From Methanocorpusculum parvum (GTDB lineage: Archaea; Halobacteriota; Methanomicrobia; Methanomicrobiales; Methanocorpusculaceae): a stretch of DNA of 64,000 bases. Both the position numbers and the translations under genes were made by a program. A model generated the notes under the pieces. The model ran no database searches. It was given only the letters and a program-made list of their open reading frames with translations, and was not told where the DNA came from. How positions within the stretch are numbered: position 1 is the first letter of the stretch; the number at the start of each line of letters is the position of its first letter. The stretch is from contig LMVO01000045.1 in assembly GCA_002287215.1 (NCBI GenBank), forward strand, positions 1-64,000, given 5' to 3'. Of the stretch, positions 1-64,000 are shown one piece after another.

Positions 1-92
1 ACTTCGCTCACCCGCGTGAATGCTTCGCCAAAGGAGCAATCCGCGAATTCATGCCCGCTGGCGAGAGATCTCTCATCATCCCGTCACAGTAA
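1..92 (+). CDS. mcrA: Methyl-coenzyme M reductase alpha subunit, C-terminal end (partial)
   Basis: Only the last 29 codons and the TAA stop (90-92) are inside the window. The frame starting at base 3 ends in GAIREFMPAGERSLIIPSQ, which matches the strongly conserved McrA C-terminus (GAIREFMPAGERSL-IP in other methanogens). McrA forms the F430 active site of the enzyme that releases methane from methyl-CoM. Its position directly before the mtr genes means the last two methyl-handling complexes of methanogenesis are neighbours, as in some other methanogens. The rest of the gene lies upstream of base 1. Confidence 0.9.
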   Translation, partial: FAHPRECFAKGAIREFMPAGERSLIIPSQ

Positions 93-126
93 GTGGTTAC
101 CTAACCACTCAATTTTTTCTTTTTTC
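93..126 (+). terminator. Terminator after mcrA
   Basis: A perfect 7-bp stem with a 2-nt loop (93-99 with 102-108, GTGGTTA/TAACCAC) begins immediately after the mcrA stop codon and is followed by a T-rich run at 113-126. This is a good intrinsic terminator and suggests that mcr and mtr are separate transcripts. Confidence 0.75.
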
Positions 127-542
127 CTAGGTTAAAACGCGCAGACGATTCTTTTCTTTATATGCTGTGTGCGAAAATATCCGACAACAAAGGTATTATA
201 TCACGTATCTCATCAAAAATACCTGTTTTGAAGTAAACTTCACTTTACTTAATCAACTTCATCATTATTAATACAAATAAACTGGCGTTAATTCGCAGAT
301 TTTCCGGCAGTATTTTAGTAAAAAACGTCATCTCCGTCAGTATCTCACGCATTTTTCGCATGTCTTATATATCTCTGAAAGTAAACAGAATACTTGTCCA
401 CACTTTGTACTCCATTCTTTAGAGTGGTAACGTTAAACGAACACTTGAGACGCATCCTTCGTTTCAGTTAGAATGCTGAAACATATTAGGTTCCTGATCA
501 GTTATCCACGATCGGGAAACAAAACTCAAGGGAGAATCTTAC
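127..542 (+). promoter_or_regulatory. mtr promoter and long 5' leader
   Basis: No coding region is visible in these 416 bases. The best archaeal TATA box is CTTATATATC at 364-373, which would start transcription near 395-400 and give a leader of about 145 nt before mtrE. A second TTTATATG lies at 157-164. A short imperfect hairpin (about 492-517, CCTGATC with GATCGGG) precedes the ribosome binding site AAGGGAG (528-534). A long leader on a major energy operon leaves room for RNA-level control, but no known riboswitch class is recognisable. Confidence 0.45.
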
Positions 543-1430
543 ATGCAAGAAATTATAATCGGCATTGGAGTAACTGCCCTTGCGGGAGCTCTCGCAGCGG
601 TTGCCGGTGCAGCCGAAGATACTGAGTCCAACATCGGATCACAAGGTGACCCGAACTCTCAGGTCCAGCTCGCACCGCAGATGGGATACACTCACCGTAT
701 CTATAACAAGGCAGTGAGTGGGGAACCACCGGCATACACCCTGTGGGTGACCCTTGCTTGTGGTGTTGCATGGGCATTCCTTATGTTAGGAGTGAATGCA
801 ATCCTCGCAATCATCTTCGGAACAGTTCTCGCAACCTTTGTGCAGGGAGTTTACGCAACTACTGCATACCTTGGAAGAACCGCAAGTCTTTCCAAGTTCG
901 GACAGCCGGTCTTTATTGATGTTGTTAAATCAGTAACGACCGTGACTATGGCTCACGCATTCGTAGCTATCTTCGCAACGGTAACTGTATGTTACCTTAT
1001 GATGACAGTAATCGGTCATCCGTTTGCTCTTCCGCTTCTCGGTATCGTATGGGGTCTTGCCCTTGGTGCAGCAGGTTCTGCAACCGGAAACCCGTACTAT
1101 GGTAAAGAGCGTCAGTATCAGAACCAGAAATTCGGTGCTGGTGTTCCGATCTCTGCCTCTGGTAACATCGTTCGTTATGCAGAAGCCGGACAGAGAAGCT
1201 CGATCGACAACGGTTTCTTCACCGCAAAATTCGGTGGACCCGCTTCAGGTCTTTGTTTCGGTCTGATCGTGTTCTTCGAACTTTGGCGTACAATCATCTT
1301 CGAGGACTACCTCGCCGGATGGGGTGCCGTTATCGTCGGAGCACTTGTTATCATCATCTTCATGATCATCGACCGTTACGTTGAAGTCTGGGCACGTAAG
1401 AACTACGGACCCTACACCGTGGAGGTCTGA
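543..1430 (+). CDS. mtrE: Tetrahydromethanopterin S-methyltransferase subunit E
   Basis: MtrE is an integral membrane subunit of the MtrABCDEFGH complex, which moves the methyl group from methyl-tetrahydromethanopterin to coenzyme M and pumps sodium ions out. The 295-residue protein has a small N-terminal hydrophobic segment, a loop with the MGYTHRIYNKA sequence typical of MtrE, and about six further membrane segments. Length and sequence character are normal for the family. The start has a clear GGGAG site 8 bases upstream. It is the first gene of the operon and ends 2 bases before mtrD, so translation is probably coupled. Confidence 0.96.
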   Translation: MQEIIIGIGVTALAGALAAVAGAAEDTESNIGSQGDPNSQVQLAPQMGYTHRIYNKAVSGEPPAYTLWVTLACGVAWAFLMLGVNAILAIIFGTVLATFVQGVYATTAYLGRTASLSKFGQPVFIDVVKSVTTVTMAHAFVAIFATVTVCYLMMTVIGHPFALPLLGIVWGLALGAAGSATGNPYYGKERQYQNQKFGAGVPISASGNIVRYAEAGQRSSIDNGFFTAKFGGPASGLCFGLIVFFELWRTIIFEDYLAGWGAVIVGALVIIIFMIIDRYVEVWARKNYGPYTVEV

Positions 1431-1432
1431 AT

Positions 1433-2296
1433 ATGAGTGCAATTGCAGCTAAACCCGGAGCAAACGCCGGCTCATTCCAGCCCGTTCCTTCGGTCATCGC
1501 AATCATCATTGCCATCGTTCTCGTTGGTGTTGCTTACTTCCTTGGAAGTGCCGGCATCCTCGCAGGCGGTGCAATGTACGTGCTTCAGACGCTGAGTCTG
1601 ATCATTCTTGGTGCAGCCTTAATCGCTTTTGGTGTTCACTTTGTTCCCGTCGGCGGAGCGCCGGCAGCAATGGGTCAGGCACCCGGTATCGCTACCGGTG
1701 TCGCAATGCTTGCAACTGGTGCAGGTCTTGCAGGACTCTTTGGAGGAGCATGGGCAGCAGAGTTAGGTCTTGGAGTCGCACTCGCCAGTGGAGCGATCGG
1801 CGGCGCATTAATGATGGCAATCACCTGTCTTATGGTGAACATCTCCTATGTCTTCGGCATGGGTATCCCCGCAGCATCAGGTAAGGTCCTGAAAGACCCA
1901 ATCACTGGTGACTTACAGGCAGCATACAAATCCCAGGGAACCGAAGGTCACGGTTTACCGTTCATCTCTTATGTTGGCGGTGTCATCGGCGGTCTTTTCG
2001 GCGGTCTTGGCGGAACACTCATCTACGTTGAACTTCTCAACTTCTACAACGCCGGTCTTCCGGCACTTGGTTTTGTTGGCGCAGAAGACATCAACATGCT
2101 CTCTGTTGGTCTTGCCGGCATCTTTGCAATCGGTATGTTCCTTGTTATCGCAGTACTTTCTGCATACAACATCACCGGAACCATTGAAGGCCCTCACGAC
2201 CCGAAGTTCAAACGTTTCCCCCGTGCAATCGTCGCCGCAATCTTAGCATCATCTGTTTGCGGTCTCGTTGCAATGCTGGTGGTGGCATTATTCTGA
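1433..2296 (+). CDS. mtrD: Tetrahydromethanopterin S-methyltransferase subunit D
   Basis: MtrD is one of the three large membrane subunits (C, D, E) thought to form the sodium path of the Mtr complex. The 287-residue protein begins with a hydrophilic stretch of about 20 residues, then shows a series of Gly/Ala-rich membrane helices and a conserved cytoplasmic loop containing KDPITGDLQAAYKSQGTEGHG. It sits between mtrE and mtrC as in all known mtr operons. A GAGGT site lies just inside the end of mtrE. Confidence 0.95.
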   Translation: MSAIAAKPGANAGSFQPVPSVIAIIIAIVLVGVAYFLGSAGILAGGAMYVLQTLSLIILGAALIAFGVHFVPVGGAPAAMGQAPGIATGVAMLATGAGLAGLFGGAWAAELGLGVALASGAIGGALMMAITCLMVNISYVFGMGIPAASGKVLKDPITGDLQAAYKSQGTEGHGLPFISYVGGVIGGLFGGLGGTLIYVELLNFYNAGLPALGFVGAEDINMLSVGLAGIFAIGMFLVIAVLSAYNITGTIEGPHDPKFKRFPRAIVAAILASSVCGLVAMLVVALF

Positions 2297-2306
2297 GGTG
2301 TAAAAA

Positions 2307-3152
2307 ATGTCAGTAAAAGTTGAAGCATCCCACGACGGCATTCCACATGACAAAGTCATGATCATTGGAGCCGTTATTTCACTGGTATCCCTTTACATCG
2401 CAATCATCGGTACAGTAATCGGTGTTGACTACCTTGCATTCTTTGGTGGATTTGCAGCAGTCGGCGCCCTTATCTGGGGTAACAGCACAATTAAAAAGCT
2501 GTGCAGCTATGGTATCGGAACCGGTGTTCCGTCTGCCGGTATGCTCGCATTCGGGTCTGGTTTAATCGCCCTGCTCTTTGCGTCCACCCTTGGCGGATTC
2601 AGCATCTGGATCATACCTGTAGCAGCATTAGTAATCGCTCTCATCGTCGGTCTCTTCCTTGGATGGATCTCAAACTCCGTTCTGAACATGAAGATCCCGG
2701 TTATGACCAGAAGTATTGCAGAACTCGCCGCAGTCGGCGCCCTTGCCCTTATGGGTTTTGGCGTTGTTGCAACCGGAACCGTTGGCTTTACTGGAATCGC
2801 CACCATCGAGATCCTCGGTGTCACTGTATACAATGCATCCTATCTTGGTGCAGGTGTAATTGCAGTTTCATTTATGCTCGGCGCCATCGCTCTCCAGCAC
2901 CCGTTCAATGCATGTCTCGGTCCGGGCGAGAAACAGGACAGAACCAATATGCTCGCAATCGAGTGCGGTTTCCTTTCCATGATCATCATGGCAGTGATCT
3001 CCTTCGTCTTTGTCTCACTGGCAGCGGCCTGGATCTCACTTATCGTGGCTCTCATCGGATGGGCAGTGTCCTATGTCAAATACATCGCTTTATCCAAACG
3101 CGATGCAGCAGCCTGGCTTGATGCCAAGCCGTTCTCCGATGCGGAGGAGTAA
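2307..3152 (+). CDS. mtrC: Tetrahydromethanopterin S-methyltransferase subunit C
   Basis: MtrC is a 281-residue multi-helix membrane subunit of the sodium-pumping Mtr complex. It has a hydrophilic N-terminus, seven or more membrane segments and the loop HPFNACLGPGEKQDRTN, which is typical of the family. The start follows a GAGGTG site 11 bases after mtrD. The gene ends with a charged C-terminus (FSDAEE) and is followed after 17 bases by mtrB. Nothing unusual is seen. Confidence 0.95.
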   Translation: MSVKVEASHDGIPHDKVMIIGAVISLVSLYIAIIGTVIGVDYLAFFGGFAAVGALIWGNSTIKKLCSYGIGTGVPSAGMLAFGSGLIALLFASTLGGFSIWIIPVAALVIALIVGLFLGWISNSVLNMKIPVMTRSIAELAAVGALALMGFGVVATGTVGFTGIATIEILGVTVYNASYLGAGVIAVSFMLGAIALQHPFNACLGPGEKQDRTNMLAIECGFLSMIIMAVISFVFVSLAAAWISLIVALIGWAVSYVKYIALSKRDAAAWLDAKPFSDAEE

Positions 3153-3169
3153 GTTAGGAGGAAACAAAA

Positions 3170-3466
3170 ATGGGATATGTATTAGTATTACCGGAATTTG
3201 GCCTCGTAGCTGATCCAATAGCAGGTATCGTAACGACTGCCGGCGTATCATATCAGCCGGTCATCGATCAGGTGGCAGAACTCGAAACAATCGCTGAAGA
3301 TCTTGTCGGCATGCTTTCGGGTGAAGGCAACTTCTTAAACAGCTTCCCCGGCCGTGAAAAGACCCTCATGAAAGCAGGTATGGTTACCTCTCTCTGGTAT
3401 GGTCTTGCTGTCGGTCTGTTTGTGGCCTTCGTCCTTACATTTGCCCTCTACTTCGGAGGTATCTAA
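3170..3466 (+). CDS. mtrB: Tetrahydromethanopterin S-methyltransferase subunit B
   Basis: MtrB is a small subunit (98 residues) with one C-terminal membrane helix (about residues 72-95) and a soluble N-terminal part beginning [16 protein letters not shown], both typical of the family. It has the strongest ribosome binding site of the operon (AGGAGG, 8 bases before the ATG). The next gene, mtrA, starts one base after its stop. Confidence 0.95.
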
Positions 3467-3467
3467 A

Positions 3468-4205
3468 ATGGCAGACAAGAAATCCCCGGCAAGCGGATGG
3501 CCGATCATCCAGGGTGATTACCACACTGGTGATGCAAACAGCCCCGTCGCTGTTATCACCATGGGTTCTCACCTTGATGAGGCTGGAATCTGTGCCGCTG
3601 GTGCAGCTCTTGCAGGTTCCTGTAAGACAGAAAACCTCGGTATCGAGAAGGTCGTTGCAAACGTCATTTCGAATCCGAACATCCGTTTCGTTCTGCTTTG
3701 CGGTACTGAAGTGAAAGGTCACCTTTCGGGTCAGTCTATCGAAGCAATGCACAAAAATGGTGTTGAGGGCGGAAAGATCGTCGGTTCTACCGGTGCGATT
3801 CCGTTCCTTGAGAACCTTACGGCAGAACACATCAAACGTTTCCAGGAACAGATTGAACTCGTAAATATTATGGAGACCGAAGACATCGGTAAAATCTCCG
3901 CAAAAATGAACGAGCTCAAGGCCCGGGATCCCGGAGCATTCGGTGCAGACCCGATGGTCGTCCAGTTGTCTGATGATGATAAAGATGGAGCATCAGGTGC
4001 CGAATCCGGAGCAGAAGAACCTTTGACCGGCGAAATGGCACTCATTACCGCCCGCATCAAAGCTATCCAGATGATGGTTACCGACATCGGTTACCGCAAC
4101 AGATTCGCATCCGGTCTCTACGGAGGCAAGATCGAAGGTCTCATGATCGGTTTGATCATCTCTCTGGTTATTCTCGGCGCACTTATCGGTGTCCAGGTGA
4201 TCTAA
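3468..4205 (+). CDS. mtrA: Tetrahydromethanopterin S-methyltransferase subunit A (corrinoid-binding, canonical copy)
   Basis: MtrA carries the cobamide that accepts the methyl group from MtrH and passes it to coenzyme M. The 245-residue protein has a soluble corrinoid domain at about 1-168. His85 in VKGHLSGQ lies where the family has the cobalt-ligand histidine. A variable acidic linker follows (169-187), then a C-terminal membrane helix (about 222-244). The start is the ATG preceded by GGAGGT at the end of mtrB; a longer in-frame extension reaching into mtrB has no support. A second copy of the corrinoid domain lies two genes downstream, fused to MtrG. Confidence 0.95.
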
Positions 4206-4206
4206 A

Positions 4207-4395
4207 ATGGCAGGTTCGATTATTAGAATGGCCGCCATCGACAAGATGGTGGATAATATCAGATACAAGGGCCAGATTCTTGCCAGAACAAACAAGGTCG
4301 ACTCTGCAATCTCGAGTTCCGGTCTTGTTGGCTTTGCCGCAGGTCTCGTTCTTGCTCTCGTCCTGATTCTTGTACCAGCGCTGGTGTTACTCTGA
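4207..4395 (+). CDS. mtrF: Tetrahydromethanopterin S-methyltransferase subunit F
   Basis: A 62-residue protein with a basic amphipathic N-terminus and one strongly hydrophobic C-terminal helix (about 40-62). This matches MtrF, a small subunit that in other species resembles the C-terminal part of MtrA. It begins one base after the mtrA stop and is followed by GAGGTG and the MtrA-MtrG fusion gene, so the order A-F-G is kept. Its exact role in the complex is not established. Confidence 0.9.
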   Translation: MAGSIIRMAAIDKMVDNIRYKGQILARTNKVDSAISSSGLVGFAAGLVLALVLILVPALVLL

Positions 4396-4406
4396 GGTGA
4401 AAAAAA

Positions 4407-5147
4407 ATGGCAGATAAAAAATCACCAGCAAATGGATGGCCGATCATTCAGGGAGATTACCACACCGGTGATGCAAACAGCCCAGTCGCTGTTATCACCA
4501 TGGGTTCCCACCTTGATGAAGCCGGAATCTGTGCCGCAGGCGCAGCTCTTGCAGGTTCCTGTAAGACTGAGAACCTCGGTATCGAGAAAGTTGTTGCAAA
4601 CGTCATTTCAAACCCAAACATCCGGTTTGTTCTGCTCTGTGGAACTGAAGTGAAAGGTCACCTTTCGGGTCAGTCCATCGAAGCAATGCACAAGAATGGA
4701 GTTGAAGGCGGAAAGATCGTCGGTTCTACCGGTGCTATTCCGTTCCTTGAGAACCTGACGGCAGAACACATCAAACGTTTCCAGGAACAGATTGAACTCG
4801 TAAACATCATGGAGACCGAAGACATCGGTAAAATCTCCGCAAAGATCAACGAGCTCAAGGCCCGCGACCCCGGAGCATTCGCTGCTGACCCGATCGTCAT
4901 TCAGTTAACTGATGACGCCGGCGGATCAGAAGGCGGTGCAACGGTTGCCAGCGCCAACCCCCAGTTCCTCGAGATCGAGAAACGTCTTGATGCAATCGAG
5001 CAAAAGATTGAGTTCACGGACGCAGAAATTGCGATGCGTGTCGGAAGAAAAATTGGCCGTGACATCGGTATCCTCTACGGACTTGTAGCAGGTATCATTG
5101 CCTTCCTGGTAATCATTTACTGGATGTCAGGGTTATTATTCATGTAA
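4407..5147 (+). CDS. mtrA/mtrG: Fusion of an MtrA corrinoid domain to MtrG
   Basis: This gene occupies the mtrG position but encodes 246 residues instead of about 70-85. Residues 1-168 are an MtrA corrinoid domain differing from the upstream MtrA at only six positions (S9N, M147I, G159A, M163I, V165I, S168T); the ligand histidine (His85) is kept. A Gly/Ser/Ala linker (about 169-187) leads to residues 188-246, which read as Mtr[17 protein letters not shown], then the hallmark [15 protein letters not shown] and a membrane helix. No separate mtrG exists in the operon. The two corrinoid domains differ at many silent sites although the proteins are nearly identical, so selection or gene conversion maintains them. 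I infer that the complex carries an extra corrinoid domain on the G subunit. Confidence 0.9.
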
Positions 5148-5159
5148 TGAGGTGCCAAT

Positions 5160-6179
5160 ATGTTCAAGTTTGAAAAAGAACAGCAGGTCTTTGACTTTAA
5201 TGGAACGAAGATTGGTGGACAGCCCGGAGAATATCCGCGTGTACTTTCACCGTCCATCTTCTACAACAAACACGAGATCGTCTTAAACGATCACACCGGT
5301 GAAATCGACAAACCAAAAGCAGAAGCACTCTGGAACCGCTGTCAGGAACTCTCTGACATTACCGGTAACAAGTACTTCCTCCAGATCCTCGCAGAACACG
5401 CTGAGGCATTTGAGTCGTATTTCTCCTGGTTCGACAGTATCGACAACAAGACCGCATTCCTGATGGATTCCTCTGCTCCGGCAGCACTTGTCCACGCAAC
5501 GAAATACGTTACGGAAGTCGGTCTTGCAGACCGTGCAATCTACAACTCTATCAACGGTTCGATCCTTCCGGAGAACGTTCAGGCACTTGCAGAGTCCGAT
5601 GTGAACTCCGCAATCGTTCTGGCATTCAACCCAGGTGACTCATCCGTTGCCGGACGTGAGAAAGCACTCGTCGATGGTGGTGTCGCTGGTCAGGCAAAAG
5701 GTATGATCCAGATCGCAGAAGAATGCGGTATCACCCGCCCGATTCTCGACACTGCAGCAACTCCCCTTGGTCTCGGTTCCTTTGGTTCCTACCGTGAGAT
5801 CCTTGCATGCAAGGCAATCCACGGTATGCCGACCGGTGGTGCATACCACAACATGACGGTGTCCTGGACCTGGCTGAAACGCTGGAGAAAGAACATCCAC
5901 GAGCAGTATGCAGACAAACCGCTCCTTGCAGAGCAGATGTTCCACCACCACTACGGCGGCATCGAAGGCGTACGCCAGGCTGCATGGTCCTCACCTGATA
6001 TCGGCTGCAACATCATGGCAATGACCCTTGGTGCAGACTTAATCATGTACGGTCCGATCGAGAACATGGAAGGCGCTGCAACTGCAACCGCATTCTCTGA
6101 CATCGTTCTTGCCGAAGCCTTCAAGGACTTTGGCGGAACCCTCGGCGTCGAAGACGGTCCGATCTCCAAACTCGTATAA
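5160..6179 (+). CDS. mtrH: Tetrahydromethanopterin S-methyltransferase subunit H
   Basis: MtrH is the peripheral, catalytic subunit that transfers the methyl group from methyl-tetrahydromethanopterin to the cobalt of MtrA. The 339-residue protein has no membrane segment, as expected, and has the family's TIM-barrel character. Features include QVFDFNGTKIGGQPGEYP near the start, SSAPAALVHATKYV in the middle and a conserved Gly-rich C-terminal half. It is the last gene of the operon, starts after GAGGTG and is followed by a strong terminator. Length is slightly above the 310-320 residues usual in other methanogens. Confidence 0.95.
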   Translation: MFKFEKEQQVFDFNGTKIGGQPGEYPRVLSPSIFYNKHEIVLNDHTGEIDKPKAEALWNRCQELSDITGNKYFLQILAEHAEAFESYFSWFDSIDNKTAFLMDSSAPAALVHATKYVTEVGLADRAIYNSINGSILPENVQALAESDVNSAIVLAFNPGDSSVAGREKALVDGGVAGQAKGMIQIAEECGITRPILDTAATPLGLGSFGSYREILACKAIHGMPTGGAYHNMTVSWTWLKRWRKNIHEQYADKPLLAEQMFHHHYGGIEGVRQAAWSSPDIGCNIMAMTLGADLIMYGPIENMEGAATATAFSDIVLAEAFKDFGGTLGVEDGPISKLV

Positions 6180-6190
6180 ACGTAAGAATA

Positions 6191-6225
6191 GGGAAGGGAG
6201 ATCTCTCCCTTCATTTGTTTTTTTT
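6191..6225 (+). terminator. Terminator of the mtr operon
   Basis: A perfect palindromic stem AAGGGAGATCTCTCCCTT (6194-6211) is followed by a run of T (6217-6225), 12 bases after the mtrH stop. Confidence 0.8.
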
Positions 6226-6297
6226 AATCTATTTTTCCGGTCAGGCTCTTTTCGCATCAGAAGAAATACATAGACTGACAGCGAAACACTGGTAATT

Positions 6298-8451
6298 ATG
6301 CATGTCCGTGAGGGGAACCTGACCCAGCAGTACTTCTGCGATTACCTGACCTTGTTTGCCGGGGCTCCATCCGAAAAAAAAACAGATCATGAAGACATCG
6401 TCTTAGCCAATCTCTTTCTTCACCGGATGAGTGTCGACGGCGGGTTTCATGCACGGGTAATTTTCTCGATCCTCGGACACGAATCAGACCGCACGCTCCT
6501 CATCAGCCTCTTCAAGGAAGTCTCCGGCGAAGAATACGCTCCCCTTCGGCTTGACGACTGGCTGAAATCTGCATATGAATCTGCAGTAAAGAATGCCGAT
6601 ATCCCCAGGAAAACCGCTCTCTCTGCCATGCTCCGCTCCCAGATCGCCGGAACGAATATGGCTGCCGAGATCGTTTCCGCTTCTGGAAGTCCGTATCCCG
6701 AAAGCTGGTGGCAGCTCAAAAGCCGTCGTCTGACCGTGGAAGAGATCGAAAATGCCGACATCTACTTCGGAATCGGCCGCCGGCCGTTCTGGCACTCCTT
6801 CCCTCTCGACGAGTATGCTGCCGTCCTGAGCGGCGCTGAAACACTCTCTCCAGAGATCATCTATGATATCGTCGTCTGCGTTGCCGGCGCCTGGTTCTCC
6901 ACCCTGACCCGCGAGGAAAAGATTATCTGGCTGAACATGCCCCGGACGACCACGGAGGAATGGACAAAATATGCCGCCCCTCTTCTTGCCCTCGAGACGC
7001 CGGGTCCTGCCCTCTCAACGGCAAACTGGCTGTATGCCTCAGGAAATCATGATGCGGCTTTGGACCTCTATGCCGGGATAACTCTTGCCTTCCCCCATAC
7101 GCCGGCAGAAAAACCCTCGTTTGAACTGATGGGCGCCATTCTGCGTGAGTTCGGCGATGCCGACTACGCCTTTGAGTCTTACAAAAGCGCGTTTCTTCTC
7201 GCAAGAAACGAAGGTCCTTACCAGACTGCTCTCGGCCTGAAAAACCTCTGTGAAGTAGGTGAGGATCTTGGCGAAGATATGCGTGATTATTACGTCCGTA
7301 TCGCCTCGATCGCAGAAGAACTTCCTTCTGCCGACCGGATCAGACTCTACTTCGATCTCGCTTCGTCTGCCAGAAAAAACTACCAGTATGCGGATGAGTA
7401 TGCCTATCTCGAACGCATCATCAGCGAGGAAGAACCGCAGGAACCGTACTTCTCCCGGGCGCTGTCCCGCATCTCCGAGATGAATCAGTCTCTCGATGAA
7501 AACGGCACACCCGACGTCACTCTGCTTTCGGCAAAAGATCGGGATGAACAGGCCGGCATGCTCAGATCACGCGGGGATGCCGCCTACTTCGGTTTCGATC
7601 CCGTCTGTGCCCTTTACTGGTATAACCGGGCGGATATGATCACCGGTCCTTCCTCCTCCGGCAGCAAATTCCGGGCGGCGGTTGCTGCAGGTCTGTATGC
7701 CGAAGCAAAAGAGTATGCATCAACATCTGCAGAACACGCCGTGGTTCTCGTAATGGAAGGGGCTCCTCCCCAACGAATTGCCCGCGAACTGAACACGGCC
7801 GTCACCGATGCCTGGAAAACAGGTGGCGATATCCAGACGATCGTTACTCCGGCAATCACGATGCTCCCGGCAAAAGACCGTATGCTTGTCTGCGAGATCC
7901 TTGCCGACCGTTCGACCCGTGACGATGAAAGATCCTTCATCTGTTCGGGGCTCGGCCACTGCTGCATGGCCCTTGGCATGCCGGATGAAGCACGCCAGAT
8001 GTTTCGTTCAGCTCTGCGTGCCAACCCCTCCAATCCGGTCCGGTCCCGGATCTTTGCGGAACTCGGCTGGCTGGAGTATGAAGTTGGAAATTATGACGGA
8101 TCATCGGAAGCCTACCTCTCCGCCTTAAAACACAATGAACGGTTCCCGGCAGCCTGGGCCGGTCTTGCAAAATCCTGTATCCGAACATCCCGCTATGAAG
8201 AGGCACGCGCTGCTCTTGAAAATGCGGTCAGACAGCATCCGGTCAACACGGCATATCAGGAGATGCGCGACGCCGTTTTTGCGATCCTCGCTCATCCTGT
8301 CGATGAAACCGCTGATCAGCTCTTTGCTTTGAATGAAGCTGCCGGCCTGCCCGCAGCTGCTGCCCTTTACGCGGAAAAATCGCCGGAAGGTTTTAGAAAA
8401 GAAGCCTGGGACGCGGTATCTGCTGCAGATGTTTTTGCATACAGAACCTGA
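6298..8451 (+). CDS. Large TPR-repeat protein of unknown function
   Basis: A 717-residue soluble protein without signal peptide or membrane segment. The N-terminal 250 residues are not recognisable. The middle and C-terminal parts are alpha-helical with TPR-like units, clearest at about 555-665 (GHCCMALGMPDEARQMFRSAL, ELGWLEYEVGNYDGSSEAYL, GLAKSCIRTSRYEEARAALE). TPR arrays usually hold protein partners, so a scaffold role is possible but is inference. It is a single gene behind the mtr terminator and faces the FmdE-like gene on the other strand. Confidence 0.75.
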   Translation: MHVREGNLTQQYFCDYLTLFAGAPSEKKTDHEDIVLANLFLHRMSVDGGFHARVIFSILGHESDRTLLISLFKEVSGEEYAPLRLDDWLKSAYESAVKNADIPRKTALSAMLRSQIAGTNMAAEIVSASGSPYPESWWQLKSRRLTVEEIENADIYFGIGRRPFWHSFPLDEYAAVLSGAETLSPEIIYDIVVCVAGAWFSTLTREEKIIWLNMPRTTTEEWTKYAAPLLALETPGPALSTANWLYASGNHDAALDLYAGITLAFPHTPAEKPSFELMGAILREFGDADYAFESYKSAFLLARNEGPYQTALGLKNLCEVGEDLGEDMRDYYVRIASIAEELPSADRIRLYFDLASSARKNYQYADEYAYLERIISEEEPQEPYFSRALSRISEMNQSLDENGTPDVTLLSAKDRDEQAGMLRSRGDAAYFGFDPVCALYWYNRADMITGPSSSGSKFRAAVAAGLYAEAKEYASTSAEHAVVLVMEGAPPQRIARELNTAVTDAWKTGGDIQTIVTPAITMLPAKDRMLVCEILADRSTRDDERSFICSGLGHCCMALGMPDEARQMFRSALRANPSNPVRSRIFAELGWLEYEVGNYDGSSEAYLSALKHNERFPAAWAGLAKSCIRTSRYEEARAALENAVRQHPVNTAYQEMRDAVFAILAHPVDETADQLFALNEAAGLPAAAALYAEKSPEGFRKEAWDAVSAADVFAYRT

Positions 8452-8463
8452 TCACCCTTTTTT

Positions 8464-8913
8464 TTACCGCTCTTCACGCACAGTGAACAGCTGCTCGTTT
8501 GGCGTAGCCAGCATGTTTTTCACCATTTCCAGTCTGATCTCCTGCAAACGGTCCGACTCTTCGGGCGTTGCCGTCTTTGCCGCTGCTCTCACTTTGAGCC
8601 GGTGGAGTTCATCACTCGTGAGTTTCGTATCCGGGACCTCATCGATGAACAGTCTGCTCCCGTCCGGTTTTTCCAGAACATAACTCCCGGTGTTCGTGTT
8701 TTCAATTGTGAGACGATCCGGATGGCTGTTTAGATCGAAGATGTATCTAAGAGCATCCAGCGGACACCGCTGTGTATGGGACAGAACGGTGATCTTTGTT
8801 TCATTCCCGGCCCATGCCGCTGCTTCAAGCGCAATCTTGTAACCGAGCGCGATCCCCGGACAGACATGTCCGTGTGCTTTTGCTATCGTATCGAAATCCG
8901 GAACAACTGTCAT
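8464..8913 (-). CDS. FmdE-family protein
   Basis: The 149-residue protein carries the family motif near its N-terminus: AKAHGHVCPGIALGYK (HGHxCPG, about residues 13-22), and Cys50 in THTQRCPLDALR-like context (sequence SHTQRCPLDAL). FmdE proteins were first seen in molybdenum formylmethanofuran dehydrogenase operons, and their HxHxCPG motif binds a metal; the biochemical role is unsettled. Here it is not beside fmd/fwd genes. It lies 11 bases downstream of aIF-1A on the same strand, so the two are likely co-transcribed. Confidence 0.8.
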   Translation of the reverse strand: MTVVPDFDTIAKAHGHVCPGIALGYKIALEAAAWAGNETKITVLSHTQRCPLDALRYIFDLNSHPDRLTIENTNTGSYVLEKPDGSRLFIDEVPDTKLTSDELHRLKVRAAAKTATPEESDRLQEIRLEMVKNMLATPNEQLFTVREER

Positions 8914-8924
8914 ACAAAAAAATG

Positions 8925-9242
8925 TTAAAGATATTTGTGGCCGCGAAGCCAGTCTACCTGAGGGGTGGTATACCGATAAATGATATCACACTTGTCATCC
9001 TGGAAATCCCAGGGCACAACAATAAGGATATCTCCTTCACGGATCCATACTCGTTTCTTGATCTTGCCTTTGATCCGCCCTAAGCGCGTAACGCCGTCTG
9101 AGCATCGAACTCTGATGTGGTTTGATCCAAGCATCAGTTCGGCCTGTGCAAACTGTTCGCGTATTCGTTTATTCGGCAGTTTTACACGAATAATACTGCC
9201 GTCATCTGATACGTCCTGATTAGCGTTCTCTATTCTTCCCAA
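8925..9242 (-). CDS. eif1a: Translation initiation factor aIF-1A
   Basis: A 105-residue protein with the OB-fold of eIF1A: QAELMLGSNHIRVRCSDGVTRLGRIKGKIKKRVWIREGD and the following IVVPWDFQDDKCDIIYRYT are hallmark segments (each part read separately). It acts at the ribosomal A site during start-codon selection. No in-frame ATG lies upstream, and the best start is TTG at 9242, preceded by GGGGAAG. That purine block is one arm of an inverted repeat at 9252-9276, so initiation may be regulated. The protein is slightly shorter than many eIF1A homologues because it lacks a basic N-terminal tail. Confidence 0.9.
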   Translation of the reverse strand: MGRIENANQDVSDDGSIIRVKLPNKRIREQFAQAELMLGSNHIRVRCSDGVTRLGRIKGKIKKRVWIREGDILIVVPWDFQDDKCDIIYRYTTPQVDWLRGHKYL

Positions 9243-9251
9243 GTGATACTT

Positions 9252-9276
9252 CCCCTATAGTACTTTATTATAGGGG
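9252..9276 (-). promoter_or_regulatory. Inverted repeat overlapping promoter/ribosome binding site of aIF-1A
   Basis: CCCCTATA (9252-9259) and TATAGGGG (9269-9276) form a perfect 8-bp inverted repeat with a 9-nt spacer. Read on the minus strand, the distal arm includes the GGGG that would serve as ribosome binding site for the TTG start at 9242. The proximal arm contains a CCTATAATA TATA-like box. It may therefore be an RNA hairpin covering the binding site, or a DNA operator over the promoter of a nearly leaderless transcript. Confidence 0.45.
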
Positions 9277-9474
9277 TTGAAACCTGATAAACACTCCGGG
9301 ACCCGGCCTCTTTTCTAAGAGAAGGAAAACGGCGGTGAAATTTTCGTTAAAATCCGTGACCGGGATGTCTCTGACGGTTCCGGCAGACCTTTTTTCATCA
9401 TTTCCGTGAATCCAGTGCCAGGACCTATACGGTTGAGACGGGAGGAAAAAAAGGGACCGTTCCGTCCGGAAGCT

Positions 9475-9492
9475 TAATGTATATATACATTA
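9475..9492 (+). promoter_or_regulatory. Palindromic operator and TATA region of the GntR-ABC operon
   Basis: TAATGTATATATACATTA is a perfect 18-bp palindrome ending 25 bases before the GTG start of the GntR-type regulator. It includes a TATA-like core. YtrA-type regulators generally bind such symmetric sites in their own promoters, so autoregulation is inferred. Confidence 0.6.
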
Positions 9493-9517
9493 TACACATT
9501 AGGCAAGGTACGAACAG

Positions 9518-9892
9518 GTGAAGATCCTTATCAGCAACGCGAGTGAAAAGCCGATCTATGAGCAGATAACAACGCAGCTCAAAGCCATGATCATCAGCGG
9601 CGAGCTTCTTCCCGAGTCGCCGCTTCCAAGCATGCGTCTTCTTGCAAAAGAGCTGAGGATCAGTGTCATCACCACGAAAAGGGCGTACACCGATCTGGAA
9701 CGCGACGGTTTTATCGAGACCGTTCCCGGGAAAGGCAGTTTTGTCGCCAAAAAAAATACCGAACTGATCAGAGAACAGCAGCTGCTTTTGGCTCAGGAGC
9801 ATCTGCAGAAGGCCGTTGATGCGGCGAAACATTTCGGGATACCAAGATCCGAGCTCAGGGAGATGCTCGAACTCATCTATGATGGAGAATAA
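9518..9892 (+). CDS. GntR-family transcriptional regulator, YtrA type
   Basis: A 124-residue protein with an N-terminal winged helix-turn-helix of the GntR family: PIYEQITTQLKAMIISGELLPESPLPSMRLLAKELRIS region, followed by VITTKRAYTDLERDGFIETVPGKGSFV (described in two parts). The effector domain is only a short helix of about 50 residues, which is the YtrA subtype. YtrA regulators are usually the first gene of an ABC transporter operon they repress, exactly as here. The start is GTG at 9518 after AGGCAAGG. The palindrome at 9475-9492 is the likely binding site. Confidence 0.88.
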   Translation: MKILISNASEKPIYEQITTQLKAMIISGELLPESPLPSMRLLAKELRISVITTKRAYTDLERDGFIETVPGKGSFVAKKNTELIREQQLLLAQEHLQKAVDAAKHFGIPRSELREMLELIYDGE

Positions 9893-9894
9893 CA

Positions 9895-10755
9895 ATGTCT
9901 GACGCGATTTGTGTAGAGAAATTATGTAAACAATATCCGGATTTTTCCCTGCAGGACGTCTCGTTTTGTCTTCCGAAAGGAAGCATCATGGGGTTCATCG
10001 GGGAGAACGGAGCAGGAAAGACCACTACGATAAAAACCATGCTTGGGATCGCGAAAAAAACCGGCGGTTCGGTGAAACTGTTCGGGCTGGATTTTGCTGA
10101 TCACGAAAAGGAGATCAAGAGCCGTATCGGCGTCGTCTTCGATGAATGCAGTTTTCACGACACGCTCACTGCGGCGGACGTCGCGAAGATCCTTGGGAAA
10201 ATCTATGCGGATTGGGACGATCCGCTCTATCTCAGATATCTCAGACAGTTCGGCCTTCCGGAAAAGAAAAAGATCAAAGAGTACTCCCGGGGAATGAAGA
10301 TGAAACTCAGCATCGCCGCCGCCCTTTCCCATCACCCGGATCTTTTGATCCTCGATGAACCCACGAGCGGCCTCGATCCGGTCGTCCGCGAGGAGATCCT
10401 GGATATCTTCCTTGAGTTCATTCAGGACGAGGAGCATGCGATCCTGCTCTCCTCGCATATAACGAGCGATCTTGACAAGATCGCCGATTACCTGACCTTC
10501 ATCCATGAAGGAAAGATCGTGCTTTCCAAATCCAAAGATGAGCTTCTGGAAGATCTGGGGATTCTCAAATGCAGCCGTGAGGAGTTCGATGCTCTCGACA
10601 AAAAATCATTCCTGACCTGCCGGACGAATCAGTTTGGGTGTGAGGTCCTCATCAAAGACAAGAAGGAGTTCATCGTCCGGCATCCTGAGATGATCGTGGA
10701 TCCGGTCTCGACCGAGTCGGTGATGCTGATGTACGCCCGGGGGACAGCGGTATGA
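9895..10755 (+). CDS. ABC transporter ATP-binding protein
   Basis: A 286-residue ATPase with Walker A GENGAGKTTT (about 37-46), signature YSRGMKMKLS, Walker B DLLILDEPTSGLDP and the switch histidine in LLSSHITSDLD. It belongs to the CcmA/YtrB-like group that pairs with small ABC-2 permeases. It starts 2 bases after the GntR gene and overlaps the permease gene by 4 bases (ATGA), so the three form one operon. The substrate is unknown; related bacterial systems respond to cell-envelope stress. Confidence 0.92.
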   Translation: MSDAICVEKLCKQYPDFSLQDVSFCLPKGSIMGFIGENGAGKTTTIKTMLGIAKKTGGSVKLFGLDFADHEKEIKSRIGVVFDECSFHDTLTAADVAKILGKIYADWDDPLYLRYLRQFGLPEKKKIKEYSRGMKMKLSIAAALSHHPDLLILDEPTSGLDPVVREEILDIFLEFIQDEEHAILLSSHITSDLDKIADYLTFIHEGKIVLSKSKDELLEDLGILKCSREEFDALDKKSFLTCRTNQFGCEVLIKDKKEFIVRHPEMIVDPVSTESVMLMYARGTAV

Positions 10756-11384
10756 AACCCGCGTTTTTGCTTCCCGGCCTTATGCTCAAGGATTTGCTGA
10801 ACCTTCGGCCGATGGGGAAGACCCTTCTTCTGATGTTTTTCATCTTCGGGATCATCTTCATCCCGATGGGAAATATCATGACCGTGTACTTCCTGCTGAT
10901 GATCTTTGCCGCTCTGCTTCCGATGACCTCGCTTTCGATGGATGATCTGGCGAAGTGGGACCGGTATGCCTTAACGATGCCTGTTACGAGACAGGAGATC
11001 GTGCGATCCAAGTATCTGCTGATGCTGGTGTTTTTCGTGATCGCGTTTCTGGTCTCCGGGACCATCGCTGCTGTCATGATGTATCTGGATCCTTCGAACG
11101 CGACCCCGCTGTGGTTTATGCTGCTTGTCGCTGCTCTGGGTATCTTCTACGGAGCATGTCTGATCCCGCTCCTCTATAAATTCGGTTCGGAAAAAGCCAG
11201 GTATCTGATGTTTGTGCTGATGATCGCAGCCGGAGTATTTCTGGTTGGCTGGTTCGCTCTTTTCGGCGAATCGTTTACCGGAGATCTCCTGCCCTTTGTG
11301 CTGACGCTCGATGCAGCGTCCATCGCTGCGGTCGTCGCCTCATACTTTGTATCGGTCAGGATCTATGAGAAAAAGGAGTTCTGA
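10752..11384 (+). CDS. ABC-2 type permease (six-helix membrane protein)
   Basis: A 210-residue membrane protein with six predicted helices. It contains the region MDDLAKWDRYALTMPVTRQE followed by RSKYLL, typical of the small ABC-2 permeases (YtrC/EcsB-like) found with YtrA regulators. Its start overlaps the end of the ATPase gene. It is the transmembrane partner of the preceding ATPase; direction and substrate of transport cannot be told from sequence. Confidence 0.85.
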   Translation: MKPAFLLPGLMLKDLLNLRPMGKTLLLMFFIFGIIFIPMGNIMTVYFLLMIFAALLPMTSLSMDDLAKWDRYALTMPVTRQEIVRSKYLLMLVFFVIAFLVSGTIAAVMMYLDPSNATPLWFMLLVAALGIFYGACLIPLLYKFGSEKARYLMFVLMIAAGVFLVGWFALFGESFTGDLLPFVLTLDAASIAAVVASYFVSVRIYEKKEF

Positions 11385-11385
11385 A

Positions 11386-12075
11386 ATGGCGGCATCGCCA
11401 AAAGAGCAGCTTTCAGAGCTTGAAGATGAGCTTGCCCTGCTGAAAGCGTATCCACAAGAGGATCTGGAAACCATCATCAGAGAGATCGGGTTTTCCTGCA
11501 CCTGCTGCGGGAAATGCTGCACAAAAGCGTTCAACGGCCATGTGTTTCTTCTTTCGGAGGATGCCAGCCGTCTGAAAACGTTTTCGCCTGAGTCCCTGAT
11601 GCCGGCGCCCGATTTCCCCTACTCGGATCCGTTTGGGAACTTCTATGTGTCCGGGTATGCGCTGAAAACACAAGAAAACGGGGACTGCGTGTTTCTGGAC
11701 GAAAACCGCCGATGCAAAATCTATGATCAGCGGTTTGCGATCTGCCGTGTGTATCCGTATATGCTTCACCGGGAGCCGGATGCCCGGGGAAAGATCGACT
11801 GGCGGCAGATATCGGGTCTCGACGAACACGGGGAGTATGACTGTATCATCTCTGATGAGGAGTGTTCCCGGATCGCCGAAGAAACGATCGTCTATGAAAC
11901 CGCGTATCTGGAACAGGAGATCGCTTTTCATAAAGCTATCCTGCAGAAGTTTTCCGACGAAGGCATTCGGTTCGTGAGAAAGGATCATGACGCCCGGGTC
12001 CGGGCATTTCTGAAAACAGGGAAAGCGAAGGTGTTTGTCTGGGACGGGTCCGGTTTCGTACAAGAAGTACTGTAA
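11386..12075 (+). CDS. CxxCxxCC-domain (YkgJ-like) metal-binding protein
   Basis: A 229-residue protein with FSCTCCGKCCTKAFNGHVFL near residues 40-60 and later cysteines in GDCVFLDENRRCKIYDQR and FAICRVYP. This is the CxxCxxCC family, predicted to bind zinc or iron; the function is not known. The N-terminal 30 residues are a charged helix. The ATG at 11386 follows an AAGGAG inside the end of the permease gene, so it may be co-transcribed with the ABC operon, but a functional link is not evident. A longer in-frame extension into the permease gene is rejected. Confidence 0.82.
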   Translation: MAASPKEQLSELEDELALLKAYPQEDLETIIREIGFSCTCCGKCCTKAFNGHVFLLSEDASRLKTFSPESLMPAPDFPYSDPFGNFYVSGYALKTQENGDCVFLDENRRCKIYDQRFAICRVYPYMLHREPDARGKIDWRQISGLDEHGEYDCIISDEECSRIAEETIVYETAYLEQEIAFHKAILQKFSDEGIRFVRKDHDARVRAFLKTGKAKVFVWDGSGFVQEVL

Positions 12076-12082
12076 ATGGGAT

Positions 12083-12643
12083 TTACGCGGTGTTGGTGTG
12101 GATCCAATTCGGGAAGGAGTTTGTTGGGTGTGGAAAACTAAGAAAAACCAACCGCGAATCGGCGCGAATCCCGCAAGCCTTTGGCTTGCTCCCAGAATCG
12201 GATTTGCTATTCCTCACTTTCGCCATCCAGCTTCGCTGTCTTGCTCATCCCTCATCGGGAGCGTTCGGGCAAATCCTGTCGCCGCTCCAGCGGCTCCCAA
12301 TAGTAAGTTCTCCTCCTCTTTTCCATAAAAATACTCTCCAAATATTTCTCTCACAGGAGGCGCTGGGGCGCCGACAGGATTTGCCCGAACGCTCCCGATG
12401 AAGGGACGAGCAAGTCGAGGGCGGGCTGACCCGCAGGGGAGGCCTCAGCCGAGCAAGGCTTTGCCTTGCGAGAGACTTGCGAGAGTGAGGATCAGCAAAT
12501 CCGATTTTTCTCGCCCGAAGGGCGGATTCGCGCCGATTCGCGGTTGGAATTTTCTCATGTATCCACATGTTTACCTACACGAAATCGAAGTGCATCTCAT
12601 AATTACCTCAGTTTTTCCCGATCGAGATCACAAAACCGCGTAA
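12083..12643. repeat. Large fold-back repeat, copy A (561 bp, non-coding)
   Basis: This region fills the 582-base gap between the CxxCxxCC gene and mfnA. It is bounded by TTACGCGGT (12083-12091) and ACCGCGTAA (12635-12643). Inside are two perfect nested inverted repeats: 24 bp at 12148-12171 with 12524-12547, and 29 bp at 12253-12281 with 12372-12400. Smaller hairpins occur, such as GCAAGCC/GGCTTGC near 12173. Open frames here are short and only follow the repeat. Ends and arms are shared with copy C (58375-58850) and partly with copy B (19182-19347). It could be a non-autonomous mobile element or a structured RNA/DNA element. Confidence 0.8.
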
Positions 12644-12657
12644 CTTCTCTAAAAAAA

Positions 12658-13755
12658 TTAGTTGATCTTTGCGACGTCTGCGAGGAAGTTTTCCACGACA
12701 TCGCGGGTCACGTGGGGCATCACGACGAATCTGAGATGGCCGAACCGTGTATGGGAGACGACCCATCCCTTCGGGACCGATCCGTCACCAAACGTCGCAA
12801 CGTTCATCACCGGATCAACGGCCCGAACATAACCGAACGCTTCCATACCTTCGATCAGGCGGCGGGTGTTTTCCATACAGCCGGCAACGACCGAACGGAA
12901 ACCCTCTCGTCCGAGGAGTTTGATGACGGCGTAAGCGCCGGCAACATCCGCTCCCGGCCGGGTCCCGGCAAGCGTGCACTCCTTCTTCACGGTCAGATAC
13001 GGCGTATCGACGTTGAGGGTTCCAAACTGCTCAGGTTCACGGAGGAGCAGACATCCGCAGGGGATCGTGCTCATTCCCATCTTGTGCGGATCGAGCGAGA
13101 TCGAGGATACTCCCGGAACTTCGAAATCGAACGGCGCAGGGTTTGGCAAAAACGGGATCACCATTCCGCCGAACGCTGCATCAACATGGAAGAACAAATC
13201 GTTTTCCAGAGCGATTCGGCCGATCCGCTCAATATCGTCGATCATCCCGTACTCGGTCGTTCCTGCTATTCCGGCAACGGCTATGGTATTTTTATCGGTC
13301 ATCTCCGCCATTTTATCGCAGTCAACGGTGTAATTTTTCCCGTAAGGGACCGTTCGCATCTCAAGTCCGAGCATATCGCAGGTCTTATCGAACGAAAAGT
13401 GCGCTGAAGCCGGCACAACGATATTGGGATTTATGATCCCGGGCTTGAGTTTTTTTGCGATACGGATCGCCTGCAGATTTGACTCGGTCCCGCCCGAGGT
13501 CGCATAGCCGCCGGCCTTTGGATGGTGCATAAGTTCGCCGAGCGAATGGACCAGACGGTCCTCTATCTGTGTTGTGCCCGGAAACAGTCCCGGGTCGCCG
13601 AGATTTGTGCCGCTGAACATTTCATGTACGGATACCGCGATCTCATGCGGAATCGTACACATCGAACTGAGGATATGATCGTGATGCAGATCCTCTGAGC
13701 GATATCCTGAGAGGAGAGAGATGACCTCCTCTCTTTTGCATCCTTTCTCCTCCAT
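12658..13755 (-). CDS. mfnA: L-tyrosine decarboxylase (methanofuran biosynthesis)
   Basis: MfnA makes tyramine from tyrosine, the first building block of methanofuran; in some archaea it also decarboxylates aspartate. The 365-residue protein is a PLP-dependent group II decarboxylase: GGYATSGGTESNLQAI for cofactor binding, HVDAAFGGMVIPF, and the lysine in SLDPHKMGMST that binds PLP. Length is usual for archaeal MfnA. It lies 29 bases downstream of ppsA on the same strand, so a two-gene transcript is possible. Its 3' end abuts the fold-back repeat. Confidence 0.93.
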   Translation of the reverse strand: MEEKGCKREEVISLLSGYRSEDLHHDHILSSMCTIPHEIAVSVHEMFSGTNLGDPGLFPGTTQIEDRLVHSLGELMHHPKAGGYATSGGTESNLQAIRIAKKLKPGIINPNIVVPASAHFSFDKTCDMLGLEMRTVPYGKNYTVDCDKMAEMTDKNTIAVAGIAGTTEYGMIDDIERIGRIALENDLFFHVDAAFGGMVIPFLPNPAPFDFEVPGVSSISLDPHKMGMSTIPCGCLLLREPEQFGTLNVDTPYLTVKKECTLAGTRPGADVAGAYAVIKLLGREGFRSVVAGCMENTRRLIEGMEAFGYVRAVDPVMNVATFGDGSVPKGWVVSHTRFGHLRFVVMPHVTRDVVENFLADVAKIN

Positions 13756-13784
13756 GAATAATCACGCTGAAAAATATGTTGGGG

Positions 13785-16061
13785 TTAGTTTTTCTTGAGT
13801 GCTGCGTTGAGCAGAATCTGTTTCTCGGTCTTTGCGACGGTCTCTCTGATCTTCTGGATGGCGTCGATGTTGGCCGAAACGCTTGCGATCCCCTGGTTTA
13901 CGAGCCACTTGACGAACTTCGGATCTGAGCCTGCCTGACCGCAGATGGAACATTCCACGCCTGCTTCTCTGCACTGTTCGATGCAGGATGCGATCAAACG
14001 CATGACAGCCGGGTGTTCGGGTTCGTACATCTCGCCAATCAGACCGTTGTTGCGGTCAACTGCGAGCGTGTACTGGACAAGATCGTTCGTTCCAAAGGAA
14101 CAGAAGTCGATGCCGGCTTTGATGAACTCGTCGATGATGATCGCCGATGCCGGGATTTCGACCATGATACCCAGATCCATGTGCTCCACATCGACTCCCC
14201 ATTCGCGGAACGACTCTTTTGCTGCAAGGAACTCGCGCGGGTGCTGGACGAGAGGGAACATGATACCAAGGTTGTGGTAGCCCGCTTCCCAGAGACGGCG
14301 GAAACACTCGGCCTGCATTCTGAACTGCTCTTTCTGACGGAGGTCACGGCGCAGACCGCGGAATCCGAGCATCGGGTTGTGCTCATGAGGTTCATCCTCG
14401 CCGCCTTCCATATTGAGGAACTCGTCGGTCGGCGAGTCGAGTGTTCTGACCCAGACCGATTTTCCGCGGAATGCATCGAGAACGGTCCTGATGCCGTCCA
14501 TCAGTTCATTGATGAGCTGTTCCTGTTTGTCGTGTTTGATGTACCAGGACGGGGTTTTGTTCATCCCGATGATGAGGTGTTCGATCCTGAGGAGACCGAC
14601 TCCGTCTGCTCCGGTGGCTGCAGCGCGTGCTGCTGCTTCGGGCATGGAAACATTGACCTTGACGGAGGTCGCGGTGATGATCGGCGAAGCGACGATGGCC
14701 GGACCTTTGGGTGAAGCTCCGCACTCTTCGGCGACGGCAAGCTTTCCGTCGTAGATGATACCTTTTTCTCCGTCGATCGTGACGATCTGACCTTCTTTCA
14801 GAAGGGAGGTCGCCTGTTTGGTTCCGACGACTGCCGGTGTTCCGAGTTCACGGGAGACGATCGCGGCGTGGCAGGTCATTCCTCCTTCATCGGTGATGAT
14901 GCCGACGACTTTTTTCATTGCCGGGACCATGTCGGGGTTCGTCATGGTGGCGACCATGATGTCTCCTTCCTGGACTCTGGAGGTGTCTTTCACATCATTG
15001 ACGAGAATGACTTTTCCGGATGCAACGCCCGGGGAAGCGCCGTATCCCTGGAGAATGATGGTTCCCGAGGCGGATGAAGCCGAGGAAGAGGATTTTGCCG
15101 GGTTTTTCTGGATCGTCGTGATCGGGCGGGACTGGAGGATGTAGATCGTGTCGCCGACCATACCCCATTCCATATCCTGGGGGCTCTTGTAGTGTTCCTC
15201 GGATTTTACTGCATACTCAGCAAGCCGGAGGATATCTTTGTCGGAAAGGACCTGGATGTTCTGTTTGTCTTTTGCGACTTCAGCGACTTTTGTGCCTTTC
15301 TTTCCGTCAGGGATGATCTCGACGGATTTTGTGGCGACGGTCTTCTGGATGATCTTTCTGCCTTTTCTGTCATAGACATAGTTGTCGGGAGAAACGGTTC
15401 CGGAAACGATGGCTTCGCCAAGTCCCCAGGATGCTTCGATCATGACGGTTTTGGCACCGGAGACCGGGTGGGATGAGAACATCACGCCGGCTTTCTCCGA
15501 GTAGACAAGCTGCTGGACGACGACCGCGATATTCACGCTGCGGTCATCGAAGCCGTTCTTTGAACGGTAGTAGATGGCACGGGAGGTGTAGAGCGATGCC
15601 CAGCAGTTCTGGACGGCTTCAAGGAGGTCTTTGTCGCCAAGGATGTTGAGATAGGTGTCCTGCTGACCGGCAAAGGATGCATCGGGAAGGTCTTCAGCAG
15701 TGGCGCTTGAACGAACGGCGACAACGGTCTGGTTCCCCATTTTTTTGTAGGATTCAATGATCTCTTTTTTGATTTTGTCCGGCATTTTTGCCGTACCGAC
15801 CATTGCCCGTACTTTTTCGGAGGTTGCGTTGAGGGCATCGTTGTCGTCAACGTCGAGTTTTTCAAGGATGGTGAAAAGAGGGTCTTCCAGTTTTGTCAGC
15901 TGTAAGAAACGGCGGAATGCCTGCGCTGTAACCACAAACGCCTGTGGGACAGGCAGACCGACATGGGTCATCTCCCCAAGGGAAGCGCCTTTCCCGCCTA
16001 CTGAGGTGATGTCAGTGTTGCGGATTTCAGTCAGCCAGAGAATATTGGGTGATTTGTCCAT
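13785..16061 (-). CDS. ppsA: Phosphoenolpyruvate synthase
   Basis: PpsA turns pyruvate and ATP into phosphoenolpyruvate and AMP and feeds gluconeogenesis in an autotroph. The 758-residue protein has three domains in order: the ATP-grasp domain (VGGKGASLGEM near the start, AVRSSATAEDLPDASFAGQQDT), the swivelling phosphohistidine domain with the catalytic His in GGMTCHAAIVSRELGTPAV, and the PEP/pyruvate barrel (GFRGLRRDL, FCSFGTNDLVQYTLAVDRN, CSICGQAG). The ATG is at 16061. The upstream 205 bases separate it from divergent serA. Confidence 0.96.
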   Translation of the reverse strand: MDKSPNILWLTEIRNTDITSVGGKGASLGEMTHVGLPVPQAFVVTAQAFRRFLQLTKLEDPLFTILEKLDVDDNDALNATSEKVRAMVGTAKMPDKIKKEIIESYKKMGNQTVVAVRSSATAEDLPDASFAGQQDTYLNILGDKDLLEAVQNCWASLYTSRAIYYRSKNGFDDRSVNIAVVVQQLVYSEKAGVMFSSHPVSGAKTVMIEASWGLGEAIVSGTVSPDNYVYDRKGRKIIQKTVATKSVEIIPDGKKGTKVAEVAKDKQNIQVLSDKDILRLAEYAVKSEEHYKSPQDMEWGMVGDTIYILQSRPITTIQKNPAKSSSSASSASGTIILQGYGASPGVASGKVILVNDVKDTSRVQEGDIMVATMTNPDMVPAMKKVVGIITDEGGMTCHAAIVSRELGTPAVVGTKQATSLLKEGQIVTIDGEKGIIYDGKLAVAEECGASPKGPAIVASPIITATSVKVNVSMPEAAARAAATGADGVGLLRIEHLIIGMNKTPSWYIKHDKQEQLINELMDGIRTVLDAFRGKSVWVRTLDSPTDEFLNMEGGEDEPHEHNPMLGFRGLRRDLRQKEQFRMQAECFRRLWEAGYHNLGIMFPLVQHPREFLAAKESFREWGVDVEHMDLGIMVEIPASAIIIDEFIKAGIDFCSFGTNDLVQYTLAVDRNNGLIGEMYEPEHPAVMRLIASCIEQCREAGVECSICGQAGSDPKFVKWLVNQGIASVSANIDAIQKIRETVAKTEKQILLNAALKKN

Positions 16062-16223
16062 AGATACTCATTATATCATTACTCCCTTAACAATAATAGA
16101 TTATTGGCAGGGAGCAGTTTTTTCGCCGGCCGGGTCCTTTGGATGCCGGGCAAAAGGATATCTTTTTTCCGGGGATTTTTGGGTGGGGATTTTTCTTTGG
16201 CGGAGGGTTTTGCTCAGCACAGA

Positions 16224-16266
16224 AACATACTATACGGGTGACTGCCAAATAAGTACACGATTATCC
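16224..16266 (+). promoter_or_regulatory. serA promoter, short leader
   Basis: A TATA-like CATACTATACG at 16224-16234 would start transcription near 16256-16260, only about 10 bases before the GTG codon. No ribosome binding site is visible, so serA is probably translated from a leaderless or nearly leaderless mRNA. Confidence 0.4.
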
Positions 16267-17850
16267 GTGAGCTTCAAAGTACTGGTATCTGATCCTCTTG
16301 CAGCAGAGGGTATTGCTATATTAAAGGAATTTTGCGATGTCGATGAGAAAGCTGATCTCTCGGAAGACGAACTCGTCAGAATCATCGGCGAATACGACGC
16401 ATTGATCGTCCGCTCGGGGACCCAGGTGACCGCCCGGATCATTCAGGCGGCTGACAGGATGAAGTATATCGGCCGTGCAGGCGTGGGCGTGGACAATATC
16501 GACTGCGAAGCGGCGACGAGGAAGGGCATCATCGTTTCCAATGCGCCGGAAGGAAATACGCTCGCAGCGACGGAACACACGATCGCGATGATGATGGCGA
16601 TGGCGAGAAACATTCCGCAGGCAAATGCATCGCTGAAGAAGGGCGAGTGGAAGCGTTCGAAGTTTATGGGCAATGAGATGAACGGCAAGGTCCTCGGCGT
16701 TGTCGGGTTCGGCCGTATCGGCCGTGAGGTCGCCAAGCGCGCCCAGGCCCTTCAGATGACGGTCATTGCCTACGACCCGTTCATTCCGGCGGAGGTCGGA
16801 GCGGCGATGGGTGTCGAGATGATGAGTGTTGCCGAGCTTTTTACGAAGGCTGATGTTATCACGGTCCACACGCCGCTTATTCCGTCCACGACCCATCTTG
16901 TGAATAAGGAGTCGATCGCGACGATGAAGACCGGTGTCCGGCTGATTAACTGCGCCCGGGGCGGGATCATTGATGAAGCTGCGTTGTACGATGCGATCGT
17001 TGCCGGCAAAGTTGCCGGAGCTGCTCTGGATGTGTATGAGGTTGAGCCGCCGACCGAGTCTCCGCTGCTGAAGCTGGATTCGGTGATCGTTACTCCTCAT
17101 CTTGGCGCAAGTACTGTTGAAGCCCAGAAGAATGTGGCGATCTCGGTTGCCTATCAGTGTATCGATGTGCTGAAGGGCGGCTCTGCGAAGAGCGCGGTGA
17201 ATACGCCTCAGGTTTCTGCAGATGTGAAGGCGAAGATCGATCCGTATGCGCTTCTTTCTGAGAAGATGGGAAGCCTTGCGGCCCAGATCGCGGACGGAGC
17301 GATCACGGAAGTGGAGTTTGCGTATCTTGGCGAGATCGCTGATCTGAAGCAGAATCTGAAGTATGTGACCCGTCTTGGAATCAAAGGGATGCTTGAGCAG
17401 GTTCTTCATGAGCCGGCGAATATTGTGAACGCTGAGGTTATTGCCCAGGGACGCGGTATTACGATTTTTGAGAAGACGTCAAGCGAAGCAGGGGATTATA
17501 AGTCTCTGGTGACGCTGAGTTATACTACGGAGAAGGGCCGGGAGTCGATCTCGGGTATCGTTACGCGCGCGGGTCCCCGGATCATTGCGATCGGGAAATA
17601 CGCGACGGATATTGTTCCAAGCGGATTTGTTATCCTTGCGGATCATGTGAACCGCCCGGGAGTTGTCGGTCCGGTGGGTATGATCCTTGGCAAGCATAAC
17701 GTGAATATTTCCAGTATGCAGGTCGGCGGCAGGAATGTCGGTTCCGAGTCTCTGATGATCCTCGCGGTTGATGATGTTGTTTCTCCTGAAGTGATGAAGG
17801 AGGTCGCGTCAAGCGACGGGATCACTGCAGCGAAATTTGTCAGACTCTGA
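16267..17850 (+). CDS. serA: D-3-phosphoglycerate dehydrogenase
   Basis: SerA oxidises 3-phosphoglycerate with NAD, the first step of serine biosynthesis. The 527-residue protein is the long form: substrate domain, NAD-binding Rossmann domain (GVVGFGRIGREVAKRA), catalytic Arg/Glu/His region (INCARGGIIDEAAL, VTPHLGAST), an intervening domain and a C-terminal ACT domain (about 455-527, DHVNRPGVVGPVGMIL) through which serine feedback may act. The GTG start gives a start VSFKVLVSDPLA typical of the family. A much longer in-frame extension that crosses ppsA is rejected. Confidence 0.95.
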   Translation: MSFKVLVSDPLAAEGIAILKEFCDVDEKADLSEDELVRIIGEYDALIVRSGTQVTARIIQAADRMKYIGRAGVGVDNIDCEAATRKGIIVSNAPEGNTLAATEHTIAMMMAMARNIPQANASLKKGEWKRSKFMGNEMNGKVLGVVGFGRIGREVAKRAQALQMTVIAYDPFIPAEVGAAMGVEMMSVAELFTKADVITVHTPLIPSTTHLVNKESIATMKTGVRLINCARGGIIDEAALYDAIVAGKVAGAALDVYEVEPPTESPLLKLDSVIVTPHLGASTVEAQKNVAISVAYQCIDVLKGGSAKSAVNTPQVSADVKAKIDPYALLSEKMGSLAAQIADGAITEVEFAYLGEIADLKQNLKYVTRLGIKGMLEQVLHEPANIVNAEVIAQGRGITIFEKTSSEAGDYKSLVTLSYTTEKGRESISGIVTRAGPRIIAIGKYATDIVPSGFVILADHVNRPGVVGPVGMILGKHNVNISSMQVGGRNVGSESLMILAVDDVVSPEVMKEVASSDGITAAKFVRL

Positions 17851-17942
17851 ATGGGGATCTCCCCTTATTTTTCCGGCACAAGTTAAAAAAATTTATATGT
17901 GTCGAGGAACAATCTAGTAAGGCACACAAGGTGCGATTCATC

Positions 17943-18016
17943 GGACTCGTGGTCTAGCTGGCTATGACGTCGCCTTGACATGGCGGAGATCCTGGATTCG
18001 AATTCCAGCGGGTCCA
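17943..18016 (+). tRNA. tRNA-Val (anticodon GAC)
   Basis: A 74-base cloverleaf is present. The acceptor stem is GGACTCG (17943-17949) with CGGGTCC (18009-18015), including one G-T pair. The anticodon stem CGCC/GGCG encloses the loop TTGACAT with anticodon GAC. The T arm is CTGGA-TTCGAAT-TCCAG. The discriminator base is A and CCA is not encoded. A TATA box TTTATATG lies at about 17892-17899. No intron is seen. Confidence 0.93.
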
Positions 18017-18017
18017 C

Positions 18018-18035
18018 TGTTTTTTTGTTTTTCTG
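18018..18035 (+). terminator. T-run terminator after tRNA-Val
   Basis: Two bases after the tRNA, TGTTTTTTTGTTTTTCT gives the oligo-T signal typical of archaeal tRNA transcription ends. Confidence 0.6.
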
Positions 18036-18121
18036 AATTGTTTTTATGTTTATACAAAACCCGTTGAGCTCTCGTTCGTTCACAAGACACATGGAATTTT
18101 GAGCTCTATTTTTAGTTTTTT

Positions 18122-19096
18122 TTAGGGGATAAATTCTAATCTTGTAGTAAAGTTAATTCCATGTCCATTCTCTTCAACATCTTTTTTGAGCATATCTCTA
18201 ACTTTATCACTCAATACGAAAATGGGTGTGTTTCTTACAGTGTGTCCTGCATCTAAGACGATATCTGCAATCTCGTTCACACACATTCCATTAGACGCAC
18301 AATATTCATCAATTGACAACTGCGTTACCGAATTGCTCAACCTGATACTATCAGCTACATTTGCTATAATCTCTCTCGGGAATAAATTTACGTCATTCTG
18401 TCTGAACACATCCTCTATTTTCTGATTCCAAAATATGTTCTGTTTGAAAACAATCTTTCCAGAACATGTATTCAAATCATCTTCCTTTCTCATTCTTAAA
18501 CCAAATGCATGTTGTAATGTTGGTCTTAGAAATGGCTGGGCCCCAATAAGCTCTGTGTTTTCATCTGGAAACAAAAATAAACCACGCCTGAATCTTAATA
18601 CGCCATAGCCACTTGTTTTTGGGAGATACCTGTTTGTACCGATGTCATATTCGTGTGTTGCAAAAAATGCGGCCACACAAATGTCTGATGTTACATCTAT
18701 AATGTCAGTTTTCAATCCATAATGTTGGGCTAGTGCTTCATATCTTACATCAAGTCCATCTTTTTCTGCAAATAGAACCTGAGGGAAAGTCTTCGTTATA
18801 GATATAAAATCTAGAACCTTTAATTTCTCAATAAGAATTTGCGTGTCTGATGGATTATTTCTGTAGATTGACGGAATACATGTGTCATATATGTTATTTT
18901 CACCTCGATAGTGGATTGACATGTGTGATTTTGGAAGAAGGATCGATTTACCATTTTTGTATCCCATTAATTGAAAAGAATTGGAATTGCGTAATAATAT
19001 ACCATTAGGATGTTCTTTTAATTTTAATATTGGATGATTTGGGTCGCATTTTCTGATGGCTTCAAGAATGTCATCTGAAACCTCATCTTTCGTCAT
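18122..19096 (-). CDS. FRG-domain protein
   Basis: A 324-residue soluble protein with the FRG domain: HYRGE at about 62-66, then PSIYRN, and YEALAQHYGLKTDIIDVT with CVAAFFATHEYD. FRG domains are named after the Phe-Arg-Gly-type motif and often occur in genes carried by mobile or defence regions; no enzymatic role is established. The gene is clearly AT-richer than its neighbours, lies just 3' of a tRNA gene in the opposite direction, and is flanked on the other side by a partial repeat copy. These are signs of transfer, though no integrase or attachment repeat was found. Confidence 0.82.
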   Translation of the reverse strand: MTKDEVSDDILEAIRKCDPNHPILKLKEHPNGILLRNSNSFQLMGYKNGKSILLPKSHMSIHYRGENNIYDTCIPSIYRNNPSDTQILIEKLKVLDFISITKTFPQVLFAEKDGLDVRYEALAQHYGLKTDIIDVTSDICVAAFFATHEYDIGTNRYLPKTSGYGVLRFRRGLFLFPDENTELIGAQPFLRPTLQHAFGLRMRKEDDLNTCSGKIVFKQNIFWNQKIEDVFRQNDVNLFPREIIANVADSIRLSNSVTQLSIDEYCASNGMCVNEIADIVLDAGHTVRNTPIFVLSDKVRDMLKKDVEENGHGINFTTRLEFIP

Positions 19097-19181
19097 ATAC
19101 TCAGATAATATGTTCTGTGTTTAAATGTTATTTCTGGTGAATGCGCAGAATTCATCTTATGTCTAAAATTATTAATAGAAA

Positions 19182-19347
19182 TTACGCGGTGTGATCTCAA
19201 ATGAAAAAACTGAAGTAATTATGAGACGTACTTTGATTTCGTATACGGCATTCGTTTTGACACAAGAGAAATACCAACCGCAAATCCGATTCTCTTCGTC
19301 CAAAGGGCAGGATTCGCGCCGATTCGCGGTTGGTTTTTTTCATGTGT
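19182..19347. repeat. Fold-back repeat, copy B (partial)
   Basis: TTACGCGGT at 19182-19190 begins a segment of about 65 bases (to about 19243) that is the reverse complement of the right end of copy A. It is followed by a CCAACCG ... CGGTTGG hairpin (about 19275-19339) whose inner part (GATTCGCGCCGATTCGCGG, 19311-19329) matches the core of copy A. A T-run follows at 19340-19346. The distal terminal repeat is missing, so this is a shortened or decayed copy. The remaining bases to 19529 hold no gene I can support. Confidence 0.7.
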
Positions 19348-19529
19348 CCAAACCAGGCAATCTCCCTTCCCTTTCTCTTCTACCATCTCATGAAAAAACG
19401 GTTTCATTGTTTCCACTCTAAGTTCTCAGTGCCAAAATTAATTTGCGATTAAATGATTCAAATCAAAAATAGGAAAAAGTATTTTGTTTGTCTGATTGTT
19501 GTGATGGAATGAATCTCTGGTCTTTCGCC

Positions 19530-19991
19530 TCAGGTGACTAATATCTCTCCCGAGGAGATCGGCTTCCCGGTTGAATCGTAGACGGTATACATCAGATGTT
19601 TACCCTTGGATACAAGGAAATTCTCTATTTTTATCGTGGTCCCGTTTTCTTCACCAAGTATTTTGAACCTGTCTCCAAGAGAAATAATTCTGCTGTTGGT
19701 ATATGCCTCGAAAGAATCACCTTTAAGGATAATGGACTTGTCCGATTCCTCACGAATACCAAGTCTGATATGTATCATGTCAAGAGAAAATGAATCTCCC
19801 GAAATGAGTTCCAAAATAATATTCCCGTCATCGATATCGGTTGCCACAACATTTGCCGTAATGGGTTTTTCCGTAGTTTCAACCGAATTATTCATGATAA
19901 TAGCAACACTGCTGACCAATAGAATTGTAACGGTGAGCATTAACAGCACACCCACAACTTCTGAGACTCCGTTCTCTTTTTTGATGTTCAT
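19530..19991 (-). CDS. Archaeal type IV pilin-like protein
   Basis: A 153-residue protein with a class III signal peptide: short charged N-terminus (MNIKKEN), then GVSEVVGVLLMLTVTILL as the hydrophobic helix. The C-terminal part is beta-rich. Cleavage by a prepilin peptidase before the hydrophobic stretch is expected from the family. It is the last gene of the minus-strand pilus operon and overlaps the previous gene by 4 bases (ATGA). Probably a minor pilin. Confidence 0.85.
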   Translation of the reverse strand: MNIKKENGVSEVVGVLLMLTVTILLVSSVAIIMNNSVETTEKPITANVVATDIDDGNIILELISGDSFSLDMIHIRLGIREESDKSIILKGDSFEAYTNSRIISLGDRFKILGEENGTTIKIENFLVSKGKHLMYTVYDSTGKPISSGEILVT

Positions 19992-20470
19992 TTTTCCTCC
20001 AAAAGGATAGTTGACTGATAAATGATTGTCGAGGAGGGCAGGTAATAAATCTTGATTTCAACCGGGGTGGAAACATTTGCAGCTGCTTTTAATTCATCAG
20101 CTGATATTCCAAATATTTCTGAAGTTGTCGTGATATTTTTCGTCGTGAGTATCTCTCCAGCAGACCATGCCGTGTCGTCTGTAAGTTCAGTAAGCATAAA
20201 TGAACCTCCGTAATCATTTTTATCCGGATTTTTCACCAGAAATGATACTTTGATATCAGACGGTGTCAATCCATTCCCGCTTTTGTGTTCAAACAGCAGT
20301 CTGAGATTGTCTCCCGAGCCGTATGACGATACTGAGAGATCTACAGAAGGTGTTTGCTCCGAAACTGACCCGATCCCTCCTGCAAATGCTGCAAGAACGC
20401 CGGCTGCGATAATTGTCATCGAAAGTAACAGCATTATGCCGACAACAGGTGAAACTGCATCATTTTTCAT
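19988..20470 (-). CDS. Archaeal type IV pilin-like protein
   Basis: A 160-residue protein starting MKNDAVSPVVGIMLLLS, a typical archaeal pilin N-terminus (DUF1628/Pilin_N type), followed by a beta-rich extracellular part. The ATG at 20470 overlaps the stop of the previous gene (ATGA), which favours it over an in-frame ATG nine codons upstream. It resembles the six tandem pilins on the other strand more than its operon neighbours do. Confidence 0.87.
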   Translation of the reverse strand: MKNDAVSPVVGIMLLLSMTIIAAGVLAAFAGGIGSVSEQTPSVDLSVSSYGSGDNLRLLFEHKSGNGLTPSDIKVSFLVKNPDKNDYGGSFMLTELTDDTAWSAGEILTTKNITTTSEIFGISADELKAAANVSTPVEIKIYYLPSSTIIYQSTILLEEK

Positions 20471-21270
20471 TCTGTACTCACCGTTATATTCAGCCATCTG
20501 ACGCTCAGATTCATATTACTCGAACTCGGGACTTCGGGATATCTGAAAAGCGAAGTGCCGTTTATATCGAAAATTTCGATGCATTCTCCGGCAGTGAGCA
20601 GTATATCTGCAATCGGCGTAATTGAAGCATTCATTATGATGTTTGCATTCCCGCTGCCGGTCATACTGTTTTTCTCAGTAATGCTCATCTTTGGTATCGT
20701 TACCGTGGCATTGTTCTTTCCGTCGGTTGCAACAGTAATATATTTCCCGGAAAGTCTGTCTCTTACGATACTCTCTTCTCTGGAGATTCCTTCATCAATT
20801 GTCAGTATCGTCTGGGATGCCGGTGTTCTTTTGATATCTTTGGTGATCCATACAACACCGTTTTCATAAGCATATCCCTGTTTTTCCCAGGAAGTAAATG
20901 ACGGAGCGTATGTGAGATTCACCTGCGTTATTTCCTTATCAGGATTCCCCGGGATCTTGAGTGTTCCTATCACAACATTCTCTGCTTCAACAGTTCCGCT
21001 CGATTTTGCCGGCGAGAGAAGAACATTTCCTCCTCCAAGTGCGAATGTTTCCGTGAACTGCGCCGGTTTTCCAAGGCTGTAGATATTCTCCACATCCGAT
21101 GCAAATCTGTCAAAGACGAGTTTTACATCCTCGCTATGGATAATTTCGGATTGTTGTTTTAATCCCGGAACATAGGTCGTCGTATACACCGCTATGCAGG
21201 TTGAAAGAATTGCCAGAATCAGCATCATGGCAATTACCGTTGAAACCGCATCTTCTTGTGTTTTTTTCAT
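20467..21270 (-). CDS. Pilin-like secreted protein with class III signal
   Basis: A 267-residue protein beginning MKKTQEDAVSTVIAMMLILAIL, a pilin-type N-terminus in which the usual SPVVG is replaced by STVIA. The large C-terminal region is beta-rich and shows no known domain. It overlaps both neighbours by 4 bases. The longer body suggests a minor or tip-associated pilin; that is inference. Confidence 0.82.
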   Translation of the reverse strand: MKKTQEDAVSTVIAMMLILAILSTCIAVYTTTYVPGLKQQSEIIHSEDVKLVFDRFASDVENIYSLGKPAQFTETFALGGGNVLLSPAKSSGTVEAENVVIGTLKIPGNPDKEITQVNLTYAPSFTSWEKQGYAYENGVVWITKDIKRTPASQTILTIDEGISREESIVRDRLSGKYITVATDGKNNATVTIPKMSITEKNSMTGSGNANIIMNASITPIADILLTAGECIEIFDINGTSLFRYPEVPSSSNMNLSVRWLNITVSTE

Positions 21271-21692
21271 GAAATCACCAGCCCGTCTTGTGCATAAATG
21301 ACACTATCGGCCGTTGTCAGCCGCAGACTGTAGCTATCGGACGACACTGCCGAAAGATCAACTGCATAACATCCTCCCAGATCAAAAACTGCAGACTCAT
21401 TTCCGAAACAGTCTGTAAGGGAAATTTTCTCAAGAACAAGTTTCTCTCCTCCCGCGGAGGGCGTCAACGCTGCAGTAAGTTCTTTTCCTTCAACCCAGTC
21501 CCCCCCTTTGTGCCAGAAATACAGTGTGTCGGCCGATGAATTCATCGAAACATCAACAATGGTCTCGCGTTCGCCCGGCAGCAGATTAAATGCAGATACC
21601 GCAAACAGGGATACCAGTATAAGTATCAGAGCCAGAATCAGCATCTCTCCGGCGACCGATGTGATTCCCTCATCTTGTTTAGTTAATTCCAT
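21267..21692 (-). CDS. Pilin-like secreted protein with class III signal
   Basis: A 141-residue protein, MELTKQDEGITSVAGEML then a hydrophobic helix, followed by a beta-rich part with two cysteines (in SLTDCFGNES and GGCYAVD) that could form a disulfide. The ATG at 21692 has AGGTG six bases upstream; a GTG at 21701 immediately after the previous stop is the alternative start. The Glu in the hydrophobic segment fits the pilin family. Confidence 0.8.
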   Translation of the reverse strand: MELTKQDEGITSVAGEMLILALILILVSLFAVSAFNLLPGERETIVDVSMNSSADTLYFWHKGGDWVEGKELTAALTPSAGGEKLVLEKISLTDCFGNESAVFDLGGCYAVDLSAVSSDSYSLRLTTADSVIYAQDGLVIS

Positions 21693-21701
21693 GGATTTCA
21701 C

Positions 21702-23513
21702 CTAGATAATATATACAAATGTTATGATTGTTGCAATAAGCATGATAATCGAATGTTTGAGTCCGCAGAGAACACTGTTTGACGACATCTGTCCTGCCAT
21801 GATTCCTGAAAAAAATGCCAGAATAATGCCGATGTTAAACATGTCCGTCTTGTTTGACGTCAGGTCGAAGGTTATGTCAAAAGACGAGAAACTTGAGATG
21901 AATGCAACGTTCATCTGATATGCCGAGTAGAGATAAATTCCGTATGAGAGATAAATGACCGCAAGATAGACAAACGAGACATTCAGACGCTTGCTTTTCA
22001 TCTTAATATAATGTTCCAGATCAGAGATGGCGATCGTTAAGATCTCCCTGACGTAATCTGTAACTTCGCTTGCTTTCACTAATAACGAGATTGCTCTTTT
22101 TACTGAAACGAGGCCGATACGTTCTTCCATCCTGACTAAAGCGTTTGAAAGATGCGCCCCGTAGGAAAGTTCCTTTGTCACGATTTTAATTTCCGAGGAA
22201 AGAACGCCGGTTTTGTTTCCGGAAATCATTGATATGGCTCCCTGAAGTGTCATGCCGATATCACGCATATCGGCAATTTCCCGCAAGAATTCGGGAAGCT
22301 GTTTTTCCACTTTGGTAACGTAGCGTCTCCGAATCTCGTACGCCGTCATCAGCGGAAGGGAAGCTGCGATAATGATAACGCAAATGAGGACTTCCATTGT
22401 CATTGACGGAAATATTTTTGCAAAAGTACCTGTGATCCAGGATACGCATACAAAGGACGCAAGTAGCACACCGATGATTCCCGGGATTGTATAATCCGAT
22501 ATGAAAAATTTAATCGGGTGCCTTAGGATATCGAGATATCTGATGATCTTTTTTCGTGCATTGATCTGTTTGATGAACTCGGCATCCGGCTCGGTATGTG
22601 TTTCCGCATCAAGAAGATCCGTTCCGTATTCACTGTCTCTGATCTCCCTGCTGGCAATCCCGAGATTATCCGGCGGCAGGAGAATATACAGGATCACAAT
22701 CAGTATTATTGCGCCAAGCGGCAGGAAAATCATCATGATCGGCATAATATTTCCCATAGTATTCTGACCTGAAAGGTTCTGGGCAACGAGCATGATCATG
22801 ATGGCAATCGGACCGGCAACAAATGCCGTAACATAAACCTCTGCAATCATTTCCAAAAACTGCAAGAGGGCATCCAGCTGCTGTCTGGCAATTTCACGGT
22901 AGGACTCTGATTTGGAGTTGAAGAAGTTCCTCATATTGCCGCCGCTTCGGTAGACAAGAGCCAGATCGTTGAGTAATTCCCGGAAATTTTCCGAAGGTGT
23001 TATTTTGATGGTGTTCTCTATAGCCGTCAGCAGATCTTCCCCAAACAGCTCTACATCTCTGACAATGAGTCCGCATTCCCGCGAAACTTCTCCGTAAAGG
23101 TCAGCTGCTTCATATACGTTTCGAAAAATCTCATACAGAGTGATCGTTGATGATAATGCCTGCATGTAGGTTATTGCAAAGGGAAGATCCTGTTCGATTT
23201 TATTTCTCCTGCCCTGTGCCTCCAGAACCGGGTAATAATAAAAGCAGATGAAGACACCTATTGGAATAAGGATACAGCTGACGGTAATCAGGATCCACAC
23301 CGGCAGAAAGGAGAGGAAGGGAATTGTAATGCCCATAACCGTTATGAGGACTCCTATCAGTACAGTCATAATGCCGGAAAATCCGGTTATCAGTATCGTA
23401 AGCATCATGTACTGATCTACAGGAACGGTAATATGCGCCGAGCGCAGGGCATTTTCCAGTTTTGTATTGAAAAGGATTGTATCGAGTATGTCGGGATTTT
23501 GTCTCATGTTCAA
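21702..23513 (-). CDS. Type IV pilus/archaellum-like membrane assembly protein (TadC/PilC family)
   Basis: A 603-residue polytopic membrane protein with two T2SF domains (about residues 110-230 and 400-520), each followed by membrane helices. In related systems this protein is the inner-membrane platform that couples the secretion ATPase to pilin insertion. It lies 6 bases downstream of the ATPase gene and directly before the pilin genes. Archaellum genes flaC-flaH are absent, so this is a pilus rather than an archaellum locus. Confidence 0.9.
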   Translation of the reverse strand: MNMRQNPDILDTILFNTKLENALRSAHITVPVDQYMMLTILITGFSGIMTVLIGVLITVMGITIPFLSFLPVWILITVSCILIPIGVFICFYYYPVLEAQGRRNKIEQDLPFAITYMQALSSTITLYEIFRNVYEAADLYGEVSRECGLIVRDVELFGEDLLTAIENTIKITPSENFRELLNDLALVYRSGGNMRNFFNSKSESYREIARQQLDALLQFLEMIAEVYVTAFVAGPIAIMIMLVAQNLSGQNTMGNIMPIMMIFLPLGAIILIVILYILLPPDNLGIASREIRDSEYGTDLLDAETHTEPDAEFIKQINARKKIIRYLDILRHPIKFFISDYTIPGIIGVLLASFVCVSWITGTFAKIFPSMTMEVLICVIIIAASLPLMTAYEIRRRYVTKVEKQLPEFLREIADMRDIGMTLQGAISMISGNKTGVLSSEIKIVTKELSYGAHLSNALVRMEERIGLVSVKRAISLLVKASEVTDYVREILTIAISDLEHYIKMKSKRLNVSFVYLAVIYLSYGIYLYSAYQMNVAFISSFSSFDITFDLTSNKTDMFNIGIILAFFSGIMAGQMSSNSVLCGLKHSIIMLIATIITFVYII

Positions 23514-23519
23514 CTCCCA

Positions 23520-25268
23520 CTATGCTTTTCGTTCACGCAGAATCGTCTCGATAATTGCCTTTTCCACAGCATCCGGGTTGGTATGTCCCGAAGCCGCCAT
23601 CTCATCGAGAGCTTGTTTTTTGCTGTTGATCCTTTCTTTCAGTTGTTTATCGGTCCAGCCGTTCTGATAGGCAATGCTGTCGAAAACTGCGGAGTGAGTA
23701 TAGACTTTATCAAACCGGTCCGTCGTGTGGTTCCACTGAAACAGGGGTGTCCATGCAATTTTATCATCATTGACCGTGATCTCGTTTAAGGATAAACAGC
23801 GCCTGAATCCTTTTCCTTCTCCGTAGAGCAGACTTTGAATGACGACAAGATTAAGAGCTCCAAACATTGCCGCAGGTACATTGATAGGATCATTGACGAG
23901 CCGGTTAATCGCTTCCTTGACGTTTCCGGCATGCAGGGTTGAGTATGTTGTATGTCCGGTGTTCATTGCCTGGAATAATGTCTGGGCTTCTTCGCCCCTG
24001 ACCTCTCCGACAATGATATACTCCGGTCTTTGTCTAAGTGCAGCTTTTAACAGCGAAAACATGCTGACGTTTCCAACACCGGAAACATTTGACGTACTCT
24101 CACGCGTTTTCATCGGGAGCCAGTTGACGTGGGGCAGCTGAATTTCCCGCGTATCTTCGATTGAAACAATTTTGGCAACCGCCGGAATAAAAAACGACGC
24201 TGCATTCATCGTCGAGGTTTTACCACTGGCCGTTCCGCCGGCAATAATCATACTTTTTCTGTTTTCCACAGCGAGCCAGAGGTGTGCCATGAGTTCGCTG
24301 CTGTAGGTATTCGAGACGACAAGATCAGCCGGGGTCATTGGTTCGGCTTTGAATTTCCTGACGGTAAAGGAACTTCCTTTGGACGAAATAATGTCCGAGT
24401 AGGTCAACTGGACACGCGAACCTTCCGGAAGTGCTGCATCGATAATCGGCGAAGTTAAGGATAGCTGTTTATCTCCTCTCTGAGCAAGTTTCAAAACGTA
24501 TTTGTTCAGCTCGGTCGAGTCAAAAAGAATGTCGGTTTCAACGTTGGCAAATCGTCTGTGATAGAGGAAGATGGGGATGTCTGCACCATTGCAGGTGATA
24601 TCTTCGATCTTTTCATCATGCATAAGGGGGTCAAGTTTGCCGTATCCCAGAAAGTTTCTGTTGAGGAAGTACACAAGCGTGTCACGTCTTTCCGGTGTTA
24701 TGTCCGGGTCAAAGTTGGTTATGACTTCCCTAAGAAGGTATGGATCAAGTTCAAGTTCTCCGCGTTTTCGCACCGTGTCGTAGACAAGCATGCTTCTGAG
24801 ATGTTCGAACGTTTCCTCTAAGACAACGAGCTCTTTTTCGTTGAGTTTCGGCTCTACCATCTGGTAATGGACATTGTCGTACTCATCGCGGTAAATGTTG
24901 GCGTATGCATACGGCGGGGTGAGCCAGTATCTGTCGAGAATTTCATATTCGGTTTCAAACGGCGGCAGGTGGAGAACCTGCGGCGGCTCTTCAAAGACGG
25001 TCTTTTGTTCAGGTTTTCCGGACAGAAGAGATTTGATGCTGAAGGTGGTTTCTTTCGTTTCGGCAGATTTCTTGTGGGTTTTTGTCTTCTTCAAACGTGC
25101 AGATGGTTTCTTTCCCTCTTTCTTTATGTCCATGGGGGCTTGGTTTTTTTCTGCTGAACTCGTCATATTTTCCGAGAAGATCTCTTTGATAACTGCGGAC
25201 TCATCTTCTTTCGTCACAGAAAGTACGGTAGTTGTTTCATCCGTTTTTTTGAATGAGGGAAGACGCAT
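23520..25268 (-). CDS. Secretion/pilus assembly ATPase (VirB11/PilB/TadA family)
   Basis: A 582-residue ATPase. The first 80 residues are Lys/Glu/Thr-rich and probably disordered. An N-terminal domain (about 100-310) precedes the ATPase core with Walker A GGTASGKT (344-351), Asp box SIEDTREIQLPH, Walker B YIIVGEVRG (417-425) and His box GHTTYSTLHAG. It powers pilin assembly at the membrane together with the TadC-like protein encoded next. Its start overlaps the stop of the transglutaminase-fold gene by one base. Confidence 0.92.
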   Translation of the reverse strand: MRLPSFKKTDETTTVLSVTKEDESAVIKEIFSENMTSSAEKNQAPMDIKKEGKKPSARLKKTKTHKKSAETKETTFSIKSLLSGKPEQKTVFEEPPQVLHLPPFETEYEILDRYWLTPPYAYANIYRDEYDNVHYQMVEPKLNEKELVVLEETFEHLRSMLVYDTVRKRGELELDPYLLREVITNFDPDITPERRDTLVYFLNRNFLGYGKLDPLMHDEKIEDITCNGADIPIFLYHRRFANVETDILFDSTELNKYVLKLAQRGDKQLSLTSPIIDAALPEGSRVQLTYSDIISSKGSSFTVRKFKAEPMTPADLVVSNTYSSELMAHLWLAVENRKSMIIAGGTASGKTSTMNAASFFIPAVAKIVSIEDTREIQLPHVNWLPMKTRESTSNVSGVGNVSMFSLLKAALRQRPEYIIVGEVRGEEAQTLFQAMNTGHTTYSTLHAGNVKEAINRLVNDPINVPAAMFGALNLVVIQSLLYGEGKGFRRCLSLNEITVNDDKIAWTPLFQWNHTTDRFDKVYTHSAVFDSIAYQNGWTDKQLKERINSKKQALDEMAASGHTNPDAVEKAIIETILRERKA

Positions 25269-27004
25269 CAGATTCCTCCCGCATATGCCGTATTTTCGCT
25301 TTTGCCTGAGAATTCGATTACAACCGAGGCATATACATTTCGGGAAAATATGCCTATCGCATAATGTCCCGGCGGATAGATTCTGCTTGTATCATATGTA
25401 TCTGCATTTGTGTGGCCCTGCCATCCGGTAATTTCCACTAATGCAACACTGCCGTCATCGCCGATTTTATAAACTGCGATGTTCAGATCGGCATACGGCG
25501 TCATATAGTCCATATCCGTATCAAGAACGTTCTGATCATAGATTCCGTCGATAGTGTAGGTTATTCTCCAGGGTGTTTCGATTACCTGCTCTGCTGTCCC
25601 GGCCGGGGTATACAACGTTCCCGGAGTTCCTTTTACTGTCAGGAAATGTTCATAGAGTTTCCATTTGTCGTAGAGGATATCCCATGAGATGCCTGACGGA
25701 TACCACGTGCTTTCCAGATATTTCTGTGCATTTTTCTGCTGTTCGACCCCCAGGTAATAATCGGCATTCATTTCCGAGACATAGATCGGCGAGTAAACCG
25801 GATGGCCTGCCGCCCAGAATTTTCCCCCGGTAAGAGTTGAGTCTGTTGTTGGAAATTCAGTTGACAGGTCCAGATCAAGGAGTAATCCGAGGTCAAGTTG
25901 GTCTTTATGTGAAGAGTCGCATGAGTTCATGCTCCAGAGTATGTAGGTCTGAATAACGACCGGTGTCTGTGAATTATACGCAGAGACCGGTGTCCCTTTC
26001 GAGGCAGTATCTGCAATCCAAACTGTTTTTACCGGCACGGTCCACGAAGCATTTTCTATCGTGTAGGTAATTTTTTCGTTGGCGCCGATGTTTTGTGGGA
26101 AGTCAGGCGTGAATTCTGCCGAGAAGGAATTGGATGACGGAACATAGCGTGCATATCCAAGGGATCCGGACAGATTACCTATATTCCAGGTTCCCTTCCC
26201 TGCATACCATCCTTCGGTATCTTTGCCGGATGGATTTACTGCGTTAGTAACTCCGTATAGTGGATATACCGTCGTTTTTTCAGCGCTGACACTAACTGTC
26301 TGTTTAGGATACGTCGTGTTTACTCCGTAGATCATTCCGTTTTCCGGGTCTGTTCCAATCAGTCCAAGGGCTGTTGCTTCCGGAATTATTGTGAGGCGGT
26401 CATATTTCAGCGGGTAATACAAAAGTGCCGATGCATATCCCATCTCTTCTAAAAGAGCTGATGCCAGAATAGACAGATCTTCGGAATCACCTGTCTCATC
26501 CGCAAGGGTAACTACCGGTGCCCGAGGATAATTCGATGAATGTCCGGTTTCTTTGTCTGTCTGGTAAGAGAGGGACTTAACAAACGAAAGCACGAAATTT
26601 ATCGTATCTTCACTTTCATACGAATTTTTCTTTGCAATCTCGGAAAGCTGCCGTGCTGTATCGGCAATACAGCCGCCGTCTCCGGAGATGATGATATAGT
26701 TGCTCAAATCATTCGGGATGTCTGTTCCTCCAAAATCGGTGTTGTACCTGTTGTATGCATCTTTGGTTACCAGAACTGTTACGATGTTTTTAACACCGTT
26801 GTACTCCCATTCAAATGTTTTCACCCCCCAGGGTCCGGTTTGTTCCGTTATGTTTTCCGGATTATCTGCGTGTTGTTCCGGTGTAAATTGGGAAAATCCT
26901 CCGTTTCCAAAAAAGATGATGGCGGCAACCGTTATTACTATAACAATTCCCATTCCAATGATCAGATTCCGGAATGTTTTTTTGCTAAGCTGTATGGATG
27001 CCAT
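25268..27004 (-). CDS. Membrane-anchored transglutaminase-fold protein with altered active site
   Basis: A 578-residue protein with an N-terminal membrane anchor (about 13-32) and a large outside region. Residues about 125-200 read as a transglutaminase-like domain: TINFVLSFVKSLSYQTD, PRAPVVTLADETGDSEDLSILASALLEEMGY. In the family the motif is GDCED with the catalytic Cys; here residue 174 is Ser, and no clear catalytic His follows. The rest is beta-rich and unknown. The gene lies between the surface protein and the ATPase with overlapping ends, so it belongs to the pilus system, perhaps as a structural or binding protein. Confidence 0.75.
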   Translation of the reverse strand: MASIQLSKKTFRNLIIGMGIVIVITVAAIIFFGNGGFSQFTPEQHADNPENITEQTGPWGVKTFEWEYNGVKNIVTVLVTKDAYNRYNTDFGGTDIPNDLSNYIIISGDGGCIADTARQLSEIAKKNSYESEDTINFVLSFVKSLSYQTDKETGHSSNYPRAPVVTLADETGDSEDLSILASALLEEMGYASALLYYPLKYDRLTIIPEATALGLIGTDPENGMIYGVNTTYPKQTVSVSAEKTTVYPLYGVTNAVNPSGKDTEGWYAGKGTWNIGNLSGSLGYARYVPSSNSFSAEFTPDFPQNIGANEKITYTIENASWTVPVKTVWIADTASKGTPVSAYNSQTPVVIQTYILWSMNSCDSSHKDQLDLGLLLDLDLSTEFPTTDSTLTGGKFWAAGHPVYSPIYVSEMNADYYLGVEQQKNAQKYLESTWYPSGISWDILYDKWKLYEHFLTVKGTPGTLYTPAGTAEQVIETPWRITYTIDGIYDQNVLDTDMDYMTPYADLNIAVYKIGDDGSVALVEITGWQGHTNADTYDTSRIYPPGHYAIGIFSRNVYASVVIEFSGKSENTAYAGGI

Positions 27005-29440
27005 TCACTTCCTCCTGAGATAGGGGACAAGTCCCGCAAAAATTGCCGGGACAACGTAAATAAAGCCGGATGATTTTGTCTGGGTAGGGATAGGTGTTGA
27101 AACCGGCAGATTTGTCTGCACCGGTTCCGGTGTCTGCTGGGTGGTTAGGGCTGGATCATATGTTTCACCGGTAACCGTTGAGTCAACTTCCGATTCCCCT
27201 CCAACGGTAAATGTCATGGCGGTTGTAACCCCGGTGTCGATGTTGGTGACTTTTGCTTCATAGGTTCCCGGGAACCAGGTTGACGTATCAATTTCACCAA
27301 ACGAGAAGGGACGCGACATATACTTTGCATAGGGAGATACAGATGACGGTTGTATCCGTTCTGTTGGGATCATCATTGCTATGTTGTTGTCCGGATTTTC
27401 AAAATCAAGTCTCTGAATCTTCAGACTGAAGGTGTCATCGGTGTAGTAATTCGTGGTTCCTTGAATTGTTATGGTGGTTCCAATGGGGGTGTTTCCCAAT
27501 TGGGTTATTTCGATCCTTGGTTTTTCAATAGTAAATTCCGTGATAACATACAAATCGTCTGAATTGGGATCGGAGATCGCATTTGTTAAGGTATATGCAG
27601 CATTATCAGACTGCTGTGTTCCAAGATTGGCACTGCTGCCCCAGGCTGTGTTAATTACGCTGAAAGATCCTCCGGTTATATCCGGCGTTACGTCAAATAC
27701 AGCGTTTGGACCGGGATGCTGAAGGATAAGATAGTATGTTCCCGGACCGAGATCATAGGAAAACGACCGGTTGTATTCAAAACTCGTTGTTCCCTGAGGG
27801 GCAAAAAGTCCGAACATTGAGGTGTCTTCGATCAGTAGATACTTTGATTTCATATCCGCATATCTGAAGTTTGATCCAATGATGTACCAGCGGACGTCAC
27901 CATACATACCTCCCTTTGTTCCCGGACTCCCTCTTGCAGAGATATTATAGCGAAGATAATCACCTTGGGTAAAGTAACCACTATTGGTCTCGTCGGATTT
28001 TGCGTGAATGCTCTGGTCACTTATCACATAATCATGAGATATATCACTGCTGTATCCCTTCCCCTTCGGTGTGCTGCTTTCTCTGTATCCATAGGGTTGG
28101 AGATTGGCATGTATCGTGTAGGTTCCCGGTTCAAATCCGCTGGTGATCCACCCTCCCTCCCATAAATTAAGCACTATGCTGTAGGTAAATATGGTAAATG
28201 TTGATGGATCTCCGTCAACGACGGGTGTTCCAGTCAGACTCACACCATTTTCAGGAAGGTTTGGTCCGGTTATATAGAAATAAATATCAACATTGGATAG
28301 TGCACCTTTTACCGTGCCGGAAAGTTTGATGTAATCGCCTTCTGCAAAGAGACCAGATACGGCATCACTTGGCGGGGCATCAAATATCAGCGAAATGGTG
28401 GTTGCAGCAACAGTAATCGATGCACTTTTTACTGTGCCCGATCCCGAGGCCGTTATCGGATAATTGCCGGCCGATGCATTGGCGGGTACCGTTATTGGAA
28501 GGGACACGGTCCCATTCCATCCGGGTGTCGCGGTAATTGTATGAGCATCAATGATGACCACTCCCTCGGCAGGATTAAAATAAGGTGTGTCGCTTCCGGT
28601 TTCAGAAAGTACAACAGTATAGGCAGTAAAGGGGATGCCGGTCAATACAGCCGTGCCGGTGTTGCCTGCAGCAATATTTGCTCCGGTAAGACTGAAAGTA
28701 CTTTGTACTGCAGTAAAGGAGTATTGAATTTGTGTTTTTTGTGTTGGAAGACCGTTCAACTCTATGTTAAATGAAATCGTGACCGGTGTTGAGTCTCCGG
28801 CAGGGATCAGGGACTGATCAACCAGTTTAAATGCATAATTCGCATTGGTTTTATCGGTCGGATCGGGTACATTCCTGAGTGACTGAGTGCTGCCCCCGAT
28901 ATTTGTAATCTCCTGCGTCTGAACCCCTGTCTGGGTATTTGTGATAGTGAATCCGTTCCAGTTTCCATTTAGTTGATCAGGATGGAGATTACTTCCGGAA
29001 ATATAAAAGACAACTTGAGCTGCTTTTGAGATCGAGTTCGGATTTGAGTCGGTAACAGTAGTTGCATAAGGAGTCACTGCGATTTTCCCAAGATTAAGTT
29101 CCGCGATAGTGCATACCGCAAATCCCAGTCTGCCAATGGAATTATTCCATGCTCCATATGTTCCCGGAGCCTGTGTTTGTCCAACCGAAGCGATCTGATT
29201 TATGAGGGCAATCTGATCTCCGTCAGTTACATGCTGAAGGTAGTCGACAGTATAACCTCCACTTGAAAATGCTGAAAAATCCAGATTATTTTCTCCTCGA
29301 TACACCGTATCACTCAGATTTATTCCTGCATTCTCACCCGCTGCAGTTGCATATCTTGCCGATACCGTTCCGGTAAACAGACAAAGTATGATTCCTGCAA
29401 GGAGTATAATTGAAATAATATTTTTCGTATTCACAGACAT
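27005..29440 (-). CDS. Large surface protein, DUF3821-type, with C-terminal anchor
   Basis: An 811-residue secreted protein: signal peptide (about 1-30, ending VSARYA), an N-terminal domain of the DUF3821 type seen in Methanomicrobiales surface proteins (DTVYRGENNLDFS and later), several Ig-like or beta-sandwich segments, a Pro/Thr-rich stalk (PEPVQTNLPVSTPIPTQT) and a C-terminal hydrophobic helix ending YLRRK. The ATG at 29440 has a strong AGGAGG site. It is the first gene of the eight-gene minus-strand operon, so it may be an adhesin or cell-surface partner of the pilus. Confidence 0.78.
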   Translation of the reverse strand: MSVNTKNIISIILLAGIILCLFTGTVSARYATAAGENAGINLSDTVYRGENNLDFSAFSSGGYTVDYLQHVTDGDQIALINQIASVGQTQAPGTYGAWNNSIGRLGFAVCTIAELNLGKIAVTPYATTVTDSNPNSISKAAQVVFYISGSNLHPDQLNGNWNGFTITNTQTGVQTQEITNIGGSTQSLRNVPDPTDKTNANYAFKLVDQSLIPAGDSTPVTISFNIELNGLPTQKTQIQYSFTAVQSTFSLTGANIAAGNTGTAVLTGIPFTAYTVVLSETGSDTPYFNPAEGVVIIDAHTITATPGWNGTVSLPITVPANASAGNYPITASGSGTVKSASITVAATTISLIFDAPPSDAVSGLFAEGDYIKLSGTVKGALSNVDIYFYITGPNLPENGVSLTGTPVVDGDPSTFTIFTYSIVLNLWEGGWITSGFEPGTYTIHANLQPYGYRESSTPKGKGYSSDISHDYVISDQSIHAKSDETNSGYFTQGDYLRYNISARGSPGTKGGMYGDVRWYIIGSNFRYADMKSKYLLIEDTSMFGLFAPQGTTSFEYNRSFSYDLGPGTYYLILQHPGPNAVFDVTPDITGGSFSVINTAWGSSANLGTQQSDNAAYTLTNAISDPNSDDLYVITEFTIEKPRIEITQLGNTPIGTTITIQGTTNYYTDDTFSLKIQRLDFENPDNNIAMMIPTERIQPSSVSPYAKYMSRPFSFGEIDTSTWFPGTYEAKVTNIDTGVTTAMTFTVGGESEVDSTVTGETYDPALTTQQTPEPVQTNLPVSTPIPTQTKSSGFIYVVPAIFAGLVPYLRRK

Positions 29441-29485
29441 TGTCCTCCTGCTTCCGATGTAAAGGATGCATATGATCTGCATCAA

Positions 29486-29728
29486 AACGCAGAAAGCAAG
29501 TTAATTTAAGTTTGCACCATTTATTGTGAATTTTATTTTATTAATTATTTGTACGTTAGATATGCTTTGCATATCTGAAATCATGTCTGATAAGCATATT
29601 TAATCACCAAATATGATTTCAATCCTGATTTGCAATTTATTTATATTGTTTTTAATCTAATATGTGACTGCAAAAAATTATTTTAGTTATACTCAATTAA
29701 TATGATTTAATTGGGTGGGGAAAATCGT
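29486..29728. promoter_or_regulatory. Divergent promoter region between the two pilin operons
   Basis: This AT-rich region separates the minus-strand pilus operon from six plus-strand pilin genes. It holds two perfect inverted repeats: AGATATGC/GCATATCT (29558-29565, 29569-29576) and TGAAATCAT/ATGATTTCA (29576-29584, 29613-29621). Candidate TATA boxes are TTTATTTATATTG (about 29634-29647) and TTATACTC (29686-29693) for the plus strand, and an A/T-rich box near 29500 for the minus strand. The repeats are placed as operators for a shared regulator. Confidence 0.5.
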
Positions 29729-30364
29729 ATGAAAAAAACAAAGATGTTGAAAAAACACAGATCCGATCGGGATTCTGCAGTATCTCCGGTTGTCGGTGTT
29801 ATGCTGATGCTGGTTGTAACAATTATTGTTGCAGCCCTTGTCGCAGCATTTGCCGGCGGTATCGGAACGACAACAGAAGCTGCACCTACAGCCTCACTTG
29901 ATGTTTCTCTCTTCATAGGGCAGGGTTCTGCCATGATTGAAAACATTGCCGGGGATACGCTGCCGACGAAAGATTTGCTGATCACCGTATCGTATGGCGT
30001 TCCGGTAAAGTTTGCCAATAAGGCTTTGGATCACGGCGGAGAAACGATCATCCACACGATCGACGGCAGACTCGAACCTACAGCTGAAAACGACCTTAAC
30101 ACAACATTGGCAGACTATCCATTTGTGTATCAGATCACCAACAACAATGCGACCGTCAGTAAACGAACGGTAAACAATCAGCTCTTTGGTCAGGCTGATT
30201 TGGTTTCAGGGAGTTCCATTGCTTTTGATTTGAATTATTTCGCAGGTTTCGATACTACGAAAGCAAAAACATACGGCATAGACACCGGAACCAGGTTCCA
30301 TGTAACGATCGTTCACATTCCGACCAGCACCGTCATTTATGACAAGGATGTGAGAATCCAATGA
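29729..30364 (+). CDS. Archaeal type IV pilin (tandem pilin 1 of 6)
   Basis: A 211-residue protein with a charged leader (MKKTKMLKKHRSDRD), then SAVSPVVGVMLMLVVTIIVA and an extracellular beta-rich domain. The leader is the longest and most basic of the six. The ATG at 29729 follows GGTGGGG; a TTG six codons upstream is a less likely start. It overlaps pilin 2 by 4 bases. It is a candidate major pilin by position, which is inference. Confidence 0.9.
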   Translation: MKKTKMLKKHRSDRDSAVSPVVGVMLMLVVTIIVAALVAAFAGGIGTTTEAAPTASLDVSLFIGQGSAMIENIAGDTLPTKDLLITVSYGVPVKFANKALDHGGETIIHTIDGRLEPTAENDLNTTLADYPFVYQITNNNATVSKRTVNNQLFGQADLVSGSSIAFDLNYFAGFDTTKAKTYGIDTGTRFHVTIVHIPTSTVIYDKDVRIQ

Positions 30365-31038
30365 AATCCAAAAACAAAGAGTCCGGGGTCTCCCCGGTTG
30401 TCGGCGTTATGCTGATGCTGGTTGTAACGATCATTATTGCAGCAGTAGTAGGGATGGTTGCATCCAATTATGTCGGAAGTACGGAGGCATCGCCTATGAC
30501 AAGGATCAACTATCTTGGTTCTGTTCAGGGAAATGATTTTGAAAACGGCTTTTTAGGCGAAGTCGGCCTTCTTTTTGAAAATGCCGGCGGTGAAAATATT
30601 GTCCTGACAAATCTGGAGATCACTCTGCAGGAAAATACCCGTGGTGTTGTGAATGAAACGACAATTACGTTTAATGACGCTCCGTCAACCGCGATTTCCG
30701 GCATCCTGACACCCGGAGAAGCCCGTCTGTCTACTACACCGTCGGCCAAAAAGGTTGACTACCGGATGAAAAAGGTAGGCGTCACGATGTCATACGGGAA
30801 GTATCTTGCGTATCAGACCATTGAGCCGGGAGACCGCTTCATCATTTATGCCGACCGGATTATCCAAAGTGATACATCAAAGTACAGTCAGCTCTACATG
30901 GTTGCAACGAGAGACGGCACATACTCGGAAGGATTTTTCGAGATTGGTCCGGGAACGGTTTACACAATTAAAGATACATCAACGGGCAATGTCATTGCAT
31001 CGGGTGATCTGTCCGGAAAGGTGTATGATTATATCTGA
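30361..31038 (+). CDS. Archaeal type IV pilin (tandem pilin 2 of 6)
   Basis: A 225-residue protein, MKSKNKESGVSPVVGVMLML then a hydrophobic helix, with a C-terminal domain unlike that of pilin 1 (ENAGGENIVLTNLEITL, RFIIYADRI). This C-terminal layout, with a charge-flanked beta motif and an ending TVYTIKDTSTGNVIASGDL, recurs in pilin 4 and in the minus-strand pilin at 19530-19991. A 17-base gap follows before pilin 3. Confidence 0.9.
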   Translation: MKSKNKESGVSPVVGVMLMLVVTIIIAAVVGMVASNYVGSTEASPMTRINYLGSVQGNDFENGFLGEVGLLFENAGGENIVLTNLEITLQENTRGVVNETTITFNDAPSTAISGILTPGEARLSTTPSAKKVDYRMKKVGVTMSYGKYLAYQTIEPGDRFIIYADRIIQSDTSKYSQLYMVATRDGTYSEGFFEIGPGTVYTIKDTSTGNVIASGDLSGKVYDYI

Positions 31039-31055
31039 AACAGGAGTGTTGAACA

Positions 31056-31745
31056 ATGAACATTATGAAAAAAACACATAATTCACAAAAAGACAGCGCA
31101 GTATCCCCTGTTATAGGAGTTATGCTGATGCTGGTCGTAACCATCGTTATTGCTGCATTTGTAGCAACATTTGCCGGGGGTCTGTTTTCAACATCTGAAG
31201 CAGCGCCGGTTGCATCGATAGACGTAAAAATTCTCTACAACTCCGGATATACCGGAAACGATTGTGTCATGTATATCGAAAATCTAGGCGGAGATTCCAT
31301 CTCCACATCGGATCTGCGGATCTTGACCTATTATACATCCAAGACCGGTTCAAAGGCGGGGACTATCAAAGGTGATCGTACAGCAATGAATACCAGATCA
31401 ATTACCGTTACCAATTCAACTGGAGCAACAGGTCAGAAAATCGTTGCACCGATTCTCTTAAATGCGGCATATGGTGACGCTGCAACTGATAACACTGCCA
31501 TAAACTTCGGCAACTACAATTTTGCACCTGGAACGATCATGAGTACCTACAGCAATGAAGGAACTGCCTACATTCTTATGGGTCAGACAAGTTCCGCAAA
31601 TCAGCTGAAATATCTTAACAAATATGATGGCGACACCATCAATGACGGCTATACTGACTTTGGAATTGGATCAAACGTGCACGTTGAAATTCTCCATACC
31701 CCGTCGAACAGTGTTTTGTACAGCAAGGATGTGATCGTAGCATGA
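31056..31745 (+). CDS. Archaeal type IV pilin (tandem pilin 3 of 6)
   Basis: A 229-residue protein with N-terminus MNIMKKTHNSQKDSAVSP followed by the VIGVMLMLVVTIVIA helix. The body shares with pilin 1 the ending of the type HVEILHTPSNSVLYSKDV, so pilins 1, 3 and 5 appear to be one subgroup and 2, 4 and 6 another. It overlaps pilin 4 by 4 bases. Confidence 0.9.
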   Translation: MNIMKKTHNSQKDSAVSPVIGVMLMLVVTIVIAAFVATFAGGLFSTSEAAPVASIDVKILYNSGYTGNDCVMYIENLGGDSISTSDLRILTYYTSKTGSKAGTIKGDRTAMNTRSITVTNSTGATGQKIVAPILLNAAYGDAATDNTAINFGNYNFAPGTIMSTYSNEGTAYILMGQTSSANQLKYLNKYDGDTINDGYTDFGIGSNVHVEILHTPSNSVLYSKDVIVA

Positions 31746-32395
31746 AATTCATGACAAAAGATTCTGCAGTTTCACCGGTTGTCGGTGTTATGCTGATGCT
31801 GGTTGTAACAATTATTGTTGCAGCAGTAGTTGCAGCATTTGTCGGCGGCATTACGAGCGATGAACAGATCGCGCCAAGCGTCAATTTTGATGTGTCCTAT
31901 GCAGCAGGTATTTCAGATGCCGATAAAACGAACAGCGTGCCGGATTATTCTTCATCGGCATCAAAAAACAACGGATTTGTCTTCAAACTTCTTGGGGGGG
32001 ACTCTGTTCAGCTTGATAAGATAAAAATCATGCTGACAAGCGACGGGTCGTCGATAACGTTTGATCCAAGTATCTATCGTGATCAGACAAGTCCTGTCGT
32101 AAATGAGGCAGCTATTGATGTAATGCTTGGAACCGATAAGACAAGCGAGACCTACTTTGCGGTTGCCAATAATCTGGACACGACAATTTCGGTTGGTGAG
32201 TCATTTATTCTTCTTGCTGACGGATATTACGACAACACAGATGATGTATCTGCTGTTAAAACGGGAAAATTCCTTCTCTGGACCCCGGCAACGGGCGGCA
32301 GATTTGTCGTTCAGGAACATGTTCCGGTAACCTATACGATATTCGACACAATTACCGGCAAGCAGATCCAGAAAGGAACAATCACCATCAACTGA
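31742..32395 (+). CDS. Archaeal type IV pilin (tandem pilin 4 of 6)
   Basis: A 217-residue protein with a very short leader (MKFMTKD) before SAVSPVVGVMLMLVVTI. The body contains GFVFKLLGGDSVQLDKIKIML and ends with VTYTIFDTITGKQIQKGTI, related to pilin 2. Translation is coupled to pilin 3 through an ATGA overlap. Confidence 0.9.
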   Translation: MKFMTKDSAVSPVVGVMLMLVVTIIVAAVVAAFVGGITSDEQIAPSVNFDVSYAAGISDADKTNSVPDYSSSASKNNGFVFKLLGGDSVQLDKIKIMLTSDGSSITFDPSIYRDQTSPVVNEAAIDVMLGTDKTSETYFAVANNLDTTISVGESFILLADGYYDNTDDVSAVKTGKFLLWTPATGGRFVVQEHVPVTYTIFDTITGKQIQKGTITIN

Positions 32396-33118
32396 ATGGA
32401 TGTGAAGAGAATGCGAACAGATAATGAAAAAAATGACGGGGTATCCCCGGTAGTCGGTGTTATGCTGATGCTGGTTGTAACGATCATTGTTGCAGCACTG
32501 GTCGCAGCATTTGCAGGAGGACTCGGCTCTGCAGCTACCCCTGCCCCTTCCGCAGGCTTTGACTTCACCATTCATGCCGGCGGAAAAACTGCCTCCTATC
32601 CTGGAGTTGTATGTGAAATACCGGTTGCTACTGGAGAATTTACCTCAAACCAGCTGAAGATTATTACGACTTATGTTGTTCCAGACACATACAACGGTGT
32701 CCCTCTCACGAATGCGGGAAAGACAATCACCCATACCATCACAGGTCAGGTTGAGGATTACGGCATTGATCTGAGCAGTGGAAGCGCCTCTGTAGGCTGG
32801 GGTTCAGCTCCGGTTTATTCTGCCTCTGATGATCCCTTTGTTCCAAAAACACAGGTTTATAATGCTCCAATTGTCGCAACCACCGGCAACGGTCTGACTG
32901 TGGGGTATGACATGAACGATTATCTCTACTTTGGAGGTAATGCTCCAATCGCAAGCGGTACTGAATGGTGGTTTAAGGAGATCGATCGATTCCTTGGTTT
33001 CCCAACCACAGAGAGGACGATTTATGGATTTACTGAAGGGTCAGTAGTTCACATAACGGTGATTCATGTTCCCTCGGGAACCGTACTCAGCGATCAGGAT
33101 GTGACTGCATTATGGTGA
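32396..33118 (+). CDS. Archaeal type IV pilin (tandem pilin 5 of 6)
   Basis: A 240-residue protein with NDGVSPVVGVMLMLVVTIIV at its N-terminus and a body ending HITVIHVPSGTVLSDQDV, like pilins 1 and 3. The ATG at 32396 directly follows the stop of pilin 4. An in-frame ATG at 32411, preceded by GGATGTG, would give a leader of more usual length and may be the true start. Confidence 0.88.
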   Translation: MDVKRMRTDNEKNDGVSPVVGVMLMLVVTIIVAALVAAFAGGLGSAATPAPSAGFDFTIHAGGKTASYPGVVCEIPVATGEFTSNQLKIITTYVVPDTYNGVPLTNAGKTITHTITGQVEDYGIDLSSGSASVGWGSAPVYSASDDPFVPKTQVYNAPIVATTGNGLTVGYDMNDYLYFGGNAPIASGTEWWFKEIDRFLGFPTTERTIYGFTEGSVVHITVIHVPSGTVLSDQDVTALW

Positions 33119-33123
33119 TTTCG

Positions 33124-33840
33124 ATGAAACGTTCAGGGGAAAAAGATGCAGGTGTATCGCCGGTTGTCGGTGTTATGCTTATGCTTGTTGTGACGATCAT
33201 TATTGCAGGCATTGTCAGCCTGACGGCAGCCGGTTTTATGGATTCAACCGGTACACAGACTGACGAGCCTCAAATCGAGTTTGTCGGTCTTTATACTGCA
33301 GGATACACAGCAGCAACGGTGAGTAGTATTGCCAAGCAGACATATCAGACGGAAGCAGCGGGTCTTTTGTTTAAGGTAGTCGGCGACAAGCCGGTTGATT
33401 TAACGAAGATGAAACTCTATCTTGCAAGCGGCCAGAGTTCCGGCGGCGGGGGGTCTGTTGACCTTGGCTATGATGACCCGGTTTCAACAGCCTATCTTCC
33501 TGGCGGTAGTAGTTGGAATGGAAGAAGTCAGATAATTCTCCCTCCGGAATACATGAGAGGCTATCGTATCGTGATGTTTGGTCTGAGTGAAGATGATCCG
33601 ACCATTCATAACACGATCGCAGATCCGGGAGATATGTTCATAGTTTCATGTGAGTACGTCAACCCCTCAAGTCCAAGTCTCGCTATCGGTCTGAGAAAAG
33701 ATGATGCAGACGGTAACACTGTTATCAGTGCCGGAATCGGCGCAAACGGTGATGCAATACTGACGCTGGTAAATGCCGAGACTGGATACGTGTATGTGAG
33801 ACATACGTTGATCGAATCGGATATGATCGCAACGGTTTAA
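33124..33840 (+). CDS. Archaeal type IV pilin (tandem pilin 6 of 6)
   Basis: A 238-residue protein, MKRSGEKDAGVSPVVGVMLM and a hydrophobic helix that is slightly divergent (IIIAGIVSLTAAGF). The body contains GLLFKVVGDKPVDLTKMKLYL, like pilins 2 and 4. The ATG at 33124 has GGTGA five bases upstream and overlaps no more than the last bases before the pilin 5 stop; an ATG at 33112 is the alternative. It is the last gene of the plus-strand pilin operon. Confidence 0.88.
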   Translation: MKRSGEKDAGVSPVVGVMLMLVVTIIIAGIVSLTAAGFMDSTGTQTDEPQIEFVGLYTAGYTAATVSSIAKQTYQTEAAGLLFKVVGDKPVDLTKMKLYLASGQSSGGGGSVDLGYDDPVSTAYLPGGSSWNGRSQIILPPEYMRGYRIVMFGLSEDDPTIHNTIADPGDMFIVSCEYVNPSSPSLAIGLRKDDADGNTVISAGIGANGDAILTLVNAETGYVYVRHTLIESDMIATV

Positions 33841-33872
33841 TTCTGATCTGCTCTCAAAACAGATTAACTGGG

Positions 33873-33901
33873 GAAGAATGCCCATTCTTCACCAATATTT
33901 T
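33873..33901 (+). terminator. Terminator of the tandem pilin operon
   Basis: A perfect 8-bp stem GAAGAATG/CATTCTTC (33873-33880, 33883-33890) with a 2-nt loop is followed by ACCAATATTTTT. Confidence 0.7.
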
Positions 33902-34334
33902 TCATCCAAAAAATAACTCCACATCCCCTTCATTTATGTGCGGATCTTCCATGCAGGGATGCATGGATGTATTTTACTTTCTGTGCGTGTTTCCGGCTGG
34001 TATTTTTTCTTATCAGTAATGGTTGGAACCCTGAACTGTACAGATGGCAGACCTTGGCAACGTATCCGTGATACCTGATATCTACATTACCTTGATTGGA
34101 ACATAAACTGCGCGCACATTTTGATAATGCATCATCCATAGTAAACGTAATTTATTTAATATTGCTCACAGGGTAATCTGAAAATCGTATATGTTTTCAT
34201 AAATATTGCCGATACTTCAGTTTTTATGTTTGGTATATTCATGTGTCTGGTGAAGAGCCATGAGCAATATATATATACGATTAAACAGATAATTTTTATT
34301 TAACTAAATATAATTGGATGAGCGCTGCGCAATT
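33902..34334 (+). promoter_or_regulatory. Intergenic region with promoter of the HTH-PAS gene
   Basis: No gene is supported in these 433 bases; a 69-codon minus-strand frame shows no family features. CAATATATATATACG at 34265-34279 is a strong TATA box, which would place the transcript start near 34300, about 35 bases before the ATG at 34335. The rest shows no clear structure. Confidence 0.45.
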
Positions 34335-34937
34335 ATGGATATAAATTCGGTGAATGTTCCCTCCCTAAGAAATTCGAAAGAATCCGGACTTAATATGATA
34401 ATGTTTCATTTAAGAAACAGCAAGTTCGGGCTTTCAATATCCGACATTGCAAAAAAAACAGGATTGAATAGAAATACGATATCCCGATATCTGACAGTAC
34501 TTGCAACACTGGGTCAGGTCGAGATACGCACTGTTGGTCCTTCACATGTGTATCAGTTGTCCGAACGTCTTCCAATCTCGCCGCAGTTTCTGGCAGTACA
34601 ACCCGAACCCACGATCATTGTCAATAACGAAGGCATTATTCTTGCATTAAATTCATACATGCAGGAGAGTCTCGGAAATAACCTTGGAATTGATACAAAA
34701 AACCTTGTCGGGAAAAATTATAAGGAACTTAATGTTGAGTTATTTAACATAATAACTGCTCTGCCTGAGTATGTAAATGCGCTGAACGGAAAAATGCCTA
34801 CGGTTGGAACATGGACACATCTGGAAACTGCAGCTGCCCGTTACCGGCTCTGGATACTGCCAATCATATTTTTTGATGGGATTCCCGGAATCATGATTCA
34901 GGCGGAGACATGGATTTGTCCTGAGGGAAGGAAATAA
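34335..34937 (+). CDS. HTH-PAS regulator (short form)
   Basis: A 200-residue protein with an N-terminal winged helix-turn-helix (ISDIAKKTGLNRNTISRYL, about 38-56, then QVEIRTVGPSHVYQLSER) and a single PAS-like domain (about 86-190, PTIIVNNEGIILALNSYM). The HTH segment is clearly related to that of the large multi-PAS protein at 49093-51243. It stands next to the tandem pilin operon and may regulate it; that is inference. The ATG at 34335 is chosen over an upstream TTG. Confidence 0.75.
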   Translation: MDINSVNVPSLRNSKESGLNMIMFHLRNSKFGLSISDIAKKTGLNRNTISRYLTVLATLGQVEIRTVGPSHVYQLSERLPISPQFLAVQPEPTIIVNNEGIILALNSYMQESLGNNLGIDTKNLVGKNYKELNVELFNIITALPEYVNALNGKMPTVGTWTHLETAAARYRLWILPIIFFDGIPGIMIQAETWICPEGRK

Positions 34938-35007
34938 CATGCAATGTTAAGAGGATATCCTTCGTCAAATGGCATATTAGCGTAATACCCCCCACTCCGG
35001 AAAATAA

Positions 35008-35796
35008 TTATTTTGCCGGTTTCTTCACATGAGTCTTCAGTTTCTCCCAGATCTCCGTATGTTTCAGCGAGACCGAGCCAGGGTAGGCTTTGGCCATACG
35101 CCGGCTCTGGTAATGGAATTTGGAAATGACCAGACTCTCATCCACGCGCTCCTCGATTTTTTCATGGAGCGTATCGCGGATCTTCGCTGCCTCGACAAGG
35201 GTAATGTCCACTCTGGCGTTGATGATCTCTTCCGCTGCATGAAGCCGTTCGTTGAGTTTCAGGAGAGAGGAAACCGTGATAATGATATCTATTGCTAAAA
35301 TTACACCAATGATCCCGGCTGCGATATTTATCACCATGTCCGGTATTTGGGTCGTTGTGTGGGTGGTGAGCGGTTCAATGACCATTATGAAGAGGACCGA
35401 AAGGAGACCAAAGAACAGTGAACATTTCAGACAGATCCTTCCCTGAAAGTTGAATTTATTTTTTGAGTAGTCCCATAATTTAATGTGGAAAAATAATTCT
35501 AATATCACAGAAACAGTATATTCAAGAATCGTTGCGAGCAGCATTCCTCCGAAAAATGCCACGAGAATATTGATGAGATTGAAGGCGACTGCCGGCGTCG
35601 GAAGAGCAAGAGTTCCAAATGCGTTCACGGCAAGCATGACGAGAACGGCCCCAAAACCATAGATCGGGATGACTGGTCCGTTTAAAAATCCGCGGTTGAT
35701 GAAATGTTTGGCTTTTACTGAGCAGTATGTCGTTTCCCAGATCCATCCAAGAAAACTGTAAAAAATGAACCCGAGGAAGTAGGCTGCTGGTATCAT
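35008..35796 (-). CDS. Putative ABC transporter permease-like membrane protein (CmpB family)
   Basis: A 262-residue membrane protein. Residues 1-185 hold about five helices with the family pattern near the start (FYSFLGWIWETTYCSVK, NRGFLNGPVIPIYGFGA, EYTVSVILELFFHIKLWDYS). The last 75 residues are a charged, helical cytoplasmic tail. The family is annotated as a putative ABC transporter permease but its function is unknown, and no ATPase gene is adjacent. Confidence 0.75.
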   Translation of the reverse strand: MIPAAYFLGFIFYSFLGWIWETTYCSVKAKHFINRGFLNGPVIPIYGFGAVLVMLAVNAFGTLALPTPAVAFNLINILVAFFGGMLLATILEYTVSVILELFFHIKLWDYSKNKFNFQGRICLKCSLFFGLLSVLFIMVIEPLTTHTTTQIPDMVINIAAGIIGVILAIDIIITVSSLLKLNERLHAAEEIINARVDITLVEAAKIRDTLHEKIEERVDESLVISKFHYQSRRMAKAYPGSVSLKHTEIWEKLKTHVKKPAK

Positions 35797-36062
35797 GAGT
35801 TACTTTAGGTCGAGTCAGGTAAAAAAGATACGGGAGTCAAGTTTGCCCAAGATGGCCGATTTTCGACCAGTTTGCCCGAAAAAATGTCCTTCTCGCGATC
35901 TAGATGGCCGATCTATGGCCTAATGTCCGTTTTTTATCTTTGAAACCTGAGCGTCCTCGTGAATTGGACAAAGGTTTTCTCCTAAGATCGAATAATAGTA
36001 CAGACACGAGAATCGTATAGTGATCGTACAAAGTCGAACCGATTTTGTGAGCATACCTACCC

Positions 36063-36569
36063 ATGATAAATACCTCCATTCAGGAAAACGAAGCAGTCCT
36101 CCAGCAGATCCTCTCCTCATGCGAGGCTTCCCGCCTGCTTGAAACAAAGCAGTTTATGCAGCACGGGGACACGAATGTTTACGAGCACTGTATAGCTGTC
36201 GCCCGAGTCAGCTGTCTGCTTGCAGATAAGATGGGGTTATCGGTGGATCGCGGATCTCTTATCCGGGGTGCCCTGCTTCACGACTATTTTTTTTATGACT
36301 GGCATGTTCCGGATCCGGGACACCGCCTGCATGGGTTTACCCATCCGAAGCGTGCTTTGCAGAATGCGATGGATGATTTTGCCTTGACCACGGTTGAGCA
36401 GAATATGATCCTCCGCCATATGTTTCCGCTGACACCGATCCCTCCGAGATGCTTGGAGGGCTGGGTGTTGTGTGTCGCGGATAAGGTTTGTTCGACGTTG
36501 GAAACGGGACGGTTCACCCAAAATACGTTTGCACGGTGTTTCTATGCGGGACTGGGGGAGAGGGGGTGA
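36063..36569 (+). CDS. HD-domain phosphohydrolase
   Basis: A 168-residue protein with the HD metal-binding pattern: His in VYEHCIAVARV, the HD pair in ALLHDYFFYDWH, a further His in HGFTHPKRA and Asp in VADKVCSTLE. HD proteins of this size hydrolyse phosphate esters of nucleotides or similar molecules; the substrate is not known. It stands alone, with 266 non-coding bases upstream and 259 downstream in which nothing firm is seen. Confidence 0.85.
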   Translation: MINTSIQENEAVLQQILSSCEASRLLETKQFMQHGDTNVYEHCIAVARVSCLLADKMGLSVDRGSLIRGALLHDYFFYDWHVPDPGHRLHGFTHPKRALQNAMDDFALTTVEQNMILRHMFPLTPIPPRCLEGWVLCVADKVCSTLETGRFTQNTFARCFYAGLGERG

Positions 36570-36828
36570 TTCGGGGGTCTCTCTCCAACTAATAGTCATA
36601 TCGACCGACAGACCCATATCTTCTCAGTTATTTCTCAATCCTGCCGGAACAATATCACCGACCATTGAAATACTCTCGAAAAATTATCTAAAAAATATAG
36701 GTATTCATCAACGATTTTTCGGATAAGTCTCGTCACACTAGGCTTTTTCTGCCTCTAGACTCGGCGTGCCCCCATCTCAAATCCAATCAAACCTTTTATA
36801 CCCGCGGGGATACGATATCTTCACAGAA

Positions 36829-37563
36829 ATGGCTATTGAGCAGCACCCTCTCATCTACCTAAACAATGCCGCCACCAGCTGGCCGAAACCCCCCGAAATC
36901 ATGGACGCGATCTCACGATCCCTCTCGCTCCCCGTATTTGGATCCGGGAGAACCACCGGGACACAAGGAGAAGACCATATAACGCAGGCAAGAGATGAAC
37001 TCTCCGCTCTCTTTGGGGTAGACGATCCGGAAAACATAGTTTTCACCCACAACGCAACCGATTCACTCAACCTCCTCATATCCGGATTCCTCGCAGGCCA
37101 GAAACAGAACTGCCGTGTTCTCACAACTGCACTGGATCACAACTCCGTTCTCAGACCCCTCCATGAATATCAGCGGATGGATCGCATCAGGCTAAACATC
37201 CTTCCCTTCGAAAACGGGATGGTCAGCCCCGAATCGGTCGAGGACGCTATAAGACCTGACACCCGGCTCATGGTAATGACACACGCCAGCAATGTTCTCG
37301 GATCCGTACAGAACATAAAAGCCATCGGCGACATCCTCCATGACCACGGGATATATTTCATCGTGGACGGAGCACAGACTGCCGGCCACATCCCCCTCGA
37401 CCTCCGTCACCTTCCGGTCGACGCCTTTGTCTTCACCGGTCACAAAGGACTTTTTGGTGTTCCCGGGACCGCACATCCGGCTGCAAAGACACATGCGAGA
37501 AGGATCATCCCGAAGACTGCGATTTTTTTCATATGTCCATCGTTATGCAGTCAGCCCGGATAA
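36829..37563 (+). pseudogene. Cysteine desulfurase-like aminotransferase class V, C-terminally truncated
   Basis: The 244-residue frame begins MAIEQHPLIYLNNAATSWPK and follows the SufS/IscS-like fold up to the PLP lysine region (VDGAQTAGHIP, AFVFTGHKGLFGVPGT at about 200-218). After that the sequence loses similarity and stops, while the family is about 380 residues long. No continuation is seen in other frames before the convergent gene at 37618, so the C-terminal third is gone, not shifted. A TATA box CCTTTTATA (36792-36800) suggests transcription with a leaderless start. Probably a pseudogene, though the lysine is present. Confidence 0.65.
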
Positions 37564-37617
37564 ATCTATCCGGCAGGACCATAGAAAAAAGGAAAATATC
37601 CGGGAGAAAAAAACCCC

Positions 37618-39021
37618 CTATCTCTTATTCGCAGGCTTTCCCGTCTTCTTCCCGCGGTAGTTCGGCGAGGGTTTTCTGCCGTATTTTTTCTTCAGCAATG
37701 CGATCTTATCCGGCGCGGCATTTCCCGTCGGGGTCCCCGCGATCATCCGCGTAAAACTCTCCCGGCCCATCAGCAGATTATAGGCATTCTGCTGCTTGTT
37801 GAATCGGACAAGCACCGAATCGACCGCCACCACAGATCCGTAGGATGCGGTAAGCAAAGCTTCATGCTCCGGCGTCCGGTGGAATGCCGGAAGGGCGAGG
37901 TACGTCGGCGTCGTCCCCGTTCCGTCGCAGACAAGGAACAGATAATTTTTCGCATCGCCGATGTCGGCCGACATTACGGAAACCGTGATATGGATCCGTT
38001 TTTCCAGATGCTTCTTCAGCTGGGAAAGCCTCGCCCGCTTCGCCTCAGCAGGGATCCTGTATCCGCATTTTCTGTGACCGTCGGTTCTTAGGATCGCATA
38101 CGAAAACTTCACATCCGTGTTCACGAACCGAAACTTCTCTTCAGCACCGCCGAGTGCGAACATCAGATCCGTTGGTTTGATGTCTGCGTAGGATCGAAAC
38201 GACCAGCAGGGGGAAACCGTACAATACACGCCCCGAAGATCATTGCAGGGGGCGTAGATGGTAAGACCCCGTTTCTTCACATCGCGTGAGAGATCACGCA
38301 GCATCGTCGAATTCGTCAGATCGGCCGGTTCAAGGATCGCCAGATTCCCGTCCGGGACAAGATGCTTCGAAAGCGCGAGAACCAGATCGGCTTTCTGCTC
38401 CGGGTCGAGCCCGCTCAGTTCGTTGATCACGTTCGAACAGACGATCAGATCGAACTCGCCTTCGGGGATCTCTTTGGTGATATCCAGGGCAAGCGGTTTG
38501 TTTGCAGTGACTTTGCCGCCGGCCTGGGTCAGAAATGCCGGCACGACCGCCTGATACGCCTCGATATGGGTCTCAGACTGCTCAAGGGGCGTGATCTCGG
38601 CCGTCATCCCTTCAAGACAGGAAAGGACACGGCCGATCCCGATCGAAACCGTCCCGGGTCCGGATCCGATATCTAAGATCTTCACATGTTTCCGGATCAG
38701 TCCGGAGGTAACAAGGCCGGCAAAAAACTCGGAGAACTCCATGACATATCCGGGCATCTGGTACGCCATATAACCCAGAACACTGTATGCTCCTTTGTAG
38801 GAAACATTTTTTTTGCCCCCCTCTTTCCAGTATGACTCCTTCTGGGCAAGGATGGCGTTTCGGATCTTTTCCAGGACCGTCTCATCCTTCCAGGACTTGC
38901 CGGTCACCTTTTCGATGTAGGAGACCGTCTGTTTTTCGAGTTCGGGAATGCTGCGTATCTTTAAAAAAGCGCTGAGGCGTTTTATCTCCTCAGCGTTCGG
39001 AATGTATCGGGGATTATCCAT
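37618..39021 (-). CDS. Rsm22-family methyltransferase-like protein
   Basis: A 467-residue protein with a Rossmann methyltransferase core (KILDIGSGPGTVSIGIG, FDLIVCSNVINEL) and downstream cysteines in APCNDLRGVYCTVSPCWSF, similar to the metal-binding cysteines of Rsm22/METTL17, a ribosomal small-subunit assembly factor. The C-terminus is basic (KYGRKPSPNYRGKKTGK) and may bind RNA. The ATG at 39021 is chosen; an 81-residue extension into the ZPR1 gene lacks family features. It is the last gene of a four-gene minus-strand set with ZPR1, SepF and a PUA protein. Confidence 0.82.
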   Translation of the reverse strand: MDNPRYIPNAEEIKRLSAFLKIRSIPELEKQTVSYIEKVTGKSWKDETVLEKIRNAILAQKESYWKEGGKKNVSYKGAYSVLGYMAYQMPGYVMEFSEFFAGLVTSGLIRKHVKILDIGSGPGTVSIGIGRVLSCLEGMTAEITPLEQSETHIEAYQAVVPAFLTQAGGKVTANKPLALDITKEIPEGEFDLIVCSNVINELSGLDPEQKADLVLALSKHLVPDGNLAILEPADLTNSTMLRDLSRDVKKRGLTIYAPCNDLRGVYCTVSPCWSFRSYADIKPTDLMFALGGAEEKFRFVNTDVKFSYAILRTDGHRKCGYRIPAEAKRARLSQLKKHLEKRIHITVSVMSADIGDAKNYLFLVCDGTGTTPTYLALPAFHRTPEHEALLTASYGSVVAVDSVLVRFNKQQNAYNLLMGRESFTRMIAGTPTGNAAPDKIALLKKKYGRKPSPNYRGKKTGKPANKR

Positions 39022-39028
39022 GTTGGGG

Positions 39029-39580
39029 TTAAGCGAGCGGTTTGACGGAGTATCCGTTTTGTTCCGGCTCAATATCGAGTTTGGTCTTTTTTGCTTTTGA
39101 GGAAACGATGCCTGAGTTTCCGCTGGGATCCATGATGACGACAGTGAAGGGGAGCTCGGATCTTCGTGCCTTTTCGATCTCTGTGAGGAGTTGTGCCGCC
39201 CGGCATATCTCGTCTCCTTCACAGGAGATCGCAGCTCGTTTGACGGCATCCTCTGCACGTTCAAGGACGCCTTCGATGTTTGAGACGAACCCGAAACAGG
39301 CGGGGCCGGGACGGATATTTATCCCGAACTCAGGGATATCGATCTCCCCCTGCATGCTCCTAACGACGCGGGCGTCCAGATCGGCCGGGGTCTCGACCTT
39401 CAGCTCCCAGCAGCTTGGTTCATGATCGTTCATGACCATCGTGTCAACGATCTTAAACCCGCAGCTGCACACGCCGCAGATAAGGAGAATGTCGGAGAAA
39501 TACGGAATGTTTTCCGTATCATAGATATATTCGATCTCCTCTCCGCAGTCAGGACAGGGTGCTGGAACTACCTGGCGCAT
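39029..39580 (-). CDS. ZPR1-type zinc finger protein
   Basis: A 183-residue protein with one ZPR1 unit: four-cysteine zinc finger CPDCGEEIEY ... CGVCSCGFK at 9-41 and the following beta domain (GEIDIPEFGINIRPG, FGFVSNIEGVLERAED). Archaeal ZPR1 proteins have a single unit, whereas eukaryotic ones have two; in eukaryotes ZPR1 works with elongation factor 1A. It lies 7 bases after Rsm22 start and 6 bases after the sepF stop in the operon direction. Confidence 0.9.
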   Translation of the reverse strand: MRQVVPAPCPDCGEEIEYIYDTENIPYFSDILLICGVCSCGFKIVDTMVMNDHEPSCWELKVETPADLDARVVRSMQGEIDIPEFGINIRPGPACFGFVSNIEGVLERAEDAVKRAAISCEGDEICRAAQLLTEIEKARRSELPFTVVIMDPSGNSGIVSSKAKKTKLDIEPEQNGYSVKPLA

Positions 39581-39586
39581 CGGGAA

Positions 39587-39961
39587 TTAGTACCCGCCGA
39601 GTTTCTCGCGGGAGATGCGGACACCGGTCGGCACAACGATCACATAGCGCTGATCGCCAAGGCCGATGATATCACCGTTTACATCGCGGGAAACGGCACG
39701 AAGATCGCCCATGACGCGATCGAACATGATCTTGTCGAGTTTCAGTTTGGTGATATCGATGATGACAATATTTCCGTTATAGATCTCGTCTTTTATCTTT
39801 GGACAGTCTTTGATATCACTGACGCTGGCGACCTTGACATACATGGTTGCCGGTTCGTTCTCGCCGACCGCCCCTTCGTACGCCTGCAGATCGAGCTTCA
39901 TGTAGGTATCTTCATCTGTCGATTTTTCCTTTGAGCCAAATACTCCGTCAAGAAATCCCAT
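39587..39961 (-). CDS. sepF: Cell division protein SepF, archaeal type
   Basis: A 124-residue protein with an N-terminal amphipathic membrane-binding segment (MGFLDGVFGSKEK), a linker, and the SepF core (YVKVASVSDIKDCPKIKDEI, GNIVIIDITKLKLDK, VMGDLRAVSRDVNGDIIGLG). SepF anchors the FtsZ ring to the membrane in archaea lacking FtsA. Length is typical. The gene is co-oriented with a PUA gene 50 bases upstream. Confidence 0.92.
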   Translation of the reverse strand: MGFLDGVFGSKEKSTDEDTYMKLDLQAYEGAVGENEPATMYVKVASVSDIKDCPKIKDEIYNGNIVIIDITKLKLDKIMFDRVMGDLRAVSRDVNGDIIGLGDQRYVIVVPTGVRISREKLGGY

Positions 39962-40011
39962 ATGAAAAATAGTTTAGTTGTTGGTTATTTAATTCTATCT
40001 GTGCGGGCCGT

Positions 40012-40509
40012 CTAGATCTCCATATTCCAGAGCTCATCGCCGATGTAATGGAGATTTTTGGCCGCCTTGCCCTTCTCAAGCGCGATGATTTCCTTTGCGT
40101 CATAGAGTGGAAGAACAACGGCAAGGGGTTTGTCATGGCTTTCGTCGACTGCGAGGGCAGGCAGGCCGGCTTTTACATCGTCCGTTACCGAAACGATACC
40201 CGGCCTCATCACGTCTGCCCCGTTGATCATATAGGGGATCGCCCCCATGTCGACGACGATCCGCCGCCCGGAAAACGGACGGGTGACCGCGCCCCGGAGC
40301 GTTGGAAATGCCCAGTCATCCTTTTCCATGATCAGCGGTTTTTTGTCGATGATGTAGATGTTGAATTTGGATGCCGTTTCCGCGATCTCGATCATCGGAG
40401 CCTCGTATAATGCTGCATCATCCCCGATACTTTCTGTAAGCTTGGTCATCAAAGCTGCAAGCTGACTTTTTTTGATGGCGTGGCGTTTTTTGATGATAAG
40501 GTCTGCCAT
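40012..40509 (-). CDS. PUA-domain RNA-binding protein
   Basis: A 165-residue protein with a C-terminal PUA domain (about 80-155): RRIVVDMGAIPYMINGADVMRPGI and KPLAVVLPLYDAKEIIALEKGKAA. The N-terminal part (SQLAALMTKL, EIAETASKFNIYIIDKKPLI) matches the MCT-1-like archaeal family involved in RNA or ribosome binding. It leads the PUA-SepF-ZPR1-Rsm22 set. The following 329 bases to LSm hold divergent promoters and a structured leader. Confidence 0.85.
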   Translation of the reverse strand: MADLIIKKRHAIKKSQLAALMTKLTESIGDDAALYEAPMIEIAETASKFNIYIIDKKPLIMEKDDWAFPTLRGAVTRPFSGRRIVVDMGAIPYMINGADVMRPGIVSVTDDVKAGLPALAVDESHDKPLAVVLPLYDAKEIIALEKGKAAKNLHYIGDELWNMEI

Positions 40510-41066
<557 letters not shown>

Positions 41067-41086
41067 CATCGAGGTGAATTTAACCA

Positions 41087-41260
41087 ATGACAAAAGGCAC
41101 TCCATCAATGGGTCTGCGCAACAAGCATTCCCACATCATCTGTCGCCGCTGCGGAAAGCAGTCTATGCACGCAAGGCACGGTGTATGTTCATCATGCGGT
41201 TTTGGCAAAAGCTCAAAAATCCGCGGGTACAACTGGACGAAAAAAGCAGCAGATAACTAA
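41087..41260 (+). CDS. rpl37e: Ribosomal protein L37e (eL37)
   Basis: A 57-residue protein beginning [20 protein letters not shown], with the zinc-binding pattern CRRCGK (Cys19, Cys22) and CSSCGFG (Cys34, Cys37), and ending with the basic [12 protein letters not shown]. Size and sequence are typical of archaeal L37e of the large ribosomal subunit. GAGGTG lies 11 bases before the ATG. It is between LSm and a purF paralogue that starts 12 bases later, so the three are one operon. Confidence 0.95.
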
Positions 41261-41272
41261 AAAGGTTGTAAT

Positions 41273-42664
41273 ATGAGCGGTATTGCAGGCATCATCGACT
41301 CCCGAGGTGTCGCTTACCCCCTTTATTATGCTCTGCACGCCCTGCAGCACAGAGGGCAGGAAGCGGCAGGCATATCTACTTTTGACGGGCAGGCATTTTT
41401 TATGCACAAAGGTCCCGGACAACTTTCTGAAGTGTTTTGTGAAGAGATCCTCGGCAGACTAGCCGGCAATGTGGGCGTGGGACAGGTTCTGTACACCCAG
41501 AAAGCACACCGGGGCAGGATAGAAAATATCCAGCCTCTCAATTTTACTTTTAAAAACCACAAGCTTTCTGTTACCGTTTCCGCTGCTCTGATCAACCGCG
41601 AGATGCTTCGAAGCGAGTATGAGGGGAAGGGGCACATTTTTTCCACAACGACCAATGCTGAACTGATCGCCGCGATGATCGCTCATGAGCTGATATCCGG
41701 CGTGTCTGCAGAGGAGGCATTCGTAAATACCATGCTGCGGCTTTCAGGCGCGTATGCAGGCGTCGCGATCCTCGATGGGATCCTGTATGCATTCCGTGAT
41801 CCTCTCGGCACAAAACCGCTGTGTTTTGGAAAGACCGGGTTTGGGCATGTCGTAGTGTCGGAGAGTGTGGCTCTCGATATCCTTTCGGCAGTGTTCGAAG
41901 CGGATGTCTGTCCCGGCGAACTTCTTACGATAACCCAGGACGGAGTAACACACCGTCAGGTCCTTGAGTCGGATCACAAGGCCTACTGCGTTTTTGAATA
42001 TGTGTATATCGCCCGGCCCGATTCGGTCATCGACGGCGTGCTTGTGTATGACGCCAGAAGAAAGATCGGGGCGTGTCTGGCAAAAAATCCCCCGAAAGCC
42101 GATCTTGTCTCGCCGGTGCCTGATTCTGGAATCGCGTTTGCTACCGGCTATGCGTCCGAGTCCGGTATCCCCTATATCGAAGGTCTGCTGAAGAACCGGT
42201 ATGTCGGCAGGGCCTTCATTATGCCGGCCCAGAATCTCCGGGAGAACGCAGTGCGGATGAAGATGAATCCGGTCCGCCGCCACGTGACCGGCAAGTCGGT
42301 CATTCTGGTTGACGACAGTATCGTTCGGGGAACGACTTCGCTTCGGATCGTGGACATGGTCAAAGATTTCGGGGCTGATGAGGTCCATCTCCGGATCGGA
42401 TCACCGCCGATCGTTGCTCCGTGTTATTTCGGGGTCGATCTGCCGACCCGTGATGAGCTGATCGCGGCCGGCCTTGATCTGGAGTCGATCCGCGAAAAGA
42501 TCCACGCGACGAGCCTGAAGTATGTTTCGACCGAGGATCTCGTCGCTTCGATCGGGATTCCTGCAGAGGATCTGTGTATGGCGTGTTCGGGCGGGACGTT
42601 CCCTCTGGATATCAAAAACGAATGCTCCTGCTGCTGCCGGCATATCTCACCGGCAGGCCAGTAA
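41273..42664 (+). CDS. PurF-like protein with inactive glutaminase domain
   Basis: A 463-residue homologue of amidophosphoribosyltransferase. The N-terminal nucleophile Cys is Ser (MSGIAG, AGC codon). The glutamine-binding residues are changed too: Arg of HVRY is Leu73, NGN is S-A-A (103-105) and the Asp of SDTE is Asn128. The C-terminal PRPP domain keeps VILVDDSIVRGTTS, and the iron-sulfur cysteines (AYCVFEYVYIA, VAPCYFG, LCMACSGG) are kept. It could use free ammonia, act as a partner of the intact PurF at 47201, or be regulatory; these are inferences. It is co-transcribed with LSm and L37e. Confidence 0.88.
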   Translation: MSGIAGIIDSRGVAYPLYYALHALQHRGQEAAGISTFDGQAFFMHKGPGQLSEVFCEEILGRLAGNVGVGQVLYTQKAHRGRIENIQPLNFTFKNHKLSVTVSAALINREMLRSEYEGKGHIFSTTTNAELIAAMIAHELISGVSAEEAFVNTMLRLSGAYAGVAILDGILYAFRDPLGTKPLCFGKTGFGHVVVSESVALDILSAVFEADVCPGELLTITQDGVTHRQVLESDHKAYCVFEYVYIARPDSVIDGVLVYDARRKIGACLAKNPPKADLVSPVPDSGIAFATGYASESGIPYIEGLLKNRYVGRAFIMPAQNLRENAVRMKMNPVRRHVTGKSVILVDDSIVRGTTSLRIVDMVKDFGADEVHLRIGSPPIVAPCYFGVDLPTRDELIAAGLDLESIREKIHATSLKYVSTEDLVASIGIPAEDLCMACSGGTFPLDIKNECSCCCRHISPAGQ

Positions 42665-42711
42665 CTTTTTTTTGGGAAACTTCTTGTATCTCCAAAACCT
42701 ACCGAATGGTA

Positions 42712-43236
42712 ATGCATCTCGAGTATACGTTAACCGAGAACGACTATATCGCGTTCAATAAATCCCATTACGCCCGTTCTCGTTCCATGAGATCCCAGTT
42801 TGCACGTTCACGCGTGTATATGGCGGGCGTGTTCTTTTTCCTGCCTGTCCTGCTTGCCGTGACTTTTTCCGGATTCACTTACATCTGGGCAGGGGTCGCC
42901 GGAGGAGTGATCACTGCCGTTTTGATCTATCTGGTCTATCCAAAGTTTTACTGGAAGATCATCGACAGGAATCTGAGAAAGTATCTGCGGGAAGGCAGAT
43001 CGAACGCCCCCTGGGAGATGCAGGCCGCTCTGTCGCTCGAAGAGGACGGGATGCATTTTTCGATCGGGCCAAATATTTCTGTTTCGCCGTATGCATCGGT
43101 AAAGGATATCGTGACCGGGAACGGGGCGGTGTATATCTATGTGGATTCTCTGCAGGGCGCGATCATTCCTGCAGGGGTCGCCGGTATGGATGAGTTCGTT
43201 TCTGCGCTGAAAGCAAAACTCCCGGCGAATCCATAA
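42712..43236 (+). CDS. YcxB-like small membrane protein
   Basis: A 174-residue protein with two adjacent membrane helices (about 38-85), an N-terminal cytoplasmic part (LEYTLTENDYIAFNKSHY) and a C-terminal soluble domain (EEDGMHFSIGPNISVSPYASVKDI ... VYIYVDSLQGAIIPA). This layout is that of the YcxB-like family, of unknown function. The ATG at 42712 is used; another ATG two codons upstream is possible. It lies 47 bases after the purF paralogue and 35 before cofD. Confidence 0.75.
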   Translation: MHLEYTLTENDYIAFNKSHYARSRSMRSQFARSRVYMAGVFFFLPVLLAVTFSGFTYIWAGVAGGVITAVLIYLVYPKFYWKIIDRNLRKYLREGRSNAPWEMQAALSLEEDGMHFSIGPNISVSPYASVKDIVTGNGAVYIYVDSLQGAIIPAGVAGMDEFVSALKAKLPANP

Positions 43237-43271
43237 TTTTCATAACATCCCCCGTCCAATTCCCTTTAGCA

Positions 43272-44186
43272 ATGATCACTGTTTTTTCCGGCGGCACAGG
43301 AACGCCCAAACTCATCCGGGGTCTCCGGCAGATCCTGCGCGATCACGAGATCACGGTCGTCGTGAATACGGCAGAGGATATCCGAATGTCGGGTCTGTAT
43401 GTTTCTCCGGATATCGACACCGTGCAGTATCTTTTTTCCGGACTGCTGAACACGGATTCCTGGTGGGGGATCCGCGGAGATTCGTTTGAAACGTTTCATG
43501 CGATGGAAAAGCTTGGATATACGGAGCTTCTGCCGCTTGGGGACCGGGACCGGGCCACAAATATTGCCCGCGCCGAGTTTTTGCGGCAGGGGATGAGTCT
43601 GACGAAGGCAACGGAGAAGATCGCGAAAGGCTACGGGATATCGGCAAAGATCCTGCCGATGTCGGATCAGGAGGTGACGAGTTATGTCGTCTGTGAGGAT
43701 GGGACCCTGATGCATTATCAGGAGTACTGGGTGAAACTGCGCGGGAATGTGGAGATCACCGGAGTGGTGAGAAAAACCGCCGACAGTGAACCGCTGAAAA
43801 CGACGCCCGAAGTTCTGGCAGCGATCGAAGCAAGTGACGGGGTGATCATCGGTCCGTCGAATCCGGTGACGAGTATCGGCCCGATCCTTGAGTGTGAAGG
43901 GGTCCGCGAGGCTCTGCAGCATACGTTCACGGTGGCCGTTAGTCCGTTTATCGGAAACCGGCCTGTCAGCGGACCTGCCGCCGCCCTGATGAAGGCATGG
44001 GGATATGAATCGACGTCCTACGGGACCTGGCAGGTCTACAAGGATGTGGTGGATCTATTTATTCAGGATATCAAAGATTCAGCGATCGAAGTGCCGGGAG
44101 CTCACCGTCTGGACACAATGATGACCAATGAGAAGAAGGCTGAGTCCCTGGCGTGGGATCTGCTCTCATACTTCCCGAGAAAATAA
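43272..44186 (+). CDS. cofD: 2-phospho-L-lactate transferase (coenzyme F420 biosynthesis)
   Basis: CofD joins the activated phospholactate moiety to FO to make F420-0. The 304-residue protein starts MITVFSGGTGTPKLIRGL, the nucleotide-binding start of the family, and contains NTAEDIRMSGLYVSPDIDT, GDRDRATNIAR and GPSNPVTSIGPIL, all hallmark segments. Length is normal. F420 is the main hydride carrier of methanogenesis and is also used by NpdG encoded at 54291-54995. Confidence 0.95.
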   Translation: MITVFSGGTGTPKLIRGLRQILRDHEITVVVNTAEDIRMSGLYVSPDIDTVQYLFSGLLNTDSWWGIRGDSFETFHAMEKLGYTELLPLGDRDRATNIARAEFLRQGMSLTKATEKIAKGYGISAKILPMSDQEVTSYVVCEDGTLMHYQEYWVKLRGNVEITGVVRKTADSEPLKTTPEVLAAIEASDGVIIGPSNPVTSIGPILECEGVREALQHTFTVAVSPFIGNRPVSGPAAALMKAWGYESTSYGTWQVYKDVVDLFIQDIKDSAIEVPGAHRLDTMMTNEKKAESLAWDLLSYFPRK

Positions 44187-44196
44187 GGAGAAAGGG

Positions 44197-44238
44197 GGAG
44201 GCGGATTCGATTCGCAAATTCTGCGGCGCGAATCCTCC
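44197..44238. repeat. Imperfect hairpin between convergent cofD and nrdJ
   Basis: GGAG-(GCG)-GATTCG at 44197-44209 pairs with CGAATCCTCC at 44229-44238, leaving a 3-nt bulge. The sequence uses the same GATTCG/CGCGAATC words as the fold-back repeats at 12083 and 58375. It may be a remnant of that family acting as a two-way terminator; A and T runs flank it. Confidence 0.45.
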
Positions 44239-44273
44239 TTAAAAAAGAGGGATGTGCTGATATTGGTAAAATC

Positions 44274-46484
44274 TCAGCTGCATCCGCTCCATCCGCAGTG
44301 TTTGCAGATGCCCATATTACAGCCCTCGCCGAAGTCCAGAGGCTCGCCGCACTCGGGGCAGGGCGGGTTTTTCTTTTCTCCCGGCGTCACCGGGGTCAGG
44401 GACCAGTTATCGAGTGTCGTGATCGCCTGATTGGTCGCCGCAAGTTCGATGCATTTCCCAACCACATCGGCACAGGACATACCTTCCGAGTTTTTGTTTT
44501 TGATCGCGGAAACACAGTTCACTTTCGCAAACTGTTTTACGAACTTTTCATACGGCACCCCGTTCTGGAGACCCGTGCTGATACTCCGGCCGAGCGCATT
44601 GCTGCTCGCTTCGCATCCGGCTCCGACGGTCCGGATGAACACTTCCATGGGCTTTCCGTCCATCGTGTTCACCGTGATATACAGGCGGCAGCATCCCGAC
44701 TGAGCAAGGAAGGTCCTTCCGACCAGTTCACGCGGGCGGGTGAAGAGTAACTGCGGGACGGTGCCGGGAGCCGGCTTCTCCGGGACGTCGGCAGGCTTTG
44801 CGGACTCCTGCTTCTCGAGAGCGAGAACAACATCCTCCCGGGACCCGGTTCGGTAGAGGGTCATGCCTTTGATCCCCTCCTTCCATGCAAGAAGGACTGC
44901 CTGTTCAACATCCTCTTTCGATGCGGAGACCGGCATGTTGATCGTCTTCGAGATCGAGGCATGGACATGTTTCTGGAATGCCGCCTGCATTAAGACATGA
45001 TCCTTCCAGCCAATATCCAGCGCGGTCTTGAAAACCGCTTTGAATGAATCCGGCAGCCACTCGACATCCTGGACCGATCCGGTCTCATGGACATGGTTGA
45101 TGATCTCATCGCGTTTTGCTTCCGCTTTGGCGCCGTCAAAGCCGAGCGAGGCGATGACGCGTCTGAGTTCCGCTTCGAAGTAGGGGTGGACCATCACGAA
45201 TGTTTTGCCGACCGTGTTTCTCCGGGTGTAGGCAAACGAGAAGACCGGTTCGATACCGGACGAGCAGCCTGCGAGAAGTGAGATCGTTCCGGTCGGGGCG
45301 ATGGTGGTGAGGGCGGCGTTTCGCATAATGACTCCCTGCTTATCCCAGACACTTCCTTCATATGCGGGGAACGTGCCCTTTTCTTTCCCGAGAATGACAG
45401 ACTCTTCGACGGCGACATTGTTGACCCGCTCCATCACTTCGGTGCAGAAGTTTCTGCCTGCTTCTGAATCATACGGGATCCGAAGCATGAGCATCGCATC
45501 ATGGACGCCCATCAGACCAAGACCGACCTTTCGTGTCCGGTTGGTCGCCGAACGGATCTCCGGGATCGGGAAGACGTTTTTGGTGATGACGGCATCGAGG
45601 AACCTGACACCCATTCTGGTCATGTTGTCGAGAGCTTCGTAGTTGATCCCGTCGGCTCTGACGAACTTTGCCAGGTTGATACTGCCGAGAACGCAGGATT
45701 CGAAGGGAAGAAGCGGCTGTTCGCCGCAGGGGTTGGTGGTGTCGATATCCCCAAGGCTGGGGGTGGGATTTTTCTTATTGATCGTATCGTAGAAGAGGAT
45801 GCCTGGTTCGCCGTTCTTCCAGACTCCTTCGATGATGCCCTGCCAGATCTCTCCGACGGTTATTTCTGTACCGTCGGCGCCGGTCACCCAGACCTTGTCC
45901 GTTTCGCCGTTTACGACCAGGTCCATGAACGCGTCCGAGACCATGACCGAGATATTGAAGTTGCTGAAGTCACCTTCTTTGGCTTTGCTTTTGATGAACT
46001 TCATGATGTCGGCATGCCAGACGTTCAAAATACCCATGTTTGCCCCGCGGCGTCTGCCGCCCTGTTTGATGACATCGGTGGCGGCATTGAAGACCCGCAT
46101 AAACGAGACCGGACCGGATGCTACGCCGTCTGTTGAACGGACCGGGGAGCCTTCGGGACGGAGATGGGAGAAGTTGTAGCCTGTGCCCCCTCCCGACTGA
46201 TGAATGATCGCTCCCCAGCGGATCGCGTCAAAGATCTCCGGGAGTGAATCGCTCACCGGAAGGGTGAAACATGCCGATAACTGGCCGAGCGGAGTTCCCG
46301 CGTTCATCAGTGTCGGAGAGTTTGGAAGAAACGACAAGGTCATCATCGCGTCAAAGTATTCCTTTGTCTCTTCCGGTGTCTCACCTAATGCATCTGCAAC
46401 CCGCCTGCAGACATCTTCAAACGATGCCTCACCGGTGCGGTAATATCTCGCCGCTAAAATACTGTCAACTACTGAATCCGCCAT
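44274..46484 (-). CDS. nrdJ: Adenosylcobalamin-dependent ribonucleotide reductase (class II)
   Basis: A 736-residue enzyme that makes deoxyribonucleotides with coenzyme B12. Typical segments in order: NSPTLMNAGTPLGQLSACF, SGGGTGYNFSHLRPEGS, NPCGEQPLLPFESCVLGSIN, the radical-site Cys/Glu motif within NPCGEQ, APTGTISLLAGCSSGIEPVF, and a C-terminal zinc ribbon CPECGEPLDFGEGCNMGICKHCGW (read in parts). The length fits the archaeal vitamin B12-dependent class. The start is the ATG at 46484 after AGGAAGT, not the TTG before it. It faces cofD. Confidence 0.94.
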   Translation of the reverse strand: MADSVVDSILAARYYRTGEASFEDVCRRVADALGETPEETKEYFDAMMTLSFLPNSPTLMNAGTPLGQLSACFTLPVSDSLPEIFDAIRWGAIIHQSGGGTGYNFSHLRPEGSPVRSTDGVASGPVSFMRVFNAATDVIKQGGRRRGANMGILNVWHADIMKFIKSKAKEGDFSNFNISVMVSDAFMDLVVNGETDKVWVTGADGTEITVGEIWQGIIEGVWKNGEPGILFYDTINKKNPTPSLGDIDTTNPCGEQPLLPFESCVLGSINLAKFVRADGINYEALDNMTRMGVRFLDAVITKNVFPIPEIRSATNRTRKVGLGLMGVHDAMLMLRIPYDSEAGRNFCTEVMERVNNVAVEESVILGKEKGTFPAYEGSVWDKQGVIMRNAALTTIAPTGTISLLAGCSSGIEPVFSFAYTRRNTVGKTFVMVHPYFEAELRRVIASLGFDGAKAEAKRDEIINHVHETGSVQDVEWLPDSFKAVFKTALDIGWKDHVLMQAAFQKHVHASISKTINMPVSASKEDVEQAVLLAWKEGIKGMTLYRTGSREDVVLALEKQESAKPADVPEKPAPGTVPQLLFTRPRELVGRTFLAQSGCCRLYITVNTMDGKPMEVFIRTVGAGCEASSNALGRSISTGLQNGVPYEKFVKQFAKVNCVSAIKNKNSEGMSCADVVGKCIELAATNQAITTLDNWSLTPVTPGEKKNPPCPECGEPLDFGEGCNMGICKHCGWSGCS

Positions 46485-46665
46485 CAATTACTTCCTCGAT
46501 TTACTGGTGTTCTGTTCAAAAAGCCGGTTTGGGGCAGTTCATACCCCGGCCGGGTTTTTGTACGTAACAATTAATAGGATATCACCGTATTTTAATCCAC
46601 TCGCTTCAGGTCTTGGTCCTCTAACACAACCCTTAAGAGCTAGTTAATGAGACCAATTAACTACG

Positions 46666-47166
46666 ATGGTAGTTCCTGCAAAAGTATTCTTTACGAAAGG
46701 CCGGGGTGTTCACAAAGATCAGCTCGTTTCGTTCGAGATGGCCCTCAGAAACGCAGGGATCGCCCCATTCAATCTGGTGTACGTTTCTTCGATCATGCCG
46801 CCGGACGCGGATATCGTCTCGCGCGAGGAGGGGCTCGCCTGTCTGAGACCCGGGGAGATCGTGTACTGCGTGATGGCGAAAAACGCATCGAACGAGCCGG
46901 ATCAGACGATAGCGGCAGCTATCGGACTTGCCGTTCCAAAGATCCATGACAGGCAGCACGGGTATCTTTCGGAGCATCACTGTTTCGGGGTCTCGGAAGA
47001 GGCGTGCGGAGAATATGCCGAAGAGCTGGCAAGAACGATGCTTGCAACAATTCTTGAAAAAGAGGGCGGGGATATCGTGAAAACCAGCAACATCAGTATT
47101 GCAGCCGAGACGGATACAAACGGCAGCTGGACGACCGTTGTCGCGACCGCGGTCTTCGTCTGTTAA
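46666..47166 (+). CDS. pdaD: Pyruvoyl-dependent arginine decarboxylase
   Basis: PdaD decarboxylates arginine to agmatine for polyamine synthesis. The 166-residue proenzyme is expected to cleave itself before the serine in VYVSSIMPPDAD (about residues 38-49) to make the pyruvoyl group. FFTKGRGVHKDQLVSFEMAL at the start and KTSNISIAAETDTNG near the end are family hallmarks. Length is normal. The 180-base gap upstream carries the promoters of this gene and of nrdJ. Confidence 0.94.
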   Translation: MVVPAKVFFTKGRGVHKDQLVSFEMALRNAGIAPFNLVYVSSIMPPDADIVSREEGLACLRPGEIVYCVMAKNASNEPDQTIAAAIGLAVPKIHDRQHGYLSEHHCFGVSEEACGEYAEELARTMLATILEKEGGDIVKTSNISIAAETDTNGSWTTVVATAVFVC

Positions 47167-47200
47167 ACCTATATCTGAATACAGCCAATATTTACACAAC

Positions 47201-48604
47201 ATGTGCGGCATCGCGGGCATTACCGATACGGCTGAGGTATCGGGATCATTATACTTGGCATTATATGCACTCCAGCACCGGGGTCAGGAGAGTGCAGGCA
47301 TCTTCACGTATGATGGTGAGACCGTACATAAATACAAAGGCTACGGACTGGTGGCCGAAGTATTTAGCGGACCTGTGCTCGAACGTCTGACCGGAACGAC
47401 CGGCATCGGGCATGTGAGATATCCGACGACCGGAGGGTCGAAACCGGAGAACATCCAGCCCTTCCATTTTATGTTCCGGGGGCATTCCCTTTCACTCGTG
47501 CACAACGGGAATCTGATCAATACGGATGAACTCAGATACGAATACGAAGGACACGGTCACATCTTTTCCACGACATCGGATACGGAGGTGATCGCGGCGA
47601 TCCTTGCAAACGAGATCATCCATGATCACACGCCCGACGAAGCGATCAGTTACTGTATGCGCAAGATCAGCGGGTCGTATGCGGTGATTTTTATGCTGGA
47701 CGGAACGCTGTATGCATTCCGTGATCCGCTCGGGATCAAACCGCTGTGTCTTGGGAAGACGGAGACCGGCGGACACATCCTCGCTTCGGAAAGCGTGGCG
47801 CTGGATACGCTCGGGGCAGAGTTCGTCCGGGATATCGCTCCCGGAGAGAGTGTCAGACTGCAGGGAGGGGAAGTATTTTCCCGCAGTATGATGAAATCAA
47901 AGTCCTGTGCCCACTGTATGTTTGAGTATGTGTATTTCGCGCGGGCGGATTCGATCATCGACGGCGTGTCGGTGTATGAAGTCCGCAGAAAGACCGGCGC
48001 GCTTCTCGCACAGGAAGCTCCGGCAAAAGCGGATCTGATCTCGCCGATCCCGGATTCCGGGACCGCGGCAGCTACCGGCTTTTCCCGTGAATCCGGCATT
48101 CCGTTCCGGGAAGCATTGATCAAAAACCGGTATACGGGCCGGACGTTCATTATGCCGACACAGGAAAAACGCGAGATCGCCGTTCGGATGAAGCTGAATC
48201 CTGTTCGCGGCCATATCAAAGACAAGTCGGTGGTCCTGGTTGATGACAGTATCGTCCGGGGGACGACTTCGAAAAAGATCCTGTCTCTTGTGCGCGAGTT
48301 CGGCGCAAAGGAACTGCATCTCAGGATCGCTTCGCCGCCGATCATTGCGCCCTGTTATCTCGGAACCGATTTTCCGACAAGAAATGAACTGATCGCCTCG
48401 AAAAAATCCGTTCCGGAAGTGGAGGCGGAGATCGATGCGACCAGTCTGGCCCATATTTCGCTGGACGGGCTTATTCAGGCGATCGGGATCCCCCGGGAAA
48501 ACCTCTGCCTGGGATGTCTTACCGGCCGGTATCCGGTGGCGATACCCGGAGAGGAAGAGGATGGCCGCGAGATCGGCATGGTGGATTCATACTCCTGTCC
48601 GTGA
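47201..48604 (+). CDS. purF: Amidophosphoribosyltransferase
   Basis: PurF makes phosphoribosylamine from PRPP and glutamine, the committed step of purine synthesis. The 467-residue enzyme has the catalytic Cys2 (MCGIAG), Arg73 in GHVRYPT, the NGN oxyanion motif (102-104), Asp in SDTE, the PRPP loop VVLVDDSIVRGTTS, and iron-sulfur cysteines (AHCMFEYVYFA, IAPCYLG, LCLGCLTG). All are intact, in contrast to the paralogue at 41273. CCTATATC (47168-47175) is a TATA box about 28 bases before the ATG, so translation is probably leaderless. Confidence 0.95.
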   Translation: MCGIAGITDTAEVSGSLYLALYALQHRGQESAGIFTYDGETVHKYKGYGLVAEVFSGPVLERLTGTTGIGHVRYPTTGGSKPENIQPFHFMFRGHSLSLVHNGNLINTDELRYEYEGHGHIFSTTSDTEVIAAILANEIIHDHTPDEAISYCMRKISGSYAVIFMLDGTLYAFRDPLGIKPLCLGKTETGGHILASESVALDTLGAEFVRDIAPGESVRLQGGEVFSRSMMKSKSCAHCMFEYVYFARADSIIDGVSVYEVRRKTGALLAQEAPAKADLISPIPDSGTAAATGFSRESGIPFREALIKNRYTGRTFIMPTQEKREIAVRMKLNPVRGHIKDKSVVLVDDSIVRGTTSKKILSLVREFGAKELHLRIASPPIIAPCYLGTDFPTRNELIASKKSVPEVEAEIDATSLAHISLDGLIQAIGIPRENLCLGCLTGRYPVAIPGEEEDGREIGMVDSYSCP

Positions 48605-48623
48605 ATCTGTCTGACCATCCTGC

Positions 48624-48634
48624 TTTTTTATTTT
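48624..48634 (+). terminator. T-run terminator after purF
   Basis: TTTTTTATTTT lies 20 bases after the purF stop. Farther on, TTTTCCCTT (48720-48728) and AAGGGAAAA (48738-48746) form a perfect 9-bp hairpin of uncertain use. Confidence 0.5.
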
Positions 48635-48746
48635 AATTCCTGTCCGCTGTTTTGACGAAAACAAAACCGCCCGCTCTGCGGAAAACAAGCGCAAAGAACA
48701 GGTCAGTGATCTGAATAGATTTTCCCTTCCGGCAAAGAAGGGAAAA

Positions 48747-49092
48747 ACCTAAAAAAATTGGAGAGGTTTTAAGAGAGAGTGGTACGTGTCATTAACCTGA
48801 GTATTTTATGGAACAGACCCGAAAACTGTAGTGGTGTGGTGTTTTTGTGGTGTTTTGTGAGGTGTATATTCTGTGGAAAAGGCAGGTGTGTGTGGTGTGT
48901 CCTTGTTTCCCATTTTACAGAACTGATTTTGTTCACGGGTCTGTTTGCCGCTTGTGCTCTTCTCACAAGCTGCTACAATACTATTCGTCATTCTTATATT
49001 TAAATATATCTACCAATGCACGGCATTGATGATGGGCATAGATGCACTGCATAGTGCAAAGCATTATTATTTCCCGAACCAAATAAAGTGTA
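48747..49092 (+). promoter_or_regulatory. Intergenic region before the multi-PAS gene
   Basis: No gene is supported. About 48826-48905 is unusually rich in G and T on the plus strand (repeated GTGGTGT and GTGTG words). CTTATATTTAAATATATC (about 48992-49009) is a good TATA region. TGCACT/AGTGCA (49043-49048, 49053-49058) is a small perfect inverted repeat between TATA box and start and could be an operator of the HTH protein itself. The start of transcription is expected near 49030-49040. Confidence 0.45.
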
Positions 49093-51243
49093 ATGGCAGA
49101 GCAGACTGGCGAATTCTCTGAAATACTCACGCTTTTACGGGAGAATCCCCGGGGGATGTCAGTCACGGAGATCGCCGACGCCACGCATCTGAACCGAAAC
49201 ACCATAGCGCGATACATGGATAATCTTCTGGTGTCCGGCCGGGTCGAGATGCGCACCTTTGGCAAAGCCAAGGTTTTTTTCTTATCAAAACGGGTCCCCG
49301 TATCCGCGATGCTCAACCTCTCCTCTGAGATGGTGCTGCTGATCGATGCGGATCTCAGGGTCATTCAGGCAAACGAATCATTACTCTCTTTTGTTGGCGC
49401 AGAATCCGACCAGATCATCGGAAAATATGTGTATGAAAGCGCCTGCAAAACATTCTGCAGTGATGTCCTGACCGACCAGATCAGAGCGGCCCTTCAGGGA
49501 GAAATGGTCAGAAGCGAACTTCGTCTGCTGAAAAACGGTGCCGAAAGTTATCTGGATCAGCGGATCTATCCCATGGTCCTCTCTGACGGACGCCCCGGCG
49601 TTACCGTTGTCTGGGACGATATCACCGAAAAAGTCAACTCGGAAGCCGCGCTTGAACAAAGCGAGGCGATGTTTCGCCGTCTCGTCGAAACGATCCATGA
49701 TGTCATCTGGTCCGTCGATGAAACATTCTGCATCCAGTACATCAGCCCCCAGATAACCAGCGTGACAGGTTATCTGCCGGAGGAGCTGAACGGGCGCAAA
49801 CTCTCGGCGTTCATGCCCAAAGGAGCGGCGGCCCGTTTCGACTGGGAACTTGCATCAGCGGTCTCCCGGGAAAACGGGTTCACCCTCCCGGAGTTCCCCT
49901 TCATCTGCAAAGACGGCAGAAAGATCTACTGCGAATTTTCCGGATCCCCGGTCCTTCTTGAACAGGAAGGATCCATTTTTCTCGGCTACAACGGCGCTCT
50001 GCGGGACGTTACCGACCGGAGGGATGCGGAGCTCGGGGCAAAACGGTGGAAGAGATTCCTTGACTCGGTGATGAACAATATTCCGGCGATCATCACGGTG
50101 ATCGGGATGGAGTCCCGGAAATACTATTATGTGAACAAATCCGCTGAGCTGTTTCTGCAGAAATCACGCGCTGAGCTTTCCCGTATGACTTCAAAGGAGG
50201 TCCTGGCGAAGATCGGATCCGTCCGGCTGACCGAAGCACACGACACGGTTGCTTTGACCGGCGATGAAGTCCGGGTATCCGAGGACCGGATCGTCGTCAA
50301 CGGAGAGACCAGATACATCTCCGCGCGGGTCATTCCGATGAAGCTCTCAGTCGACCGCCGGTATCTGCTGACGATCGTCAACGACATCACCGAAGAGGAC
50401 GCTGACCGGCAGCGGCAGATGATGAGCCGGGAACTCGCATTTATTCTCGAAGGCGTTTCGACGACCCAGGAGATGTGGGATCCCCTTCTTGAGATGCTCC
50501 CGAAGATATCCGGATACGAATCGGTGGCGATCTACCAGCGCAGTATTTTTGATGATTACACCCTGTTCCGGGCAAAAGACGGAAGATTTGCTCCGGCGAT
50601 CCATACTGATTCGATCATTCACCGGATCATCAGGAAAGGTGAGCCGGTGATATTCGATAAACACCGGATGAAGCTTCTGCCGGAATCAGCAGCATCTCCG
50701 ATGGATCAGGCGAAATCACTGGTTCTGATGCCGGTGATATTCGACGGAAGGGCAGTCGCCTGCGTGATCCTGGGGTCAAAAACGCCCCTCTCCCCGGATA
50801 CGGTCAGAAGGACCCTGCTTGTATCGACGGCGTTTCAGATAAGCACGGTCGCCTCACGGTGTCTGGTGCAGGAGAAACTTCAGCGGGAACGCGACCGGAC
50901 GAGAAGCTATCTTGATGTTGCCGGCGTTGTGCTGGTGATGGTGAACCGGGACGGGAATGTCGAGATGCTGAACAGATACGGCACGAAGATCCTCGGCTAT
51001 ACCGAAGCGGAGCTGATGGGCAGGAACTGGTTTATGACTGCGGTCCCTGAACTGGTCAGAAAACAGCGGATGGACGGATTCCAGAAGATCATTGCCGGAA
51101 AGGTCCGTGACGATGATTATGCGTATGTGGGAGCTGTCTTATGTAAAGACGGGACCGAGAAGACGCTCCGGTGGAGAAATGCCCCGCTTTATGAAGAGTG
51201 CGGAAGCATCTCCGGTGTCGTTTCCTCCGGGGAACTAATTTAG
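49093..51243 (+). CDS. HTH and multi-PAS sensor-regulator
   Basis: A 716-residue soluble protein. Order of domains: winged HTH (about 5-66, MSVTEIADATHLNRNTIARYM), PAS 1 (about 75-180), PAS 2 (190-315, with a PAC ending YNGALRDVTDRRDAE), PAS 3 (320-440), a GAF-like region (about 450-590) and PAS 4 (600-716). It has no histidine kinase or membrane segment, so sensing and DNA binding appear to be in one chain. The HTH is related to that of the 200-residue protein at 34335. Its stop overlaps the stop of convergent thiC by two bases. Confidence 0.85.
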   Translation: MAEQTGEFSEILTLLRENPRGMSVTEIADATHLNRNTIARYMDNLLVSGRVEMRTFGKAKVFFLSKRVPVSAMLNLSSEMVLLIDADLRVIQANESLLSFVGAESDQIIGKYVYESACKTFCSDVLTDQIRAALQGEMVRSELRLLKNGAESYLDQRIYPMVLSDGRPGVTVVWDDITEKVNSEAALEQSEAMFRRLVETIHDVIWSVDETFCIQYISPQITSVTGYLPEELNGRKLSAFMPKGAAARFDWELASAVSRENGFTLPEFPFICKDGRKIYCEFSGSPVLLEQEGSIFLGYNGALRDVTDRRDAELGAKRWKRFLDSVMNNIPAIITVIGMESRKYYYVNKSAELFLQKSRAELSRMTSKEVLAKIGSVRLTEAHDTVALTGDEVRVSEDRIVVNGETRYISARVIPMKLSVDRRYLLTIVNDITEEDADRQRQMMSRELAFILEGVSTTQEMWDPLLEMLPKISGYESVAIYQRSIFDDYTLFRAKDGRFAPAIHTDSIIHRIIRKGEPVIFDKHRMKLLPESAASPMDQAKSLVLMPVIFDGRAVACVILGSKTPLSPDTVRRTLLVSTAFQISTVASRCLVQEKLQRERDRTRSYLDVAGVVLVMVNRDGNVEMLNRYGTKILGYTEAELMGRNWFMTAVPELVRKQRMDGFQKIIAGKVRDDDYAYVGAVLCKDGTEKTLRWRNAPLYEECGSISGVVSSGELI

Positions 51244-52505
51244 ATCTTTTTCTCGAGAGCTTTTTCCACGATCTTTATCGCGCAAAGGTCCCCGCACATC
51301 GAACAGGTCTCACATGCCCCGTCCCGGTCATGGATCTTTTTTGCATGTTCGCCAAACAGCGAAAGATCATACTGCGCCTGCCAGTCGAGATTTTTGCGTG
51401 CCTCGGCCATTTTTGCCTGGCGGGGAAGCTCGGCCTCCCTTCGGCGGGACAGGTCTCCGACATGGGCTGCGACTTTGCAGACCCGGGTACCCTCGATGAT
51501 GTCATCGACATCGGGAAGAGCGAGATGCTCTGAAGGCGAGACCATACACAGGAAATCCGCTCCGGCACAGGCTGCAGCTGCCCCGCCGATCGCCCCCGTG
51601 ATATGGTCATACCCCGGAGCGATGTCCGTGACCAGCGGACCTAAAAGATACAGCGGCGCGAAGTCCGTGATTTCCTTGATCATTTTTACATTGTAGGAGA
51701 TCTCGTTGTAGTCCATGTGCCCCGGCCCTTCGATCATCCGCTGGATCCCTTTGTCTTTGGCGCGTCTGGCAAGTTTTCCCAGCGTCAGATACTCCTGGGA
51801 TTTGGCAAGTTTCGTTGAATCGACGTAAGCTCCGGGCCGCATCCCGTCGCCAAGCGACAGGGAAATTTCGTATTCGTCCAGGATCTCGAGAAGATAATCA
51901 TACTCTTTATAGAGCGGATTCTCCTCGCCGCTTGAAATCATCATCGCCGTATGGAACGACCCTCCCCGGGAAACGACTCCCATCACCCGCGGATCAAGGG
52001 TCAGGGCGTCGAGAACCTCCAGATTCACACCGCAGTGAAGCGTCATGAAATCCACGCCCTGTTTTGCCTGATCAAGGATCACGGAAAACAGGATGTCGGA
52101 CGTCAGGTCAACGACGTTGCCCGCCCGGCGGACCGCTTCATAAATCGGCACGGTCCCGACCGGGATGCTGAGTTTGAGGATCTCTTTTCTCATCGCCGCA
52201 AGATCGCCGCCTGTGGAAAGATCCATTATCGCGTCGGCGCCGTTATCGATTGCAGCCTGAGCTTTTTTCATCTCCTTTGCCGGGTCGCAGGTGACGCCGG
52301 AAGTTCCGATATTCACATTTATTTTGACAGAGGTTCCTTCGCCGATCGCACAGGGTTTGTATTCACGCGTCTCGTTTTGCAGAAGAATGGTCCGGCCGGC
52401 GATGATATTTCTGGAAAGGGCCTCCGGCGTCATTCCCTCGGATTTTGCAGCCTCGACAACTCCGGATAAATCTCCGTGAAGGCAGCTCTGGATTATAGAG
52501 TGCAT
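51240..52505 (-). CDS. thiC: Phosphomethylpyrimidine synthase
   Basis: ThiC is a radical SAM enzyme that converts aminoimidazole ribotide to the pyrimidine half of thiamine. The 421-residue protein is the short archaeal form: VKINVNIGTSG, DLSTGGDLAAMR, GVDFMTLHCGVN, EGPGHMDYNEI, and the C-terminal iron-sulfur motif CETCSMCGDLC (CxxCxxxxC). Its start codon lies within a 16-bp palindrome at 52504-52519, pointing to repression by a DNA-binding regulator. The 82-base gap to the divergent MBL gene holds both promoters. Confidence 0.95.
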   Translation of the reverse strand: MHSIIQSCLHGDLSGVVEAAKSEGMTPEALSRNIIAGRTILLQNETREYKPCAIGEGTSVKINVNIGTSGVTCDPAKEMKKAQAAIDNGADAIMDLSTGGDLAAMRKEILKLSIPVGTVPIYEAVRRAGNVVDLTSDILFSVILDQAKQGVDFMTLHCGVNLEVLDALTLDPRVMGVVSRGGSFHTAMMISSGEENPLYKEYDYLLEILDEYEISLSLGDGMRPGAYVDSTKLAKSQEYLTLGKLARRAKDKGIQRMIEGPGHMDYNEISYNVKMIKEITDFAPLYLLGPLVTDIAPGYDHITGAIGGAAAACAGADFLCMVSPSEHLALPDVDDIIEGTRVCKVAAHVGDLSRRREAELPRQAKMAEARKNLDWQAQYDLSLFGEHAKKIHDRDGACETCSMCGDLCAIKIVEKALEKKI

Positions 52506-52519
52506 AGGTACGTACCTAT
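52504..52519. promoter_or_regulatory. Palindromic operator at the thiC start
   Basis: ATAGGTACGTACCTAT is a perfect 16-bp palindrome overlapping the first bases of the thiC start codon. A minus-strand TATA-like CCTATAATG (about 52536-52544) would start transcription near 52515, inside the palindrome. Archaeal thiamine genes are known to be controlled by ThiN-domain regulators in some lineages; assigning this site to such a regulator is inference. Confidence 0.55.
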
Positions 52520-52587
52520 TTGGTTTCCTTTCGCATTATAGGTTATACAAAGAAAGTTAAACCAGGGAAGCAGAAGATATCAGAAGT

Positions 52588-53190
52588 ATGAACGAGTCAA
52601 TAATCTGGCTTTCGGGCACCGGGTGGCGGGCGAACTCTTATGTTGCCGGCAATATATTAGTTGACGCGGCCGTATCGGCGGACGCCGTATATCCTTACAG
52701 AGAGCAGATCGATACGATCGTTTTGACACACGGACACTTTGATCACACGGCAAATCTTTTGGAGCTTGCAGAACTCTGCAGTGCAGAGGTCATGATCGGG
52801 GAGTATGATCTGCCGTTTTTATCCGATCCGCGGATCAGCCTCTCGCATCAGTTTGGTCAAAGACCGACGGCGTATCCGGCAAAGATCTTAAAAGACGGCG
52901 ATACGGTCGGCGGGTTCAGGGTGTACCACACGCCGGGACATACCCGCGGAAGCATCAGCCTGTTTCGGGAATCAGACGGAGCGCTCATCGCCGGGGACAC
53001 GATCTTTCCGGAAGGGTCGTTTGGTCGGTTCGATCTGCCGACCGGCAGCCGGGGGGATCTGGTCGGTTCGATCTCCAAACTCGCGGAACTTCCGGTGAAC
53101 TCGCTTTGGCCCGGACATGACATGCCGGTCGTGACTGACGCAAAACGCCATGTCCTTTTGTCGAAACAGTTTCTGGAACGATATGGATAA
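52588..53190 (+). CDS. MBL-fold metallohydrolase
   Basis: A 200-residue protein with the metal-binding motif LTHGHFDHTAN (HxHxDH, about 48-55), a further His in TPGHTRGSISL, Asp in IAGDTIFP and His in LWPGHDMP. The order fits the glyoxalase II-like group of hydrolases; the substrate is not known. It overlaps the DUF123 gene by 8 bases. Confidence 0.9.
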   Translation: MNESIIWLSGTGWRANSYVAGNILVDAAVSADAVYPYREQIDTIVLTHGHFDHTANLLELAELCSAEVMIGEYDLPFLSDPRISLSHQFGQRPTAYPAKILKDGDTVGGFRVYHTPGHTRGSISLFRESDGALIAGDTIFPEGSFGRFDLPTGSRGDLVGSISKLAELPVNSLWPGHDMPVVTDAKRHVLLSKQFLERYG

Positions 53191-53617
53191 AGGCATTTAC
53201 TGTCTGATCCTTTCCTGCGCTGAGCCGTGCACGATAACGATCGGCGCACTCGGGCCGACAGCGTTCAAAAAAGGCTGGTATCTGTATGCAGGCTCGGCTC
53301 TTGGTTCGGGAGGACTCTCAAGGGTCAGCCGGCACATCAGATTCTTTCATGAACAGTACAGAAAACCAAAATGGCACATCGACTACCTGATGGCAGCCGG
53401 TGAAATCACGCTTAAGGGCGTCTTCTGTGCAAAAACACCAGAGCGGCTGGAGTGCGTGCTTGCACAGAATATCGGAGGGGACAGAGTGGAAAAGTTCGGC
53501 TGCTCCGACTGTTTTTGCGACTCGCACCTTTTCTACCGAAAAGATTCGCCGGAGACGGAGGTCGTCCGCGCTTTTGAAAAGACCGGCCTTTCACCCGGAT
53601 ATCATCTGATCCGGTAA
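53183..53617 (+). CDS. DUF123 (GIY-YIG nuclease superfamily) protein
   Basis: A 144-residue protein starting MDKGIYCLILSCAEPCTITI, with GWYLYAGSALGSGGLSRVSRHIRF and KWHIDYLM, the DUF123 pattern; GxYxYxGSA is the GIY-YIG-like core. The conserved cysteines CSDCFC and DSHLFYR are at the C-terminal end. The family is related to the nuclease part of endonuclease III partners but its function is unproven. The ATG at 53183 overlaps the MBL gene. The 3' ends of this gene and of the convergent TetR gene overlap by 16 bases. Confidence 0.85.
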   Translation: MDKGIYCLILSCAEPCTITIGALGPTAFKKGWYLYAGSALGSGGLSRVSRHIRFFHEQYRKPKWHIDYLMAAGEITLKGVFCAKTPERLECVLAQNIGGDRVEKFGCSDCFCDSHLFYRKDSPETEVVRAFEKTGLSPGYHLIR

Positions 53618-54288
53618 GGCGAAAGGAGACTTATTTTTAAAATGATCCTGGCGATCTCTTCGGGAGACTCGCGTTCCTGATCCGTTTTCTGGATCCAGGT
53701 CAGAAACACATTGAAATGCGATGCGTTGACGTAGGCAAGAAGATACTCGAGCGGGACGGCAAAACTGTCCTGCAATGCCACGGTAACCAGTTTTTCCGCA
53801 AAAACATCATGCCAGAGACGTTCTTTGAGCCGTGTCTGAAACGAGCAGGATCCCTTCTCGCCGAAAAGCGCCCGCATAACCCGGATGTTTTCTTCAAAAT
53901 AGGCAAACAGCGCCACAACGGTTTTGGTCAGCGTCCGGCCCTCCGTCAGGGGAAACACCTCTCCTCTGATGATCTCCCGGAGATCGTTGCCGATCTGGGT
54001 CTCAAATGACTCCAGAAGATCATACTTGTCTTTGTAATGCAGATAAAAGGTCCCCCGGCCGATATCAGCGGCATCGACGATATCCTTCACCGACAGTTCA
54101 TCGAATCCTTTCTCCGCGACGAGATCGATGAAAGCGCAGCGGATGGCCCGTTCCGTTTTCAAAAACCTCCGGTCTCTCGGGCCGGAATCCGGGGTAAGGA
54201 TATCGTTTTGCAGATTTTGCGTCATGTTCGGATCGGTTCTGCCGGATGGCCGGGCGGTATCGGCCCGGGTCCCCGGCGGGGAAATCAT
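53602..54288 (-). CDS. TetR-family transcriptional regulator
   Basis: A 228-residue protein with a TetR helix-turn-helix at about 44-90: TERAIRCAFIDLVAEKGFDELSV and DIVDAADIGRGTFYLHYKDKYDL (in two parts). The C-terminal ligand domain resembles the TetR_C group found in Firmicutes (region with FEENIRVMRALFGEKG). It begins 2 bases after the npdG stop, so it is probably co-transcribed. An in-frame ATG at 54225 is an alternative start because the first 35 residues look unstructured. TetR proteins of this kind are uncommon in archaea, so transfer is possible. Confidence 0.87.
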   Translation of the reverse strand: MISPPGTRADTARPSGRTDPNMTQNLQNDILTPDSGPRDRRFLKTERAIRCAFIDLVAEKGFDELSVKDIVDAADIGRGTFYLHYKDKYDLLESFETQIGNDLREIIRGEVFPLTEGRTLTKTVVALFAYFEENIRVMRALFGEKGSCSFQTRLKERLWHDVFAEKLVTVALQDSFAVPLEYLLAYVNASHFNVFLTWIQKTDQERESPEEIARIILKISLLSPYRIR

Positions 54289-54290
54289 CG

Positions 54291-54995
54291 TTACTTAAAG
54301 TATACGCCGACGTCTTTGAGCCCGTTTCTCATGGCAAGGGTAATGACAAGAGGCGTGATGCTTTCGATCGTCGCCGCACAGGCAAGCGGACCGGCATCCA
54401 GGGGGACGAGTTTTGAAACGCTCGCGACAAGATCCATCACGATCCGTTTTGCCTCCTCGTCATCTCCGCAGACACAGACCGAGTAGTCAAGCTCCTCATC
54501 AAGCTCCATCCATTTGCCGGAGGCAACATTGTTGAAGGCAGTGGTGAGTTTTGCAGATGCAGGAAGCATCTTTTTGATCGCGAGAGCTGCCGAGCCTTCC
54601 GCCGGACGGTCAGGCAGGAAGTACTTCTCTTTTGGGAAGCGGAGCATCGGATTGATCAGCGAGACCACGATCTTGTTTTCGAACGCGGACTTTCCGATCG
54701 TCTCGATCGTCGACTCGACCTTGTCGAACGGCACTGACAAGATAATAATGTCGGCATCACAGACGCTCGCATTCGATCCGCCGCTGCATGTCGCCCCGAT
54801 CTCGCATTTGCGCTCGGAAAGACAGCAGGTCACTCCGTCAGCCGCGGTTTCGGCTTTTGCCGGGTCGCGTGATCCAAGTGAGACATCATACTTCCCGCCG
54901 ATACATATACGGCGGGCAAGACCCTCACCGATATTACCGGTTCCGCCGATTATTCCAACTCTGTACCGGATCGTTTTTTGTACCGTTTCACTCAT
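54291..54995 (-). CDS. npdG: F420H2:NADP oxidoreductase
   Basis: NpdG (Fno) moves hydride between F420 and NADP to provide NADPH for biosynthesis. The 234-residue protein begins with the dinucleotide-binding motif YRVGIIGGTGNIGEGLARR, followed by SLGSRDPAKAE for NADP phosphate contact and the segments ILSVPFDKVE, LINPML and TTAFNNVASG. The ATG at 54995 has GGTGAT five bases upstream. A TetR regulator follows directly. Confidence 0.93.
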   Translation of the reverse strand: MSETVQKTIRYRVGIIGGTGNIGEGLARRICIGGKYDVSLGSRDPAKAETAADGVTCCLSERKCEIGATCSGGSNASVCDADIIILSVPFDKVESTIETIGKSAFENKIVVSLINPMLRFPKEKYFLPDRPAEGSAALAIKKMLPASAKLTTAFNNVASGKWMELDEELDYSVCVCGDDEEAKRIVMDLVASVSKLVPLDAGPLACAATIESITPLVITLAMRNGLKDVGVYFK

Positions 54996-55249
54996 AAATA
55001 TCACCACACAAATTTCGCGCCAGTCATTCTGACATGATGTTCATTAGTCTCACATGGATATATTAGCTTTCCGGCATGAACGCCGGACGGCATTTCAAAA
55101 CCCGCTAAAGCGCGAAAGAGGATTTTTTTGGAAATAACGAAGTATTATTCTGAAAAATCCCTATCCACTGACAGATGAGAAAAAGACATGGAAACTATTT
55201 ATCCCCCCGCCCACAATTTATTAAGAACAAAAATAGCTAAAGGTCTTTC

Positions 55250-56425
55250 ATGAACAGAAATAATCTTCGACGTATACTTATCGCAGCATGCATCGTCTGC
55301 GCTTTGATCCTCTCCGGCACAGGGGCAGTATCGGCTGCAAACCAGTCAACCTTTGTCATTACCGATTTCTCCATGTATCCGCAGTCCCTGATGCCCGGCG
55401 ACTCGGGAATCATTACCGTAACGCTTAGAAACACCGGCAGCACGTTCGTTCCGGTCAATCAGATCTTTATCAAAGACTCTGACGGAATCAAATCGACCGT
55501 GACCCCGTATCAGAACCCGATCGGGGGAGTCGGCGCGGGAGATACGTTCACGTTATCCCTGCCGGTCATCTCGAAGGGAAAAACCGGGACCTTCTATCCG
55601 GTCCTGTACGTCGATTTTGACGGAAACAGCGGCAATTATCTGAAATACCCCTTCGCAGTCATCGTTGATGATAAGAGCATCGTGATCTCGGTCACGGGAC
55701 GCCCGGATGTCTTCGAGCCTGACACTACGCAAACTGTCGCTCTCACGATCGGAAACCTCAGAATGAACGCGATCGAGGCAGTTGAGATCAGCGCTTCGGG
55801 AACCGGTGTCACCTCCAAACAGACCTCCCTTTTCCTTGGAACGATCGACGCGAACAAAGCGGCAAACGGGACCCTGAGCGTCTCCACCGCTGAAGAAACA
55901 AAAGAGGTCACTTTTGATGTCAGATATAGAAACGGGCCTGCCTGGCATACCGAGAGCATCACCATCCCTCTTGAGTCCGGCGTCTCCAAAACCGGTGCCG
56001 AACTCATCGTCAACAACATCGAAGTGAAAAACACCGGCAGCTCCTACACGGTCATCGGCGATGTGAACAATGCAGGCCTTACGACCGCAAAGGCGTTGGT
56101 CGTCACCACCGAAGGCGTCACGAAAACCGGTCTTTACCCCTCCTATGTCGTCGGATCACTGGATGAAGACGGACTTTCCGAGTTCGAAGTGACCTTCAGC
56201 AACCCGGCCGACAACAAAGTGACCCTGGTCTTTACCTATAAAGATGTGAACGGAAACACCTACACGCAAAAGCAGGAAGTGCCGACCACTTCAGCAGTCA
56301 CGGAATCACAAACCAGCGGCGGATCGAACCCGGTCGCGGCCGTTCTGATCGTTATTGTGATCCTGGTCATTCTTGCCGGCGGATTTGCCGCCTGGAAGAA
56401 AGGGAAAATATTTGCGCGGAAGTAA
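55250..56425 (+). CDS. Membrane-anchored surface protein with CARDB-like repeats
   Basis: A 391-residue secreted protein: signal peptide (about 1-29, ending GAVSAAN), three beta-sandwich segments like CARDB/NEW3-type repeats (GDSGIITVTLRNTGSTF, DTTQTVALTIGNLRMN, GSSYTVIGDVNNAGLTTAKA), then a C-terminal membrane helix (about 362-382) and a basic tail (WKKGKIFARK). The next two genes, 3 and then minus 8 bases apart, encode a MacB-like ABC transporter, so this is probably its extracellular partner. A role in export or lipoprotein handling is inference. Confidence 0.82.
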   Translation: MNRNNLRRILIAACIVCALILSGTGAVSAANQSTFVITDFSMYPQSLMPGDSGIITVTLRNTGSTFVPVNQIFIKDSDGIKSTVTPYQNPIGGVGAGDTFTLSLPVISKGKTGTFYPVLYVDFDGNSGNYLKYPFAVIVDDKSIVISVTGRPDVFEPDTTQTVALTIGNLRMNAIEAVEISASGTGVTSKQTSLFLGTIDANKAANGTLSVSTAEETKEVTFDVRYRNGPAWHTESITIPLESGVSKTGAELIVNNIEVKNTGSSYTVIGDVNNAGLTTAKALVVTTEGVTKTGLYPSYVVGSLDEDGLSEFEVTFSNPADNKVTLVFTYKDVNGNTYTQKQEVPTTSAVTESQTSGGSNPVAAVLIVIVILVILAGGFAAWKKGKIFARK

Positions 56426-56428
56426 GCC

Positions 56429-57109
56429 ATGAATCCGATCCCGGTGGTCGAACTGCATGACGTCTCCAAAATATATCCGATGCCGGCAGGCGACGTCCAT
56501 GCATTAAACCACGTAGACTTCTCCATTCAGAAAGGGGAATTTGTGGCCATCATGGGACCGTCAGGTTCAGGCAAATCCACACTGATGAACATGATCGGAT
56601 GCCTGGATGTGCCTACATCCGGGGAGATAAAGATCAACGGAAAGTCGACGTCTGAGATGACGGACGATGAGCTGACCCTGCACCGGAGAGAGACGATCGG
56701 ATTCATCTTTCAGAAGTTCAACCTGATCAGCCTCTTGACCGCATATGAAAACGTGGAGTATCCGCTGATCTTAAAATACGGACACAAGGACACGACGACG
56801 CGGACCAGAGATCTTCTTACGATGGTCGGACTGACCGAAGGCCAGATGCAGCATACGCCGTATGAACTTTCCGGCGGTCAGCAGCAGAGAGTATCCATTG
56901 CCCGCGCTCTTGCAAACGATCCGACGTTTCTTCTGTGCGATGAACCGACCGGAAATCTCGATTCGAAGATGAGTACGCAGATCATGGAGATCCTCACAGA
57001 TCTGCATGCCCAGGGAAGAACGGTCGTCATGGTCACCCATGACCCGAAAACGGCTGAATATGCCGAGCGCATAGTGATCATTAAGGATGGTGAGATCGTC
57101 AATGAGTGA
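56429..57109 (+). CDS. ABC transporter ATP-binding protein, MacB/LolD type
   Basis: A 226-residue ATPase with Walker A GPSGSGKST (about 45-53), Q-loop, signature LSGGQQQRVSIARAL, Walker B FLLCDEPTGNLDSKM and the switch His in VTHDPKTAEYA. Its length and the motif HALNHVDFSIQKGEFVAI are typical of MacB/LolD ATPases, which couple with FtsX-type permeases. It is the middle gene of a three-gene operon. Confidence 0.94.
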   Translation: MNPIPVVELHDVSKIYPMPAGDVHALNHVDFSIQKGEFVAIMGPSGSGKSTLMNMIGCLDVPTSGEIKINGKSTSEMTDDELTLHRRETIGFIFQKFNLISLLTAYENVEYPLILKYGHKDTTTRTRDLLTMVGLTEGQMQHTPYELSGGQQQRVSIARALANDPTFLLCDEPTGNLDSKMSTQIMEILTDLHAQGRTVVMVTHDPKTAEYAERIVIIKDGEIVNE

Positions 57110-58343
57110 AGAGAATAAATCGATCTGGCAGAAGATCTACTCGCCGATGATCCTTTCACTGGCGGTCAGGAATCTGAAACTGAATAAGTTTCGGACGATC
57201 CTTTCGATGATCGGTATCGTGATCGGCGTGTTTGCCATCTGCGGGATGGGAATGATCAGCGCCGGTTTTACCGAGGAGATGAACTCGATGATCTCCGATA
57301 CGGCAGATACCTTGACGATCTCGCCGGTCGGTGAAAAGGTGATCGACGGAACGACGACGACAGGTTTCTCCGCTAAAGATCTCAGAGACATCGAGTCGGC
57401 GGTAAAATCCGTAACCAAAGAGTATGAGTTCATTCCGATGTACTCGTCGACGAAGTACGTCTATATCGGGAAAGAAACGGCGATGGCCTCGGTATCCGGT
57501 ATGGATGCAAATGATCTCGAGAAGATCGCCACCCTTATCCAGGGAACCCTTCCGCGCGGTTCGACCAATGTGGTCGTGGGCGAGACCTTTGCCGAGGACA
57601 ATGATCTCCGGATCGGAAGCCGGATGATCATGCTGAACTCGGGCGGCCAGGAGGTCACGTCCAGGGTCGTCGGGATCTTAGAGGATACCGGGATGATGAC
57701 CCTTGGATTCTCCACAAGCAGCGCGGTCGTCGGCTCGATCGAGTGGTACACCGGACTTGTCGGCGATAATCACGGGCTGTATGACAAGGTCATCGTCAAG
57801 GCCTATGACCCGACAGAGCTGACCCCGATCGATGACGCGATCGAGAAGAAGATGAACGGCAAGGAGGATAAAGACTCGGATGACACGGTCTATATCCTGA
57901 ACTCCTATGAGATCATGGAGGTCTTCGATGAGATCATGTCCATGTCCAGCATCTTTACGACGATCATCAGCGGTATCTCGCTTCTGGTGGCAGCAGTTGC
58001 CATCACTAATGTGATGCTGATGAGCGTGAAGGAGCGGACGAGGGAAGTCGGTATTCTCCGGAGTATCGGGACCTACCGGAGTCAGATCCTGCAGATGTTC
58101 TTGTACGAAGCAGGACTGATCGGGCTTATCGGCGCCGTTGCCGGAACGCTGCTCGCGCTGATCGCAGCGCCGGTGATGCTGCTTGGGATGATCGGCTCGG
58201 TCGAAGCGATGCTGAGTCCGGCCGTTCTTGTGTATGTGCCGATCGGTATTCTTATCGGGCTGATCGTCTGCCTGATTTCAGGTCTCTATCCGGCATGGAA
58301 AGCAGCGAACCTCAACCCGGTCGAAGCGATGTCGACCGACTGA
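57102..58343 (+). CDS. ABC transporter permease, MacB/FtsX type
   Basis: A 413-residue permease with the standard layout: one N-terminal helix (about 26-48), a large extracellular domain (about 50-270), then three C-terminal helices (about 283-305, 335-360, 372-395). It contains VMLMSVKERTREVGILRSIGT, the FtsX/MacB coupling sequence, and ends NLNPVEAMSTD, also typical. The ATG at 57102 overlaps the ATPase gene by 8 bases. Function in mechanotransmission or export is known for the family only. Confidence 0.93.
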   Translation: MSEENKSIWQKIYSPMILSLAVRNLKLNKFRTILSMIGIVIGVFAICGMGMISAGFTEEMNSMISDTADTLTISPVGEKVIDGTTTTGFSAKDLRDIESAVKSVTKEYEFIPMYSSTKYVYIGKETAMASVSGMDANDLEKIATLIQGTLPRGSTNVVVGETFAEDNDLRIGSRMIMLNSGGQEVTSRVVGILEDTGMMTLGFSTSSAVVGSIEWYTGLVGDNHGLYDKVIVKAYDPTELTPIDDAIEKKMNGKEDKDSDDTVYILNSYEIMEVFDEIMSMSSIFTTIISGISLLVAAVAITNVMLMSVKERTREVGILRSIGTYRSQILQMFLYEAGLIGLIGAVAGTLLALIAAPVMLLGMIGSVEAMLSPAVLVYVPIGILIGLIVCLISGLYPAWKAANLNPVEAMSTD

Positions 58344-58357
58344 GCACTCCTCTTCTC

Positions 58358-58365
58358 TTTTTTTT
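58358..58365 (+). terminator. T-run terminator after the MacB-like operon
   Basis: TTTTTTTT starts 15 bases after the permease stop, just before the left end of repeat copy C. No clear stem precedes it. Confidence 0.45.
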
Positions 58366-58553
58366 AATTAGGATTTACGCGGTGTTAATCACAATCCAAT
58401 TCGGGAAGGGTAAGGCCTGGTCTATATGTATGAGAATTCCACCGCGAATAAGCCCAAGCGGGCAAAGCCCGCTTGAGGCGGCACGCAAGCCTTCGGCTTG
58501 CACGCAATCGCGAATCTGCGCGAATCGCACACCGTCTGGAAAAATTCTATTGG

Positions 58554-58575
58554 AAAAACCGGCGTGCCGGTTTTT
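58554..58575. repeat. Perfect A5...T5 hairpin 1 inside repeat C
   Basis: AAAAACCGGC, loop GT, GCCGGTTTTT. The form, GC stem flanked by A-run and T-run, is that of a two-way intrinsic terminator. Confidence 0.65.
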
Positions 58576-58625
58576 CTCTCCGTAACCTTCTCATTTGATG
58601 TAATCGAAAAAGAATGAATCAACAG

Positions 58626-58647
58626 AAAAACCCGCACGCGGGTTTTT
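58626..58647. repeat. Perfect A5...T5 hairpin 2 inside repeat C
   Basis: AAAAACCCGC, loop AC, GCGGGTTTTT. Same architecture as the hairpin 50 bases upstream but with a different stem, so the shape rather than the sequence appears kept. Confidence 0.65.
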
Positions 58648-58882
58648 CCTCAGCATTTTTCAAGAGAGGGTGCGATTCCTGCGGAGGCGATCAGCCGAAG
58701 CAGAGCGCCCGAACGTAAGGAAAATGCGATTCGCGTTAATTCGCGGAGATTCGCGGTTGGTTTTATCTCATGCATCCACCCCTGACCATACACGAAATCG
58801 AAATACATCGCATAAGTACGTCAGGTTTTTAATTCGGAGCTCCCGCGTAACGCCTTGTTTAATCTCCAAAAAAAGAGCAGGA

Positions 58883-59812
58883 TCAGAGCCGGTCGCCGAC
58901 GTTCAGATAATGACCGTTCACGATCTCAAAGCCCGGCATCTCGCGTTTTCCTTCCGGTTTTGCAGAAAGAATGCACACAGCGCCGTCTCCCGTCATCACG
59001 ACAGGTCCCTTCTTTTTTATCAGACCGACGATCTCTCCCGGCTCTCCGGCATACTCTCCGGAGACCTTTTCTGAGCGGTAGATCTTCAGGAGTTTTCCGT
59101 CCGGAAGCCTGGTGTTTGCTCCCGGAATCGGGGAAAGCCCGCGGATCCTGTTATGCACCGTGGCCGCCGGAAGGGTCCAGTCGATCACACACTCCTCTTT
59201 CGAGATGGAGGGGGCAAACGTCACCTTCGCTTCATCCTGGGGAGTCCGGGTGACCTCCCCCGACACGATCAGGGTCAGCGCCTCGGTCAGCGCCTGTGCC
59301 CCGAGATCGGCCAGATGGTCATGTACCTCGCCGTAGGTTTCGTTTTCCCCCAGGGGAACCGATTTGGAAAGGATCACATCACCGGCATCCAGACGCGAAG
59401 CCACGTACATGATCGAGACCCCGGTCTCACAATCCCCGTTCAGCACAGAATACTGCATCGGAGCTGCTCCCCGGTACTTCGGCAGAAGCGAGCCGTGCAG
59501 ATTGATCGTGTTGTATTTCGGGAGATCGATGATCGCATCCGGGATCATCATCCCGAATGCCACAACGACCGAAATATCCGGGGAAAGAGCCTTCAGCTGT
59601 TCGAACAGAGCCGGATCCTTCATATCCTCCGGCTGAAAAACCGGGATCCCGTGTTCGAGAGCGAACACCTTCACCGGCGAAAACTCGACCTTGTTTCCCC
59701 GCCGGTTTGGTTTATCGGCCCGGGTCAGGATCCCCACGATCTCGTGCTCTGCAGAAACCGCACGAAGAGAGGAAAGGGCATACTCCGGCGTTCCCATGAA
59801 AAGGACACGCAC
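58883..59812 (-). CDS. fmt: Methionyl-tRNA formyltransferase
   Basis: Fmt adds a formyl group from 10-formyl-tetrahydrofolate to initiator Met-tRNA, a bacterial step not normally present in archaea. The 309-residue protein is full length. The catalytic domain has MGTPEYALSSLRA, VVAFGMMIPDAIIDLP, INLHGSLLPKYRGAAP (Asn and His of the active site) and SRLDAGDVIL (catalytic Asp). The C-terminal beta domain (about 205-309) binds tRNA in bacteria. It starts one base after the def stop, the usual bacterial def-fmt order. Acquisition from bacteria is the simplest explanation. Confidence 0.93.
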   Translation of the reverse strand: MRVLFMGTPEYALSSLRAVSAEHEIVGILTRADKPNRRGNKVEFSPVKVFALEHGIPVFQPEDMKDPALFEQLKALSPDISVVVAFGMMIPDAIIDLPKYNTINLHGSLLPKYRGAAPMQYSVLNGDCETGVSIMYVASRLDAGDVILSKSVPLGENETYGEVHDHLADLGAQALTEALTLIVSGEVTRTPQDEAKVTFAPSISKEECVIDWTLPAATVHNRIRGLSPIPGANTRLPDGKLLKIYRSEKVSGEYAGEPGEIVGLIKKKGPVVMTGDGAVCILSAKPEGKREMPGFEIVNGHYLNVGDRL

Positions 59813-59813
59813 G

Positions 59814-60302
59814 TTACGCCTCCTTTCGGGTCAGATCCTCGAGCTGCTTTGCGATCATCTTTTTTGCGATCGGCGATACCTTATCGACAAATAAGATCCC
59901 CTCGAGGTGATCATACTCGTGCATGAAAACCCGGGCAGGATAATCCTTCAGCTCCTCTTCGATCAGCTCACCCGCTTCATTCGTGTATCTGACCGTGATG
60001 CGCCGTGGACGGCGGACTTTTTTATGGATGCCGGGAACGGAAAGACAGCCCTCCTCCATCTCGGCAAAGGCGCTGCCGGTTTTCAGGATCTCCGGGTTGA
60101 TGACTTTTCTGAGTTTGTCTCCCGGATCCATCACAAAGAATCGTTTCCCGATCCCGATCTGCGGAGCTGCAAGACCGACTCCGCGGTGTTCTTTGAGCAT
60201 CGGGACCATCTCATCAAGAATGGCTAAAAGTTCAGGGGTTATCGTATCAACCGGTTCGGCGCGTCTGGCCAACACCGCTTTTCCGTATATCTGAATCTCC
60301 AT
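59814..60302 (-). CDS. def: Peptide deformylase
   Basis: Def removes the formyl group from the N-terminus of new proteins. The 162-residue enzyme has all three motifs intact: GVGLAAPQIG (about 42-51), EGCLSVPG (metal-binding Cys) and HEYDHLEG (metal-binding His pair with catalytic Glu). Size is typical of type 1 bacterial enzymes. It is followed directly by fmt. Peptide deformylase is not expected in archaea, whose initiator methionine is unformylated. Confidence 0.95.
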   Translation of the reverse strand: MEIQIYGKAVLARRAEPVDTITPELLAILDEMVPMLKEHRGVGLAAPQIGIGKRFFVMDPGDKLRKVINPEILKTGSAFAEMEEGCLSVPGIHKKVRRPRRITVRYTNEAGELIEEELKDYPARVFMHEYDHLEGILFVDKVSPIAKKMIAKQLEDLTRKEA

Positions 60303-60432
60303 TATTTATCATGTTGGATTTTTTGACAGATGAATCTGACTGATGAAGGGACAAAGCGGGCAAAGGATACAAAAAGCTGCCAAAAGAACAGACTAAAAAA
60401 ATGATGTGTTTAGACAGAGTGTCTAAACAGTA

Positions 60433-60615
60433 TTAGAACCGGTTCCGTGGGGTCCGGTGTTTTGGAAGGCATTCCTGACAGTAGACTGGTCTGCCTTCTG
60501 TTGGCTTGAACGGTACCTCACATTCTTTTCCACAGTCTGAGCAGACTGTTTTGGTCATTTCGCGTGGGCCGTCATTAAACTGGCGTGGTGCGCCAAAATT
60601 ATTTCTTCTTTCCAT
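60433..60615 (-). CDS. Small zinc-ribbon protein
   Basis: A 60-residue protein with the pattern CSDCGKECEVPFKPTEGRPVYC and CQEC, which is CxxC-x17-CxxC, the small zinc-ribbon family seen in archaea and bacteria (sequence shown in parts; Cys near 25, 28, 46, 49). The flanks are rich in Arg, Asn and Pro. The ATG at 60615 is preferred; an ATG at 60636 gives seven more residues. It precedes def by 130 bases on the same strand. Its role is unknown; nucleic acid binding is a guess from the fold. Confidence 0.78.
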   Translation of the reverse strand: MERRNNFGAPRQFNDGPREMTKTVCSDCGKECEVPFKPTEGRPVYCQECLPKHRTPRNRF

Positions 60616-60885
60616 GATAGGATTTCCTTGGAGCATAAATGCTCACGAAAAAAACAATGAGACAAAAAAGTCTTACTGATATTTCCCACAGATAACTGCG
60701 ACTCTTTATACGCCTCCCTGGGATATATAGTTGTGTATACCAGCAGAGAACGCCGCCGGACGGTTTGACGGAAGATCCGGGACTGAATATCCCGCGCACC
60801 GATCCGCGTGCCGGAATGAGCACACAAAACCCCTTATGTATAACGACGACCAATAGTTACCCACATATTGAGTGAGGGAAAACTC
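60616..60885. promoter_or_regulatory. Divergent promoter region between zinc-ribbon gene and ileS
   Basis: GATATATAG at about 60721-60729 is the best minus-strand TATA box, giving a leader of roughly 80 bases for the zinc-ribbon gene. TTATGTATAAC at about 60834-60844 is the likely TATA box of ileS, with a leader of about 20 bases containing GAGGG. No gene is supported between. Confidence 0.4.
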
Positions 60886-63800
60886 GTGAAAGAAATACAA
60901 GAAAGCTATGTACCCGCCGTTGTCGAAAACGACGTCCGGGAGTACTGGAAAACAAACAATACCTATCGTGAAACACGCAAACTTCACGAATCGGGCCAGC
61001 CGTGGTTCTTTGTCGACGGCCCGCCCTATACCACAGGTTACATCCATCTCGGAACCGCCTGGAACAAGATCCTCAAAGACGCAATCATACGATATCACTC
61101 AATGACCGGCCAGCATATCATCGAACGTGCCGGTTACGATATGCACGGACTTCCAATCGAGGTCAAAGTCGAGGAGAAGCTCGGGTTCAAAAACAAGGCC
61201 GACATCGAGAAATACGGTGTCGCAAAGTTCATCGAAGAGTGCCGCGAGTTCGCTCTCACCCATAAAGATCTGATGAGCGAACAGTTCAAGGAACTCGGTA
61301 CCTGGATGGACTTCGACGACCCTTATCAGACGGTCGATAAAGGATACATCGAAGCTGCGTGGTACACCCTCAAACGCTGCGAAGAAGAAAAAATGCTCGA
61401 ACGCGGATCCAGGGTCGTCAACTGGTGTCCACGCTGCGGAACGGCGATCGCGGACGCGGAAGTCGAGTACTGGGACGAGACCGACCCGTCGATCTTCGTC
61501 AAATTCCCGATCGAGGGAGCGGAAAACGAGTCCCTCGTTATCTGGACCACGACACCCTGGACCCTTCCCGCAAACGTGGCAGTGGCCGTAGGAAAGGATT
61601 TCGTCTACGCAAAATGCCGGGCAGTAAAAGACGGAAAGACCGAAGATCTCTGGATCGCAAAAGACCTCGCCGAACAGATCCTCAAATACGGAAAATATCA
61701 GGACTACTCCGTCATTGAAACAAAGACCGGAGCTGAACTCGCCGGAACAAAATATATTTCTCCCCTCGCTTCCGCAGTTCCCATCCAGGAAAAAATCGAG
61801 CACCGTGTCGTCATCGCCGATTACGTGGCGATGGAAAACACCGGAATGGTCCATATCGCTCCGGGTCACGGCTGGGACGATTACCTTGTCGGTCTGAAAG
61901 AGGATCTCGCGATCGTCTGTCCCGTTGACGGAAACGGAAACTTCACCGAAGAAGCCGGCGTCTTTGCAGGAAAATACGTCAAGGCTCCCGAGACCAATCA
62001 GGAGGTCATCGACGTCTTGGGAGACGCCATGCTTGCAGTCCGGAAGATCACTCACCGGTACGGACACTGCTGGAGATGCAAGACCCCGATCATCTACCGT
62101 GCAACCTCACAGTGGTTCCTGAAAGCAAAGGATGTCAGGGAAAAGATGCTCGAAGAGATCTCGAAAGAAGTCACCTGGTATCCGGAGTGGGCAGGTTCCG
62201 CCAGATTCCATGACTGGATCGAAGAGGCACGCGACTGGTGTATCTCCCGGCAGAGATACTGGGGTATCCCGATCCCGGTCTGGGTCTGTCCGGTCTGTAA
62301 TAAATATCATGTCGTCGGCAGATACGCAGAGCTCGAACAGCTCTCCGGTCAGAAAATGACCGATCCCCACCGGCCGTACGTCGATGACATCACGATCCCC
62401 TGCGAATGCGGCGGAACGATGAAACGTATCCCGGACATCTTCGATGTCTGGTATGACTCAGGTATCGCCTCCTGGGCAACACTCCGGTTCCCGGAGAAGA
62501 CCGAAGACTTCGCCAAATACTGGCCGGCAGATTTCATTCTCGAAGGACAGGATCAGACCCGCGGATGGTTCTACTCCCAGCTCGCCCTCTCGACGATCGC
62601 CTTTGGCAGATCCCCGTACAAATCTGTACTCATGCACGGATTCGCGCTTGATGCGAACGGCAAAAAGATGAGTAAAAGTCTCGGGAACGTCATCGCACCC
62701 GAAGACGTCATCAAACAGTTCGGTGTGGACGTTATGCGCCAGTACATCCTTTCGGCAAATGCCCCCTGGGATGATATGCGCTTCTCTCTTGAAGGAGTCA
62801 AGACGAACCACCGGATGTTCAACGTTCTCTGGAACGTCTACAAATTCCCCCTGCCGTACATGGCGCTCGACGGCTACAAGCCGGCGGAAAAAGACGGCGT
62901 CTGGGATCCGTCCGCAGTCGAAGATCACATCAAAGAGTTCTGCAGAGAAGACCGCTGGCTGATCTCCCGCGTGAACTCACTTGCGGAACAGGTCACGAAA
63001 GAGATGGAGGTCTGCAGCCTTCACCGGGCGACACGCCCGATCAGCACGTTCATCCTCGATGAACTCTCCCGCTGGTACGTCCAGCTGGTCAGACCGAGAA
63101 TGTGGCTCGAAGAAGAGTCGGTCTCGAAGATGCAGGCATACGACACCATGTATTATGTTCTGCGCAGACTCGTCACCATCTTTGCACCATTCGCTCCCCA
63201 CATCACCGAAAGTATGTACCAGAACCTGAAGTGTGTTGGCGATCCGAAATCCGTCCACATGGTCGACTGGTTCAGCGGAAACGATTCGCTCCGCGACCCG
63301 GTCCTCGAAGAGGAGATGGAGATCGTTCAGGAGTTCGACGAAGCGGTATCGAACGCCCGCCAGAACGGAAAACGGAAAGGACGCTGGCCGGTTGGACAGA
63401 TCGTTGTCGCGACCGATGCGGAAAAGATCGCGGCCGCCATCTCGGCAATGAACGATATGTGCTGTGACCGGGCAAATGCCCGTTCCGTTACGGTCGTAAA
63501 AGGCATCTGGGACAGACTCGACTGGACCGCCGTCCCGGTGATGAAAGTTATCGGCAAACAGTTCGGCAGAGACGGACCCAAAGTCAAGGCGTTCATCGAA
63601 GAGTCGAACGGGACCGAGCTCAAAGCTCTGCTGACAGCAAACGGAAAGGTCATGATGGAAAAGGACGGCTTCGCCGCCGAACTTACCGAAGAGCACATAA
63701 CCTTCGAAGAAAAGATGCCGGAAAACATCTTCTCCTCGCCGATCGAAAACGGTATGATCTATGTTGACGTGACCCTCACGCCGGAACTCGAAGCCGAAGG

Positions 63801-64000
63801 ATACTCCCGCGAGGTCATCCGAAGGATCCAGGAGATGAGAAAACAGGCAGGTCTTGCCGTCGATGCAAAGATCAAAGCCGAAGTCGTCATCGATGATGCA
63901 CGGGTGATGCCTCTTGTGGATTCTCAGCATGACGTCATCGAAAACGAGGTCAGAGCAAACTACCTCAAGATCAGAGTGCCGGAAGGGAAATCCTGCGGAT
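60886..64000 (+). CDS. ileS: Isoleucyl-tRNA synthetase (3' end outside window)
   Basis: IleRS charges tRNA-Ile. About 1038 codons are visible and the frame is open to the window end. The protein has the archaeal/eukaryotic form of the class I signature, PPYTTGYIHLGTAWNK, the zinc-binding NWCPRCGTAIADAE, the editing domain (WTTTPWTLPANVAV), a second cysteine pair (CPVCNKYH), DQTRGWFYSQL, and KKMSKSLGN for ATP. The GTG start at 60886 follows GAGGG. A few codons plus the stop probably lie beyond base 64000. Confidence 0.95.
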   Translation, partial: MKEIQESYVPAVVENDVREYWKTNNTYRETRKLHESGQPWFFVDGPPYTTGYIHLGTAWNKILKDAIIRYHSMTGQHIIERAGYDMHGLPIEVKVEEKLGFKNKADIEKYGVAKFIEECREFALTHKDLMSEQFKELGTWMDFDDPYQTVDKGYIEAAWYTLKRCEEEKMLERGSRVVNWCPRCGTAIADAEVEYWDETDPSIFVKFPIEGAENESLVIWTTTPWTLPANVAVAVGKDFVYAKCRAVKDGKTEDLWIAKDLAEQILKYGKYQDYSVIETKTGAELAGTKYISPLASAVPIQEKIEHRVVIADYVAMENTGMVHIAPGHGWDDYLVGLKEDLAIVCPVDGNGNFTEEAGVFAGKYVKAPETNQEVIDVLGDAMLAVRKITHRYGHCWRCKTPIIYRATSQWFLKAKDVREKMLEEISKEVTWYPEWAGSARFHDWIEEARDWCISRQRYWGIPIPVWVCPVCNKYHVVGRYAELEQLSGQKMTDPHRPYVDDITIPCECGGTMKRIPDIFDVWYDSGIASWATLRFPEKTEDFAKYWPADFILEGQDQTRGWFYSQLALSTIAFGRSPYKSVLMHGFALDANGKKMSKSLGNVIAPEDVIKQFGVDVMRQYILSANAPWDDMRFSLEGVKTNHRMFNVLWNVYKFPLPYMALDGYKPAEKDGVWDPSAVEDHIKEFCREDRWLISRVNSLAEQVTKEMEVCSLHRATRPISTFILDELSRWYVQLVRPRMWLEEESVSKMQAYDTMYYVLRRLVTIFAPFAPHITESMYQNLKCVGDPKSVHMVDWFSGNDSLRDPVLEEEMEIVQEFDEAVSNARQNGKRKGRWPVGQIVVATDAEKIAAAISAMNDMCCDRANARSVTVVKGIWDRLDWTAVPVMKVIGKQFGRDGPKVKAFIEESNGTELKALLTANGKVMMEKDGFAAELTEEHITFEEKMPENIFSSPIENGMIYVDVTLTPELEAEGYSREVIRRIQEMRKQAGLAVDAKIKAEVVIDDARVMPLVDSQHDVIENEVRANYLKIRVPEGKSCG

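Follow-up and report, generated by a model that had tools for sequence, protein, structure and literature searches.

The stretch of Methanocorpusculum parvum DNA analysed here (the window; 64,000 nucleotides) carries a gene for peptide deformylase (def, encoding Def1) and one for methionyl-tRNA formyltransferase (fmt) on its minus strand; a second deformylase (Def2) is encoded elsewhere in the genome.

59814–60302, minus strand: def (Def1), canonical peptide deformylase; ATG start, 162 aa; above the cut-offs of PF01327, TIGR00079 and NF001159
58883–59812, minus strand: fmt, methionyl-tRNA formyltransferase with both domains; GTG start, 309 aa; above the cut-offs of PF00551, PF02911 and TIGR00460
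60159–60182, minus strand: Def1 motif I, GVGLAAPQ
60039–60053, minus strand: Def1 motif II, EGCLS (motif definition from PMC12690207)
59907–59921, minus strand: Def1 motif III, HEYDH (HExxH)
59669–59722, minus strand: Fmt residues 31–48, RADKPNRRGNKVEFSPVK, equivalent of the E. coli acceptor-stem docking loop
59702–59704, minus strand: codon of Fmt Arg37 (E. coli Gly41)
60868 onward, plus strand: ileS, divergently transcribed relative to def-fmt
L057:7643–8161, minus strand, that is, G000:C1:144672–145112, outside the window: Def2, second deformylase

Def1 scored 165.7 bits against PF01327 (cut-off 22.8), 137.4 against TIGR00079 (cut-off 103.95) and 155.9 against NF001159 (cut-off 125), and its best solved relative is the peptide deformylase 1lme (E 3.1e-43). 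Motifs I, II and III are all present, the second within EGCLSVPG, and we take the cysteine of EGCLS to be a metal ligand. Fmt matched the TIGR00460 equivalog with 283.8 bits over profile positions 1–304 of 315 (cut-off 201.5) and the C-terminal domain model PF02911 with 78.6 bits; sugar formyltransferase models scored far below their respective cut-offs. Its best solved relatives are the Met-tRNA formyltransferases 4iqf (2.8e-68) and 1fmt (1.1e-67), and N104, H106 and the Asp of LD[AS]GD (D142/D145 region), which we take to be the catalytic Asn, His and Asp, are conserved in 21/21 archaeal rows. Both proteins meet the sequence criteria of their families, formylation and deformylase activity being inferred from sequence. 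One base separates the end of def (59814) from the start of fmt (59812), in the order def-fmt. The original prediction, that a methanogen carries a bacterial-type def-fmt pair, thus held both for complete canonical genes, as judged by family profiles and motifs, and for the 1-base spacing in bacterial order. This order is shared with the bacterial operon, including annotated records of Pusillibacter, Bacillus velezensis, Paenibacillus and Sinorhizobium, and both archaeal enzymes are likewise full length with catalytic motifs. Annotation pipelines are likely to have named both genes already.

Upstream of def and on the same strand lies a 67-aa ORF (60433–60636, minus strand) whose product contains a treble-clef zinc finger (66.1 bits against PF23477), present in 4 of 13 loci. 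Farther away, positions 18001–36000 of the window have a GC content of 0.37–0.47 per 2-kb step, against ~0.49–0.55 elsewhere, and are possibly an acquired island.

The two genes are adjacent and on one strand at every locus read, 21 from as many genus genomes and one from Methanomicrobium mobile (22/22); this count leaves out four genus genomes that are 61–79% complete (G001, G013, G022 and G023). Across 392 genomes of the phylum, other archaeal phyla lying outside the survey, Fmt exceeded the cut-off in nine, all of the genus Methanocorpusculum. The same cut-off was passed by 10 of 14 control genomes, as many as there are bacteria in that set, the other four being archaea. Fmt-model matches below the cut-off, the best with 177 bits, occurred in 249 further genomes of the 392 and, as far as examined, are other formyltransferases. 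A scan of named genomes identified the closest Fmts in Methanocorpusculum (87% identity to Methanocorpusculum sp. UBA424) and M. mobile as the sole archaeon outside the genus among 79 of the 235 loci of relatives. The M. mobile Fmt (63% identity to the window Fmt, 278.4 bits) adjoins its own Def1, with Def2 ~15 kb away; otherwise, its surroundings resemble the compared stretches of the genus genome G015 only in two weak matches, at 22% and 32% identity.

Deformylase was found in 24/25 genus genomes, 20 of which gave two matches, some partial, in none of eight sister-genus genomes, and in two of 28 other genomes of the order (G049 and G054), both divergent. The phylum-wide count was 13/392, made up of 9/9 genus genomes, G159, and G227, G286 and G312 from another family. 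Neither Fmt nor formate–tetrahydrofolate ligase (Fhs) exceeded its cut-off in any of these six genomes outside the genus. Their lone divergent deformylases (L157–L159 in G312, G227 and G286, L160 in G159, and those of G049 and G054) could be real or contamination.

The original prediction had left the formyl donor open and proposed a search for genes of 10-formyl-tetrahydrofolate (10-formyl-THF) synthesis. The window genome does encode Fhs (905.8 bits, cut-off 652), as well as PurN (TIGR00639, 246.5 bits, cut-off 150.1), a user of the same donor, which narrows the question, tetrahydrofolate being inferred. Fhs is present in 19/25 genus genomes, among them 12/12 at ≥90% completeness; the six without a match are all 61–85% complete. 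No Fhs above cut-off was detected in 36 relatives outside the genus. FolD, on the other hand, was found in 14/14 other Methanomicrobiales tested and exceeded its cut-off in 0/9 genus genomes tested, including that of the window, although G004 and G008 gave hits below the threshold. The 10-formyl-THF source thus appears to be swapped, from FolD in relatives to Fhs in Methanocorpusculum (L058:7216–9030, minus strand). M. mobile has FolD and lacks Fhs, so that both lineages with Fmt have one donor route apiece. With Fhs and PurN both encoded, 10-formyl-THF made from formate can serve PurN as well as Fmt; Fhs may have been acquired for Fmt or for purines, and purine synthesis alone could explain it. 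Methanomicrobiales are named among PurN users in PMC3261824, according to which any organism with PurN is expected to contain tetrahydrofolate; elsewhere, that paper refers to 'four Methanomicrobiales' without purN or purT, its examples there being Methanobacteriales. We consider it likely that the encoded route yields 10-formyl-THF, tetrahydrofolate in the genus remaining an inference. The second deformylase, Fhs, PurN and the failure to find FolD all lay outside the sight of the original prediction.

Only one tRNA in the window genome, which is 95% complete, has the initiator anticodon-stem pattern, and a second, bacterial-type initiator tRNA was rejected on these grounds. The initiator acceptor stem reads A1:U72, G2:C71, C3:G70, G4:C69 and A73 in 19/19 copies from 18 genomes, ten with Fmt and eight without. 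The C1xA72 mismatch of bacterial initiators is therefore missing throughout, and the initiator tRNA has gained no 1:72 mismatch in Fmt-bearing genomes. The Fmt identity elements listed in PMC13234167 are G2:C71, C3:G70, G4:C69 and A73; since the stem is identical in genomes with and without Fmt, these elements pre-existed in the archaeal tRNA. Among six genomes checked, none had bacterial IF-2 above the TIGR00487 cut-off. Co-adaptation of initiation factors was also considered, but the 29 aIF5B columns that differ between four genomes with Fmt and two without are indistinguishable from lineage drift and permit no inference; aIF2-gamma is present in all six of these genomes.

Fmt docks on the acceptor stem of its tRNA through a loop (PMC13234167), whose Arg42 equivalent is present in 21/21 archaeal Fmts. 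In 54 alignment columns, a single residue is shared by at least 90% of 61 bacterial Fmts. The 21 archaeal rows conserve it at the same level in 42 of these columns, and three of the 12 not kept (window residues 31, 32 and 37) fall within seven residues in this very loop. At residue 37, the equivalent of E. coli position 41, archaeal Fmts have Arg (14) or Lys (7), whereas the 71 non-archaeal ones have Gly (64), Asn (3), Asp (3) or Ala (1), and never Arg or Lys. This comparison leaves out two viral rows regarded as duplicates (L224 of L223 and L226 of L225) and the short or partial L227–L229. The single Ala belongs to Fusobacterium, the nearest bacterial relative. On the first Fmt tree, the pattern corresponds to one gain of a basic residue followed by two Arg/Lys changes. 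Charge at residue 31 was dropped as an archaeal feature because Fusobacterium also has Lys there, and residue 32 is Val in Fusobacterium and likewise in some archaeal rows; the changes at these two residues may predate the transfer, since Fusobacterium also departs from the bacterial norm.

E. coli Fmt variants with Gly41 changed to Arg or Lys were reportedly selected by Ramesh et al. 1997 (PNAS) as suppressors for an initiator tRNA with a paired 1:72. If so, archaeal Fmt carries the change expected for its A1:U72 substrate, a basic residue at the same docking-loop position, with the difference that in archaea it is natural and clade-fixed and the substrate pair is A1:U72. The pairing of formyltransferase with G41R was not found in the open-access literature searched. 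The possible link to A1:U72 rests on one event on a long branch. Moreover, the E. coli enzyme accepts the initiator Met-tRNA of yeast for formylation in vivo (Ramesh et al. 2002, cited in PMC13234167), indicating that a non-bacterial initiator can be an Fmt substrate and that, Gly41 being sufficient there, Arg/Lys at position 41 is not strictly needed. That laboratory construct also confronts a bacterial Fmt with non-bacterial initiator tRNA and initiation factors; the archaeal case, by contrast, is natural and accompanied by a deformylase. The yeast mitochondrial Fmt is described in the same review as rejecting the cytosolic initiator tRNA.

Phylogenies of both proteins, advised in the original prediction as a way to find the donor, place each beside Fusobacterium. 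Its Fmt is the sister of the archaeal Fmts (bootstrap/SH-aLRT 100/99), and its deformylase is the sister of a group uniting archaeal Def1 and Def2 (99/94), themselves mutual sisters (99/91). A single donor of def and fmt followed by def duplication is the simplest reading, but it depends on one Fusobacteriota genome and on long branches; in that genome, def and fmt lie ~430 kb apart. An earlier Fmt tree without Fusobacteria had placed the archaeal Fmts among Oscillospiraceae-type Clostridia, a candidate donor of fmt that was withdrawn when the addition of ten non-archaeal rows rendered Fusobacterium the sister. M. mobile Def2 is nested among the Def2 sequences of Methanocorpusculum (99/86), and both Fmt trees likewise draw the M. 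mobile Fmt within that genus (SH-aLRT 95 in the first; 95/95 with Fusobacterium). An AU test on the first Fmt tree did not reject the alternative to this nesting (p 0.38). We therefore only lean towards a transfer into M. mobile, the direction that the Fmt and Def2 trees favour and whose alternative the test does not exclude. The Fmt trees leave out the partial matches L080 and L111; both Def trees leave out rows shorter than 130 aa and the majority of near-duplicate loci from the genus, together with the long branches L101, L120 and L160 (first tree) or L109 and L157–L159 (tree with Fusobacterium).

Nei–Gojobori dN/dS ratios, scored for pairs with dS<1, were 0.064–0.137 for fmt (10 of 21 pairs), 0.054–0.138 for def1 (11 of 21), 0.037–0.147 for def2 (4 of 15) and 0.021 for fhs (1 of 6); fmt, def1 and def2 are under purifying selection. 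Def2 displays the motifs C[VI]GLSAPQ, EGSPC[IV]PG and HEKDHH at 10/10 loci read, nine from genus genomes and one from M. mobile. In motif II a serine occupies the usual cysteine position and a cysteine follows two residues later, so that the sequence departs from the EGCLS definition. Its scores are below the cut-offs of TIGR00079 (93.1 vs 103.95) and NF001159 (114.7 vs 125), yet above that of PF01327. In its altered motifs I and II, Def2 may resemble the type 3 peptide deformylases, described as occurring in Archaea (PMC12690207); Def1, by contrast, is canonical.

The genes are shown directly, as are their conservation, selection and phylogeny, the distribution of Fhs and FolD, the sequence of the initiator tRNA and the change in the docking loop. 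Beyond these, we propose as likely that this archaeon acquired a working bacterial-type N-formylmethionine cycle, in which tRNA formylation, initiation with fMet and deformylation are inferred. In this scenario, def and fmt would have passed from a Fusobacteriota-like bacterium into the ancestor of Methanocorpusculum, where Fhs, in place of the FolD of relatives, would convert formate into 10-formyl-THF. Fmt would then place the formyl group on the methionine of the ordinary archaeal initiator tRNA, the extra positive charge of Arg/Lys at position 41 of its docking loop putatively suiting an acceptor end closed by A1:U72 rather than the bacterial C1xA72. Because no bacterial IF-2 was found, aIF2 and aIF5B are proposed as the users of the formylated tRNA, and Def1 would strip the formyl group from nascent proteins. 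Duplication of def would have given rise to Def2, with its altered motifs I and II, and the gene set would also have been exchanged with M. mobile. Such a cycle would differ from the bacterial one in its archaeal host, its A1:U72 initiator and the lack of a detected bacterial IF-2, and, on the archaeal side, in Arg/Lys at Fmt position 41 and a second deformylase with altered motifs. A bolder reading, which we hold to be more likely than not, is that two methanogen genera naturally initiate with formyl-methionine, with Fmt retuned at position 41, the Methanocorpusculum Fhs route having replaced FolD, and aIF2/aIF5B accepting fMet-tRNA.

The need for the enzymes had been left open by the original prediction, which weighed initiator formylation against other substrates. 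Under the latter alternative, Fmt would formylate some other amine or aminoacyl-tRNA, whereas Def would cleave small formyl peptides. The Fmt superfamily does include sugar and purine formyltransferases, and enzymes of this kind, scoring under the Fmt cut-off, occur in many relatives across the phylum. However, the TIGR00460 score is far above its cut-off and sugar models far below theirs, the C-terminal tRNA-binding domain and the Arg42 docking loop are conserved, and a canonical deformylase is tightly paired with Fmt in 22/22 loci, which makes this explanation very unlikely. The Arg42 loop, the initiator determinants and the archaea-specific Arg/Lys one position before Arg42 lend initiator Met-tRNA formylation the better support, activity being unproved. 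Bacterial contamination or misassembly might be suspected from bacterial-type genes in a draft genome of 1.71 Mb in 47 contigs. It is all but excluded because 21 genus genomes share the arrangement, including two assembled as single contigs, by the presence of the pair in M. petauri MG and M. mobile BP, both named strains, and by GC and GC3 values of fmt (0.576/0.684) and def (0.526/0.620) like those of neighbours such as ileS (0.541/0.674), the GC of the pair resembling nine other window genes. The original prediction had judged contamination unlikely on account of the adjacent ileS; that judgement held, through genus-wide conservation.

Formylation could also be real but useless, an addictive remnant acting as a ratchet: with its initiator formylated by Fmt, the cell could no longer dispense with Def, and purifying selection would keep both. 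In favour of this view, def and fmt remain adjacent and constrained, there is no bacterial IF-2 to profit from fMet, and FMT loss is milder in E. coli (PMC13234167). On the other hand, Fmt itself would then be freely losable, and yet it is retained and constrained genus-wide with an archaea-specific change in its docking loop, so we regard the ratchet as unlikely. Relative to the original prediction, the preferred reading of an acquired formylation cycle comes out stronger: its genes are shown to be complete, conserved and apparently retuned, whereas its function is inferred, fMet itself being unmeasured.

Initiation with unformylated methionine is a standard mark of archaea. The 2026 review PMC13234167 describes archaea as lacking FMT and, generally, canonical PDF; contrary to this, the enzyme set for a formylation cycle is complete, genus-wide and under selection in Methanocorpusculum. 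No paper joining Methanocorpusculum and deformylase appeared in the open-licence literature searched, although a report elsewhere cannot be excluded; for Methanocorpusculum and formyltransferase, passages of PMC3261824 concern purine enzymes, and neither Methanocorpusculum nor Methanomicrobiales is named in the part of the open-licence formylation literature examined. If true, the acquired cycle would constitute a natural hybrid of archaeal and bacterial initiation, in which the role of formylation without bacterial IF-2 becomes testable. It predicts that Methanocorpusculum and M. mobile are sensitive to deformylase inhibitors, for example, actinonin, and that both produce formyl peptides of the kind sensed by animal receptors. 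The Fmt of the genus is also a natural candidate where tRNAs whose 1:72 positions are paired need to be formylated.
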